Assembly: GCA_029204225.1 (NCBI GenBank)
Contig: CM055104.1
Coordinates: 24,071,285-24,135,284 of the forward strand
Reading direction: 5' to 3'
DNA length: 64,000 bases
Source of the DNA: Diphasiastrum complanatum
Lineage: Eukaryota > Streptophyta > Lycopodiopsida > Lycopodiales > Lycopodiaceae
The notes beneath the pieces were generated by a model. It had not been told where the DNA came from and made no database searches. It saw only the letters and a list, made by a program, of their open reading frames with translations. Of this stretch, positions 1 through 64,000 are shown in pieces. Position 1 is the first letter of the stretch. Each line of letters starts with the position of its first letter. Made by a program: the position numbers and the translations under genes.

Positions 1-1400
1 GATCTTCCAAGCCGCCGTAATCGATCATTTCGTAGAAAAGTGGTAATGTTTCATGTACATTGGCAGACTCGTTGCCGCCAGATCTTTTGTAGTCAGCAAC
101 CAGCGAACGTCTGCCCAGACTCAAGGGAAACTCAGATTTCCAATAGAAGGAGATCCATGTCGACGCAGATTCCAACTCATTTTGAACTTAGAATTTCGGC
201 AGAGGTGGTGCACAGGAGCACATTTCAAGGCAGCAGCGCTCAACCTTGCATCATTGGCAGCTTGCCCAGAACTTGCTATGGGGAATAACAACCATCACTC
301 AAACTGTGTGCCAGCGCTCAGTATACATGTATGGGTATAGCGCTGATCTGAAATCAATATTTCACTTCTTCATCACTCCATATCAGGTGCTTCTCTGAGA
401 GTAATGGTGCCGTAATGAGAGCCATCAACTGATTTTTTGTGAAAGATTCTCCTTGACAGCCGATGGAACAATAATGAGGATCCACCAGCAGTGCCTTCAT
501 TGATGAGCCTTTACACAAGCATCAGGTGACTGCATCAAATTCACCTTATGATACTTTTCTAGGTGCAATGGAAAGGCCATTATAATGCTATGATACTTTT
601 CTAGGTGCGATGGAAAGGCCATTATAATGATGACACGGTCCCTTTCAAGAGTAGCTCAGCCCATTCCTCCTGATCCCAAGTGACTTTGGCCATGTTTTAA
701 GATCTTTTTGGCGGCAGCTCTACATTGTTGTTAATATTTTTGGGAATTGTTTTGCAACAATTTCACTTTTATCTTTCTCCAATGTCGTTTGGAGCATCAT
801 CTAGGCTTTGTTGGATTCTTGGAATTCTTCACAGCTCTTCTCATCAATTGCCTTATGTTTCGAATCCAAAGGCACGTTGTGTTCAAGGCCCAGTCCTACT
901 AAAAACATTAGATTGAGGGAATTCAGAATAATGTCTCTATTATATTATTTTTATCTTGAAGCAATTGGGAGGACCAATTGGTCATGTAATCTTTACCAAA
1001 ATATGAAGCAACTAAATCATGCAAATTGGCATGAAATAGAATGCCACGCGTATTTTTATAAAGCCACCACTGGATTAAGATCATAATACACACACGACGA
1101 TTCCTGGGAAGGGGCATCCATGGAAGCTCTTCTCTCGGATGATTCACCCAAAGAAGATAACATGAGATTTTTGATTCTATCTCTTTAGTTGAAGAAATAG
1201 ATTTTCAAACCAGTCTTGTGTATATTGTTTGGGCTCCTCATGAGCTCTTCTCCTAGATTGTCTCCCACTTGACCTGCCACTTGACCTACCACTTAAAGAC
1301 ATTGTATCAAAGAAAATTTAAAAAGTTAAAAAGTAGTGGAGAATGGGAGTGAAAGAGTAGTAAAGAGTGTAAGATTAAAAGAGTAAAGAATGACAAGAGA
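1..1400. other. Intergenic DNA, no gene recognised
   Basis: Several short open frames occur on both strands (about 40-340, 725-1147) but none shows a recognisable domain, a convincing splice pattern or similarity to other parts of the window. The only structure seen is a short tandem duplication at 548-630, listed separately. Confidence 0.5.
548..630. repeat. 42-bp tandem duplication
   Basis: Two head-to-tail copies of a 42-bp unit (548-589 and 590-630) differ at one or two bases, for example gtgcaatgg versus gtgcgatgg. No coding potential is evident. Confidence 0.85.
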
Positions 1401-1655
1401 GCAATAGCAAGAGCAAGATCAATAGCAAGCAAGAGCAAGCAAGCAAGATCAGTAGATTAGCAAGAGCTTGCAAGCAATAGCAAGAGCAAGATCAATAGCA
1501 AGCAAGAGCAAGCAAGCAAGATCAATAGACCCTAGGAAGAGATTGCAAGCAATAGCAAGAGCAAGACAAATAGCAAGCAAGAGCAAGAAAGCAAGATCCA
1601 TAGAGCTTGGAAGAGCAATAGCAAGCAAGATCAATAGATTAGGAAGAGAAATAAA
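1401..1655. repeat. A/G-rich minisatellite, about 3.5 units of 66-75 bp
   Basis: Units beginning gcaatagcaag start near 1401, 1474, 1549 and 1615. Each is itself built of short gcaag/atcaatag blocks. One plus-strand frame through the array stays open and would encode an Ala/Arg/Ser/Lys-rich repeat, but this follows from the unit composition and is not evidence of a gene. Confidence 0.85.
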
Positions 1656-1736
1656 TAGAGCATTCACTAAACTTGAAAGCAAAAGAAGAGGACCAAAATG
1701 CTCGTGGAAATCTGATTTTATTGAGATTCAAGGTGG

Positions 1737-1775
1737 GGATTATCCATGCAGAAGATATCCACGCATGGATAATCC
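1737..1775. repeat. Perfect 13-bp inverted repeat
   Basis: ggattatccatgc (1737-1749) is followed 13 bp later by its exact reverse complement (1763-1775). More partial copies of the atccacg motif follow to about 1790. It could form a small hairpin; function unknown. Confidence 0.7.
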
Positions 1776-1899
1776 ACGCGCTATCCACGTGAAATTTTTT
1801 TATCACTTCACACATGGGAGGGTCCCCCACATGGGCTTGCATGCTTTAAATGTCATGCAATTCATAATTTTGTCTAGATTTTATGAAAATATTGTATTG

Positions 1900-2290
1900 T
1901 AAGATTTGACATTAAAAAAAAACATAAAATATATTTGTTAAAATGATAGAACATTAAAAATGAAATCATGGATCATTATGGTAGTACTTAATTTTTAAAA
2001 CTAGTTTTATATTGTTATAATTTTTTTTTTTTTTTTACGTTTGACATACAAGACAAAATCATGAGATATAAAGATAGTACATATTGTTATTAAACAAGTA
2101 ATTTGACAAGTTTTCTAGAATTTTATGACATAATATTGTGTCAAGTCGATGATGTCATAAAAGATTTCATTTGTTAATAATCTAGGTGTCGTAGATTTGA
2201 TATAATTTCATGACATGATTATATGGTCAAAGTGAAAAGTTTTGTTTTTGCCATGTGACCTCTTAAATGGTTGCATGGGATCATGATGAA
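1900..2290 (+). repeat. Dispersed non-coding repeat family, copy 1
   Basis: The reverse complement of this stretch aligns by eye, in the same order and over about 390 bp, with 17030-17430, and over its distal half with 18240-18490. The unit contains a perfect 10-bp inverted repeat, ttttatgaca (2121-2130) and tgtcataaaa (2153-2162). It also has two internal half-copies sharing a motif like aaaatcatgrgtcat. No coding capacity is visible. It could be a MITE, an LTR fragment or another non-autonomous element; termini and target duplications were not identified. Confidence 0.75.
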
Positions 2291-2870
2291 CTAATAGCAA
2301 GTTTACATCAAAGGAAACTAAGCAAGCAAGATCTCCAGCTATCACTCATAAAAAATCTCTCATAAGCAAAAGATGTCACATGATGAAAATCAATAAGCAT
2401 AAATCAAACCTATGTTTAGGGATTGGGACTTTTCTAATTTGAACTTGCTTAAAAGCTTCTCTAATTAGTTTAAATATTGCATATGCTTCTCTGCTAATAC
2501 CTGCAAAATCACAAGCACCCTAAACTATGGTCTTATCTAAAAAAAATTTAGTGTCCACCATCAAAGATTTTGTTATTTTACACTTTACATTTGAAGTCCT
2601 ATTGTTCATCATGATACGCTCAGTGGATTTGCCTGTCTATATTGTGCCCAATGACATTCCTAGTGAAGCATTGTCTTTAATATTCCGAGGAGCTACTAAT
2701 GCAAATCTGCAAAAAAAACAGATAGTTAACAGAATATCAACATAGTTGAAATTAAATCCAAATGTCATTGAAAAACTTACAAAAGTCAAAATATGTTTAC
2801 TTCAATACACGGATCCTTCTATTTCGATAACCTCCTTTTGAAAGCGTTTGAATATCCTTGCAACTTTGTC
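2291..2870. other. Intergenic, nothing recognised
   Basis: A/T-rich sequence with no credible gene, repeat or mobile-element signature. Confidence 0.5.
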
Positions 2871-3336
2871 GCTTTCATTTCTTATTTCTAGCCTTCTTCT
2901 TTGCCAATTTCACATCCTTCAATAATTGTAAGTTTTCAATACGAATAGATTGTAAGATTGATTGCATTTGCTCTAGTTCTGATTTGATATTGATTGTTTT
3001 CTTCTGTAATGATTCGTTATTTTTTTTAAGTTGTTCATTTTTCTCTAACGTCTTTTGGAGATGACAATCTCTATTCTAACAATAAGAGGATCTCTGAATT
3101 AACTCATCTTTTAAAAAGTGATTTCCTTTTCTTCCTCTTCTCTGCAAAGGTGCCAAATCAATAGGGATATCCACGTGTAGATGATACAATGTCATCATTA
3201 GAGAAAACAATAGAGAAATCAGATGCGTCAAAGTACTATGAACAGATTCTATGAAGCAAAACGAAATACTCATCTTTGATTGTATTATATACTCTGTACA
3301 ATCAATCCAATCTCCATGCTTGTATGCTTGATTCAA
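2871..3336 (-). pseudogene. Decayed coiled-coil protein fragment
   Basis: One minus-strand frame stays open from about 3336 to 2871 except for a TAG at 3076-3078. The first part contains the motif LYHLHVDIP, then a basic stretch (LQRRGRKG). After the stop come about 65 residues rich in Lys, Glu, Gln and Leu with heptad-like spacing (for example KTLEKNEQLKKNNESLQ), ending in a lysine-rich tail. The order HLHV-x-(I/L)-P, then coiled coil, then basic tail recurs at 13875-14567. No known family is recognised. The coil is obvious; its being a gene or transposon protein is inference. Confidence 0.5.
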
Positions 3337-3691
3337 ATTTAGAAATGCCGCTCATTTTTTCACTCCAATAGGTAGTTGGCACTCATATTTCCATTCCAAT
3401 GTGAAGATGGCATAATTGGAGATGGGACCCATATTTTCATTCTCGTGAAAGGAATGCATATGCAAACATTTTGCTATTTTTCTTGATTCGAATTTGGGGA
3501 TGGCGGTCATATTCTAAATCCAGTGAAAATATGCATCAAATAAACTAATTTGATGTCATAAGCAAAACCCATATACACTTTGAGATCATGGTCTAGTTCA
3601 TTGCGGATAGGATAAGTTGGATAAGCATGTTCAATGCAATCACATAATTGGTGGATGCTCTCGTTGCAAAGAGTTTTGCATCATCGACAAG

Positions 3692-3806
3692 TTGGCAGTC
3701 TTGTGAACATATATGTATATCACAAATGACAATATCATTAGACACTCACTTCTTGGTAGTCTTGTGAGTATATTTGTATATAACAAAATGACAATATCAT
3801 TAGGCA
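3692..3806. repeat. Diverged 61-bp tandem duplication
   Basis: Two copies beginning ttgg(c/t)agtcttgtga, at 3692 and 3753. Both carry the motif gacaatatcatta. Confidence 0.75.
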
Positions 3807-4092
3807 TGAATGAAGAGCTTTAAAAATAAATTAGCCTAGTATTGCAGTAAGTGGTGGGTTTGCTATGACTTGCTCTCCTCTGAATTGAGGTTGGGAGCAC
3901 GACTTCAATAAAAATGAGGACATGCAATCGAAAACATTAAATTGGATTATGGTAACTTTGGAAGAAAAATATTCACAAAAGCATTATAAGCATAATAATG
4001 AATATAGTGTATTTTCAGCTAAGTTGCACTGGACCGCTGTTCCGAGCCCCCTCATTCCGAAACTTCAAAACTCTGTGTAAAAAAAACTATAA

Positions 4093-4187
4093 TTTTGTTT
4101 TTTCAGAATTCGTTGCTCTGTAGTACGTGAAAATATTATAAAATATTTTGTTTTTTCAAAATTCATTGCTCTGTAGTACGTGAAAAT
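4093..4187. repeat. Imperfect tandem repeat, period 53 bp
   Basis: A 42-bp block starting ttttgttttttca and containing ctctgtagtacgtg occurs at 4093-4134 and again at 4146-4187 with two mismatches. Confidence 0.8.
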
Positions 4188-4711
4188 TCACAAAATAGTA
4201 TTGGATCCCACCATACATACCAACATGATTACATTTTAAATAAACCATAGTGTAGCTCAGTTAAGTTCATAATACTTCATATAAATGTTATAAATAGGTT
4301 AAAGGCCATCTTAAACTTCTCTGCAATAAATAAAGATATTTTATATGGCATAATTGCCTTGCACCTTCCTCAAGCCATTCTACAAGGAAAATGGGCATAT
4401 GAGAAGATGCATAATGGCCTTGACATTTTTTAATTCATACATGTTAAACACCTAGTGATTGTTATATACAACATATACAAATTGGCAATGCCATTTACGG
4501 AGCTAAGCTCCTTAGATGTCACTACACAGAGGTCGAGATTTGAGCCTACACCTTTATGGTAGCAGTTAACAACTACTTATACACCTCACAACGATGGACA
4601 TGGCCTTGACATTAGGCCAAAGGCGTACTAAGCATGCATCTTAGTGGTGAGGAGAACAAAACTCAGCACTAAGTAGCTTATGGGAAGAATCGGCCATCAA
4701 GGGCCAAAGCT

Positions 4712-4857
4712 GTTCCATAGTAGGATCCAACTATCAACTCATTGAAGAAACTTAAGTGCGTCAATCTTAGATTCTTTCCATTGTGTTCCATAGTAGGATC
4801 CAACTATCAACTCATTGAAGAAACTTAAGTGCGTCAATCTTAGATTCTTTCCATTGT
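4712..4857. repeat. Exact 73-bp tandem duplication
   Basis: Positions 4712-4784 and 4785-4857 read identically, starting gttccatagtaggatcc. Perfect identity implies a recent event or an assembly artefact. Confidence 0.9.
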
Positions 4858-5951
4858 ATAGGGCAGGGAAAAAATAGAAGGCCTAATTCTAATTCCTTTC
4901 TGGTTTTCCACCAACGATAGTCATTCAATATAAGTTACAACTACAAATATAAAATCCCAAGATCATGTGAATGAATGTTATACGTACCTTTCTAAATGAT
5001 CATCGTACGCACAAACGTGTAGGATGATCATCATGCTCTCTCTCTCGCGTGCGCGCTTGGATACACGATGTATTTTGATAATCAATTACATATTCCAAGG
5101 AGTACACAGATGTGAATTATGTCCGTTTTTCTAATCCTGACCGCATGCACGTTCAACATGCGTTTAGACACGAGCGGCAAACTTATCTAGCGACTAGCGC
5201 TTGGTCGTTACACACCTCTTCGACCTCGAGCATTCTCTCTCTGTCTCGACTTATCTCACTTCTTTCATTACAAATTGTTGTTTTCTTTAACAACAATTTT
5301 GTTCATAAGATCATACGCGTGTAAAATGTCCGAAACTCCTCATTCTCTCCTGACTTGCAGCGTCAGAATTATTTTACTTCTATCCGTTAAGGAAATGGTA
5401 ACTAGAAGACAACGGTAAAATTACCCTTAAACGAATGTTTTGAATGTATCGGATATCCATGAAAAGGCCTCGGAGGTTGACACGAAAAGCTTGCTAGACC
5501 CATCAGGAAAACTTCCCTCTCAAACCATTTACAAGCGTAAAGTGCCTTAAACCTATCTAGGTGGAAAATGCTCAGTTACTTAATTTTCCTCGTCTCCATT
5601 AAGAACCCGAAAGCTGCCGCTTACTATCTCTCCGATCTCCATAGTTCCAGATGACGATATTGAAACATCATTTCAATCAAGTGGACGGAACATTTGAAGT
5701 CTCATAATCCGCAAACTTATCATTAAGAGTACCTTCTTAAACGTAGGAATGGCTTATAAAAACATTAAACAAAAAATTACCCTGGTCCCTGACTCTAGGA
5801 AACAGACGAATTCAGCATACTATGTCAGAAGTGTTTCAGAACAAATTGAAGGAAAGGTAGATTTCCCCAACAGTCTTGGACTACCTTTTGTGATCCCAGA
5901 AATAAGCACTATGTGGAAGTTGGTACCAGAGAATCTCAAGTAAGTAGAGTC

Positions 5952-6106
5952 ACCTTTCTTGAGTTCGCATAGTCGAAAACTTCGCTGTGAAGCTGCAACT
6001 CGTGCATCACAAAGTACCAATAGCTCACAAGCTTTCTTCAAGAGCCCGCTTTTCCGTTTTGAGAAGGTCACCTGCCTTCTATCCTCTTTATCTCAATCTT
6101 CCCGCG
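5952..6106 (-). pseudogene. Broken MADS-box exon (MIKC-like)
   Basis: Read on the minus strand, the MADS domain appears in three frames. RGKIEIKRIE (from 6106) is followed, after a frame change and loss of a few residues, by QVTFSKRKSGLLKKACELLV and LCDARVA. After a second frame change comes EVFDYANSR (near 5955). These are the conserved blocks of a plant MADS domain in the right order and spacing, but no single frame encodes them and no initiator Met sits before RGK. The coding part ends at AAG followed by GTGACT, a plausible splice donor, so a genomic exon copy is likelier than a retrocopy. It is unlinked to the MADS gene at 52.3-54.6 kb. Confidence 0.8.
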
Positions 6107-6406
6107 TCACAAAGATCACAGTTTCCCCTTGTTGCAGGGGTAATGCTATATGGAAACGATTGGAACATAATGAATATTAATGATTGTTCGTTTTCTAGAA
6201 TCTTATTGTTCTCACGCCATAAAAGAGACTTTCATCGATAACTATCCAACTGAGCATAACAAACGACAATTGGCTCTCGAAGTATAAAGTTACCTTGATT
6301 GACTGCGTCTATGAAACAACTGTCTTTTCTTGAAAATTTTACATATGGAATAGGAAACATGATGTATATCTGATACCATGATACAATTCAAGAGATTAAC
6401 GCAGCA

Positions 6407-6594
6407 GGAGGAGAGGGAGAGAGAGCGCGGAGAGAGACACACGTTAACTACATTCTTTTTATTAATTATTAATGAATGAGAGAATAGCAAATTGCCCATA
6501 GGAGGAGAGGGAGAGAGAGCGCGGAGAGAGACACACGTTAACTACATTCTTTTTATTAATTATTAATGAATGATATAATAGCAAATTGCCCATA
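6407..6594. repeat. 94-bp tandem duplication with a decayed partial continuation
   Basis: Copies at 6407-6500 and 6501-6594 each start ggaggagaggg and end gcaaattgcccata. They differ at only about three positions. Two shorter related units follow to about 6710, sharing gagagagttggtcgaac and gtcatgtgacg. Confidence 0.9.
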
Positions 6595-6710
6595 CAGAGA
6601 GAGAGAGAGTTGGTCGAACGGTCATGTGACGAATGAGAGAATAGCGAATTGCCCATACATAAAGAGAGAGAGTTGGTCGAACCGTCATGTGACGTATGGA
6701 CCGTATCACT

Positions 6711-9410
6711 TTACCTAGTTAATTAGTCATGTGTGAATGCGCACATTATTGTTCTTAACATTCTCACTTAATGGAGCATTCACAATTTATTTATGCTGCT
6801 AATATCATATGAAATGATTTTATTCAGATCTTATTTGGTTAAAAATTACTATATTTATTTTAACATTGCTATCACTGCTCCCACTTCATGTGAAAGCACA
6901 TTGGTTTTGTTTTGATCTCGTGACTTCATGGTCTATGTCTTTGGACTGCAATAACTTCATGTGGGCTATGTTGGAAACGTCAGTGCTTTCCAAACAGCTG
7001 CACACGGCCTATTATCAAGAAGGTCCACTTTGATCATTAGTTTGTATGTTTGTTGCTTGCATGTTTGGACCCTCTCACTTTTAAGTAGTTAGTTAGTCAT
7101 GTGTGAATGCTTACATTATTGTTATTAACAAAACACTGATATTTACACGTCTGGCAGTTCAGAAGAAAGAATTAAACGCAGGCCGATTACAAGATTAATT
7201 TTTAAGTTAGTGGAGATGCAGGTGCATTCAGTTTTGCAATTTTCCGTTATTATTCTGAAACTCTGAACTCCGAAGCGACAATAGACTCTCTGGTCAGCGG
7301 CCTCGATTCCGCCCGGCACGTTCATATTACGTAGTACCTTACTTGCAAGTTTGCCTGCCACCATCTCTTGCAACTTGTCGACGAACATGGCTGTGTATAT
7401 ACAGTAGAAACTGTAACTCATGAGTCATGACTGGCACTTACGTCTTAGGTTACGAATAAGTTGGGTACATATATGCTTTTTCTGTACACAGGCATGCAGT
7501 CTACGATATGACTGTGCACTCATAGATGAGGGTGCACTCACAGCCCTGCTTATATGCAAGCGGATTGCGGAGAACGCGTGATTTTGATTCAATGAATTGA
7601 GACGCGTATGCGTCTCTCTAGTGCTTATGCATTAATCAATGGATCCACAACGACAAAGGACCAATTCCGGCATGATCTCGGCCTACATCTAGTTATATTC
7701 GTTACAACTTAGTGTTCACTGTACCTATAATCTGGAGATCTTTTTTACGTTTCACTCCAATATGCTACGTTTCAATGTCTTCCATTTTTTAAGTAATCGC
7801 TGCAAATCCTTCAAGTTTTAGCTCATAACTATTGTACGTCTTAATCTGTACAATTTTGTCATTGAAATAAAATAGTTTATATGCTAATGAAATTAAGACA
7901 TAGATTTGATTGTTTTAGTTAGCCCATACAGATGCCTACCAAATTTGAAAATAAAGCTATTCTAAAGACTCTTGGACCTTCGTATTAGGGTATTTCATGG
8001 ACCTCACTCTCCTTTTAGCATGAATGTCGTGTAAGTTTGTTAATAAGTTATGTAGTGGCAAGATGTAACTTTCACCAAGTATTAAAATTGGAAGCTCATG
8101 AAATATAGCTTAGTAGAATTGGAATTTTTCATATTTTTTGAAAGTCTTTTAATGGAATTAATAAGTTATATCTATTCTTAAAACTAAGGCTTGTAATGCT
8201 ATGAATGGTTGACCTAGAATTTCTCAAAAAGGAAAACAGTTATGAAGTTTTTTTTTGAAAGTCAACATTCTTGTATGAGATTAGTTTTGGTGAAAATATA
8301 CACTTTCCATACATTTTTTGGCTTTTATAACATTGGTTACAAGTTGCACTATAGCATTTTAACACTTGAACTTTGAAAAACTTAAGTATTTTTTTAAGTT
8401 GTTAGTTCGTACTTGTTGAAGTGTAGATTGTCTCAAAAGCAAACGGTATGCCTTCAAAAAATATGAGATGATTTATAGGTAAAGAGAAAGCTCGATAAGA
8501 GGGTTTTACAACTTTGAGGATTGTGTGACTGTCCTTTCCTTTGAACAAGGATTGGTTTCAAAAAAGAGAGTCTAAATGATAAATATTGACACGATCATTT
8601 GATGATCGTTGTGTACTACAAGTGTAATGAGACACTTAAGAGTATAGTATTTTAATGTGGGTGAAGTTTTCTAGCCCTCATAAGTATAGTCACATGGAGA
8701 GTATATGACCTTATAGCACCCAATTTTAAAAGGAGGGTTGTAGATAAAATAGAGTAGGTCATTGATAAGCTGATTTTTTTAATGGAATAAATCTTGAGCT
8801 TGAGAAGGGATTGTGTTACAACTCTCATAGATCTCCGATTGCCTTGAAGGTTGACCCATGTCCCATACCAGTGATGATGCACCATATCCGCCCATCCATA
8901 GGGTCACTACCCCCCCCCCCCATGAATTGGAGCTATCGACATCCACATGCCTAATCAAGCCTCCTGCTGGTGTCCCTATACCACCAGCCATAGCCCTTGG
9001 CTCTCACTAGCACTCATCTCATGGCCTAGAGATACATCCTGGCTACTGCACATGCTCTCCATCCACCAACTCCTAGGTAGACTGAGTGAATGGCAAAAGA
9101 AAAGCCCCACCACTATATAGGCATAGCATAGTGGGTCCCATCAAGCACGATCCTGTCGGCAGCACGTGACTACCTAGGATGGTGATGCATGGCACCAAAA
9201 CGTGTTGATAACGCCAGACCTGCATCATGCCCCTTGCGAGGCCATCACTGAAGTGCACACCATTATGATACATAACATTCCCTCCCCCATTAAAACTTTC
9301 TTCTATCGATCGGTTGAGATTCTAACTCATTTTCCAAGTCAGTATTGATTTTTGACTATTTGACCCTTGAATCGAAATTCTGTTGTTCGATTCTTGGGTC
9401 GGAATGCTGC
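6711..9410. other. Intergenic DNA, no gene recognised
   Basis: A 92-codon minus-strand frame at 7143-7421 has ordinary amino-acid composition but no recognisable domain. A run of C lies near 8910-8921. Minus-strand frames at 8652-9273 are open only in short pieces. Nothing here can be assigned a function. Confidence 0.4.
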
Positions 9411-9415
9411 AGTTT

Positions 9416-9505
9416 TCTCTTTGTGGTCAAAAAATTGGTCTTCCAAAAAGATGACATCTCTGCTCATGAATGCTTGCTGAGTTTCTAGGTTTTAGAGCTT
9501 TTCTC
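9416..9505 (-). pseudogene. Copia pol fragment (integrase-RT linker)
   Basis: On the minus strand this short piece encodes blocks such as NLETQQAF, SRDVIFLEDQFFDHK. They match the linker between integrase and reverse transcriptase in the copia element at 55.8-60.5 kb (there NLDTQKSF, NRDVIFVEDRFIDHK). One stop interrupts it. It directly abuts an oppositely oriented copia fragment. Confidence 0.65.
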
Positions 9506-9721
9506 AGTCCATGGGTGTAGCTCAAAGGAAGAATTAGACACTCATTGCAAGTGCAAAGAGCATGCTGGCTCATGCCTCTCTTCCAAAGAAATCCTGGGCA
9601 GAAGCTGTTACTATAGTTGCCTATCTACAAATCTGATCCATTACAATGGCCTTGAATGGCAAGACACCTTATCAGGTGTGGACAGGATCGAAGCCATCAC
9701 TCAAAAGTGTTGAAATTGTCA
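9506..9721 (+). pseudogene. Copia integrase fragment
   Basis: The plus strand encodes SMLAHASLPKKSWAEAVT, then a diverged AYLQ block and LNGKTPYQVWTGSK. These are copia integrase core/C-terminal motifs closely matching the element at 55.8-60.5 kb (SLPKKFWAEAVTTAAYLQNR). Stops occur between blocks. Orientation is opposite to the adjoining fragment at 9416-9505. Confidence 0.75.
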
Positions 9722-9925
9722 CTTCCAACTTGGTTAATGTAGCATGTTAATCTTAAGATCCATGTTCATAGTGAGATCTCATTTATGTTCTCATTTATTT
9801 CAGTTGCATTTGAATGTACAAAGTAGGCGGACTGTTCATGCGGATCAGATTTCTAACCAACAGTATCAGAATTTACAATGTATAAAAAATATACAATGTC
9901 TCAAAATTTACACTGACTCAAAAAA

Positions 9926-10930
9926 TTACGGACTTTTCAAGTCGATTCGGTATCGAAAATTTCTAGAAAATTCGATCATGAATTTCTTGATCTTCTGCTC
10001 AAAAATTCGAGCCTTCTTTTTCTGGATTTTTGTACAACTTTCAAGATGGTCATTAATGGATTTGAGGTCGAGCATCAAATTCCAACACATCATTCTTCCA
10101 TTTATTCGGGCAGTCCTTTGAAAGGTGTCTCTCCTCCATGCAAGGAAAACACAACCCGCCGCTTTTGGCCTTGTCAAAGTTAGCTCTCTCCAACCAAAGG
10201 CACTTTTTTCTCTTTCCCAAAGGAGAAGCTTCTCAACAACTCTCTCTTTGCCCTTTTTAAAGATAAGGCCCGAAGAGGATTTTTCTTTGGATTCAAACTT
10301 CTATTGCTCTTTGCAGGTTACTGTGTGCGTATCATCTAACACACGACATCCTCAAGGGATTGTGGCTGATTACGGTGGACCTCTAGCTGATACTCTTTGG
10401 GCAAGCCCAAAATAAAATGCAGCTTGAGGAGAACTCCGTCAATGTGGTTAACAAACCACGAAGTAGCCTCTTGAAATTCTTGTAAATAGACATCCAAAGG
10501 TTTCATTCCCATTTGCATTGTAGCGAATCGACGATAATATTTAAAATCGTTGAGGACTGAAATAAAGGCAGCCTTAAAGGCTACTTGAAAATCATCCCAA
10601 ATAGCTGGGAATGTAGCATGCTCCTTAAGATCCTACTACCATGAGTATGCTTCACCGTGTAAAAACATAATGGCAGTTGCAATCCGGGAGCTTTCTGATA
10701 GATCATGCATGGAAAAATGTGATGACCATCGATCAAGCCAAGCCAAGACCACGCCCTGGTGTCTGTCCATTTCTCCCTCGTAAAGAATTCCAGGGTGAAC
10801 ATCAAGTTGAGGAGTGTCTGTCGAGGTTGGGACATATAGTCCCTCAATTCGGTCTCCACCCATTCAACGCTTAGAGCGCATGTCGATAGCTGTAACAGAT
10901 TTATCGCATGCATCGTTTCCTCCATATTAG
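9926..10930 (-). pseudogene. Ty3/gypsy gag remnant
   Basis: Reading from 10930 downward on the minus strand there are capsid-like motifs: a block around LHGEAYSW, then FPAIWDDFQ, MGMKPLDVYLQEFQ, LGLPKEYQLEV. They end in a CCHC zinc knuckle CFPCMEERHLSKDC (C-x2-C-x4-H-x4-C) near 10110-10165. The order capsid then nucleocapsid knuckle is that of a plant gypsy-type Gag, which packages the element's RNA. The frame shifts several times and no protease or RT follows on the left, so it is a truncated relic. Confidence 0.7.
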
Positions 10931-13870
10931 TCCCAGCGGGGCTTGGAGGCTTGGAGGTTTGGTGACATCCATATGAGTCTCCATGACAAGGGTATAGTGT
11001 AGAAAAAGGCTAGAGGAAAAACATAGAGCAACGGTGTCTAAACCGTTAAGAATTGACAACTATAGCACAAAGTCCCAAGAAAATAAACTAACTTGAGCTT
11101 ATGGAGACTAAAAAGCAACTTGGGAAAATGGGGTGAAGAAATATGAATGTACACTCCTTTACCCCCTCTCCTAAGCTTCTCACCTTCCTCCATGCAAAAA
11201 GGACAAGTGGGGCCCAAGAAAGGCCCCATATGTTTCTTCTAGATCTTCCCTACCATGTGGGGCCATCAATAGGTGCCACATGGCCCATGGACTCCAAAAG
11301 GATTTTAAAATAGTTAAGGAATCTCTCCCACCTTTCTTCTCCTATGTACCACATTTTCTCTCCAAGCCTTTGGAGAACTGTAGGTACAAAGAGGAATTTA
11401 TGAGAAGTACATTAAAAAAGGACAAGCACACCAAGATTTGATTTAAATACATCTTTAAGCAAAGATTTTAAACATCTTTTGGGGTTTTCAACATAGGCTA
11501 AGAGTAGAACGAGTAAGGGCTCGCAGAATCAAACATAAATCAAGTCGCTAGGAAATTAAAAAAAATGTCTAGTTAAGATTTTCAACTTACTAACTAAGTT
11601 TTAAACTTTAAACTTTAAGCTACAAAGTTTAGTGGCTTAGTTACGGGAATCACACCAAGTCCCCACCCCTACTATCATAACATTGGCTGTCAAATCAAAA
11701 AGATTTAATGGGGGGACGGTACTTTACCTTCTTCCTTCATGGTCAACCAGCGCGCAAGCCAGTACCAGAAAGATAGCAATGAGAGAGGGGATTATCCCCC
11801 CCCCCCAAAAAAAAAAAGAACAGAAGGCTCCAATTGCGATGGATAATTATCTTATCCAGAGGCTATACAGATAGACTGATTTGCATTAGGCTTAGTTGAA
11901 AATTTAAAAAAGTTGGGACAAACTCATTACATGTCAAACACAGTATGCCAATCTCCACTTAGAGTTTAAACTAGTGTCGACAAAGGCAACTCATCTATAG
12001 ACAAACATGGATAGGCTTAAGCCTCAGATAAAGCAAGCTAATCTTGCTTATGTCAAATTGGTCAAAGATAAATCAAATTTACTGAATCCAATTCAATTTC
12101 CATTGAAAGTACATTTTTTTTGCATAAAGGCAAACACCAAAAGAGGCCACAAACAAATTTGGGTTGGGAGATAAGAAACTTATATAAGATGTTGACTCTT
12201 TGTATTTTCCTATGTAATGTAGAACGAGCATGAAATGTTGATTATCTTTTCTTGTTAGGGCCAAGGGAGATCATTGTTAAATAAATGGAAGGAAACATAA
12301 ATCATGCAAGACTTTTATGCATGTTGGAAAGATTTAAATATAAAATCTTGAGGAGTTTTAGCTTGAGTGACACTCTAGGAATAGATTAGATTCTAGATGA
12401 CTCAATGTTGTGGAGATGTTAGTTGGCAAAACAAATTTGTTGCACTTTAAAGCCTATTAATCCGAGTCGTTTCCAGATGGTGGAACAATATGGCAAAATT
12501 CCAGCTATGGTGTTTTGGTATTAAGACCAACTTCATTTTTTATTTATTCAAATTCTTGATAATATCAATTTATGGTATCCTATGGCGATTATACTATGAG
12601 TAGGAAACAAATTTTGTCAATAAGGTTGATGTTACTATGGTATTAACAAACACATGGAGGGACCATGTGAGTGCTCATAAATATAAAACCTATAGTTATG
12701 CGAAATTATGACATTTCGCAGTTAATAGAAAGGTTCTTAGCAATACAAATCAACTGTTTATAATGCAAATTACAGATGACCAAGAAAGTTGTTGAGACAT
12801 TATACGTTGGATAAGGTCATTCAAATACTACTTAAACAAACACAAACACATGATTACATAGTCAACATTGACATTAATGGGACCATCTACTTTGTCACTT
12901 GTTGCTAGTACTTTATCGATATAGTCTTTTAAACCATTCACTATTGATGACAAAAGAGTTTATTACTTTGTTAACATTCTTGAGATGGATTATACAATGG
13001 AAGAAGATAGTGATAAGGATAGGTGAGCAATTTGTCAAACAAAAGAATAAAAAAAAAGTGCAGAACTTAGCGCTTGGTCAAACTCGCATTTTCTTGCCTC
13101 TAGATATACGTTGGGGAATTTTGTACCAGGATTCGACATTATAATTAAGGCTATGTTGTATGATTATTAAATCTAAATATATGAGATATTATAGCAAAGT
13201 TGTCTTTGTAAGGTCACATTATGACGGTTACATTTTGGACCATTACCAATGTGTTTTGAGCACATTTACGAAAGAGCAAATGACTATAAGAGGTTGTTTA
13301 TAAGACTTTATGAACATTGTTATTTGTTTACAGTTGGTTAAAAGCGTTCAAATAAATAATGTTACTTTGGTTGAAAAGGGGTAATTTTGGATTGTTAATT
13401 ATGTAAATATTATTCATATAAATGTTAAGGGTGATAGCTAAATGGGTGCTATAATTAGTTCTTCCATGGACTTATGTAACTATTGGTAGCAAGAAACATT
13501 TTCTTGCATAAGTCCAAATCAGTAGATGTAATTCATGGAGGATGTTGTGATGAATTATGATATTTTTGCGTCGTTGTTATATGGAATAAAAATATCATTA
13601 GTTTGTTATTGTTATAGCAGTATGTAGTTTTGGGAATATTTTAGGTTGGATTGATGGTAGAGTAAGTGGTTGTGATTTTAATCTATTTGTTTTTGTTATT
13701 GTAATTGCGATCAGATTAATAAAATAGACAAAGTAAATCTCAATTGGGTTAGTTTATTGAAGAAACAAATTTTGCCTCTAACAATTTCCCTATATCTATG
13801 TTAGTGATTTGATGCAATGAAAAGTGAGTATATGATGCATTGCTTGAGATACTTGTAGAATTATTGATCC
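10931..13870. other. Intergenic DNA, nothing recognised
   Basis: Mostly A/T-rich. A homopolymer junction (C run then A run) lies near 11799-11819. No reading frame with a recognisable domain, no duplication and no LTR boundary was seen. Confidence 0.45.
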
Positions 13871-13874
13871 TCCA

Positions 13875-14567
13875 TCAAAGATACAAAATGTTATTGTTTG
13901 CAAATGGGTCTTTAATACCAAGCTTAATCAAGATGAATGCTTGAATTCTTTTTTTTTTATTGCCGCTATGTGTAGACAAGTCATCAATATTCTTCATCGG
14001 TACTCTCTTTCTTTTCCTCCGCTTCATCATTGTCTTATTGATAACTTTTATATCAACAACAGATTTTAAACTCTCGGATTGCAACTTTTCCACGAATTCT
14101 AACATTTCTTGGTTTGATCCCCGAAGAGTAGTGACTGTAGCATTCAACTTTGACATAGCATTCTTGAGTGCACTGTTTTTAGCACTAGTGTGTTGCACAT
14201 AATGAAGCAATTGCTAATTTGCACGTTGCAATTGTTGATTAGCAAACTGTAATCGTTGATTAAGACAAGATATGCTATGATTCCAATATTACGCAACCTT
14301 TGACAATATCCAAGTAATCCGCTCACATACATATCTGAGAAGATGAGTTACGGACTTCAAATATGGACACAAATTGGTAGCTGGATCATTAGGATAAATT
14401 GATCCATCCACCCACAAATCTATATTCATATGATTATTCATTCTCAATTCTCTAACTATTGCAGCAGCATTCTCTACAACTTTTGCATTTTTCTTAATAG
14501 TTGGAGTGCATTCCATCGGAAGAGCAACATGCAAATGGAACATTGCCTTTGTAAAAGCTACAATCAT
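13875..14567 (-). pseudogene. Decayed coiled-coil protein, second copy
   Basis: A single minus-strand frame runs through about 230 codons, interrupted only by TAA (14289-14291) and a TAG about 75 bp later, without frameshift. It begins MIVAFTKAMFHLHVALPMEC, continues through a mixed region with LRYVCERITWI, then a Gln/Asn/Leu-rich coil (NQRLQFANQQLQRANQ). It ends with a basic tail MMKRRKRKR resembling a nuclear signal. Upstream at about 14625-14760 a second open block (KTEAGVAELLKSLYAYSE) precedes a GTAAGG, possibly an earlier exon. The architecture resembles 2871-3336. The family is unknown; a gene remnant or transposon-borne gene are both possible. Confidence 0.5.
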
Positions 14568-14769
14568 GTAAATGCATCAAACTACAGTAAATCAATATGA
14601 TTAGATCTAGCATACCTTACTTTTGTAATGTTTATGTCGCATTGAAAATTCGTCCCGCCTCGTATTTCACTATAAGCATAGAGTGATTTCAAAAGTTCTG
14701 CCACTCCCGCTTCAGTTTTTGCATTCAGCACACCAAGATTTTCAGTCTTAAAGCTCTAGTCCCGAATTT

Positions 14770-15870
14770 TGGAACGAGCATGAAGAGAAGTTATTACATC
14801 TCATGCTTAACTAACTATTGTCTGAAGTTAACCATACTAGTTAAACGATGGGCAAGGCCGGAAACTCGAAAAACGGCTCTTTCAAAAGCCTATCCTTATG
14901 ATTCTTAAATACAACACACTCTTCTAAGGTGGAGTATTGGTCTCACATCATATATCTTTGAAGTATAATAATTTGAGATTGAGACTCTATCACTCTCATA
15001 CTTCTTACTGCACAAACACTGTAAGAGTACCAGCTCACATAATTTCTCAAGAAGATGACATTTCAATTTATCAAAGAATAAACAACTCTCAACCCTCTAA
15101 AGATTATGTTGATAGAATGACATGAAATTACAAATACTTGGTCAAAGGAAGTTCTCCACCCATGACAATCTCCCACTGCATGCATGATGAGAGAATCACA
15201 ACTATGCAAATGTAAACATCTAAAGCATCAAATCTCACTGATAATTTTCTTATGACATTCAATCCCTATGAGATTCAAAACATAGGATGAGTCCTTAGAA
15301 TAGAATTCCAAAATATAGAATAAGGACATCTCAACTCATTTCTCCCTTTTGAAGATCTAAGCTCTCTCAAAAATTAGTAGTCTCAAAAGCTAGTAATCTC
15401 TCAAACTAGCAACTCATTAAAACTAGCGACTCAAAAAGTAGTAATCCCTCAAACTAGTAACTCTTTAAATGAGGAAAATCTCTAAGCTTTTATAGGAGAT
15501 GGGGAGGGCTTTGCCACCTTGGAATGAAGCCAAAGTAGTGGTTAGTTCATAATCATACCATAAAGATTTTTTGCTCACCACCCATGTGCTTTTGTCACTT
15601 ATCTTGTACTCCCATTTAAGTGTGCATGGAGGCCTTGCATCTTATTGGACCATGTTTAGACTTTGCAATTTTGGAAGGTGGAGAAGGATTGACTTGCTCA
15701 TTTTGCCACTTCCTATTTTCTTTTTGAAAGGCAAGACCCCGTGACCAAAGTCAAGAGTCTTTAAGGTTCTGGTCTCCTCTCGTCTTTTATACAAAGAAGG
15801 GAAGACTCTACACTTTCATTTTTGTTCTCTTTTCATTTTGTCAAGTTGAAATATCCTCTAGCACTTTCGG
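14770..15870. other. Intergenic or LTR-like DNA
   Basis: Contains a degenerate short-unit repeat (15372-15471) and TATA-like sequences (tttataggag near 15490, cttttataca near 15784). The arrangement just upstream of a copia fragment suggests an LTR remnant, but no matching second LTR was found. Confidence 0.3.
15372..15471. repeat. Degenerate repeat, about six units of 15-17 bp
   Basis: Six variants of the unit ctagtaatctctcaaa follow each other with substitutions and small indels. Confidence 0.65.
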
Positions 15871-15871
15871 T

Positions 15872-16306
15872 GGTCAAGCCACACCAATGATAGCTGGAGC
15901 GAGGCTAACAAAGCAGGATTGCCCGAATACAGATGAGGAGAGACAGAAAATGGAAGGTATACCCTACCAAACCCTGATCGGTAGTCTGATGTACCTCACA
16001 ATCTACACCAGACCTAATTTGGCCTTCTCTATCTATGCTTTAAGCCAATTCTCTTCGAATCCTGGCATGGCACATTGGCAAATGGCAAAACGAATTCTGC
16101 AATATTTGAAGGGTACCCAAAACATGGGATTAACCTACAAAGCAGACGAAGGCAAATGATTCGAGCTGCAACACTACAGTGATGCAAGTTGGGCGAGCTG
16201 CAAAGACGACAACAAGTCCATGATAGGAGGATACTCGATTGCGTGCAGAGCAGCAATCAGCTGCACATGCAAGAAACAAAACTTGGTGGCTCAATCCTCA
16301 TGCGAA
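15872..16306 (+). pseudogene. Copia RNase H region fragment
   Basis: The frame encodes the end of the RT connection and the RNase H start: GIPYQTLIGSLMYLTIYTRP, AKRILQYLKGTQNMGL. After an in-frame TGA near 16157 it continues with YSDASWASCKDDNKSMIGGY and AQSSCEL. These are standard copia motifs (RPD/RPN, D-A-x-W-A). The sequence stops abruptly at 16306, where DNA of a gypsy gag in the opposite orientation begins. Confidence 0.85.
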
Positions 16307-16640
16307 CTTGCAGTTTGTCCATAGTTCCTTCATCCTCATGTTCTTTTCGATATCTCTTCAAAAAGGCTCGTCTCAATTCATCCCAGCTTTGGAACTCCTG
16401 CAATCCATACTATGAATACCACTGTAGGGCATTCCCTTTCAACGTGGTCGAAAATAGCTCTAATTTCCAAATGTCCTCAATCTCACAATTTGTCTGACAC
16501 ACAACCATAAACTGGTGTATGTGCATGTCAAGATCATCATGTTTCTTACCCTTAAAGCACTGGAATATGGCCACCCGAGTTCGTCCTATCGTGACATCCT
16601 ACATTCCACGAATGATTGTAGATTTCTCCAAATCCGAACA
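16307..16640 (-). pseudogene. Ty3/gypsy gag fragment
   Basis: The minus strand encodes VAIFQCFKGKKHDDLDMHIH, a Cys-containing block, then LKGNALQWYS, one TAG, and FQSWDELRRAFLKRYRKEH. This is the classic retrotransposon Gag capsid pattern, in which L-K/G-x-A-x-W-(Y/F) precedes W-x-x-L-x-x-x-F. Only one stop interrupts about 110 codons. Its end touches the copia fragment at 15872-16306. Confidence 0.8.
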
Positions 16641-16855
16641 ACCTGCACCTGTAGACATTGAGGACAACTCTACTCATCCCTCTGATAATTCTACTCATAA
16701 TTCAAATTTGTTCCTATGCAGAGTTCTAGAGTTTTATCAATCATAGAGTCAATCACTTGATATAATACTCAATTATTTGATTAATTGATAGATTATCAAG
16801 TAGGACAAGTATATGTATGATTGAGTGATTGCTCGATAAAATGATCAAAACAATG

Positions 16856-17430
16856 TCAGTCAATCATATTCTCGACGACCATTAATCAACATCTTTATTA
16901 CAATGGTAAATGATATTTCAGTTAATTAGTATGATTTTATATAAGGTTATATAAGTCACACCAACAACTAGAAAAAGTATCATGTAGCTCACATCTTCAA
17001 TATATCATAAATGCTATTGATGATGGATCTAAATGACCATATGCAACCACCATTTAGAGGGTCACATGACAAAAAAACATGTTTTCACTTTGACCATATA
17101 ATTATGTCATGAAATCAAATCAAATCTATGACACCTAGATTTTGGACAAATCTAGATTTTCATGACATCATCGATTTGATATAATATTGTGTCATAAAAT
17201 CTCAAAAGATTTGTCAAATTAGTTGTTTAATAAAAACATCTACTATCATTATATCTCATGATTTTGTCTTTTATGTCAAATCTCAACAAAAATTAAAATT
17301 TTTAAAAATATAAGATTTTTAAAAATTAGTTTTGTAAAAATTAAATACTATCATAATGACCCATGATTTTATCTTATATGTTCAACCATATTAAAAAAAT
17401 ATGTTTTATGTTTTTTCTTTATATTTTGGG
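16856..17430 (-). repeat. Dispersed non-coding repeat family, copy 2
   Basis: Aligns by eye with 18052-18490 in the same orientation, sharing for example atcaacatctttattacaatg and tatgacacctagatt. In reverse complement it aligns with 1900-2290. It is the longest copy and contains two half-units around catgatttt(a/g)tctt. No open frame. Confidence 0.75.
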
Positions 17431-17440
17431 TCAAATTTCA

Positions 17441-18050
17441 CAAAAAAATTGCTCACTGAAGTGCGAGACTAAAGTGTAGACTAAAGTGCGACAACTGCAA
17501 TCAGCAGTTCAACAACATGATATCCTCCCATAAAAAACATAACCAATGACTCGTGAAAGCTGGCCTTCGATAGCCGGGAAAATGTCCATCCTGCATGAAG
17601 TTCAAATAATGAGAAACTTCATAAATGAGCCTTTTAGAAGTTGAAATAATGCCTTGAACACAATAAGTTATCATAGTAGTTCAACTTGAATATTGTCCTC
17701 GAAGCGGTCAGCAAGTTCCTCAAACAGTTTATTTTAGGCACTATTGTAGCCACTTAGATAGTTCCATAGGCAATGTTATTGACAGTCATAGTCTTATACA
17801 ATGTCTAGACAATTGCTTAGATAGCTTCACTTCTAATTAGAAAATCCTTGACCAAACTATTATAGAAGCTTAGATGTATCTCGTTTCTGTCAGGTGTCTT
17901 GCTTGCAGGATCGACATCTCACAAATCAATCATGCGCCTTCCACAATATTGTATGGCTACCCATGATCGAGATAGCTAGTGATTGGATCGAGTGAATAAT
18001 CGAATTGAACAATAGCAAATCGAATCGAACAAGTGAGCAATTGGACAATG
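17441..18050. other. Intergenic, nothing recognised
   Basis: Separates repeat copies 2 and 3. No gene or element signature was found. Confidence 0.45.
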
Positions 18051-18051
18051 T

Positions 18052-18490
18052 CAATCAATCATATACTAGCACACCATTGATCAACATCTTTATTACAATG
18101 CTAAATGATATTTCAACTAATTACTATGATTTCATATAAGGTTATATAGATCGCACACCAACATTTAAAAAGATATATCATATAGGTCACATATCACTAA
18201 GGTCTTCAATATAACATAAATGCTTTTAATTGTGAATCTAAATGACTCAATGCAATCATTTAAGAGGTCGCATGACAAAAACAAAACTTTACACTTTGAC
18301 CATATAATCATGTCATGAAATTATATCAAATCTATGACACCTAGATTATTAACAAATTAAATCTTTTATGACATCATCGACTTGACATGGTATTATGTCA
18401 TAAAATCCTAGAAAACTTGTCAAATTACTTGTTTAATAACAATATGTACTATCTTTGTATCTCATGATTTTGTCTTATATGTACAACCAG
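18052..18490 (-). repeat. Dispersed non-coding repeat family, copy 3
   Basis: Same family and orientation as 16856-17430, about 1.2 kb away. It lacks the distal half-unit. Its right edge (…tcttatatgt) abuts the coiled-coil reading frame that starts about 18491. Confidence 0.75.
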
Positions 18491-19900
18491 ACGACCAGCC
18501 CCAGTGGTTTCGCACTATGACCGAGAAAGCCAAAAATCTAGTGGCTGAAGTGTATGAGTTGGACAAGTACCATCAGCAACTTACGATGAAATTTGTCAAC
18601 TCAGAAAGAAGATGCCAAGAGGATTTCAAGGCATCTTTCAAGAAGATTGATTCGCTCGAATCAGACAACATGAAGCTGATTGAACAAAATCGTTCTCTCG
18701 ACACACAGTTTCAAACCTTCATAAAGGAAGTTGATTCTTTAAAACAGATCAATAAGGCGATTGATGCCAATTCTGATAATTATCAAACTCAAAATGATTC
18801 TTTAAAGCAGTAACTGATAGCTGCAAATCAATATAATGTCGCGCTCCAGAAACATTTCCAGGAGGAGCGAATGAGAAGACTAAAGGCAGAAGCTGCTCTC
18901 TCTGTATGCTCCAATTCAGGGTCTGTTACAGTCGACCTCACGGAGCTAAACCAGCTCCAAGATCAGATGCTCGACAATTTTCGAGTTAAGTTCCAGCAAC
19001 CACTCGAGGATTCGAAGGCCCTTGTCTAGGAAGAATTGGCAGAGCTAAGGGAGTTTTCGAGTGAAGCTACCCCATCTTGCAGCGGACCAGATGCACACGA
19101 CGAGTACCTTCAGGCCCTACTCAGAATTGATGACCTTATACAAAAAATTCCATCTATGTCTGCTTGCACCGGAGCCTCAGACCATCCCAAGTATCTGGAA
19201 GCAGTCGCAAAGATTGACAAGCTCGAATAGGAGCTGACAGATCTCCAACAACAAATGGAAGATCAGATGTTGGCTGCTGAGTTGCAAACTCAGGACTTGG
19301 CAACTGCATCTACACAGCCAAAACGAATGCGGCGGAATCAGTCAAAGGTATGTGTTGACAGATTCCGTGCATTTGCTGAATGCTTCTCGAAATGGTGTCC
19401 ACCTGCTTTTAACATTGAATTACAATGGCGTATGGATTATATGATGCTACCAGGCGCAGTAGGCATCGACGATCGGAAGTGACCATGGGAGAAGGAAGAC
19501 TTTATCTGGTTATGGGCCCAGCTTTCTATCGAGCAAAAATGATGTCTCTGCTAGGGCATAATCCAGGAAAAGTTTAAAGTCCTACCTTTTGGGTCAGCAG
19601 AGTTATACATAGGCTCTTCGACTATGTATGCTCTCAAATACATTCGCATCAAAGAACTTCAACTTTTGCAGAACGAAGACAATAAGCGACATTTTTGGAA
19701 GCGAAAGTTGCAGTTTTAATTATACAAACCCAAAGTTGTTGCGGATTTAGGCGCATTCGACGACGCAGGGTTGATGATCAACATTAATATGGCGTATCCA
19801 GAATTATTCAGTCTATATGTAAAGTGTCATGAGAGTCCATCGATATACATTTTGTAGAGTCGATTTGAAAAAACTTTGAGTTATCATTTCTAATCGTGGC
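18491..19900 (+). pseudogene. Long coiled-coil reading frame with in-frame stops but no frameshift
   Basis: One plus-strand frame remains meaningful for about 1.4 kb. Stops at 18811 (TAA), 19027 (TAG), 19228 (TAG), 19480 (TGA) and several later ones break it, but the phase never changes. Residues 1-130 are charged and heptad-rich (DSLESDNMKLIEQNRSLD). Then come a Ser/Pro/Asp-containing linker, further helices (KLE-stop-ELTDLQQQMEDQM), a basic patch PKRMRRNQSK, and a globular part with conserved-looking Trp/Cys/Phe (FRAFAECFSKWCPP). The stops lie where Gln or Arg would fit (CAG, CAA or CGA with C changed to T). No known family was recognised. The left edge is joined to a dispersed repeat, suggesting a transposon-borne or transposon-flanked gene. 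Confidence 0.55.
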
Positions 19901-20289
19901 GTTGCTTCCACAATAGATGACCTTAAAACATTTTACATAAAAAATAGAGTACTTGTGTTAGTCTCGTAATCAGCTTCATAAATATTTGCAATGTGCCGAC
20001 ATAGTCTAGATCATCCGAAATAACATTTACGTCCCTCGCACTAGAACGACTCTCTTGTTGAAAGTTGGCCATTATACCACAATCATATATGTACATTGCT
20101 TGTTGTCAATTCTCTCAACACAATAATGATGTCCATATATCCACATGGCAATGTATGATTTATACCAAAACACATAAAAAAAAAAATTGTGTAAATGAAA
20201 ATACTATTTATATATTGAGTAGTACAAAAATAAAACTTCACAAAGACAATACTACACTAACATTCCTTATTACCTTGTTTTTGACATAG
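19901..20289. other. Intergenic, nothing recognised
   Basis: A/T-rich, no open frame with a recognisable domain. Confidence 0.4.
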
Positions 20290-20683
20290 CAACTGTATCA
20301 CATACAACTCTGACTTAGATCCGGCCGCTCATGACAAGGTAACATGCAAGCCCACACACACTCATGAAAACCAACACAAATGATAAAGTATCAAATACAT
20401 GACCAAGGCCTGCCTATAAGTGGTATCCTGTCGTACCAACACCCATGCCACCTGTAGATACACCATTGGTCTCCAAATCAGATCCTCAACCATGGCACGC
20501 ACCTGTAACCAAGATGCCCTCACTTCTAAGCATATACATCTATCCAATAGGTCCTGAAAGCTGATTCCCACCCATTCTTCATGCTCCAAGCACAACAGTC
20601 TACCAAGGACTCAATGAATGAATGTACACAAATCTCACCATAGGCTATACCTGAGTAGCTCACCCATCTCCCAAAGATATTGA
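20290..20683 (-). repeat. Duplicated segment A, left part (split by copia 1)
   Basis: Matches about 28750-29252, for example catgacaaggtaacatgcaag and gatcctcaac/gattctcttg blocks, with small indels. It breaks at 20683, where copia 1 is inserted, and resumes at 27133. On the minus strand both copies contain coding-like pieces (WEM(G/C)ELLRYS, EEWVGISFQ) with stops. The original function is not recognised. Confidence 0.75.
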
Positions 20684-20931
20684 AGTTAAGAAAACACAGT
20701 TTAAACACCCGACCAGATCAATCACCACAGCACAACGTCAAGTGCAACAAGACAACATAATTGCTCTCCTCAAACTGTATATTCAACTGATAAGTAAGTA
20801 CAAAGATAAGTTGCTTAAAAGCACTCAAAGGGCTCGTAAAAGAAAGATGGCCCGATAACTCTAGAACTAAGCACACGTGGTGTCATCGAAATAAGAAAGT
20901 ACTGTATAAGTCGATCATTGCTATTTTAACT
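20684..20931 (-). repeat. 3' LTR of copia 1
   Basis: 248 bp, nearly identical to 26885-27132, with about a dozen differences. It contains the boundary motif gttaagaaaacacagtttaa, and its outer side carries the ATTGA target duplication. Confidence 0.95.
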
Positions 20932-21022
20932 CTCTCCCTCAATGATCAACGTCTCTCTTTATTTTAGAGTTTACTCTATTCATGGAACATACCTCCATGA
21001 TAGTATTACAAGTAAAGGCTTT

Positions 21023-23687
21023 TTACATCACCAAATCTAAGCCAAGTTTGGCTCTAAAAGTCTCAAACTTTTCTTTACTTAAAGCTTTCGTAAATATATC
21101 AGCAACTTGTAATATCGTAGAACAATGTACAATACTTATATCTTTAGATTGTAATTTTTCACGCACAAAGTGATATTTCACTTCAATATGTTTTGTCCTT
21201 GCATGAAAGATAGGATTTTTAGCCAATTGTATTCCACTTTGATTGTCACGGAAAATGATAGTAGGATTTACCTGCTTCATGCCAATCTCACATAACAACT
21301 TACGTAGCCAAACAGCTTCCTAGGTAGCAGAACTCAACGCTTTATATTCGGCTTTTGTAGAAGAAAGAGAAATAGTATCTTGCTTCTTGCTAGACCATGA
21401 AAAATAACCGCTACCAAAATTGAAGGCATAACCTGTTGTTGATTTTCTCTCATCTATACTTCCTGCCCAATCAGCGTCAACGTGACCTTGCAACTTAGGT
21501 AAAACACTTTGTCTTTTGTAGATTAGACCAAGGTTAGGTGTACCTTTCACATACCTCAAAGTCCTTTTTGCAGCTTTTCAATGGTCCATAGTGGGTGATG
21601 ACATGAATTGGCTAATCAAACTTACAGCATAGCAGATATCAGGACGTGTAGTCATAAGATATATCAAACTTCCAACTAGCTGACAAAATAGTGTAGCGTC
21701 AACATGTGCACTATCATCAATACGAGATAAATTTTTACCAACTTCGCAAGGGGTGATGGAAGGTTTGCACTCTGTCATGTGAAATCTCTCCAATATCTCG
21801 CCCACATACTTGTTTTGACATAACCTGATATCACTTCTAGTTTGTCATACTTCGACACCCAAGCAATAGTGCATAAGATCTAAATCTGTCATCTCAAACT
21901 GCTTGCATAAGTTGGCTTTGATAGAACGAGTGAGGTTTTCATCATTGCCCATGATAATGATATCATCAACGTAAAGTACAATCAAGACAATGCTGTCATC
22001 ATTTATAAAAACATAAAGGTTTCGATCTGAATTTGTTCTTACAAACCCATGAGAAAGAAAGTAACTGTCAATGCGTCCATACCATGCGCGTGGCGCTTGC
22101 TTAAGGCCATAAAGTACTTTGTGTAGTTTACATACCTTTTGTTCTTGCCCTTTTGTCATGAAGCCCTGCGGTTGGACCATGTAAACTTCTTCCTCTAAGC
22201 CACCATTCAAAAATGCAGACTTCATATCCATTTGATGGATCTTCCACCCAAAATGAGATGCTAAGGCAATGATAAGATGTAGCATAGTCCACTTAGCCAC
22301 TGGAGCAAATGTCTCTTCATAGTCAATTCTTTTTCTTTTCTCATATGATTGCTTTGGCATCAAGTTTCTTTCGCTCCTCCTTTGGCACATGTACATAGGC
22401 CTTACATCCAATGACACAAAACTTGTCGATTTTTGGCTTTACTCCAGTAAATGCTTCTTCGGGATTCACATTTGGAACTGCAACTGTAGGGCTCCTGTTT
22501 TGCAAGAACGTTGCCGCACTGCATGCTTCCGACCAAAGTGAATCGGTCAAGCCCATCTGATTCATCATGGAGCGTTCACTCTCCATAATAGTCCTGTTTT
22601 TTCTTTTAGCTACACCATTACTATGCGGCATGTGTGACTATGTGAATTGTCTTTTGATGTCGTGTTCTTTGCAAAAGTCCTCAAAATCATCAGATTTGTA
22701 TTTGCCCCCTCTATCAGATCTTAGTACTTTGATGCGTGCATCCAGTTGGTTCTCTACTAAAGTCTTGAACTCCTTGAAGTGAGCAAAAGCGTCAGATTTC
22801 TTCTTCAAGAAACAAATCCATGTCCTGCTAGAGTAATCATCTATGCAAGTCATAAAATAATATGCTTTTCCCAACGACATGGTCTTCATTGGGCTTCACA
22901 AGTCGCTGTGAATGAGTTCCAACAGTTTCTTAGCTCTTGCAGCTCCACCTTTCTTAAATGTCTCCTTGTGATGCTTTCCCATGACGCATCCTTCACATAT
23001 TGCATGATGATCATCCTACAATGCTGGTAACCCTATTACCATCTTCAACTTCGCCATCAATCTCAATCTCCCATAGTTTAAATGACCAAGTCTTCTGTGC
23101 CACAACTCAGATTGAGATGTTGTTGAGATAGCCAAACCATATTCACCTGGTTTTGCAGCATCCAATTTATAATGGCCACAGTTACTATCTCTATAACCCT
23201 TCGCCACCACTTTATGGTTGTGGTTCATATCCTTCATAAGGCATCCATCTTTGACAAATTCAACCTTAAGATGTTGATTTGCCATTACACCAACATAAAG
23301 CAAACTCTTTTTGAGTCCAAGAACATAAAGCACATAAGGGATGTTCTTGATTTTACCATTAGGAAACTGCACAGGTACATTGCCCACACCCTGTATCTGG
23401 CATTCCTCTCCATTGGCTTGAGTGACCTTATCTCCATCATGGATTGGTGATAATTTTTCAAACCAATCACGTTTTCCGGTCATATGCCTTGTGGCGCCTG
23501 AATCTATGAACCATCTGGCACCATCACCAACTTGGGATGCCAATGCCGATGAGAAGACACTTGTCTCATCATCTTCTCCATCATCTTTGGCAATGTTTTC
23601 TTGTTGAGTCACTTTTCCCGCCTTTATGTTCGCTTTCTTCTTATAACACTCGCGTGCCCAATGACCCGTTTGTGGCAATAGTAACAT
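21023..23687 (-). pseudogene. Copia 1 pol: protease, integrase, RT, RNase H
   Basis: From 23687 downward on the minus strand the order is protease (WFIDSGATRHMTG), GAG-pre-integrase (LWHRRLGHLNYGRL), integrase core (TCIDDYSSRTW; RSDRGGKYKSDDF; NGVAKRKNRTI), reverse transcriptase (YEETFAPVAKWT; FLNGGLEEEVYM; LYGLKQAPRAWY; catalytic YVDD at 21962-21973) and RNase H (GHVDADWAGS; SLSSTKAEYKA; KHIEVKYHFVREK). These enzymes mature the Gag-Pol polyprotein, copy the RNA and insert the cDNA. Between integrase (ending KKLDAKA, near 22345) and RT (starting RIDYEETFAP) the linker and RT N-terminus are missing, so an internal deletion fused the two. Several stops and frame changes remain; it cannot be autonomous. 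Confidence 0.9.
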
Positions 23688-25610
23688 TTCTCTTTCTTCT
23701 TCTTTTTCTCTTTTGATGACAACTCTCCCTCGTCATCATCATCATTGGAACTTTTAGGAATCCTTTTCGATCCTTTCTGCTTGTCTTTAGCAAGCAAGGC
23801 TTGATCCTCCTGTGGAGTTTGAATTGACTTCACCACTTCGCGACGCTGCTCTTCTTGCAACATGATTCCGTGGAAGTCTTCAAAAGTAGGCAACCTCTCC
23901 CTCAAAGCAATGCCGCTCACAAACATCTGTAGCCCATTAGAGACACCGCTCATTGTGGTATGTACCAATTCAACATCCCTGATTGGTTCTCCAATCGCCA
24001 CAAGTTGATCTCTCAGCTCCTTTATCTTGGTGAAGAAAGATCCCACTGATTCACTTTCTTCCATCCTTACTGCGTTCAATCTCGACTTCAAGAAGATGGC
24101 CCGAGCTGGATTGCAAGTTTGAAATTGCATTCTAAGAGCTTCCCAAGCTCCCCTAGTCGTCGTGGCATCACTTATATGAGTGATCACATGGTCTTTCTCT
24201 GAAAGATTGATCAAGGACAATGCTCTCTGCACCTTTTTATCAAAGGCCCTTATGTCACCTAGAGTGATATTTGGCCAGACTTCAATACCTGCCACGATCT
24301 CCCACAACTCTTTCTCCATCAAAATACTCTTCATTTTGAATTTCCAGATCATTAGGACCCTTTTTGGACTCAAAAAGGGCCTCTTCACTAATTATAATTA
24401 GTGTTAATGACGACATGTGTACCAATAAGAGAGTGACAAGTGAGATGGAATGGTCCATATGACATGGCACATCCAATGGTGTAAAATAGATCTCCAAATT
24501 CTAACCCTCCTAGTAACCCTCCTCTAACTCTACTTGCTCAACCCATAGTAATGATGATTTGACAAGGCTCAAATTTAAATTTTAAATACCAATATAACCA
24601 TTTTTCAAGGCCTTCAAAATTCATCTTTTTAAGCCTAGAATGAGTGACAAGGGGGGCCGGTATTTCCTTGGGCCCCCATTTTGAAAAAAAAATTTGAAAA
24701 AAAAAGGGGGAGGGGGATGGGAGTACATCCCCTCCCCCCCGCTCTCTCTCTCTCTCTCTCTCGGGGCCAACTGGCCCGTCGCGCCCCATCCACCCCTCCG
24801 GGCCGCTGGCCCTCGTTGAATCGCGTGGCCCGGAGGGCCACACCTAACCACCCCCCCCCCTCCCTTGTTGTCCTGTCAAAGAGGGAGGGGGAGACCTGGG
24901 AGCGCGCGCTCATCGCGCTCCCACCCGGCTCAGCGGCTCCAAGTGGGCAGAGCGTGCTCTCGCCCACTTGGAGCCGCTGAGCCATGTGGGAGCGCGATGA
25001 GCGCGCACTCCCAGGTCTTCCCCCTCCCTCTTTGACAGGACAGCGAAGGAGGAGGGGTTGTTAGGTGTGTCCCTCCGGGCCACGTGATTCAACGAGGGCC
25101 AGCGGCCCGGAGGGGTGGGTGAGGCGCGAAGGGCCAGCTGGCCCCGAGGGAGAAAGAGAGAGCGAGGGGGGGTACAAGCGTACAATGGGGGGGGGGATGT
25201 ACTCCCATCCCCCTCCCCCATTTTTTTTCAATTTTTTTTTCAAAATGGGGGCCCAAGGAGATATCGGGTCCCCTTTTCACTCATTCTCAACTTAAAAAGA
25301 TGAATTTTGAAGGCCTTGAAAAAATAGATGTTATATTGAATTTAAATTTTTTGGCTACAATAAAAATTAGGTGTCCTTGCTATATTATGTTAGGCGTAAG
25401 TGAAGCCTACTAAAATAGAACTTAACCCATGATAAACCCAGGGTGAACTGCCACATAGGATGATTAATGAGTTAATTAATCCTAATTAGCAAACATGTTT
25501 AGGCAAGGAAGAGGCCCTTTTTGAGTTCAGAAAGGGCCCTAATGGTTGTAGTTAGAAGCCCCATCAAGTTTGCTTGCATTGCCCAAAATTGCCTCATTGA
25601 TGTTTGCCAT
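23624..25610 (-). pseudogene. Copia 1 gag, split by a foldback insertion
   Basis: Gag starts with ATG at 25608-25610 (MANINEAILG…), reaches ASNYN at 25545 and is then interrupted by 24351-25543. It resumes with WKFKMKSILMEKELWEIVAG, as in a normal copia Gag where NYN-x-W is contiguous. The body contains the capsid region (ALRMQFQ…FLKSRLNAVRM; MSGVSNGLQMFV) and an Asp/Lys-rich tail. The nucleocapsid zinc knuckle is split between frames (KCYYCHK then TGHWARECYKKK, near 23660-23690), as if one A were lost from a run of A. Gag would form the virus-like particle. Confidence 0.9.
24351..25543. mobile_element. Foldback/MITE-like element with about 0.6-kb inverted arms
   Basis: A 1.19-kb palindrome. 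The outer ends are ATTAGGaCCCTTTttGgACTC (24351-) and, in reverse complement, ATTAGGgCCCTTTctGaACTC (ending 25543). Arms match again at aaggccttcaaaattcatct (24611- and mirrored near 25313), through a GC-rich portion with C/G and CT runs. The centre is a nearly perfect hairpin, ggctcagcggctccaagtgg (24927-) against its complement ending 24983, around agagcgtgctct. Neither arm has a credible transposase frame. No target duplication is evident. It lies exactly within the copia 1 gag codons. Confidence 0.85.
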
Positions 25611-26872
25611 CTCCAAACTGCTTGAAACTTCACCTGTAGGCTATAAAGTGTATGCTGGAGCCAACCGTGATGCTAGAAATCAATAATGATGACCTGCAAT
25701 TTTTGGCTTACCAGGCCACCCGCCACTCTTTCGCCAAATTGAAAGCCAAACTGGCGTCGCTTTCCGAAATGCTTGTCGTCACCAACTCCCAACTTCCTGC
25801 CTAGTGGAATGGTGAAATCACTTCTGGCGCGCTCCGAACACTTCCTCCGCGACAATCACTCTGTTTTGGTGTACCGTACTTGCAGGTACAGTCAGGGTGC
25901 CCTTCATTTGAAGGCTATAGCCTTTCGTTTGGCCAAAAGAGGCTAAAGGAGGTGAAAATAAGGGCAATTTGGGTTTTTGAACTGTTTCTTCAGTGTGAAG
26001 AAACTTCACTCTTCAAAAACTTGGGACCCAGCAGTTTTTTCAGTTTAAAATTTTTTAATGAAGTTGCAATGCACTTTGCACTTCAGACCCCTTCAGGCTT
26101 TTTCACATCAATCTAACGGATCCTTTAGATCCAATGACCCACTTGTCGTGTAATAACCACTGTCGATCTGTGTGACTCGAGATCGGACGACTTTCCACGC
26201 TTTTCTACGTTGATCAAGGGCCTTCAAAGCACCAGGCACGTCGGGCCGCTAACCGACTAGTTGAATTGGACGCACAAGGTTCTGCGACCTCTCCTCCTCT
26301 TCTCTCTCTCTGCGATGGATTTTCCTCTCTCTTCACATGTTATGGTTGCTCCCTGTGGATCAATCTGGCTGCTCTCTTTCTCCACGGCCAGTCGCGGCCT
26401 CCTTACTGCTGAGTTGCACTACCAGGGCGCCCATTCTCAGCAACTTACAGCTCTGAAAAAGTCCTCCTACAAGGAGATATCCAATATTTTGCACTTTGAA
26501 ACCCTAGCAACTTTGAAGAGAAAGATATATTGGACTTTACTCAGGCTTTCCCTGAGCTTTCACTAGCAGCACCTATCTGGCTGAGGTCGCCCTACAGCAG
26601 GCAATGTTCTGCTTCAAACCGCTCTTCAAACGGTGTTCGATTGGATTCAAACCAATCACACATGCCAAGCAACCCTTCAGAAGATTTTTCAGCTTCACCT
26701 TTTTTTTTTTTGCTTGCCCTCTGATTCAGCTGACAATCTCCTGCCTCTGAATCTTCTTACAGTTTTTGAGCTAGTCCACAAATCTCCACAGACTCGGTTT
26801 TGTGCTTCCTAGCCAACAAACCGTCGTGAATTTGCAGCTCTCTGTTCTTGTCCGGTGATTCAACCACCAAGG
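25611..26872 (-). other. Copia 1 untranslated leader
   Basis: Lies between the primer-binding site (26873-26884) and the gag ATG (25608-25610). It is unusually long at about 1.26 kb and has only short open frames on either strand. A T run is at about 26700-26711. Confidence 0.7.
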
Positions 26873-26884
26873 GCTCTGATACCA
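26873..26884 (-). other. Primer-binding site of copia 1
   Basis: In minus-strand sense the 12 bases read tggtatcagagc, the usual initiator-methionine tRNA 3'-end complement of plant copia elements. They touch the 5' LTR with no gap. Confidence 0.9.
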
Positions 26885-27132
26885 AGTTAAGAAAACACAG
26901 TTTAAACACCCGACCGGATCAATCACCACAACACAACGTCAAGTGCAACAAGACAACCAAATTGCTCTCCTCAAACTGTATATTCAACTGATAAGTAAGT
27001 ACAAAGATAAGTTGCTTAAAAGCACTCTAAGAGCTCATAAAAGAAAGATGGCCCGATAACTCTAGAACTAAGCACACGTGCTGCCATCAAAATAAGAAAG
27101 CACTGTATAAGTCGATCATTGCTATTTTAACT
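26885..27132 (-). repeat. 5' LTR of copia 1
   Basis: 248 bp matching 20684-20931. It would carry the element's promoter and is flanked outside by target duplication ATTGA at 27133-27137. Confidence 0.95.
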
Positions 27133-27800
27133 ATTGATGATGATCTGCTTGTCCTACATCCCATGTAGGTTCAACTTCCCATGCTTGATGTTGCCAACTC
27201 TGATTTGACCAGTATATAGGCCTCCCACCAAGGTGCCTATCTCAGCAACACATCCATCATAATGTCCAAGCCAAAGCAAATGCAAACCAAAAAGCTGCAT
27301 CCTACTTACCAAATAATAATGGATAAAAACAACATGTGACGCCAACCTAGAGACCACTGTGCATATAACCATGCAGCTCACCTGATCACTCGCCAAAGTA
27401 TCAACTGTCACTCTCTGAACGACCATCTTGATTTTTGTCGGCTCACAGCCATGGGCATGTTGGATCCACATCACCCCGTAATGCACTCCATGCTCTTAGG
27501 ATATGTACCACCCCAGGTACACTCCATGCCACCTACCTCCAAGTAGGCTTGACCCGTCCCTAGGTCACCATCCTACTATCCAAGCCGATCAGTAAAGCAT
27601 CACCTGCTCCTCTTGGCTCCTAGTAGTGTCGCTCACTTGTCCTGGCTATGTGCCACTCGACACCATGCCATCACAAGCTCATCCATGAGTTGCCACTCAC
27701 AGGATTCCGAGACTACTATCTCCCTAATCGTACTGAGGTATATGGCTCTGAGTGACTTCCTCTAGGCTTCTTGATCTCACCACCTGTGGATCTGAACCAT
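27133..27800 (-). repeat. Duplicated segment A, right part
   Basis: Continues the homology with segment B from the insertion point: tgatgatctgc(t/c)tgtcctaca matches 29253 onward and similarity runs to about 30150 with indels. A 110-codon minus-strand frame (27154-27486) is coding-like but not recognised. Confidence 0.75.
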
Positions 27801-28734
27801 ACAGGTTCCATTAATAGAATCTAGTGCAGTATGCAGATCACATCAATCAATCACCATAGCCACTCCTCACAAGCTCTCAAAGATGGCACAACAAAAGTTA
27901 ATAGATTACAAAGAAACATTGTACATATAGAGTATTCACAAATTGCATGAAAAGGCAAGTGTCCTAAAATTGGCCTACCACCTATCAAACCAAGGTCAAG
28001 CCCACTATGGCCAAATTTGACCGACAAACTTGGGACATGCCCCCAAGTATAGCAACTATTGTAAATAACTCTATATAGGCTAATTTTTCCTACATGTGGC
28101 TACTCGGCTAACCGATCAATATATCCTAACATGTCACATCCTGATCACAACCATATATAGTAAACCAGATAAACTGTACACTAATTACATCATCACATTT
28201 AGAGCTTATACTAATTAATCAAATTAGAACTGATTTCCAACTCTCTCCGTTAAGCTCAAATGTGATAGGGTTGAAAAAAAAAAAATCTGTAGCAATGTCT
28301 GGAGTACCCAAAAGATGTTATGCATGTCTTGATACACTGTACTTGGCTCACACTCAAGTACACCAACAAACCACCAGTTTTGACTCACAAAGTACATGTA
28401 CACACAATGCTCATACAGAGAGCTTATCACACTCTCGACCAACTGACTCGTTCCTATCCAATTTGAAACACGAGTGGACTACATGAGCAATATGGCTCAA
28501 CTGAGGAAATCCTTCTGCCACCATGAGACTTATATCCTCCATCTAGCTAGGCTGACATCCTATCAGACAATTACAAGCGCAGACATGTAAAGGTGACATA
28601 AATGAGTGACTGAGGCTCAACTTGAGGAAATCTTATTGTCACTATAAGACTATACCCTCACCAGATAGACAGCTAGTAGATATAATGACAAGTCAATGAG
28701 CATCCAAATGACTACTTTGTTTCAAACGTAGCAA
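27801..28734. other. Non-coding DNA between duplicated segments
   Basis: No gene recognised. A tandem duplication at 28486-28690 is listed separately. Confidence 0.4.
28486..28690. repeat. Diverged tandem duplication, period about 125 bp
   Basis: ggctcaactgaggaaatcct (about 28493) recurs as ggctcaacttgaggaaatct (about 28615). Matching ccaccatgagact/tcactataagact follows. Confidence 0.6.
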
Positions 28735-30170
28735 ATGCATAAGCACATACAACTTCAACTCAGATCTAAACTCCCATGACAAGGTAACATGCAAGCTCAC
28801 ACACACTCATGCAAACTAGCACAAATGATAAAACGTGAAATACATGACCATGGCCTGCCCATAAGTGGTGTCATGTCATACCAACACCTGTGCCACCTGT
28901 ATATTCGCTGCTACACCACTGGTCTTGAAATCAGATTCTCTTGATCATGGCTTGCACCTATAACCAAGATGTCCTCATGTGCAAGTATATCACATAGATG
29001 TCGTCATACATCATCCAAAAATCTCTCATAATCTGCTGAACACTTCAAGCCTCATCTCTGATGTATCTCCCAAACAAAGCCATGCTCCAAGCCGCTTTGC
29101 CCTGACATTCTGTCCAATAAGCCCTGAAAGCTGATTCTCATCCAATCACTATGCTCCAAGCACAAGAGTCTACCAAGAACTCAATGAATGAATGTATGCA
29201 AACCTCACCATTGGCTATACCTGAGTAGCTCGCACATCTCCCAGAGATACTGATGATGATCTGCCTGTCCTACATCCCATGTAGGCTCAACTTTGCCAAC
29301 TCTGATTTGACCAGTATATGAGCCTCCCCAACCCAAACCAAAGCAAATGCAAAATAGATCCAAACATCGTGATGATCAACTCACCCACGATCTTGTAGTA
29401 TATCAAGTAAGATAGTTGCGTCAGAAACCTATACCCTATACCATCTCATCACTAAGTATCCATTACCTGTTGATAGCTCCCCAAGAATTTGTCCACCTGT
29501 AGTGCAACTAGATTCCAATTGGATCTAACCAAAAGATACATCCTACTTACCAAATAATGATGGATAGAAACAACATGTGACGCCAACCTGGAGACTACTG
29601 TGCATATAACCATGCATCTCACCTAATCACTTGCCAAAGTATCAGTTGTCACCCTCTGAGCAACCGTGGGCATGTTGGATCCACATCACCCCATAATGCA
29701 CTCCATGCCCTCAGGATATGTACCACCACTAGGTACACTCTATGCCACCTGCCTCCCAGTAGGCTTGACCTGTCCCTAGGTCATCACACATGATGCACCA
29801 GCTGAAGAACATCGTCCATACATCAAATGACATATCATACCTGAGAAACTGTAGCATCTCCCTGAGTGCCACCCCAATGGACTTGTCATCCACATACTAT
29901 GCTCACATGATGTCTCTGATCCTGGTCACCATCCTACTAGACAGGACGAACTCCAAAGCAATACCTGCATCGCCTGGCTTCTAGCATCTGCTCGTTCTCC
30001 CTGGCTATGTGCCACCCAATACCATGCCAACACAAGCCTATCCCTGAGTTGCCGCTCACGAGATCTTGAGACCAATGTCTCATTGATCGTACTGAGGTAT
30101 ATGGCTATGAGTGACTTCCTCTAGGCTTATCCTGATCTCAACACCTAAAAATCTACAACATCCAGGTTCC
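28735..30170 (-). repeat. Duplicated segment B, uninterrupted
   Basis: A paralogue of segment A that lacks copia 1. At 29240-29270 it reads ctcccagagatactgatgatg, where segment A has ctcccaaagatattga, the element, then attgatgatg. Minus-strand frames contain coding-like blocks (KVEPTWDVGQADHHQYLWEM; ALREMLQFLRYDMSFDVW) interrupted by stops, so the ancestral segment was probably protein-coding. I do not recognise the protein. A Helitron-captured gene is one possibility because a Helitron coding region lies just to the right. Confidence 0.65.
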
Positions 30171-30538
30171 AACAGCTGTGCAAGCCTAGACACCTGCAAA
30201 TACAACCAAATGCATGAAAGCTATAAATATCTTATCCACACCCATCATGGTAGATGCATCTCCATCGATGCCAATGCCAATGATTGGCCCCCTGTTGTAA
30301 TGCCAACTTGTACTTCCAAATGAGTACACCATGAAGTCCTTGCCATCAGTGTATCCTCCAGTAGATCACTAGCAAAACACTCACCATAATATTTGCCCTC
30401 TGATCACACCCAACCGTACGATCTTCGTTAGCTCTCCAACCTAGAGCTGGCTCCAAAGCTTCATGCTTTGCCCATTTGTGTTTGCAGCTTTCTCATTCCA
30501 TCATGAATCACCCCTGTAAGTCCTGTCAATCAAAAGAC
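30171..30538. other. Unassigned DNA left of the Helitron frame
   Basis: No domain recognised. It should hold the next part of the Helitron protein if that were intact, but neither the Rep HUH motif nor helicase motifs are visible. Confidence 0.4.
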
Positions 30539-32204
30539 TCAATGTATACCATCACGTACGTCATCATGATCACCACGTGCAACATCTCTCATACACATAT
30601 GTGGAATCCCTTGATACCACCCATCAGTACCATAAGGAAAGAGGAGGACAAAATGCAAGGCATCATACGATGAATGACGCTCTGTGATATGTTGCAAACC
30701 ATCCTGAATGGAGTGCAATATGATGTCATGCATTCCGTCACTCAATGTATCATCTATAGGCATAAGCATTGCAATCTCATTGCATGTAGGAGCATTGAAC
30801 TGTCTATTCGCTCTACTCTGTGAACAACCAGACACTATGTGAAGTCGAATATCCTTTGTGAAGTTTTCTCGCATGATTCAAGCAACATTCTTAAAACGTT
30901 GTGCAAATGGATTCACATCCATCATTATGCTTTGCAAAAGGGAGAGAACATCACGCATAAGATCGAGATTCAGAGATAATATCTGATCTAATTGCAAATC
31001 ATCACCATCCATGATGTAGATCTATGAAAATGAAGGTCTATCTAAAGGCAACAAACCACCAATATGATGATACAATCGGCTAGACACTCTAAATGTATAC
31101 ATGCCACCTATGGAGTTGGCAGTGGATCTATCTAGATTCGCCCCAAGAGATGCAAAGGCCAAGGAGTTATTATAACTCCGAACATGTTTTCTAAAATGAG
31201 CTCCCACGTCATTAGATGACATGTACAAATTAAGGAGATAAAGTGACGGTGATGGCATCAAAGGCAAGCCTTTCATGCAACAGAAAGAGCTATTTCTTTC
31301 TGCTTTCCATCTTAGGGCCGAACAATGACCGCACACAAACTCCATCTCTCCAAGATCATGGCATGCTTGTGTTTGAAGCGATCTAGCTACTTCAAAATGA
31401 CCCTGTCTTGAGTGTGAGACTTCTGTGACTACGGGGTTTTGCGAAGCCAAAATCAAGGTCCGATGTCTTCACTTAGCTTGGTACCTACGATTCAATCTTC
31501 TACTCCTAGTAGATCTAGATTCTACTTCTGGAGTCCTATATGATGGGTGATTGCGCACATGCTCGAGTGTAACAAACATTGTTGTCGTAGAGTCTACCCC
31601 CTCCATAACATCAACATTGGACATCGAATCCAATGTAATATGCGTAATTGATCCTACACCAAATATATCAGTCTCTCTTCTGATATCATCATGGGATGTC
31701 AAATGTGTATCCTCTTCTTCTTCTTGAATGGTAAATTGCAAAGCCTTGGCTATATGTTTTGCCATATACCTACGACAAATCCTCCTCTTCCTCTCACTTC
31801 TGGATTCCGCTTTAGGAGTCAAATATGAAAGATTACTACGAACATGTTCCGGTGTAACCAACTCTACCCTCTCCGTTGCTACCCCTATCTCGGATGACCT
31901 AAACTGGGCGGATGGACTCCTACAGTCTGATGAAAATGCACTACTTCCAACAAACTCTACAGCAAGACATTGAGGTGATGGTACCATGACATGATGTAAT
32001 GTCAATGGATGATAGCTATGCGGAGGCACGCCTACAACCAAACTGGTTTCGCTACTCCCGATGTGCTCTACTGCACCACTGCTAAGTGATTGTACACTGG
32101 CATCTAAAGTCAATGTACCATCGCTACGTAGGGACGCACCTGCAGTGCGTATACTACATGCTGACAAAGCCCTACTCTTGGCTTGTCTCCTACGGGCCAA
32201 TCTC
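30539..32204 (-). pseudogene. Helitron replicase, N-terminal region
   Basis: A single minus-strand frame of about 550 codons with internal stops at 31469 (TGA), 31022 (TAG) and near 30879 (TGA). The N-terminus has Arg-rich repeats ending RRRQAK, RRYMAK and RRYQAK, each preceded by a similar (T/S)PE…(V/A)ESRS block. A zinc-binding-like segment CGHCSALRWKAER…CC follows, then RKHVRSYNNSLAFASLGANL, YTFRVSSRLYHHIGGLLPLD and IYIMDGDD. Later come RQFNAPTCNEIAMLM and SSYDALHFVLLFPYGTDGW. These are the conserved Helitron_like_N blocks, in order. Rep nickase and helicase domains, which drive rolling-circle transposition, are absent. The right edge meets copia 2 leader DNA. Confidence 0.85.
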
Positions 32205-32391
32205 TTCCTTTTGATTTAATTGTAGATTGATTGGATCTCATCTCGTCTTCATTTCATCTTTGTGAGGAAGTGCTAGAACCATGGTTAGAAGTCCTTTGAG
32301 TGGGCTAGAAACCAAATTTGAGAGAGACCTTTGGGAGGCTCTAGAATCAACCAAACCAATTTTTTGTTTGTCGAATTCAGTAGTAAGATGG

Positions 32392-33100
32392 AATCAATTG
32401 GTGATTTCAATCTAGAAGCTAGTGAAAGATTAAAATCTACAAACTATTCCATTTGGAAGGTTAGGATGGAGTCACTAATGGTGATCTAGGATCTTTATGA
32501 ATTTGTGCTTGAAGAAAAGGATGAACCTCTTGGTGCACAAGAGTTGATTAGATACAAGAAGAAATCTAGGCAAGCAATTCATTGTATTAAAATGAATGTT
32601 AGTAATGATCTTTTGAAGGAAGTCTCTTTTTGTACATCAGCCAAAGAGGCATGGGATTCTTTGAAATCCAAATCCAATAACACTTCTAGAGTCCTCATGA
32701 TTAGAAATAAAATATTGCAAAGCATGAGAATAAGTGAGGAAAATGCACAAGACTAGGTGCTAAGAATCAAGTCTCTCAACAAAGAGTTAGTCTCTATTGG
32801 AGAGAAGATTCAAGATAATGAGCTTGTCCAAGTGGTCCTTAATGGTCCAGATGATGAATTCACGAATTAGGTCCAAAGCTTTTCCATCCAAGATCCTTTG
32901 CCTACAGTTTTAAAACTTCATAGTGTGCTTGTAGCTGAAGGAGGCCAAGGAGGATAATTCTCAAAAGGAGGCCAAGGAGGCCAAGGAGGATAATTCAAAA
33001 GGAAAGAAGAAGATTGACAAGACAAAGTACAAGTGCTTCTTTTGTGGTAAGAAGGAGCACTTTGCATCAGAATGTTTCAAGAAGAAGATGACACAATAAG
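32392..33100 (+). pseudogene. Copia 2 gag
   Basis: Starts near 32392 with MESIGDFNLEASERLKSTNY, then SIWKVRMESLM. Capsid blocks AIHCIKMNVSNDLLKEV and SAKEAWDSLKS follow, and a CCHC knuckle CFFCGKKEHFASEC near 33030-33075. Stops at about 32488 and 32755 and at least one frame change break it. The N-terminus aligns with copia 4 (LEPSERLSTSNYS). Confidence 0.85.
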
Positions 33101-33159
33101 AAAAACAAAGCAACATTGCACATCAAGAGGAGGAGGAAGATGAAGAAGAAAAAACCTTA

Positions 33160-36047
33160 ATGGCATCCAACTCGACACCATCATCCAAATACAACACAAG
33201 TAAAACTTGGTGGATTGATAGTAGGGCTAGCTCCCACATGACTTTCCAAAAAGACTACTTTTCCACTCTACTCTCTTATGATGTTAAAAAGTTCATTCAT
33301 TTTTTTGCAGCTAGTGATCAAGAGTGTAGGATAAGTGGTGTAGGTACCATCCAAAAGGATGAATCTTGAAAATGTCCTTTATGTACCAACTATCAGTAAG
33401 AATTTGTTGAGTGTTGGCCAATTAATGGATAATGGCCTTGATGTAAATTTAAGCATGGAGTTTGTTCCATCTTTAAGAATGATGATTGCATAGCTAAGAG
33501 ATTTAAACAAGGTAGATTGTTTAAATTAGATGCTAATGTGGCAATGGAGAGTGTCAACATGTAAAAGGAGGAGATCACCAAGGTGGAGCTATGGCACAAA
33601 AGGTTGGGCCACCCCAACTTCAAAGCTATGGAATCCATGTGCAAAAAGGAGCTTGCACTTGGCCACCCCAAGAGTTTGTCAAGACGTGCAAGCATTGTGA
33701 GGCTTGTAGTCTCTCAAAGGCTCATAAGCTTCCATTCTCAATATCTACTACAAAATGAAACACTCTTGAAATCATACATTTGGATGTGCATAGCTTCTCT
33801 TAAGAATCTAATGGTGGTGCTAAGTACTATGTATCTTTCATTGATGAGCATTCAAGATATGCTTGGATTTATCTCTTGTCTTACAAAAGTTGGTGTTTGA
33901 TTCATTTGTAAAGTTCAAAACTGTAGTTGAAAATCAACTTAATACCAAGATTAAGGTATTGAGATGTGAGAATGGAGGAGAGTACATCTCCAATAAAATG
34001 ATAGAGTTTTCTCATTCTAATGGCATTAAGAGGGAGTTATCTTGTCCTTATACCCGTCAACAAAATGGAGTGGTCGAGAGGAAAAATAAATCTCTTTGTG
34101 AGTGTGCTAAAGCCTTAAGGCTAGATGCTTCTCTACCAAAACCATTTTGGGGTGAGGCAATCACTTGTGCTAACTTTTTATGGAATAGATTGCCCAACCA
34201 AGCCATTAATAGAATCACACCATTTGAGGCTTTATTTGGAGAAAGGCCAAATCTCAAAGATCTAAAAATATTTGGATCTAGTGTACACCAATCTGTGGAT
34301 ACAAGGAAGAAGGATGAAGCCACTTCTATCAAAGGTATATTTGTGGGATATGGTGAGAATAGCAAAGGATATAGAGTCTTCAATCCCATCACTAAGAAAG
34401 TCATAGTGAGTAGGGGTGTTATTTTTTATGAACAACACTCTTGTAAAGTGGATAATAATGCTACTAATCATCTTGATGTCAAAGACTATGCTAGGATGGA
34501 GGAGGAGCTTCGGAGTGCTCAAGAACTTGAGGATCCATCTCAAGATCCAAGGACTCCAAGATCCACAAGAGCAAGGGACGAGCCATCAAGGCTCACTTAT
34601 GTTGGCAAAGGTGATAAAAAAAAAGACATTATCTTTTACTTCATACACTTTTTCAATTCTTGATGAACCAACATGCTATGAAGATGATTAAAAGTTGGAT
34701 GAATGCTATGCAAAGTGGAGTATGATGCTCTCATGGAGAATCATACTTGGGATCTTGTTGATCTTCCTCAAGGGAAGAAACCACTTGATTGCAAGTGGGT
34801 GTGTAGATTTAAGTATAATAAAGATGGATCAACAAATAAATACAAAGCTAGACTTGTAGCAAAAGGTTTTTTGCAAACCAAAGGCATTGATTATGATGAA
34901 ACTTTTGATCCTGCTGCTAAGCTAGTTACAATAAGATTGATCATTAGTATTGTTACTACTTTCAATTGGAAGCTATTTCAACTTGATGTTACGAATGCCT
35001 TCCTCAATGGCTACTTGGAGGAAGAGATCTACATGAGGCAATCTGAGGGCTTCATCAAGGAGGATCATGAATAAAAAATGTGTTTTTTGTAAAAGAGTCT
35101 CTATGGACTCAAGCAAGCACCTAGACGATGGTACTCTAGGCTAAACTCTTTTCTTATCTCCATCAACTTGGCTTTGAATTCATATTATTCATCATTGTAC
35201 ATAATATTTCATGATGGAAAGATCATTATACTTGTATTTTATGTTGATGACATTATTTTAAGTGGAAATGATCTAGATGGAATAAGAGATGTAAAGATTG
35301 CTTTATCTAAAGAGTTTAGGATGGTTGATCTCGGCCTATTGCACTTCATTCTAGGAATAGAAGTCATAAGAGGATTGGATTTTAGCTTTATATGTCAATC
35401 TAAATATGTTACATCCATCCTAGATAGATTTGGAATGAAGAATTGTAAAGCATTGAGACCCCAATGGAGCAAAATGTTATAGCATCTACAAGTGGTGACG
35501 AAGCATCCTTTGAGGACATCACTCTCTATAGAAGGCTTATAGGCTCTTTAATCTATTTGACTATAGCTAGACCTGATCTTAGTTATAGTGTTGGTAAGTT
35601 AAGACGATTTATGCAATGTCCTCTTGTGTCACATTGGAAGATGGCCAAAAGAGTCCCGAGATATATCTCATCAACTAGGAATTTTGGCATACTCGGGACT
35701 AATCTTAGCTTAAGAGCCTATAGTGACTTTGATTTTGCAGGTGACAAAGTGGATCGAAAGTCTACAAGTGAATTTGCAACATTCTTATGTGATGGAGTGG
35801 TAGCATGGCTTTCAAAGAAGCATGATACTATTTCCTTGTCTTCGACAAAATCCGAGTATAAGGCCTTGACATCAACATGCAAGGAGGTCTTATGAATTAA
35901 GAGGCTATTGGTGGAACTTCATGTCATGGAAGAGGAGGTACCTACAATCTTTTGTGATAGCCAATCAGCCCAATCACTTGCAACCAATCCTACATTCCAT
36001 GCAAGGAGCAAGCATATCGAGATTGCTCATCATTTTGTGAAGGAGAA
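33160..36047 (+). pseudogene. Copia 2 pol
   Basis: Protease remnant (WWIDSRASSHMT, with the Gly of DSGA replaced by Arg). GAG-pre-integrase (LWHKRLGHPNFKAM) and integrase (VLRCENGGEYISNKM; NGVVERKNKSLCE; PKPFWGEAIT) follow. RT has [52 protein letters not shown], and YVDD at 35240-35251. RNase H has SEYKALTSTCKEVL and HARSKHIEIAHHFV. Integrase residue D(64-type) and much of its N-terminal half are frame-broken. The frame changes at about 33370, 33900, 34660 and 35470, and stops occur. The C-terminus is truncated. Confidence 0.88.
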
Positions 36048-36049
36048 GA

Positions 36050-36721
36050 TGGCCTATATTGGCAAATCTAGCTATGTCAAATAACATAAATATATACGTT
36101 AGTGGGTCTCACACGTGTGAGGCCATGGATCCATGTAGGAAATCTATACTAGGGTAGGTTAGATCATGTCTAAAAAGTGGTTCAAGTTCATTTGGTAGTG
36201 ATTCCTACTTTATAGGACTAATTCCTAGATTTATGGAGTAGGTTGACCAACTAGACACCAGGCAAGACTTAGGAATGAGGCTATAATCAAAATTTAGGAC
36301 AAGAAAGATCAATCAATATCGTTATTACATGCTAAAAATTCACCTAACTTGAGGTGAGGGAGTGGATTTCTATGTATCCAATCCTCCCGAAGTGAACACT
36401 TAGATTATATTTGAGAACTCATTGGCAAAACTCAAGTTCTGCACTATGTACTTGGAATGTTTTTGGATCTCACTAAAAACAAAGTGGTTTTCACTTCATT
36501 TTCAGTCTACAAGTCGTACTGAGCATTGTTTTGCATGTGTGCGGGCTGTACTTTGCTTTTGATCATTGATTGTAGATTGCTCTTGATTGATAGATGCCTA
36601 ATTTCTAATCTAGATCTCAAATTTGTGTGTCTAGTTTGCATTTATTTTGTGATTAATCAATCAATGTCTCTTGTGAGGCATTAATGCACTCATTTAAGGT
36701 CCAAATTATTGTACTTTGACA
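36050..36721 (+). repeat. LTR-like block following copia 2
   Basis: Non-coding DNA immediately upstream of a plus-strand primer-binding site, ending in CA as an LTR should. The left boundary is unclear, and the expected TG start and second LTR copy were not found. Confidence 0.55.
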
Positions 36722-37240
36722 TGGTATCAGAGTGAGGTACAAGAGGCAATCATAGATCTTGTGTACAATCCAAAATTAGCAAGTTTTTGATCTAAAAAGC
36801 TAGTATTGGAAGGCCAACTAGAAATCGGATGTTTGTATGGAAATTTGTGGATCAAAATTGATCAGGGACTAAATCCATACTGTTCACACGTGTGGATAGG
36901 TTTGCACCCAAAAATAATTTCCATTATTCATTAGAATCATAAAAATTCATTGTCATAGACCTTGATGAGTTTTTTGATGCTAGATCTAGGAGAAGGCATC
37001 AATGTTTGCATGTCATTGATTGGATTTGAGTATGTGTCATTGAATCTAATTAATTGAGGCTGGGATCAAGACCTCTTAAAGTGATATACAAGTCTTGAAA
37101 AACCATAAAAAAAAAGTACAAGTTTTTAGCCATTTCTTTACCAAAAATAGTCAAAATTGACTTGATTTGATTGTAGATTGATTGTCATCTCGTCTTCATT
37201 TCAATTTTGTGTAATAGAAGATTTTGGTGAAGATTCTTCT
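36722..37240 (+). other. Primer-binding site and leader of a truncated copia copy
   Basis: tggtatcagagt at 36722-36733 is a Met-tRNA type primer site. The leader behind it resembles copia 2's own leader (about 37160-37210 against 32213-32265). An internal leader after an LTR implies a second, truncated element unit in tandem. Confidence 0.65.
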
Positions 37241-39034
<1,794 letters not shown>

Positions 39035-39254
39035 GAGTGAGATGGAGGTTAGCTCATTTGCTCATTATGCATGCTAATGGAAAAGCTTTAACTAATGAAA
39101 CAAGAACAATGAAAATAGAGAACAAAAAGGAATTTTAATTACATGGCCCAAAGTCAAATTTATGTCCATAATTATTTATTTACAAGTGCTCATAGGGCCA
39201 TGGGCTTACGCACACACGATGCCATGACCTCGCATCTGATTTCTACTAATTTCG

Positions 39255-41668
39255 ACATTTTATTTATTTACATGCACGACGAGAATACCCCCAACAATAA
39301 GTTGCCTATACATCTGCTCCATTGGTGTTTCTACATGCTTGCAATCTTGCATCTTGAATCTATTGAGCAAACTTTGGGCATACTTAGATTGACTAATGAA
39401 GATGAAATCTGAACCTCTAAGTACTTCTATGCCTAATATAAAGTGAAGTTGACCAAGATCTACCATCTTAAATTTTAGAGATAGGTTTTTCTTGGTTTTC
39501 TCAATACTATCAATGTTATAACCACTAATAATGATGTCATCTACATATATCAAGAAAAGCACAATGCCATTTACATAACACATTATGTACAAAGTTGGAT
39601 CATATTCACTTTGAGTGAATCCAATAGAAACTAAGAAATCATGAAGTCTTGAATTCCAAGACCTTGATGCTTGCTTCAAACCATATAAGCTCATTTGAAG
39701 ATGACATACTTTACCATCCATTTCGAGCTTGATGAAGCCTTGGAGTTTCTCCATGAAGATGTCTTCTTCTAAATAACCATTTGAGAATGCATTAGAAACA
39801 TTCATTTGAAAGAGCATCCAATCAAAATGTGAAGCAAGTGCAAGAAGTAACTTCATTGTGACCATCTTGGCCACGCGTACAAAGGTTTCTTCATAATCTA
39901 TGCCCTTTGCTTGAGCATATCCTTTGGCAACTAACCTTGCCTTGTGTTTGCTTACACTTCCATATTGAGTTTTAGCTTAAAATCCCATTTACATCCGATC
40001 ACATTCTTAAGGCGTCTATCAACAAGGATCCGTGTGCCATTCTCCATCAAAGCATTGTATTCATCTAACATAGCTTGAAACCATTCCTTTGAACTCAATG
40101 CATCTTCTACACATGAAGGTTCTTTAAAACTTGAAATGAGTGCAAAGGATGAAGATGGATTACCCTCGGCTTGCTTGCCCTTCTCTTGGCATGTGAGCCT
40201 CAATGGCTCCATTCTTGCCCTTGATGATCTTTTTGGAGTGATTGGTTCACTTGGCTCTAGCTCCTCCTCAAGATCTAGATCATCTTGATCCTCGGCCACC
40301 TCCCTCTTGATAGGTGATTTGTTTGAGCCATCAACAAGTTTATGCATCTTATCCTTATCAAAATGATATCTCTAGAAACCACAAACTAGTTTGAAGATCG
40401 AATGTATACCTTATATCCCTTGTTTGCTTTGCCATAATCAAGCATGATACCTTTGATTGATGATGGATCTTCCTTGGTCTTTGTCTCCAAAGGTGTATGC
40501 ACATAGCAAATGCATCCAAACACCCTTAAGTCCATAAGATTTGGCTTCCTCCTATACAAGACTTTGAATGGAGTTTCGCTTTCAATAGAGCTACATGGAA
40601 CTCAATTCATCAAATGGTTAGCACACAGAAATATTTTGGTAAATATGCATCAATACTTAAGGCTTAGAACATTCACGCAATGTCCTATTACTCCTCTCGG
40701 CCATTTTGTTGAGGGATGTAGGGACAAGATAATATTTTTTTTATCCATTTTTTATCACAAAAATCCTTAAATGCATTGGAAATATATTCTCCACCATTAT
40801 CACTTCTAATAGTTTTGATCTTGTGATCAAGATGCTTCTCAACAAATGCTTTGAACTTAAGAAAGCTTTTAGATACTTGTGCTTTAGATGAAAGTAAGAA
40901 TACCCAAAAAAAACCTTGAGTAGTCATCTATGAATGTAACAAACATGGTGGTACCTCCATTGGACATTGTACTTGCAAAGTGTACATCCGAGTGGATCAA
41001 CTCAAGTTGATGAGTTGTCTTTGTGATGGAACTTGAGAAGGGCTTCTTATGTGCTTTTGAGAGAGCACATGCTTCACACACTTTCTCTTCTTTTTCCAAG
41101 GATTTTGGAAGTCCTAAGGCAAGCACCTCCTTGCACATGACCTCCATGGAATTTGAGTTGATGTGGCCAAGTCTTTTGTGCCATAGAACATGGTTGGATA
41201 GCTTGGTCTCCTCAGCTAGCATCACAACATTAGCATCCACATAGGCATCTAGCTTGAACAATCTTCCATACCTTATGCCTCTAACACTGATCTTGCCATC
41301 CTTCTGACGTTACATGTATTTGTGGTGAACTCCACAATAAAACCATTGTCAAAGCAATTGTCCTACACTAAGCAAGTTCTTAATGATACTAGGAATGTAA
41401 AGTACTCCATCAATCTTGATCTTCTTTGAAGATCCCAATCATAAAGGTATAGATCATATATCTTCTACCTTACAAGCATAATCATTTGCTGTAAAAGTTG
41501 ACTTGATAGGTCCATCATAGGTAGATAAGGTTGAAAAATACTCCCTCTTACTTGTCATGTGGGAGCTAGCCCCACTATCTATCCACCAAGGGTCTTCACC
41601 TATTATGCTTGAAGATGAGAAACTTGACATCATGAGTGAATCTTCATGAGAGCTCTCTTCCTCTTACT
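39255..41668 (-). mobile_element. Copia element 3, internal fragment
   Basis: A minus-strand copia pol fragment lacking gag, RNase H and LTRs. From 41668 down there is protease (WWIDSGASSHM near 41560-41590), GAG-pre-integrase (LWHKRLGHINSNSMEVMCKE) and integrase (VTFIDDYSRFF; IRSDNGGEYISNAF). RT has CKWDFKLKLNM, SNAFSNGYLEEDIFM, LYGLKQASRSW, YVDD at 39536-39547, and LLNRFKMQDCKHVETPMEQ. The frame changes at about 40930, 40690, 40350 and 39930. Both ends are abrupt. Confidence 0.88.
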
Positions 41669-42184
41669 ATCAGGTCCATTTCATGATTCAAAGGTTCAGA
41701 CATGCATAGAAGCGGTTGTTCTTACTGTCTATTGGCAATATCAGAATGCAACGATCTAGAAATTTCTGGAGCTCTTTAATCTCAACTTTACATGCGATTA
41801 TTTTCTAGTCTGAGGCCTCAAAAACTTGCTGTCAATTCATATTGTGTTCAAATTGAGATTGACCCGTCATCATTAGCCTACAACAAATCTAGAAGCAATA
41901 GTCTTTTTTTGAATAATACAAATATTCCAGTTACTTTTTTGAAGAAAAAGTAGAACCTGCATCATTTAGAAGAAAAGAGTAGACGTATCTGCAGTAGTTC
42001 GATTGCTAAATTGGTGACAATATAAAGTGGATTGGCAAGTGAACCGTGAGCAGATTTCCAACCGATTTTTTTCTTCCCAACACTTTTCATTTTTGAATAT
42101 AACGGAATCAACTATGGGAGACTTTGACAAACGATATTATTGGAGATTTTGAAGACATTATAAGAGAAATTATTCTTATTTTCA
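41669..42184 (+). other. Presumed 5' region of the R2-like element
   Basis: About 0.5 kb with no open frame of note, directly upstream of the ATG at 42185 that starts the R2-like protein. Its left edge abuts copia 3. The assignment as untranslated leader is by position only. Confidence 0.4.
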
Positions 42185-42195
42185 ATGGATGATTG

Positions 42196-42906
42196 TGTTG
42201 AATTTCACACGTGTGGATTACATGTACTTGTGATCTCCTAAGGTATGTAGATGCACCAAGATCTAGACTAGATTGAGATTCAAGATCAATCTTAGATCCT
42301 ATGGCAAAAACACACTACTACATGCATTCAATCACTTCCAACTCTCACTCACACGTGTGGGAAGTATTCAAAAAATAATCTAAGTAAAAACAAGCTACTC
42401 TCCTTGAGTAGAGAGAGAAAAAACATCATGAGCTCTCGGGTAGAGAGAAAGCTAGAAATCCAATAACACTCAAAATCCATATAATCACCAAATCGATTAG
42501 TTTCAAAATGAGGAGTACAATGATACTAGTAGATCCACGAGCTACCACTATGCTTAACTATGATTGGACCATACTTTGTCACCTCTTGATCCTATTGGAC
42601 CATTGATCCATGCACCTCTTAATTCTATTGGACTATATTCAAGCACACCTCAATTTCCTATTAGACCTCACATGGTTCCACCTCTAAATCCTATTGGACC
42701 TCTTGGAATTCATCAAACAAAAGCATTACACTTGTATACACTCTAATTGGCACGAGTTTAGGCTCAATAGTGACATTACAAGTGAAAATGCATAATTTGC
42801 CATCTATGCCAAATTTGTTCCTATTAACATCCTACAGCTAGATGCTTGATGTAAAAAACATAAGACCCCTATATCTAACATAGATAGTCTTTTTCAATTC
42901 TTCACA
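42196..42906 (-). repeat. 3' LTR of copia 4 (711 bp)
   Basis: Matches 47650-48274. It carries an extra block of about 91 bp at 42207-42297 right after TGTTGAATTTC, including cacacgtgtgg. It lacks a short piece present in the other LTR near 48124-48141. Confidence 0.92.
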
Positions 42907-42924
42907 CTCGTCCAGAAAAATTAT

Positions 42925-44799
42925 CTATGAAGATTTGAGCATTGATCTTGATATAACTCCAAGATTAGATCTATGCTTGATGAAAGCACTTTTGCTCAAA
43001 GGCTTGGTGAGTAGATCGGCAATACAAGAGGATGAGTTGACATGCTCCAAATAGATTTCTCCTCCAATAAGCTTTTCTCTCACAAAATGGTGTGCCACTT
43101 CTATGTGCTTGCTTCTTGCATGAAATATGGGATTGTTGGCAAGAGCTTGGGCCGAGATGTTATCACACTTGATCATTGGTAGATCATCTTCCTTGATGCA
43201 CTTTAGCTCCATTAATAACCTCTTGATCCAAAGCACCTCTTTGGTAGTTGTAGTGAGTGCTTTGTGCTCGGTCTCACATGAAGAGAGAGATATAGTATCT
43301 TGCTTTTTGGAAAGCCAAGATATTAGATTGCCTCCAAGAAAGATAGTGTATGTACTAATAGACTTTCGATCCATCTTGTCACTTGCAAAGTCCGAATCCG
43401 AGTAGCCAACAGTGAATAGATCTTCACTTTTATAGAGTAGACTATAATCACAAGATGAAGATACATATCTTAGAATCCTGTTGGCCATCTTCCAATGATG
43501 GATCTTAGGATCTTGCATAAATTGACTCAATTTGTGCACACAAAAACTTAGATCGGGCCTAGTAATGGTAAGCCAAATCAAGGAGCCTACAAGACTCCTA
43601 AAAAGTGTGATGTCCTCAAAGGATCTTTCATCACCTTTATTAGGATCTTTCACAATTTGCTCCATTGGAGTATCTATGCTCTTAGAATTTTCCATATGGA
43701 ATTTTTTCAACATAGAGTGAGCATATCTAGATTGGCATATAAAGATATGATTTTCATAAGAATCAATTTGTAGGCCTAGGATGTAATGTATCTCTCCTAG
43801 ATCTTGCATTTTAAACTCACATCCAAGTGCTAGCTTAGTTTCATCAACTAGCTTGATATAACTTCCACAAAGAATAATGTCATCAACATAAATTAGAAGA
43901 ATGACAATATTGCTATCAACAAACTTTAGATACATGGAAGGATAATAGTCACTAAGAGTAAATCCTATTGAGATAAGAAAAGAATTAAGTCTTGAATACC
44001 ATGATCTTGGTGCTTGCTTGAGTCCATAAAGACTTTTGAAGAGCAAGCACACTTTGGACTCATCCTTGATGAATCCTTGAGGTTGTTCCATATAGATCTC
44101 CTCTTCAAGATAACCATTTAGAAAAGCATTGGATACATCTAATTGGAATACCTTCCACTTGAAGAAACAAGCAAGAGAAATAAGAATTCTTATTGTCACC
44201 ATCTTTGCAACGGGTGCAAAGGTCTCCTCATAATCAAGACCATGGATTTGAGCAAATCCTTTGGCACATAATCTTGCTTTATGCTTGTTGATGGTGCCAT
44301 CATGATTGAACTTGATCCTAAATACCCACTTGCAAACAATCACATGCTTGTTGGATGGAGGATCCACGAGCTCCCAAGTATTGTTGGTGATCAATGCATC
44401 ATACTCTTGCTTCATGGCATCATACCACTCCTTGGTATTGAGTGCCTCTTGTACATTCTTTGGCTCTTCATGAGAGACATAAAAAACATAATTAGTGGAA
44501 TCAAGATCCACTTGTTTGCCTTTATCAACATATGAGAGCCTCTTAGGCTCGGATCTATCTCTCATGGATCTTTTTGGTGAGAAAATTCGAGGAGAGTGTT
44601 CTTCAAATCTCGACCCCATCACATCATGATTGTCTTCAAAATCAATAATTGGTGATGCATCCATAGATTTCTTGATCTCGGCCTCTTCAAAAGATGAGTG
44701 TTGATCTTCATGAAAGACAACATCTCTACTTTCAATAACTTGAGAAGTAGAGAGTATAAAGACTCTATAGGCCTTCTTGGTGGATGAGTATCCAGCCAT
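42925..44799 (-). CDS. Copia 4 pol, RT-RNase H frame (624 codons)
   Basis: Reverse transcriptase and RNase H in one uninterrupted frame. It begins in the integrase-RT linker (KAYRVFILSTSQVIESRDVV) and has WELVDPPSNKHVIVCKWVFR, YKARL-equivalent HKARLCAKGFAQ and [47 protein letters not shown] and catalytic YVDD (43879-43890) follow. RNase H motifs are GYSDSDFASDKMDRKS, SLSSCETEHKALT, DNISAQALANNP and KHIEVAHHFVREK, and the frame ends ISRSMLKSS. It copies the element's RNA into DNA and removes the RNA. All expected RT blocks are present. In other copia elements it is part of one Gag-Pol polyprotein; here a frameshift separates it from integrase. Confidence 0.92.
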   Translation of the reverse strand: MAGYSSTKKAYRVFILSTSQVIESRDVVFHEDQHSSFEEAEIKKSMDASPIIDFEDNHDVMGSRFEEHSPRIFSPKRSMRDRSEPKRLSYVDKGKQVDLDSTNYVFYVSHEEPKNVQEALNTKEWYDAMKQEYDALITNNTWELVDPPSNKHVIVCKWVFRIKFNHDGTINKHKARLCAKGFAQIHGLDYEETFAPVAKMVTIRILISLACFFKWKVFQLDVSNAFLNGYLEEEIYMEQPQGFIKDESKVCLLFKSLYGLKQAPRSWYSRLNSFLISIGFTLSDYYPSMYLKFVDSNIVILLIYVDDIILCGSYIKLVDETKLALGCEFKMQDLGEIHYILGLQIDSYENHIFICQSRYAHSMLKKFHMENSKSIDTPMEQIVKDPNKGDERSFEDITLFRSLVGSLIWLTITRPDLSFCVHKLSQFMQDPKIHHWKMANRILRYVSSSCDYSLLYKSEDLFTVGYSDSDFASDKMDRKSISTYTIFLGGNLISWLSKKQDTISLSSCETEHKALTTTTKEVLWIKRLLMELKCIKEDDLPMIKCDNISAQALANNPIFHARSKHIEVAHHFVREKLIGGEIYLEHVNSSSCIADLLTKPLSKSAFIKHRSNLGVISRSMLKSS

Positions 44800-45500
44800 G
44801 CACTAGGATCTTCTTTCTTCCTTGTTTCCAAGGGAATATGGACAAAGCATAAGCATCCAAAAACTCTAAGGTGATCAACCTTAGGCTTATTCAAATATAA
44901 TATTTCATATGGTGACTTTCCTCCAAGAGCTATATGTGGGAGCCTATTGCAAAGATAATTTGCACAATTAATGGCTTCTCCCCAAAAATCTTTGGGCAAA
45001 GATGCCTCAATTCTCATAGATTTTGCACATTCACATAGAGATCTATTCTTTCTCTCGGCCACTCCATTTTGAGATGGAGAGTAGGCACAAGAGAATTCTC
45101 TTTTAATGCCTTCAAGCTCACAAAAATACTGAAATTTATTGGAGATATATTCACCACCTACGTCACTTCTAAGAGCTTTAATCTTGAATGAGAATTGCTT
45201 CTCTACATAAGCTTTGAAAATAAGAAAATGATCAAACACCATAGATTTAGAAGCAAGAAGATATATCCAAGTGAATCTTGTGAAATCATCAATGAAAGTA
45301 ACAAAACAAGTGGCTCCTCCCTTGCTTGTAGTTGATGAGAAATGCACATCCGAGTGGATTAACTCCAAAGGATGCTTGCTTTTGATAGAAGATATTGTAA
45401 ATGGCTTTTTGTGAGATTTAGCAATAACACAAGCCTCACAAGGCTTGATCTTCTTGGAGAATGACTTTGGCAAGCCAATAGCTTTGGCTTCTTTGATCAT
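44619..45500 (-). pseudogene. Copia 4 integrase frame
   Basis: Encodes the GAG-pre-integrase C-terminus (CEACVIAKSHKKPF) and integrase core with catalytic-type residues: HSDVHFSS (first D), ALRSDVGGEYISNKF (second D) and NGVAERKNRSLCE (E). PKDFWGEAINCANYL and VFGCLCFVHIP follow. The last about 60 codons (after ETRKKED) are a shifted reading of the linker that the frame at 44799 reads correctly, marking a frameshift near 44800. The N-terminal join to gag-protease also needs a frame change near 45500. Confidence 0.9.
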
Positions 45501-46896
45501 AGAGCATGGATTTGTAGTTGGGATGTCCCAACCTCCTATGCCATAATTCCTCCATAGAGAGCTTGTTCACAAGAGCAACATTACAAGCATTCACATACTC
45601 ATTTGGATCTAGTTTATAGATGCCACCAAATCTAGATCTTAATTTAAGTATCTCATCATTCTTCATGATAGTGCAAGTATCAACATTGAATTTTACATCA
45701 AGGCCATTATCAAGCAATTGGCCAACACTAATAAGATTCTTGGTAAGCTTAGGTACATAAAAAACTTTAGAGAGAGAAAGAACTTTAGAGGATGCAAGCT
45801 TCAAGGGAATGTTCCCTATGCCTTCAATAGGACATTCAAAATCATTTGCAATGTATATTGATTTCTTGACTCGATCATAAGGTGCAATAAAAGAGAAAGA
45901 GTCCTTGGAGCTACACATATGTGAAGAGGCTCCGCTATCAATATACCATAGGCCGTCCTTCTTGAAAGGAGTAGATGAGAAACTAGAGACCATAAGAGAT
46001 CCCTCTCCATGACTTGCAATAGTGTCTTCCTTCTCATTGGTAATGTTGGCTTGCTTGAGTTGATTCTTCTTCTTGAAGCAATTGGTGGCATAATGACCTT
46101 TCTTGCCACAATAAAAGCACTTGATCTTCTTCTTCTTGAGCTTGGATGATGAAGCATTAGAGGAATCATCTTCCTCCTCATCTTTGTCTTTGGATTTGAC
46201 TTTGTCCTTGCTTGAGGATTGTTGATGTTGGTTCATGCTCCTCCCTTTGTGCTTTTCCTTGGCAAAGAGAGCTTTGCCATCATTATGAGTGAGAGAAAGC
46301 TTGTCCATCCTCAAGAGCTTGTACTCTTGTCTTGATTCTTCCGAAATTAGCACACTTTGGAGAGCCTCCAAACTTGGTAGCTCCTCCTTAATGGCATAAG
46401 ATTGGACAAGGTTATCAAATTCACTTCTCAAGCCATTGAGAATGACTTGAACTAGCTCATTTTGATTGATGGAATCACCAATACAAGCAAGTTCTCTATG
46501 AATATCTTTTACTCTCAAAACATAACTAGATGCACTCTCATCACTCTTTTGGCTATTTTGAAAGATTTGATTCTTAAGAGTGAGAAGCCTAGAGGTATTC
46601 TTAGCCTCATAGATAGTCTTGAGACAATCCCAAGCTTCTTTGGCTGTTGTACAAGTACCTATCTCCCTCAATATCTCATTAGAGACATTCATCTTAATGT
46701 AGTGGAGAGCCATCCTAGGTCTCTTTTTGTATTTTTGAACCTCTTGAAGAACTTGTAATTGTTCTTCAAGGCCAAGAACTATGTCCATCACGTCTTGAAG
46801 GATCAAGATGGACTCCATCCTCATTTTTCAAATTGAATAGTTTGAAGTGGACAATCTTTCACTTGGTTCCAACAAGGATGAACCCATTGAAGACAT
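45436..46896 (-). pseudogene. Copia 4 gag and protease
   Basis: The likely start is the ATG at 46894-46896 (MSSMGSSLLEPSERLSTSNY). A TGA at 46828-46830 replaces the conserved Trp of SIW. Beyond it the frame is open for over 450 codons: capsid (MALHYIKMNVSNEILREI; AKEAWDCLKTIYEAKNTS), Lys/Glu/Asp-rich linker, CCHC knuckle CFYCGKKGHYATNC, protease WYIDSGASSHMCS, and LWHRRLGHPNYKSM before a frameshift near 45500. Gag forms particles and protease cleaves the polyprotein. One stop and one frameshift separate it from integrity. Confidence 0.9.
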
Positions 46897-47637
46897 TTGA
46901 AGTGAAGAAAACTCAAATGATGAACAATAAATGTTGCTACACACTCTCAATACGATCCAATAATAGAGTACTATCTCCTCCTATGAAAGATCTTGCAACT
47001 ATTTATGAATTGAGTCTCACTAGCTACACAAATCTCTCTAAAAACAAGATCTATTTCACATCAAATGATAAAGTATAGGCAAAGTTAGGATCAAACACTC
47101 TTAGCACGTGTGAAGTACACTAAGAAACCAAATTTGACTGAAATACAATGATATTGCATGAAACAAAATGGCTAAGATCTCAAAACAGTGCCTAGATCAC
47201 AAATAGATGAGATTGGTAAACATACAGCTGTGATTTTGGATCAACCAAGCTCTTGACCAAACCAAATGTGTCCACCCAGGTCTAGGTGCCCTACCTAACC
47301 CTCTTCAAAAGCTTATAACTTCTGATTGGCTCAACCAAATGGAATGAAACTGATTGCATCAGAAACTAGACAAAAATAGTTTCAAAACAAGCTATCAAGC
47401 AAGATAAATGGATCAAGCATGAGAGAGAACTTCCAAACTAAAATTGGATGTTCCTCACACGTGTCTGAGCACCTGAGTCCGTACAGTACCAGGTCAGACC
47501 CAATCAATGTCCTTTTGATCTCTTTTGATCCAAGATTAAACAAGATAGCTAGGAAAATGGGCCTTGACAATTTCTAGCTCAAGATTGATGAACAGTTTTC
47601 ACTTAGATGGATCAAAATGCATGGTAACCTTAGGTAG
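46897..47637 (-). other. Copia 4 leader
   Basis: Untranslated DNA between primer site and gag ATG. No open frame of note. Confidence 0.7.
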
Positions 47638-47649
47638 GCTCTGATACCA
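47638..47649 (-). other. Primer-binding site of copia 4
   Basis: tggtatcagagc in minus-strand sense, adjacent to the 5' LTR without a gap. Matches the initiator-Met tRNA primer site of plant copia elements. Confidence 0.9.
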
Positions 47650-48274
47650 TGTTGAATTTCCTATGGCAAAAACACACTACGACATGCATTCAATCACTTC
47701 CAACTCTCACTCACACGTGTGGGAAGTATTCAAAAAATAATCTAAGTAAAAACAAGCTGCTCTCCTCGGGTAGAGAGAGAAAAAGCATCATGAGCTCTCG
47801 GGTAGACAGAGAAAGCTAGAAATCCAATAACACTCAAAATCCATATAATCACCAAATCAATTAGCTTCAAAATGAGGAATACAATAATACTAGTAGATCC
47901 ACGAGCTACCACTATGCTTAACTAGGATTGGACCATACTTTGTCACCTCTTGATCCTATTGGACCATTGATCCATGCACCTCTTAATTCTATTGGACTAT
48001 ATTCAAGCATACCTCAATTTCCTATTGGACATCACATGGTTCCACCTCCAAATCCTATTGGACCTCTTGGAATTCATCAAACAAAAGCATTACACTTGTC
48101 TACACTCTAATTGGCACGAGTTTAGCCTCTTACTCTATTTTGGCTCAATAGTGGCATTACAAATAGAAATGCATAATTTGCCATCTATGCCAAATTTGTT
48201 CCTATCAACATGCTTGATGTAGAAAACATAAGACCCCTATATCTAACATAGATAATCTTTTTCAATTCTTGACA
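47650..48274 (-). repeat. 5' LTR of copia 4 (625 bp)
   Basis: Matches 42298-42906 plus the shared first 11 bases. It contains several cctattggac motifs about 30 bp apart and lacks the 91-bp block found in the other LTR. Confidence 0.92.
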
Positions 48275-48279
48275 GATTG

Positions 48280-51200
48280 CAATGCGGGCATTCACAGTTT
48301 GGATCAAAATGCAATTCAACCCAAAATGAGTGAAATCCAAAACAAAAAGAGACCTGCTTCACCATCCCCACCCCTCTCCAATCGTCCTCACCATGAATCA
48401 CCCTTTGTTGCATCTCTTCCTTCGCCTGCACTGTATTGTCCCCCACATATTTGTTCTTCTATTTCTTCTTCTCCTTCGTCATCCTCGCAGAATTCTATAC
48501 CTCCACCCTCCCGTGTACCTTGTCCAGGATGCGGATGTTTATATATGCAGAGCGCGGGGCTTTCCAGGCATCAAATTGCTTGTACTGCCTTCCAACAACG
48601 AGCTTCCCTTTAGGAATCTCCCCAAACACCACGTCCTGCTCCACTTTCTCCTCCCAACTCAAGTTGGGCTTGGGCTCGCAATCATGATATTTTGCGCCTT
48701 TATGCTTTATGCCCGCATTCCTAAGGCCCTTCGCCTTGACGTTCAAAGAGCTCTTCGACTACCTTTGACCCGTTTAGCTACCAACCCTTTTGATATCGCG
48801 GCTTGGCATGTTTTCTTGCTCTTTCCCCTTTGGTGTTTGCCTCTTCCTCCTAGAGGTGGTAAAGCAGGTCATCGGGAAACACATAACAAAATTCGGCGTT
48901 TCATGTCCGGTGATTAGGAAAATTTGCAAGAGAAACTTTTTGTTCGTTGCAATGCACTTGCAGCAAAACGGGAGTTTAATTCAGGCTCCGACTTGGGTTC
49001 CATTCCTATTCATAGTCGTCTACGTCGTTGTGTTTTGCTTGGACAAGCTGGTGAATTTTCTCGGGCTGCACATGCTCTTGCTCCATCAATTTCGGCAGCA
49101 CCTTCTTCTACAACTATTCAGGCATTGGAACAACTTCATCCCCATGCAAGTAATACTCTTTCTTTATTTGTGGAAGACTTTCAGCCTGACTCCAATCTTC
49201 AACTTGTAGAAGCTCATTATATGAAAGCTTTTCTGCGTAGTCCTCGCCTCTCAGCCGGTGGACCTTCAGGAATGGTTTTTGAACATCTACGTGATTGTTT
49301 TTCACCAGAAGATTCTGCTAGCGGGTTTGATCTTCTCTTCAAGATGTGCTCTTTCATTGCATATGGGCAAATCCCACCTTCAGTTGCTCATTTTTTAGGT
49401 GTTGCTCGTCTTTTAGCATTGGATAAAGCTTCTGGTGGTGTGCGTCCAATTGCAGTGGGGGAATGTTTATACAGGTTGGTGGCAAAAGCACTCTGTTTCC
49501 AGTTTTGAGAAGCATTTCATGCTCATCTTTTTCCATTTCAATTTGGGTGTGCTACTCCTGGCCGTTGTGAGACAGTCGCGCTATTTTGGATATTCATCCT
49601 GATTGGGTAGGATTGCAAATTGATGTTACTAATGCTTTTAACTCGGTTTCTCAGGCGGTTTTCAAGAACTTCGTGGTGCTCAAGATACACTTGTCTTGCT
49701 CATTCCTTTTGTGCAGAGCTTCTATTCAAAAAGTTCTCCCTTATACTTTAGTCATGCTTCTTGTGTTGGTGATGTTACCATCATTTCTTCATAATCTGTT
49801 GAAGGAACTCGTCAAGGAGATCCTTTGGGTGGTCCTCTCTTTTCTTTGGCACATTATCGTGCATTGCGTGCTACAGCTTCAGCTTTTCAGTCCTGTCTAT
49901 TCCCCTCTATTGCGGATGATACTCATATTGTGGGGCCTACAAGTGAAATTGTCCCTGCTTTTTTGCATTTCTCAGCTCAACTTTCTTCTATTGGGCTTAC
50001 AGTGAACAAGGATAAGTGCGTTGCTTGGTGCCCAAAAGGCCTTCCAGCAGATATCTCCTTACCTAAAAGTTTCATTACTCAAATTGGGATTAAAGCTTTG
50101 GGTGTTCCCATTGGTTCTTCTGGATATGTCAATTCATTTATGCGGGAAGCTCTGGATGGATTTGCTCGACATTCGGATTTGTTGCCAAAGCTTGGAAATT
50201 CTCAGGTTGCATTTGGAATTCTCACTCAGTGCTTTGCTCAACGTCCTAGCTATCTTCTACGTTGCGTATCTCCTTCACCTGATATAATATCCTTACTTCA
50301 GGATTTTGATGATACTTTATTGGGCGTATTTGGTCGTCTTTTGGGGCCAGGAACATTTGACACTTGTGAAGGTCGGTTTTCTAAGCGGCAGATTTCTCTT
50401 CTTGCTTCCTCTGGTGGTGTTGGCCTTGTATCTACTGCTTGCATTGCAGCAGTTGCTTTTCTCGAAAGTTGGGCTCTTGTTGCCTCTACACTAGTCTCCA
50501 GGTTTCAGCAAGGTAACCAACCTCTTCTTCTTGATATGGTAGCTTATGTGGAGACTGGCAATTTCGCTTTTCAACAAGCTCTACACTGCTCAAGATTTAC
50601 TCCCACCACTTGTACAACTTTTTGTGCCTCCCTTTGAATCTTTGGTGACAAATCAACAACGAGTTTTTCAGAAGACTATTATGGAGCATCTTCACTCTTA
50701 TTCCTTCGGTCATCTTATCAAAGATTCACCTTCTGATACAGTTCGAGCTCGTCTTCTATCTTGTGCTGGTCCAGGTGCTGGGGCTTGGTTGGTTGCACGT
50801 CCAGTTCTTCCACTATTGAGACTCAATAATGACTTGTTTATAACTGCCCTTTGAACCAGATTGGGACTTCCACATCTAATGTTAATTGGTATCTCTAAGT
50901 GTTCATGTGGGCATGTATTGGATTCCTTGGGTACTCATCTTATGCGTTGTCCATCAGGTGGAGAACGTATTATTTCACATGATTCCATTCGTGATGCCCT
51001 GGCTGCTATTGCTCATGATAGTGGCTTTCATGTTGTTCAAGAACATACACACATTTTACCAGGGCCTTCATCGCAATCTACCTGACGACAAGTTGACCTT
51101 GTTCTCTCGCGTGATGGAATTCGTACTCTGGGAGATGTTGTAATTGCTGATCCCTCTCGTCAGAACCTTCTTCGTCGTTCTTCCACCGCGCAAGGGGCCG

Positions 51201-51481
51201 CTGCATCTCAAGCAGCTCAAGAAAAGGAACGAGATTATAATGATTTTTTATCTTCATGTGCGGAGCTTATGGTGAAACGCCAAGGACAAAGCATTACCTT
51301 ACCTTCCGTCATTATTTCTTTCTACTGCCAACGTATTTCAATAGCATTACAACATTCACAGGCGATTTCAATTCTTCGACGAGCTCAGTTTGCAAGAGCG
51401 GCTGCTTCAAAGCTTCCAGCATTACCTATTATTGAATCTATTTTAGTTAGTGATTTACATCAGGCAGTTGGTTTTGAGTAA
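48280..51481 (+). pseudogene. R2-like reverse transcriptase with RLE endonuclease
   Basis: N-terminus rich in Ser/Pro, then a zinc finger CPGCGCLYMQSAGLSRHQIA(C) near 48520-48585. A conserved-looking block follows (PPRGGKAGHRETHNKIRRFM, 48850-48905, TAG after SGD). RT motifs are DKASGGVRPIAVGECLYRLV (49423-), QIDVTNAFNSVS (49617-, first catalytic Asp), EGTRQGDPLGGPLFSLAHYR (49804-), IADDTHIVG (49911-, the DD pair) and IGLTVNKDKCVAW. The C-terminus has CSCGHVLDSLGTHLMRC, a CCHC motif typical of R2-type proteins. After a TGA where Arg fits, RQVDLVL…GDVVIADP follows, like the RLE catalytic core. The stop is after GFE at 51481. Frame changes occur near 48720, 49510-49590, 49660, 50640 and 50860. 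Plant non-LTR elements are mostly L1 or RTE with AP endonuclease. Confidence 0.8.
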
Positions 51482-51545
51482 TTAGTTTAATATTTAATTT
51501 CTGACTTACATCGGGCAGTTGGTTTTTAGTAATTAGCTTACTATC
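51450..51545 (+). repeat. Tandem repeat at the 3' end of the R2-like element
   Basis: tacatcaggcagttggtttt plus gagtaattagttta is repeated about 51 bp later as tacatcgggcagttggtttt plus tagtaattagctta. The first copy spans the stop codon. Confidence 0.8.
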
Positions 51546-51560
51546 CTAAAAAAATAAAAA

Positions 51561-51765
51561 GTTTGACAACAAAAACATTAACATTAGTGAATAGAATGAA
51601 AATCCATTGTCAATTGAGTCATGAATCTATAGGTGGAAGACAAAGTTGAAAGGTCATTAGATAACCATCTTTTACAAGGTCAAGCATCTCTCTCCCCTTT
51701 CATTAGATAACCCATTTCATAACATAAAAGATGAGCAAGGTTACCATCTTTTACAAGGTCAAGCA

Positions 51766-51815
<50 letters not shown>

Positions 51816-52181
51816 AAATCAAGAGATGAATCCATAAAAATTTCACGACTTAAGTGCACAACGCGTTCATTTTTTTAATGTCAAAAACTTGTAAATGGCA
51901 AGTTTCCATTTTGTATCCCACTTTTGTCCAAATGAAGTAACTTTGGAAACATCTAAACAATCCAATATTTAATGGGATATTTAACTTATAAGAGGATCAA
52001 TAATGTAGGTATTGAGACCTACAGTGTTGGTAGGCTAATTCAAAAACTTGTAGGATGGCGAGAAATAACTTAAGGTAGATGATTTGCAGTTGTAGGCATC
52101 TTAGTTGGTGGATCTGGTTCGTATGGCCTGTTGAAACATATATAGCGCGATGTGAGTTCTAAGTCATGAATATTATACATT
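51561..52181. other. Intergenic DNA with a (CT)n tract
   Basis: A duplicated block (accatcttttacaaggtcaagcat at about 51665 and 51741) and a (CT)n run at 51769-51811. No gene recognised. It lies between the R2-like element and the MADS gene's 3' end. Confidence 0.5.
51769..51811. repeat. (CT)n microsatellite, about 43 bp
   Basis: Uninterrupted CT dinucleotides. Confidence 0.95.
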
Positions 52182-52233
52182 CTGGTTTCCAAAGGAGGCT
52201 TGAACTTAGGACGAAGAAACTTTGGATGCCAAG
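52182..52233 (-). mobile_element. SINE fragment
   Basis: Resembles the tRNA-derived unit at 63781-63866 (ggtttccaaaggaggctt-gaac…gaaactttggatgccaag) and contains a diverged B-box-like segment. It lies about 65 bp beyond the MADS gene stop codon, so probably in or near its 3' UTR. Confidence 0.6.
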
Positions 52234-52298
52234 TAAGTCATGAATATTATAGAAGAACATAGTATATAAAGTGTTACTTCTGAGTGGAGACTCGAGAA

Positions 52299-54558
52299 CT
52301 ACCCCAATTTTAGAAGCGTTTGCAAGTCAGAGTTGTCATTTCTGGACGTCTGGTCATCTAGCTGAACGGAGAGTCTCTCGTCTCCGTTTTCTATAGTTGA
52401 GGGTTCCCTTGTCTCCATGTTTGTTATATCTAGCATGGGTGTTGTCATCTCATTCTGTGCGGCAATCTGCAAGAGCAATACTCGCAAGACTCATAAAAAA
52501 GCTAGATTTCTATGCAATTGGCAAAAGGGTGAAATAAAACCTTAAAACTTGAAATTTATGACTAAAATTGGCTAATTTGAAACATTTGAAAACCCTAACC
52601 AAATGTAAAATTGAAATGGAAAATCTGTATTTCAGCAATTGGACTGTTGTATTTGTCTGTTTTTTACAAGCACTCAGTAAGAGTACGAGTAACTCATAGA
52701 ACAATAATTTATCATGAGGGGTTGGCTCAGTTGGTTAGCGAGATGATGTTGGACATGTGTGTGAGGTCTGATATCACGGCACTGGATACTTTCTAAGCAG
52801 ACAAAAAAGTTACCCTTCTGCGCAACACTCGATTTTCCTCCAGCAAGATAGTTTCCTGTTAGATAAGATCCGTAAGACCATGTTTTGATCAACGATACCC
52901 ACAGCTCAACCTCTTTCAGTGAAATAGGTGCCATATGCAACTATACGATGAGCCATACAATGAAAAAAAAAAAACCATGGGATAGTTATGTAGGGTAGAC
53001 AATTTAGCTTGTTAACTGTCAAATTTTGTTCATAGGTTGTCTGCCATTGGTGACGCTCAATCAGAATTTAGAACATAGCTGGTGGTCGAAGGTGCTGCGC
53101 CACTTTCAGATACTAAACGGGTTCAGTTAGCTGTTTACTTTAACAGAGTTATCTCAGAGTTGTATTCAACTGATTCGACCTCCACAAATTGCCTCTCATC
53201 AACAATTTCTAATAGGTCAGGGCATATGGTAACGGGGCAGCAACCTCTTAAGTTCGCAGTAGCCGTACTTACTAACTGCATCTGGGGCAGAAATAGACCA
53301 TCAACCCTAACTGCTTCTCTTTAACATTATCCATTGTAACGGCACTAACAGCAAGTGGGGCTCTCCTCTTAAGAACTTTAGCAATTTGCAAATTCAAGGG
53401 AATGGGAATGTTATTCCATGGAATTATTGTGCATTTTCTGATCAATTCAAACTCCTGACTTGTTTTCTTAAATCTTCACGATTTGGTAGGTGACTCTTCT
53501 TTTATATCAAGGAAAGTTTAAGATTGATCACATGAGACAGATCAAGCTTTTCCATCTATTTTACCCAAAAAGCAGCTATTTCTCACAGTATACGTAAAAA
53601 CAACATGAACAACCTGGTTAGATACCTTTTTAGTTAAATCATCTATCTGATGAAGAAGAACCTTATCCTGCAAACCAACAACATAATAATAATTACGTAT
53701 GTCATAATGGGTTAAGAGAGCAAAAGACGCAAACTAGAAATTTCCAGGGAAACAACCGGAAACCTCTTATATTCTATAGTTGGAAAGTCCCATCAACCAT
53801 GACCATTGTTTTTTTATTACCTTCCTCAAACGGATACGATTTAATCCAACATAAACCCCTTGTTCGAGTTCCTCCAATTGGTTCAGATCCAGAGCTGACA
53901 GATCCTCACCTAGCATATGCCTGCAATTATAACTTACTTTATTAGAGAACCTCCAAAAGGTGGCTAGATGGTGAGGACTCTCTCTCCTCTACTTGAGGTA
54001 TCAGGTGGTCGACTACAATCCATCTTACAAATGAAGACATACAAAGTGAGATAAAATCTTAAATTGAACGTTATTTGTTCAATGTCACATGATTTCTAAG
54101 ATGCAATTCTATACACTGGTAGCTTCCATAGAATGCTCATAAGTGCAAGCTTGTACCTTATTCTCTGATTGCATCGATCCAACTCCTCTTCGAGTTTTTC
54201 AGCTTCATGACTCTGGGACTAGCAGACATACATTCAAGTCAATGATATTTGAGTCAAACAAGCTATTCTGACTCCATCTCTAGAACCCTTTTTAAGTAAG
54301 GAGCCTGCAGTTAAGCCATGCCTATCTGATTGACATACAGAAATCACACATACAAATCATTTAGAAAACATCCAAAATAAAGACAATGGAACTACAAGAA
54401 CAACCTTTTGACTAGCTTATGCATTTCAGCATCATGATTTTTGTGCACGTCTTTAACAATTCAACTCATGTTTTCTCACCTCAAGGTCATGATGGAAAAA
54501 TGGTTTTATCTGCACGTCCACGGAATTTTTCTCGTACCTAGCCAAGATTTCTTTCATA
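52299..54558 (-). CDS. MIKC-type MADS-box transcription factor, exons 2-7
   Basis: Six exons read in one phase through GT-AG introns. Exon 2: 54480-54558 (79 bp, SMKEILARYEKNS…, I-region). Exon 3: 54157-54218 (62 bp, QSHEAEKLEEELDRCNQRI). Exon 4: 53821-53920 (100 bp, HMLGEDLSALDLNQLEELEQ, K-box). Exon 5: 53626-53667 (42 bp, DKVLLHQIDDLTKK). Exon 6: 52814-52855 (42 bp, ETILLEENRVLRRR). Exon 7: 52299-52466 (168 bp, ending DLQTLLKLG and TAG). Lengths 79-62-100-42-42 are the plant MIKC pattern. The K-box coiled coil mediates dimerisation; the protein would bind CArG-box DNA in the nucleus through a MADS domain. That domain (exon 1, about 185 bp) is not in the window on this strand. Exon 2 begins in phase T|ATG, as expected after it. 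The C-terminal LKLG tail loosely recalls SVP/StMADS11 proteins, but subfamily is not settled. Confidence 0.93.
52715..52790 (+). mobile_element. tRNA-like A-box segment in MADS intron 6
   Basis: tggctcagttggttagc (52723-52739) is a pol III A-box sequence like that of the SINE at 63.8 kb. No B box follows, so this is a fragment or a chance resemblance. Confidence 0.45.
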
Positions 54559-54638
54559 CTGGCAGAGATGATGTTAACATGCAGCAAATACGTGATGTTT
54601 TACAAAGCATCTCACAAGACATGTACCTTCTAACTTCA

Positions 54639-54641
<3 letters not shown>

Positions 54642-54683
<42 letters not shown>
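54642..54683. repeat. (CT)n microsatellite in MADS intron 1
   Basis: About 42 bp of CT repeats, ending 83 bp upstream (minus-strand sense) of exon 2. Confidence 0.95.
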
Positions 54684-54685
<2 letters not shown>

Positions 54686-55834
54686 TTGTTAAAACCCTAA
54701 AATCAATGTGAGGACTGCCGAACAAGATCCAAGAGGAATAACAGAAAATACACAAATTCCAGCCTCATGTGATTATTTTAGGCCTCCCAAATTCCAATCC
54801 TAGTACGAGAAATGCAAACAAAAAATAGCAGACAAACCAATGGAAAAAACCAACAAGTATATAGCATGTGAGAATAAGATACAACTACTGCATTTCAATG
54901 TGAATGCTACAAACTTTCACAGTTAATTTTATCGATTGAGATACAACCAAGGTCTTGGCAACTAGATGGATATAATTTTTCACCACTCTGATCATCTTTG
55001 CATCTGATTCAATGTATAGCAAAGGGTTCAAGATTTAATATAACATTTTTCCTAGAAAACAAATATATTCATGATAAGCAGAAAGTTACAGTTCCCATAA
55101 AAGCTGCAAGCATAAAGGTGATGAATATTAGAATGGACACGCATATGCAGCAACAAAGTAAAAATAGGTAGACAAACAGAACCAGATCTATCATAGAATG
55201 TTACTCTAACAAATGGAGGAGCAGATCAGAAAACACAGTAACAAAGTTACACAAAAGGACATTATATTAACAAAAAGATGTCATACATAAAAAGTAGTTA
55301 ACTGTTGCTACTAGCTACTCCTTATGCTTTACTTGTGATTGCTTATTGTCTATGCTGCAACTCATTATATACTCTACTGCCTTTCTTTCCTGCTGGAATC
55401 TCACTAAAAAATTTAATAGTTCTGTTTGTTGTTCTCCTTGTGCAATTGCTACAGCCACTTTTGTGTACTATCTGGCTAGTCCTTGTTCACGCTGATCATG
55501 TTTAGCTGTAAAATGTACTTCATTGCAGATTTGAGTAGCCTATATTGTACCCATAAAAACGTATTCCAAGGAATTTTGGGCCAAGTGCTGTGAGCCCAAA
55601 ACAGGAATTTCTCAGGGTTTGCATATATACTCCCTTCTCTCTCCTGTTGCACGGTTTCCTCATCAGCACCAACTCCCCATTCCTGATGCACAGATATCTC
55701 ATTTTGGCCTTTTATGGCTATGTACCTATGTGCTTGACGTCGTAAATCAGTGGGATAGCAGCGGAAGTAGAACAACGGACGGTTGTAGATCGGAAGTGCA
55801 ATAGTTACCAACAATAATTAAGATGAATAAACAG
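54684..55834. other. Probable MADS intron 1 DNA
   Basis: No MADS exon, other gene or element was recognised. A 112-codon minus-strand frame at 55476-55814 has no domain. Confidence 0.5.
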
Positions 55835-56127
55835 TGTTGAAAAATGTACGCGTGATAAAAATCAGAAGGTGAGTACATGGGCGTGAAGCTAATGAGCGCA
55901 ATTTAGTGAGGCACAGATATTTTTTAGAGCTTCCGTCTCTATATAGATAACTAACTGAAAAGATATTTATTTACAAAATATTTTCAAGTCTTTCAGGTCA
56001 ATGCTTTTCTACCTACTTAATTGATTACAGTCGCCTTGTAGTTGGTAACCGCCTTTTAATTAATAAAGACTATGTACAAGTAGGTGAATTGCCATGAAGT
56101 CTTGGATCGACTTTTCCCTGATGATGA

Positions 56128-56410
56128 AGTCAGATTGTTCGGCCTAGTCAGATTGTTCGGTCTAGTCAGATTGTTCGGCCGAGTCCAAATTGTCGGCTTA
56201 GTCTGATTTGTCGGCTGCTTCCTCTTGTCGGTTGCCTCCGATTTGTTGGCTGCCTCAGATTTGTCGGCTGCCTCAGAGTCAGATTAGTTGGTTGCCTCAG
56301 ATTTGTCGGCTGGGTCAGATGTGTCGGCCGAGTCAGATTTGTCAGCCGGGTCAGGTGTGTCGGCCGAGTCAGATTTGTTGGCTTCCTCAGATTTGTCGTT
56401 TGAGTCAGAA
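56128..56410. repeat. Minisatellite inside the LTR of copia 5
   Basis: About 13 units of 18-24 bp on the theme gtcagatttgtcggct(g/c), with variants ttcggcctag and ttggttgcctc. In the truncated 5' LTR (60410-60480) only about three units exist. Confidence 0.9.
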
Positions 56411-56472
56411 TTTTTCAGGATGCTCATTACCGAATGGATTTGGACTTGAGCATAGAAATCCAACACTCCCCC

Positions 56473-59412
56473 TTAATGCGGATCCTGAAAAACTTTGATC
56501 TTCAGATTTAGCATGTCGTTAAATCTGAGATGGTGCTCCTTTGATAGAGCTTTCGTGAAGTAATCTGCTGCCATAAGATCTATCCTGCAGTAAATCAATG
56601 ACACTTCCTTGCTTTGCACTTTTTCTCTAAGGTAGTAATACCTGATTTCGATATGTTTGCTTCAAGAGTGAAATCTCGGATTTAGAGATAGTGCAATTGT
56701 GCTTTGATTGTCACAATAGATTGTCGTTGGATGTGTTTGAGCAAGGTCGATATCTTCAAGCAGGTTCCTTAGCCAAATTGCCTCCTTGGTAGCATTTGTG
56801 GCAGCTATGTATTCTGATTCGGTCGATGATGATGTTACTAAGGTCTATTTTCGGTTGTTCCATGAGATTGGGCCTTGATTGTATAAGAATACAAATCTAG
56901 AAGTCGATATCTCCTGCCCAATCTGCATCTATGTATCCTTCGAAAATATTGGCAGGTTGGCTGCCTCCATAACAGATGGTAAGATGTTTTGTTGCTTGGA
57001 CATACTTCATGACCTTTATGAGTGCTTTCCAATGGGTTGAACCTGGATTTGATAGGAACTGGCTAAGTGAACTGATTGAGTATGCAAGGTCTGGTCGAGT
57101 GCAAAGCATTGCATATATCAATGAGCTGATAATGGAGTGAAATGGATCTTGCTTCATTTCCTCCTTTTCTACCTCGGTTTGACGGCATTGTTCCTTCGAT
57201 AATTTCAGACCAGGGTCGAGTGGAAAGTAACTTGATTTGCAGTTGGTCATTCCATATTTTTCCAGCTTATTAGTGAGATATCGTTGTTGACTAATATAAA
57301 TATGTCTGCTGGATCGATTTCAATGAATCTGGATTCCAAGGCAGTAATGGGTTGGACCCATATAAGTCATCTTGTACTCTTGTGCTAGCATGCATTTCAT
57401 ATCCTTCAATAAATTTAGATTGTTACTAAAAAGTAACGTATCATCCACATAAAGAGTGATGATTATGAAGGAAGGAAAAACAGACTTGAAGTAAACATTC
57501 GAGTTTGTCGAGTTTGGAATAAAACCATTCTCGCTTAGAAATGAACCGATTTTCTCATGCTCTTGGTGACTATATCAGACCATACAGAGCCTTGTGGATT
57601 TTGCATACTAGGTGTTCCTTGCCCATGAGCTCGTATCCCTCTAGTTGGGACATATAGACCTCCTCTTTGATAGTCCCATTGAGGAAGGCAGTCTGGACAT
57701 CCATTTGGTGGACTTCAAGATCGGCTGTAGCTACAAAGGAGAGCAGTAGACGAATCGAAGCATGCTTAACGACAGGGCTGAAGGTTTCTGAATAATCCAT
57801 ATCTGGAATCTGGGAGAAGCCTTTGGCGACAAGCCTGGCCTTGTATTGATTTAATCTTCCTTCAGCATCATACTTCGTTTTGAAGATCCATTTGCATGGA
57901 ATTGGATTTCGATCCTTTGGTAGCTCAGTAATAGTCCATGTTTGATTCTCGATGAGAGAATCGAATTCAGTGTCCATCGCCGCTTTCCACTAGTCATCAT
58001 TAGGTGTCGACATTGCCTCTGAAACAGTGCTTGGTTCCTGCACAAAGTAGCAGGCTGGATCATCCATGAATCGGGATGGAGGCTGTCTGGGGGTTGAACT
58101 TCAATCCTCTGATGTGGTTCGACTTGTCGAGGGTCTGTCTCTTTGTCGGAGTCGGAGTCAAGTTGCTGATCAATGCTGAGTTCCGCATTGTCGGCTCTGG
58201 GATAGGAAGTCGATGGAGCTTTCCCCTTGTGGTCGATGAATCGATCTTCCACAAAAATGACATCTCTATTGGTAAACGATTTCTGAGTGTCCAGATTGTA
58301 AAGCTTGTATGCTTTGTGGTCTAGGGAAGAGCCGATGAAAATCGACTTTTTGCTAGTGTCGTCCAGCTTCTTTCTTAGATCAGTAGGGATCTGAGCATAG
58401 GCAATACATCCAAACACTCGAATATGCTTGAGTGATGTTTTGATACTGTCCATACCTCATAAGGTGTTTTGCCATTTAGGGATTTTGTGATTGATCGATT
58501 CTGCAGATAGGCGGCTGTGGTAACAGCTTCTGCCCAAAATTTCTTTGGAAGAGAGGCATGGGCCAACATGCTCTTGGCACTTTCGATGAGTGTTCGATTT
58601 TTCCTTTCAGCTGTACCATTGGACTGAGGTGAGTAGCTGGTTGCAAATTGCTGATGTATTCCACTGGCCTTGCAGAACTCCTTGAATTTTGTGGAGATGT
58701 GCTCTCCCCCTCCATTTGTGTGTAGAGACTTGATCTTCCTCTGGGTCTGGTTTTCTACAGACGCCTTGAACTACTTGAAGAACTTAAACACTTCAGATTT
58801 GTTCTTCATAAAGTAAGTAGCAGTCCTTCGAGAGAAGTCGTCAATGAAGGTTAGGAAATAGAGAGCTCCCCCTGTGGAAGCAGTCTGCATAGGGCCACAA
58901 ATGTCACTATATACAAGATCAAGCAAACCTTTGGAAGTATGAACTGAATCAGAAATAAAAGTACTTCTAGTATGCTTGCTGATAATATAGCTTTCACATG
59001 GAGAATTTGGTTTGCTGACAGAAGGAAGATCTTGCACTAGATTCTGAGTCGACATTTGCTGTATACTATTGAAGTTTAGTTGGCCTAATCTAAAATGGCA
59101 AAGCATATCAGTTGATTCAGAAGTGGCTGTGTGAAGAGCTTGACTGTTAGAAGAGTAGCAATGGCTAAGTTTGTAAAGATAGCCGCTTCTTCTTCCGTAG
59201 GCTAGAACCTTCCAGGATTTGTCAAGAATTGTGCAGCCTTCTATATCGAATTCGACCCTTCGACCAGAATCAGTGATTCTGCCTATCGAAAGCAGATTCT
59301 TGGTGAATGGCTTGTAGCATTGGAACCAGTCTCGATGGTGAGTCATATGTTGAGTTGCTCCAGAGTCCAAGTACCAGGAGTTGATATTTTGATGTTCTCC
59401 AACCTTGGTCAT
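56473..59412 (-). pseudogene. Copia 5 pol
   Basis: From 59412 down: protease WYLDSGATQHMTHHRDWF, CHFRLGQLNFNSIQQM, integrase LVYSDICGPM and FLTFIDDFSRRT, SLPKKFWAEAVTTAAYLQNR, linker RDVIFVEDRFIDHKGK. RT has CKWIFKTKYDAEGRLNQYKA, HQMDVQTAFLNGTIKEEVYM and YVDD near 57440-57451. RNase H has GYIDADWAGDIDF, then SSTESEYIAATNATKEAIWL and KHIEIRYYYLREKVQSKEVS to a stop near 56475. Multiple frame changes and stops make it inactive. Confidence 0.88.
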
Positions 59413-59500
59413 AAAGGCAGCTTCATCTTCCTCTTATTGTTGGATCATGTGACTGGTAACAGTATTGGCTTGTTGATGGAACTGCTTCTTCTTCTTCTTG

Positions 59501-59676
59501 TTGTACTTTAAAGTTCAACAGTCCTTGATGAGATGACCTGTCCTCTTATAATATTTACAGAATAGCTTTTGTCTTTGCTGAAATGCTGTTGTACTTTAAA
59601 GTTCAACAGTCCTTGATGAGATGACCTGTCCTCTTATAATATTTACAGAATAGCTTCTGTCTTTGCTTCATTTGGT
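59501..59676. repeat. 88-bp tandem duplication in copia 5 gag
   Basis: ttgtactttaaagttcaaca starts at 59501 and 59589. The copies are nearly identical (one difference near the end) and duplicate the Gag zinc-knuckle codons. Confidence 0.92.
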
Positions 59677-60359
59677 ACATGCTGTTGCATGTTGCTCTTC
59701 CTGTCAAAATAATCTGACTGTGTAGATCTCTTGGATCTGAACTTATGATTTCTTTTGGAATATAGAGCTTGAGGATCCGATCCTGAGCCTGAGGAGGATG
59801 TAGTTCTTTTGATCTCCTCTTGTAGTAGCATCGAAGTTACTCTTGATAGAGCGAGATGCTCCTGGGTTTGCCCATTACCCAATTTTCATAGGCATCAGGT
59901 AGACTCGATAATAGAGTCATAACTGCATCGGTATCTTCAATGACTAAGCCAGTTGCAGTCATCTGCTCCATAAGATTTTTGAAAGTGTTGAGATAACTCG
60001 AAACACTATCTGCATCAGACATTCTCAAGGTGAAGAATTTCTTCCTCAAATGAAGTTTGGAAGTGACGTCCCTGATATCGTAAAGAGTTGCTAGGCCATG
60101 CATCCTTAGCAGTCTGAGCAGCTCGTATATGGCTGATTTGTGAGTCTTTGATATTGAGAATAATCTTGGCGAATGCCTTGCCATCTCTCAATCTCCATTT
60201 GGTGATGATGGCTGCATCACCTTCTGGCTTGATCTCTGTCCCATCAACTATGTCCCATAGTTCTTTGGCAAGTAGAACTACTTTCATCTTGAGCTTCCAG
60301 AGATGGTAGTTATCTCCATCGAGTTTGTCGAACAGAGATGAACTGGAAGATGGATCCAT
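59501..60359 (-). pseudogene. Copia 5 gag
   Basis: ATG at 60357-60359 (MDPSSSSSLFDKLDGDNYHL), then WKLKMKVVLLAKELWDIVDG. Capsid blocks follow in a second frame (LRKKFFTLRMSDADSVSSYL; MTLLSSLPDAYENWV). A degenerate zinc knuckle CKYYKRTGHLIKDC, with the second Cys replaced by Tyr, is present twice because of an 88-bp tandem duplication (59501-59676). Frameshifts occur near 60080 and 59860. Confidence 0.88.
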
Positions 60360-60534
60360 TTTGTTATAGAGTGAGAGATCGTTGGTAGAAACAATGAAAT
60401 CAGAATACTGTTGGCCGAGTCAGATTTGTCGGTAGAGATAGATTTGTCAACTTCCTCAAATTTGTCGATTGAGTCAGAACTTTTCAGGATGCTCATTACC
60501 GAATGGATTTGGTCTTGAGCATAGAAATCCAACA

Positions 60535-60689
60535 CTTGAGACATCTGAGCTTTCAGGATATTACCCACACGGTAGTGAAATTTGAGACTCATTGCAATTG
60601 GGCATTTATCACTCCTCCTTTATTTTTCATCAATGGCAATACATGGCTCCCTGGCATAAACCACAAAAAAGGTGAGAATTTGGTGGACA
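60535..60689. other. Short unassigned spacer
   Basis: Lies between copia 5 and the gypsy integrase remnant. No signature was seen. Confidence 0.4.
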
Positions 60690-61290
60690 GTTGTGTGGTG
60701 TTGTAGGTTGTGACATACGTGACCAGATAGTTGTCCCATTTCTCTATGCCCTTTGTTCCTTAATTGATGCCTCTAGTACCCTTTTGACTGTTAGGACAAC
60801 TCATTCTGCCATGTTGCATTGTAGCCAATAAGGATTGGCTCTGATGATGAGTGCCATGCTCATGGAAAATGGCCTCATAATCTTGATTTTACTTAAATCT
60901 GTTGCCTATTAAGACCATGATAGGGCATCCAAAGCAATATCAAGATCACTCCAACAAGACCTTGGTTGATTGCATATAATATGCTCTAAGAACCTCTAAC
61001 CATTTAGTGAAGTGGTCAATGACAAACCAATGGCTCAAATGAGCCAGAAGCATCCATAGCAATTTTTCGGAATGGTTAAAGCTGTGCAACACAGGGTCTC
61101 CCTTCGTTTAACTATCCCTCACTAATTGGCAAGTATGACAATCTTCAGTGATATTGACCACCATAGCAGTGATATCCTCCCAATAAAAGTGTAACTCGAG
61201 TTGTTGCAACAATATATTCACTCCTACATTGTGAGGAACCGTCCATGAGCTAATCTTTGGTTAACCACACATTAGCAAGTGAACAACCCT
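60690..61290 (-). pseudogene. Ty3/gypsy integrase remnant
   Basis: Minus-strand blocks HFYWEDITAMVVNITEDCHT, CQLV, then HWFVIDHFTKWLEVLRA, and later a piece like FGCPIMVLIGN. They match the plant gypsy integrase order (W-x-x-M, C-x-x-CQ, D-x-FTKW-x-E, FG-x-P). Stops and frame changes are frequent, and RT or chromodomain parts were not found nearby. Confidence 0.7.
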
Positions 61291-62138
<848 letters not shown>

Positions 62139-62540
62139 CGTGCTCAGCCACCACCTCTTGCTAGATCTACGTGCGCCTCTAGAGCTATCAGAGCTCCTAT
62201 ATCACAACCCACAGCTGCTATGGATATTAGACGCTTTTTCTAAGATTGATATTTATCCTTTTACTTTCCTCAGCAGAGCAGGCGGTTAAGCTCTTGTACA
62301 TGTACCCTCTTCAGAGCTGGAGGTTAAGCTCTTATGTATCTACTCTTTTATGCATTTTATGATTCTATATTGGCTATGTTTTTTCCTAGCTCGAGAGAGT
62401 TCTATATTGTCTTTTCCATTTAGAATAGCGTTTTTTTATTATTATGTTGTCCGACATGGACAGTAATCCTACGAGACATGTACTTATTCATTCTGTCTTA
62501 TGTGTGTGCCCTTGGGCACTCAACAGACATTAATACATTT

Positions 62541-62544
<4 letters not shown>
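62139..62544. other. Non-coding tail with a short tandem repeat
   Basis: Contains two copies of a 38-bp unit (62274-62349; cagagcaggcggttaagctc then cagagctggaggttaagctc). It may be the 3' UTR of the preceding retroelement fragment. Confidence 0.5.

Positions 62545-62637
<93 letters not shown>
62545..62637. repeat. (CT)n microsatellite, about 93 bp
   Basis: Uninterrupted CT repeat on the right of the retroelement fragment, mirroring the tract at 61521-61627. Confidence 0.95.
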
Positions 62638-62639
<2 letters not shown>

Positions 62640-63047
62640 GGGGCACAGGTCTTATGCTGAAATAAGGAGAAAACGATCATTCTTTGGTTTCAACCAATTT
62701 TAGTTATAGTCTGTAGAATGAGATAGAATCAAGGCCTTGAATTTTTATGGATCAACCCCAAACCCTGAATGCAATTTGAATAGTCACATCTAAATTGTTT
62801 TATCAAATCTCAATGTATTAGAGAATCGGGTTTAAAAAAAGTAAACTATTGCTAGTTTAAGGGTTTAGGGCTTAGGGTACAAACGATAGTTGTCTAGGTA
62901 CTTGACCACCAAGTGGCTACAAAATCTCGAAGCAAAATCAAGTCTGAGTGTATGCATATTAATGTGTGTATGTATACAAAATTTTAATATGCAACTTGGA
63001 TTAATGACTAGGACCTAAGGTATGAAGATTCATTGGAGGGCCCCCCT
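62638..63047. other. Unassigned DNA
   Basis: No gene or element recognised. Confidence 0.4.
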
Positions 63048-63461
63048 TTAGGAAATTTATATAGAATTAAAAACATTAAGTTGCAAAATGATATTGATGA
63101 ACTTGAACAATTGATTACCAATTGCAGAGTTAAGAAGTAATCACCTTAATGAGTCTTTAGCTCAATCGAAATTGAATGTTTTATCCATGCAGAATCCAAC
63201 TAGACAAATCAAAGGAAGCCGAGATAGAAGCCTTAGCTAGAAACCATAGTAGAAGAATTGGCACAAGAATTGAAAATAGCTATTGTCAAGGAAGAAAGTC
63301 ACAAATTTCAACGAGAGGTTGATGATGAGAACATGTAGCGAGAAGTTGCTCGTAGCTATTGTGATAAGAAAAGCATGTTGAAAGTTGATGCAACAAAATG
63401 GCATGCTTCGCAAGACACCCAAATCCATGCATTCCACAGGGAAATTTCATATCCCTTATAT

Positions 63462-63520
<59 letters not shown>

Positions 63521-63640
63521 CTCAAAGATGACCTAAGTAATTTGAAGCAACTATTTTTTGATGTTGCTGCATGTCTTGGACCTTATGCCCACAATAAATA
63601 CATGCAAGCAAACAAGAAAATTCTAGAGTTTTGATAGATA
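63048..63640 (+). pseudogene. Decayed coiled-coil protein fragment, split by (GA)n
   Basis: Helical, charged blocks appear in the plus strand: LYRIKNIKLQNDIDELEQLI (63054-), then LETIVEELAQELKIAIVKEE (63237-) with an in-frame TAG near 63336. SYCDKKSMLKVDATKWHA follows, and, after the (GA)n tract and in another frame, KLKDDLSNLKQLFFDVAACL. Composition resembles the other coiled-coil relics at 2.9, 13.9 and 18.5 kb, but no alignable motif was established. Family unknown. Confidence 0.4.
63464..63519. repeat. (GA)n microsatellite, about 56 bp
   Basis: Uninterrupted GA repeat lying inside a decayed coiled-coil frame and changing its phase. Confidence 0.95.
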
Positions 63641-63780
63641 AAATCAATAAAATCAAGAAGTAGAAGGAAATTGTGAGACATATCACCTCTCAGTTGATAA
63701 TGATGTAATGTCAAGGGTTCAATAGCCATAATGAATATCCGACTGCTATCACCGAAAATGATAGGCTATGTAGGGATAAT

Positions 63781-63866
63781 GCTTCTTGGTTTCCAAGGGG
63801 AGGATCGAACTTGGGACCAAAGAAACTTTGGATGCCAAGCTAACCAAGTGAGCCAACCTCAATGGG
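63781..63866 (-). mobile_element. tRNA-derived SINE head
   Basis: On the minus strand, ggttggctcacttggttagc provides a pol III A box (63839-63855), followed about 28 bp later by aagttcgatcc, a B box (63802-63810). Spacing and both boxes are as in a tRNA gene, but no cloverleaf with a paired acceptor stem is evident, so a tRNA-derived SINE is more likely. A related piece lies at 52182-52233. Confidence 0.7.
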
Positions 63867-64000
63867 TCTATGTAGGGATAATGGCAAATGAAACTACAAA
63901 TTATTGATGTCCTGTATGCGAAGGAAGTTGAAGCTGCTACTCAAGACATGAGACTATCCCTTCCAGTCCACACATACCAAGAACAAGCAAGCTAAGCAAA

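Follow-up and report, generated by a model that had tools for sequence, protein, structure and literature searches.

Does a series of very short exons on the minus strand of Diphasiastrum complanatum contig C13 belong to a functional MADS-box gene of the host, or is it debris in a region in which retrotransposon sequences abound? The stretch of DNA analysed (the window) is 64,000 nucleotides long and corresponds to C13:24071285-24135284, in an assembly of 1.74 Gb and 5,176 contigs. A first-pass annotation, made from the letters alone, had described five internal exons of 79, 62, 100, 42 and 42 bp, joined in phase through GT-AG sites into an I region, a K-box and a C-terminus ending in LKLG, and had attributed them to a host MIKC MADS-box gene. 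These exons are present (Table 1). All five introns between exons 2 and 7 have GT-AG borders, their phases join the exons into a single frame, and splicing yields 163 aa terminating in LQTLLKLG followed by a TAG stop, with no stop codon or frameshift in any exon. K-box exon lengths of 62, 100, 42 and 42 bp are marks of the MIKCC family. The spliced peptide matches the Pfam K-box with 73 bits (E 2.3e-20; cut-off 30 bits) and can be aligned to the K-domain structures determined for SEP3 (SEPALLATA3), SVP and AG (AGAMOUS). The 100-bp exon was also recovered, with 31.9 bits (cut-off 30), by a genome-wide six-frame K-box scan made independently of the exons first described. The tiny size of the exons and the abundance of retrotransposon ORFs around them might suggest a chance run of short MIKC-like ORFs or a retroposed fragment. 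Chance is ruled out by the K-box score after splicing and by the genome-wide match, and a retroposed copy by the introns, which a retrocopy would have lost; the exon pattern is, moreover, shared with paralogues. This explanation is already refuted, and its residual probability is negligible. In an ORF scan, nothing as long as 180 aa overlapped 52299-54558, in keeping with the expectation that an ORF-based annotation would miss the gene.

The first-pass annotation had further predicted a MADS exon of about 185 bp on the minus strand, beyond position 64000, and had made its reading depend on it. A motif scan of the window for such an exon yielded nothing usable, and a MADS exon inside the window was rejected, the only MADS match there being a relic at 5876-6135. 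A genome scan for MADS domains bore out the prediction and located an exon of 182 bp on the same strand as exons 2-7, 41 kb past the window edge, and this exon is the nearest upstream same-strand MADS place among the candidates scored. It is also the top match of a whole-protein search, which is no independent evidence, as the query included exon 1. Exon 1 spans the ATG to the donor, its 3' end reading AG/GTAGGT; its last two bases and the first base of exon 2 form a serine codon across the junction (AG/T), and both splice sites of intron 1, the donor and the acceptor, are canonical and compatible in phase. The seven exons (182-79-62-100-42-42-168 bp) are distributed over a coding span of 52,998 bp and encode a protein of 224 aa, with 87 bits for MADS/SRF-TF (cut-off 26) and 72.1 bits for the K-box (cut-off 30). 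Residues 1-71 can be aligned to MEF2 structures and residues 18-71 to SEP3. An N-terminal extension is known in some CRM6 members, according to one account (PMC5915566), and is absent from this gene, because the ATG is preceded, two codons upstream, by an in-frame stop.

With an N-terminal MADS (SRF-TF) domain, a K-box, an I region contained in one 79-bp exon between the MADS and K exons, and K-box exons of 62-100-42-42 bp (exon 3 ranging from 53 to 62 bp among paralogues), this is a genuine MADS-box gene of the MIKCC type, with none of its parts missing. The I region is reported to occupy a single exon in MIKCC genes and 4 or 5 exons in MIKC* genes (PMC5915566); the MIKC* type is ruled out here, the I region occupying one exon rather than several. 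Were the AG located 6 bp into exon 3 used as the acceptor, the exon would have the length found in three neighbouring copies (L014, L015 and L016), and both 62 and 56 bp are possible for this gene.

Table 1. Features of the MADS-box gene and its surroundings. Positions without a prefix are those of the window.
Feature	Position	Strand	Remarks
Exon 1 (MADS)	C13:24176580-24176399 (window-equivalent 105296-105115)	-	182 bp; outside window
Exon 2 (I region)	54480..54558	-	79 bp; acceptor CCAG, donor GTGAGA
Exon 3 (K domain start)	54157..54218	-	62 bp; candidate alternative acceptor 6 bp downstream, giving 56 bp
Exon 4 (K domain core)	53821..53920	-	100 bp
Exon 5 (K domain)	53626..53667	-	42 bp
Exon 6 (K domain end)	52814..52855	-	42 bp
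Exon 7 (C-terminal region)	52299..52466	-	168 bp including stop TAG; METREP and LLKLG
Intron 1, window part	54559..64000	-	total length of intron 1, 50,556 bp
Retrotransposon ORFs, mostly copia-type	21845-24388	-	Pfam domains
Retrotransposon ORFs, mostly copia-type	33863-34663	+	Pfam domains
Retrotransposon ORFs, mostly copia-type	39260-39874	-	Pfam domains
Retrotransposon ORFs, mostly copia-type	42925-46824	-	Pfam domains
Retrotransposon ORFs, mostly copia-type	57851-59412	-	Pfam domains; inside intron 1
Decayed MADS first exon	5876-6135 (core 5994-6089)	-	without ATG, internal deletions; cluster relic, separate from this gene
Broken MADS first exon (L033/L056)	about C13:24208380-24208541	-	about 32 kb upstream of exon 1; frame ends after 46 residues
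Broken MADS first exon	C13:23898788-23898955	+	one TGA, one TAG; seen only in protein search
L010 (tail)	C13:23443572	-	K-box part, in conflict with L052
L052 (head)	C13:23509711	-	MADS exon, in conflict with L010 tail

The first intron carries retrotransposon pieces, identified in both of the window ORFs located there and in six of the nine ORFs scanned in L017-L020. In L017-L021 as a whole, 12 ORFs of at least 150 aa were found and 10 were scanned, the scanned ORF of L021 being upstream of exon 1 and outside the intron. The first-pass annotation had considered the intact frame of the gene to be unlike everything else in the window; this was overstated, as the window also contains an open copia-type ORF, 624 aa long. 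On the plus strand, an ORF run at 48269-50854 resembles, by eye, a reverse-transcriptase element preceded by a C2H2-like finger; its three longest ORFs have no Pfam match at E 0.001. Elsewhere in the assembly, matches to the LEAFY C-terminal domain were observed on C13, on C18 and on contigs C2024 and C3641. One LEAFY exon scored 190 bits to 4bhk, which we take to be a moss LEAFY protein, versus 173 bits to 2vy1, presumably that of Arabidopsis, a difference that is at most suggestive of a non-seed vascular plant. Three short rbcL fragments were also located, and the one that was read carried no usable marker signal.

The great distance between exon 1 and the other exons leaves a second explanation to be considered, namely that exons 2-7 form a headless K-box unit and that the MADS exon 50 kb upstream is part of another transcript or of none. 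K-domain genes without a MADS domain have been reported close to tandem MADS genes in Ceratopteris (PMC11224435), and units of this kind are present in the cluster described below. The canonical, phase-compatible junction between exons 1 and 2 argues against this explanation, as does the finding of no further MADS or K-box match between the two exons among the candidates scored in the K-box, MADS and whole-protein searches.

The gene is a member of a cluster. At least 28 K-box places were found in the genome, at least nine of them on C13 between 23.37 and 24.34 Mb (0.97 Mb), and at least nine of the 61 or more MADS places (seven full-length, two partial) are in the same interval; these counts are lower bounds, the searches scoring the best candidates only. 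The whole-protein search added a third broken MADS exon, at C13:23898788. Position allows a complete series of exons 1-7 to be put together in six of the nine C13 sets (this gene and five others), with first introns of about 12 to 98 kb, as calculated by hand from the coordinates. Three of the six (this gene, L013 and L015) keep an open frame and GT-AG borders throughout. The usual stop is gone from L011, in which the frame continues; in L014 the acceptor preceding exon 7 is AT rather than AG; and L016 is interrupted by an in-frame stop and differs at its C-terminus. L009 and L012 are headless copies: their K-box exon sets contain stops, and neither has a MADS exon of its own upstream. No match to exon 2 of L010 was found in a genome-wide protein search or in its 10-kb locus. 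No K-box match follows the decayed MADS exon at 5876-6135 on the minus strand within the window, making it a tail-less relic. Paralogues in this genome share the exon lengths of 79, 100, 42 and 42 bp; among the five other C13 copies in which exon 2 was placed, it measures 79 bp in four and 73 bp in one. All 11 loci scanned (L005, L007, L009-L016 and L027), three of which lie outside the C13 cluster, have an ETREP motif (METREP, VETREP or LETREP) in the C-terminal region. A tree built on 224 codon columns separates the nine C13 sets from L005 (C15) and L007 (C18) with a support of 100, a pattern that fits an origin by local duplication. These two loci were the only relatives from outside the cluster in the codon tree: L006, the matches of which are identical to those of L007, was left out of the trees, and L027, L003 and the other MIKCC loci also lie outside them. 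This 0.97-Mb stretch is, to judge from its contents, a site of birth and death of MADS genes.

The histories of the two ends of the gene were compared across nine copies, the head being defined as exon 1 with its flanks and the tail as the region around exons 3-5 with its introns; L009 and L012 were excluded. In both trees, this gene adjoins L015/L016 and then L014, with support values of 88 and 98 for the head and 62 and 94 for the tail. This agreement between head and tail trees, flanks and introns included, supports the pairing of exon 1 with exons 2-7, and suggests that the two ends belong together and were inherited jointly. Exon-only trees do not repeat it: exons 3-7 place this gene with L011/L013 (support 93; the two tail trees compare at AU p 0.03-0.04), and its position in the tree of exon 1 by itself is poorly supported (37-53), so gene conversion is possible in this gene. 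A headless unit finds precedents nearby in L009 and L012, and in L010, which has a MADS exon and a K-box part of conflicting ancestry; the agreement of the trees for this gene, added to the evidence from the junction, makes it very unlikely here.

The head of L010 groups with those of L011 and L013 (100), whereas its tail falls outside the other C13 tails tested (100). The head tree was rejected on the tail data (AU p 6.7e-47; SH 0), and the tail tree was rejected on the head data by the AU test (p 3.9e-6) but not by the more cautious SH test (p 0.09). With exons only, the AU value was 0.021 (SH 0.038) for the tail tree on the head data and 4.6e-5 (SH 0.001) for the head tree on the tail data. 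The extent of flanking similarity shows a split matching this conflict, and the MADS exon and K-box part of L010 appear to differ in ancestry. Whether they constitute one working gene is doubtful, because exon 2 was not detected, and the re-paired unit may be dead. It is tempting to see in the cluster a shuffling ground, in which recombination between copies would fall within the giant first introns, separating the DNA-binding from the partner-choice modules and re-pairing MADS heads with I/K tails to form new MADS factors. This idea, for which the L010 conflict, the headless L009 and L012 and the tail-less broken heads (window 5876-6135, C13:24208380 and C13:23898788) form the basis, is speculative and rather unlikely to be correct. 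Among the listed titles and opening lines of abstracts on exon shuffling, MADS-box genes, tandem copies and ferns, no published account of such re-pairing was found. For specialists, the interest of the region lies in the mismatched first-exon and K-box histories of this neighbour.

The gene is intact, and the question of whether it is live was addressed through its substitution pattern. Relative to 10 paralogues, dN/dS over shared codons ranges from 0.30 to 0.69. Values are 0.10-0.24 in the MADS exon (eight paralogues having one) and 0.42-0.69 outside it (10 comparisons), indicating weak constraint in the latter part. A codon model (nine sequences, 224 codons; L009 and L012 excluded) gave an omega of 0.48 overall and 0.524 on the gene's own branch, which did not differ from the background (p=0.77) and was compared with 1 at p=0.058 (LRT), so that purifying selection on this branch is borderline. 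In the dN/dS comparisons and codon tree, codons that are stops in L009, L012 and L016 were scored as missing, and the L016 stop was handled likewise in the codon model. The survival of frame, start, stop and splice sites over the branch length was simulated under neutral decay, with 20,000 runs for each of four settings (two codon-model branch lengths and indel-to-substitution ratios of 0.18 and 0.09). The ratio of 0.18 comes from the four best L015/L016 alignment pieces; our own sums gave 0.16 for all eight pieces and about 0.11 for L009/L010. The gene stayed intact in 0, 0.065%, 0 and 0% of the runs. With survival under neutral decay thus limited to at most 0.065%, its integrity has probably been maintained over most of its past.

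The other alternative is a pseudogene that fell silent recently: all its parts are in place, but expression, or the joining of exons across the 50-kb intron, has ceased. Several neighbours are broken (stops in L009, L012 and L016, AT at the last acceptor of L014, L010 without a detectable exon 2), for which reason a recent loss of expression may have occurred here too; the own-branch omega is only borderline below 1, and retrotransposon pieces lie within intron 1. However, the frame and splice sites are intact although the branch is long enough for neutral decay to have broken them, pairwise comparisons show constraint on the MADS exon, and long first introns are also reported for MIKCC genes of Ceratopteris, in gene models checked against transcriptome reads (PMC9477723). 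Silencing therefore seems unlikely, if less so than a headless unit. The first-pass suggestion of a live gene holds to the extent that an intact frame and intact splice sites are hard to obtain under neutral decay, and falls short of proof with an own-branch omega of 0.52 (p=0.058); function is supported, not proven.

The reading that we favour, with a probability of about 0.88, is that the window contains exons 2-7, the 3' part, of a MIKCC-type host MADS-box gene with seven exons, which is situated in a locally duplicated cluster and most likely works as the family does. Its expression, DNA binding, multimerisation and biological role are inferred from sequence. The predicted role of the MADS domain of exon 1 is dimeric binding to CArG-type DNA, and that of the I and K domains, encoded by exons 2-6, is the choice of partners in dimers and tetramers; the 50.6-kb first intron would have to be removed to connect the MADS exon with the remaining exons. 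The gene itself is ordinary, and it illustrates how a developmental regulator with exons of 42-182 bp and one intron of 50 kb can evade ORF-based annotation.

Like this gene, MIKCC genes have a MADS domain, a short single-exon I region, a K-box, with K exons of 100-42-42 bp, and a C-terminal region; the first intron of 50.6 kb differs from those of classic type II MIKCC genes. The sequence matches to MEF2 (5f28) and, in part, SEP3 (7nb0, 4ox0) over the MADS domain, and to SEP3, SVP (7xgs) and AG (8cra) over the K domain, reflect homology at the level of domains, not orthology. For the fern Ceratopteris, first introns of giant size, MIKCC copies in tandem and K-only relics have all been described before. 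Its genome description reports nine MIKCC loci of 100-216 kb, in which the first intron is often the largest, and two MIKCC genes carrying two alternative MADS boxes (PMC9477723). In a survey covering 71 ferns, CRM1 and CRM6 of Ceratopteris are described as tandemly duplicated, and a figure legend mentions K-domain genes without a MADS domain near the tandem CRM copies (PMC11224435). The CRM-type MIKCC genes of this fern have 6-8 exons (PMC9477723, PMC11224435) and, as described there, resemble the Diphasiastrum gene in this respect and in their long first intron, tandem copies and headless K genes, whereas in Diphasiastrum at least nine K-box sets are located within 0.97 Mb.
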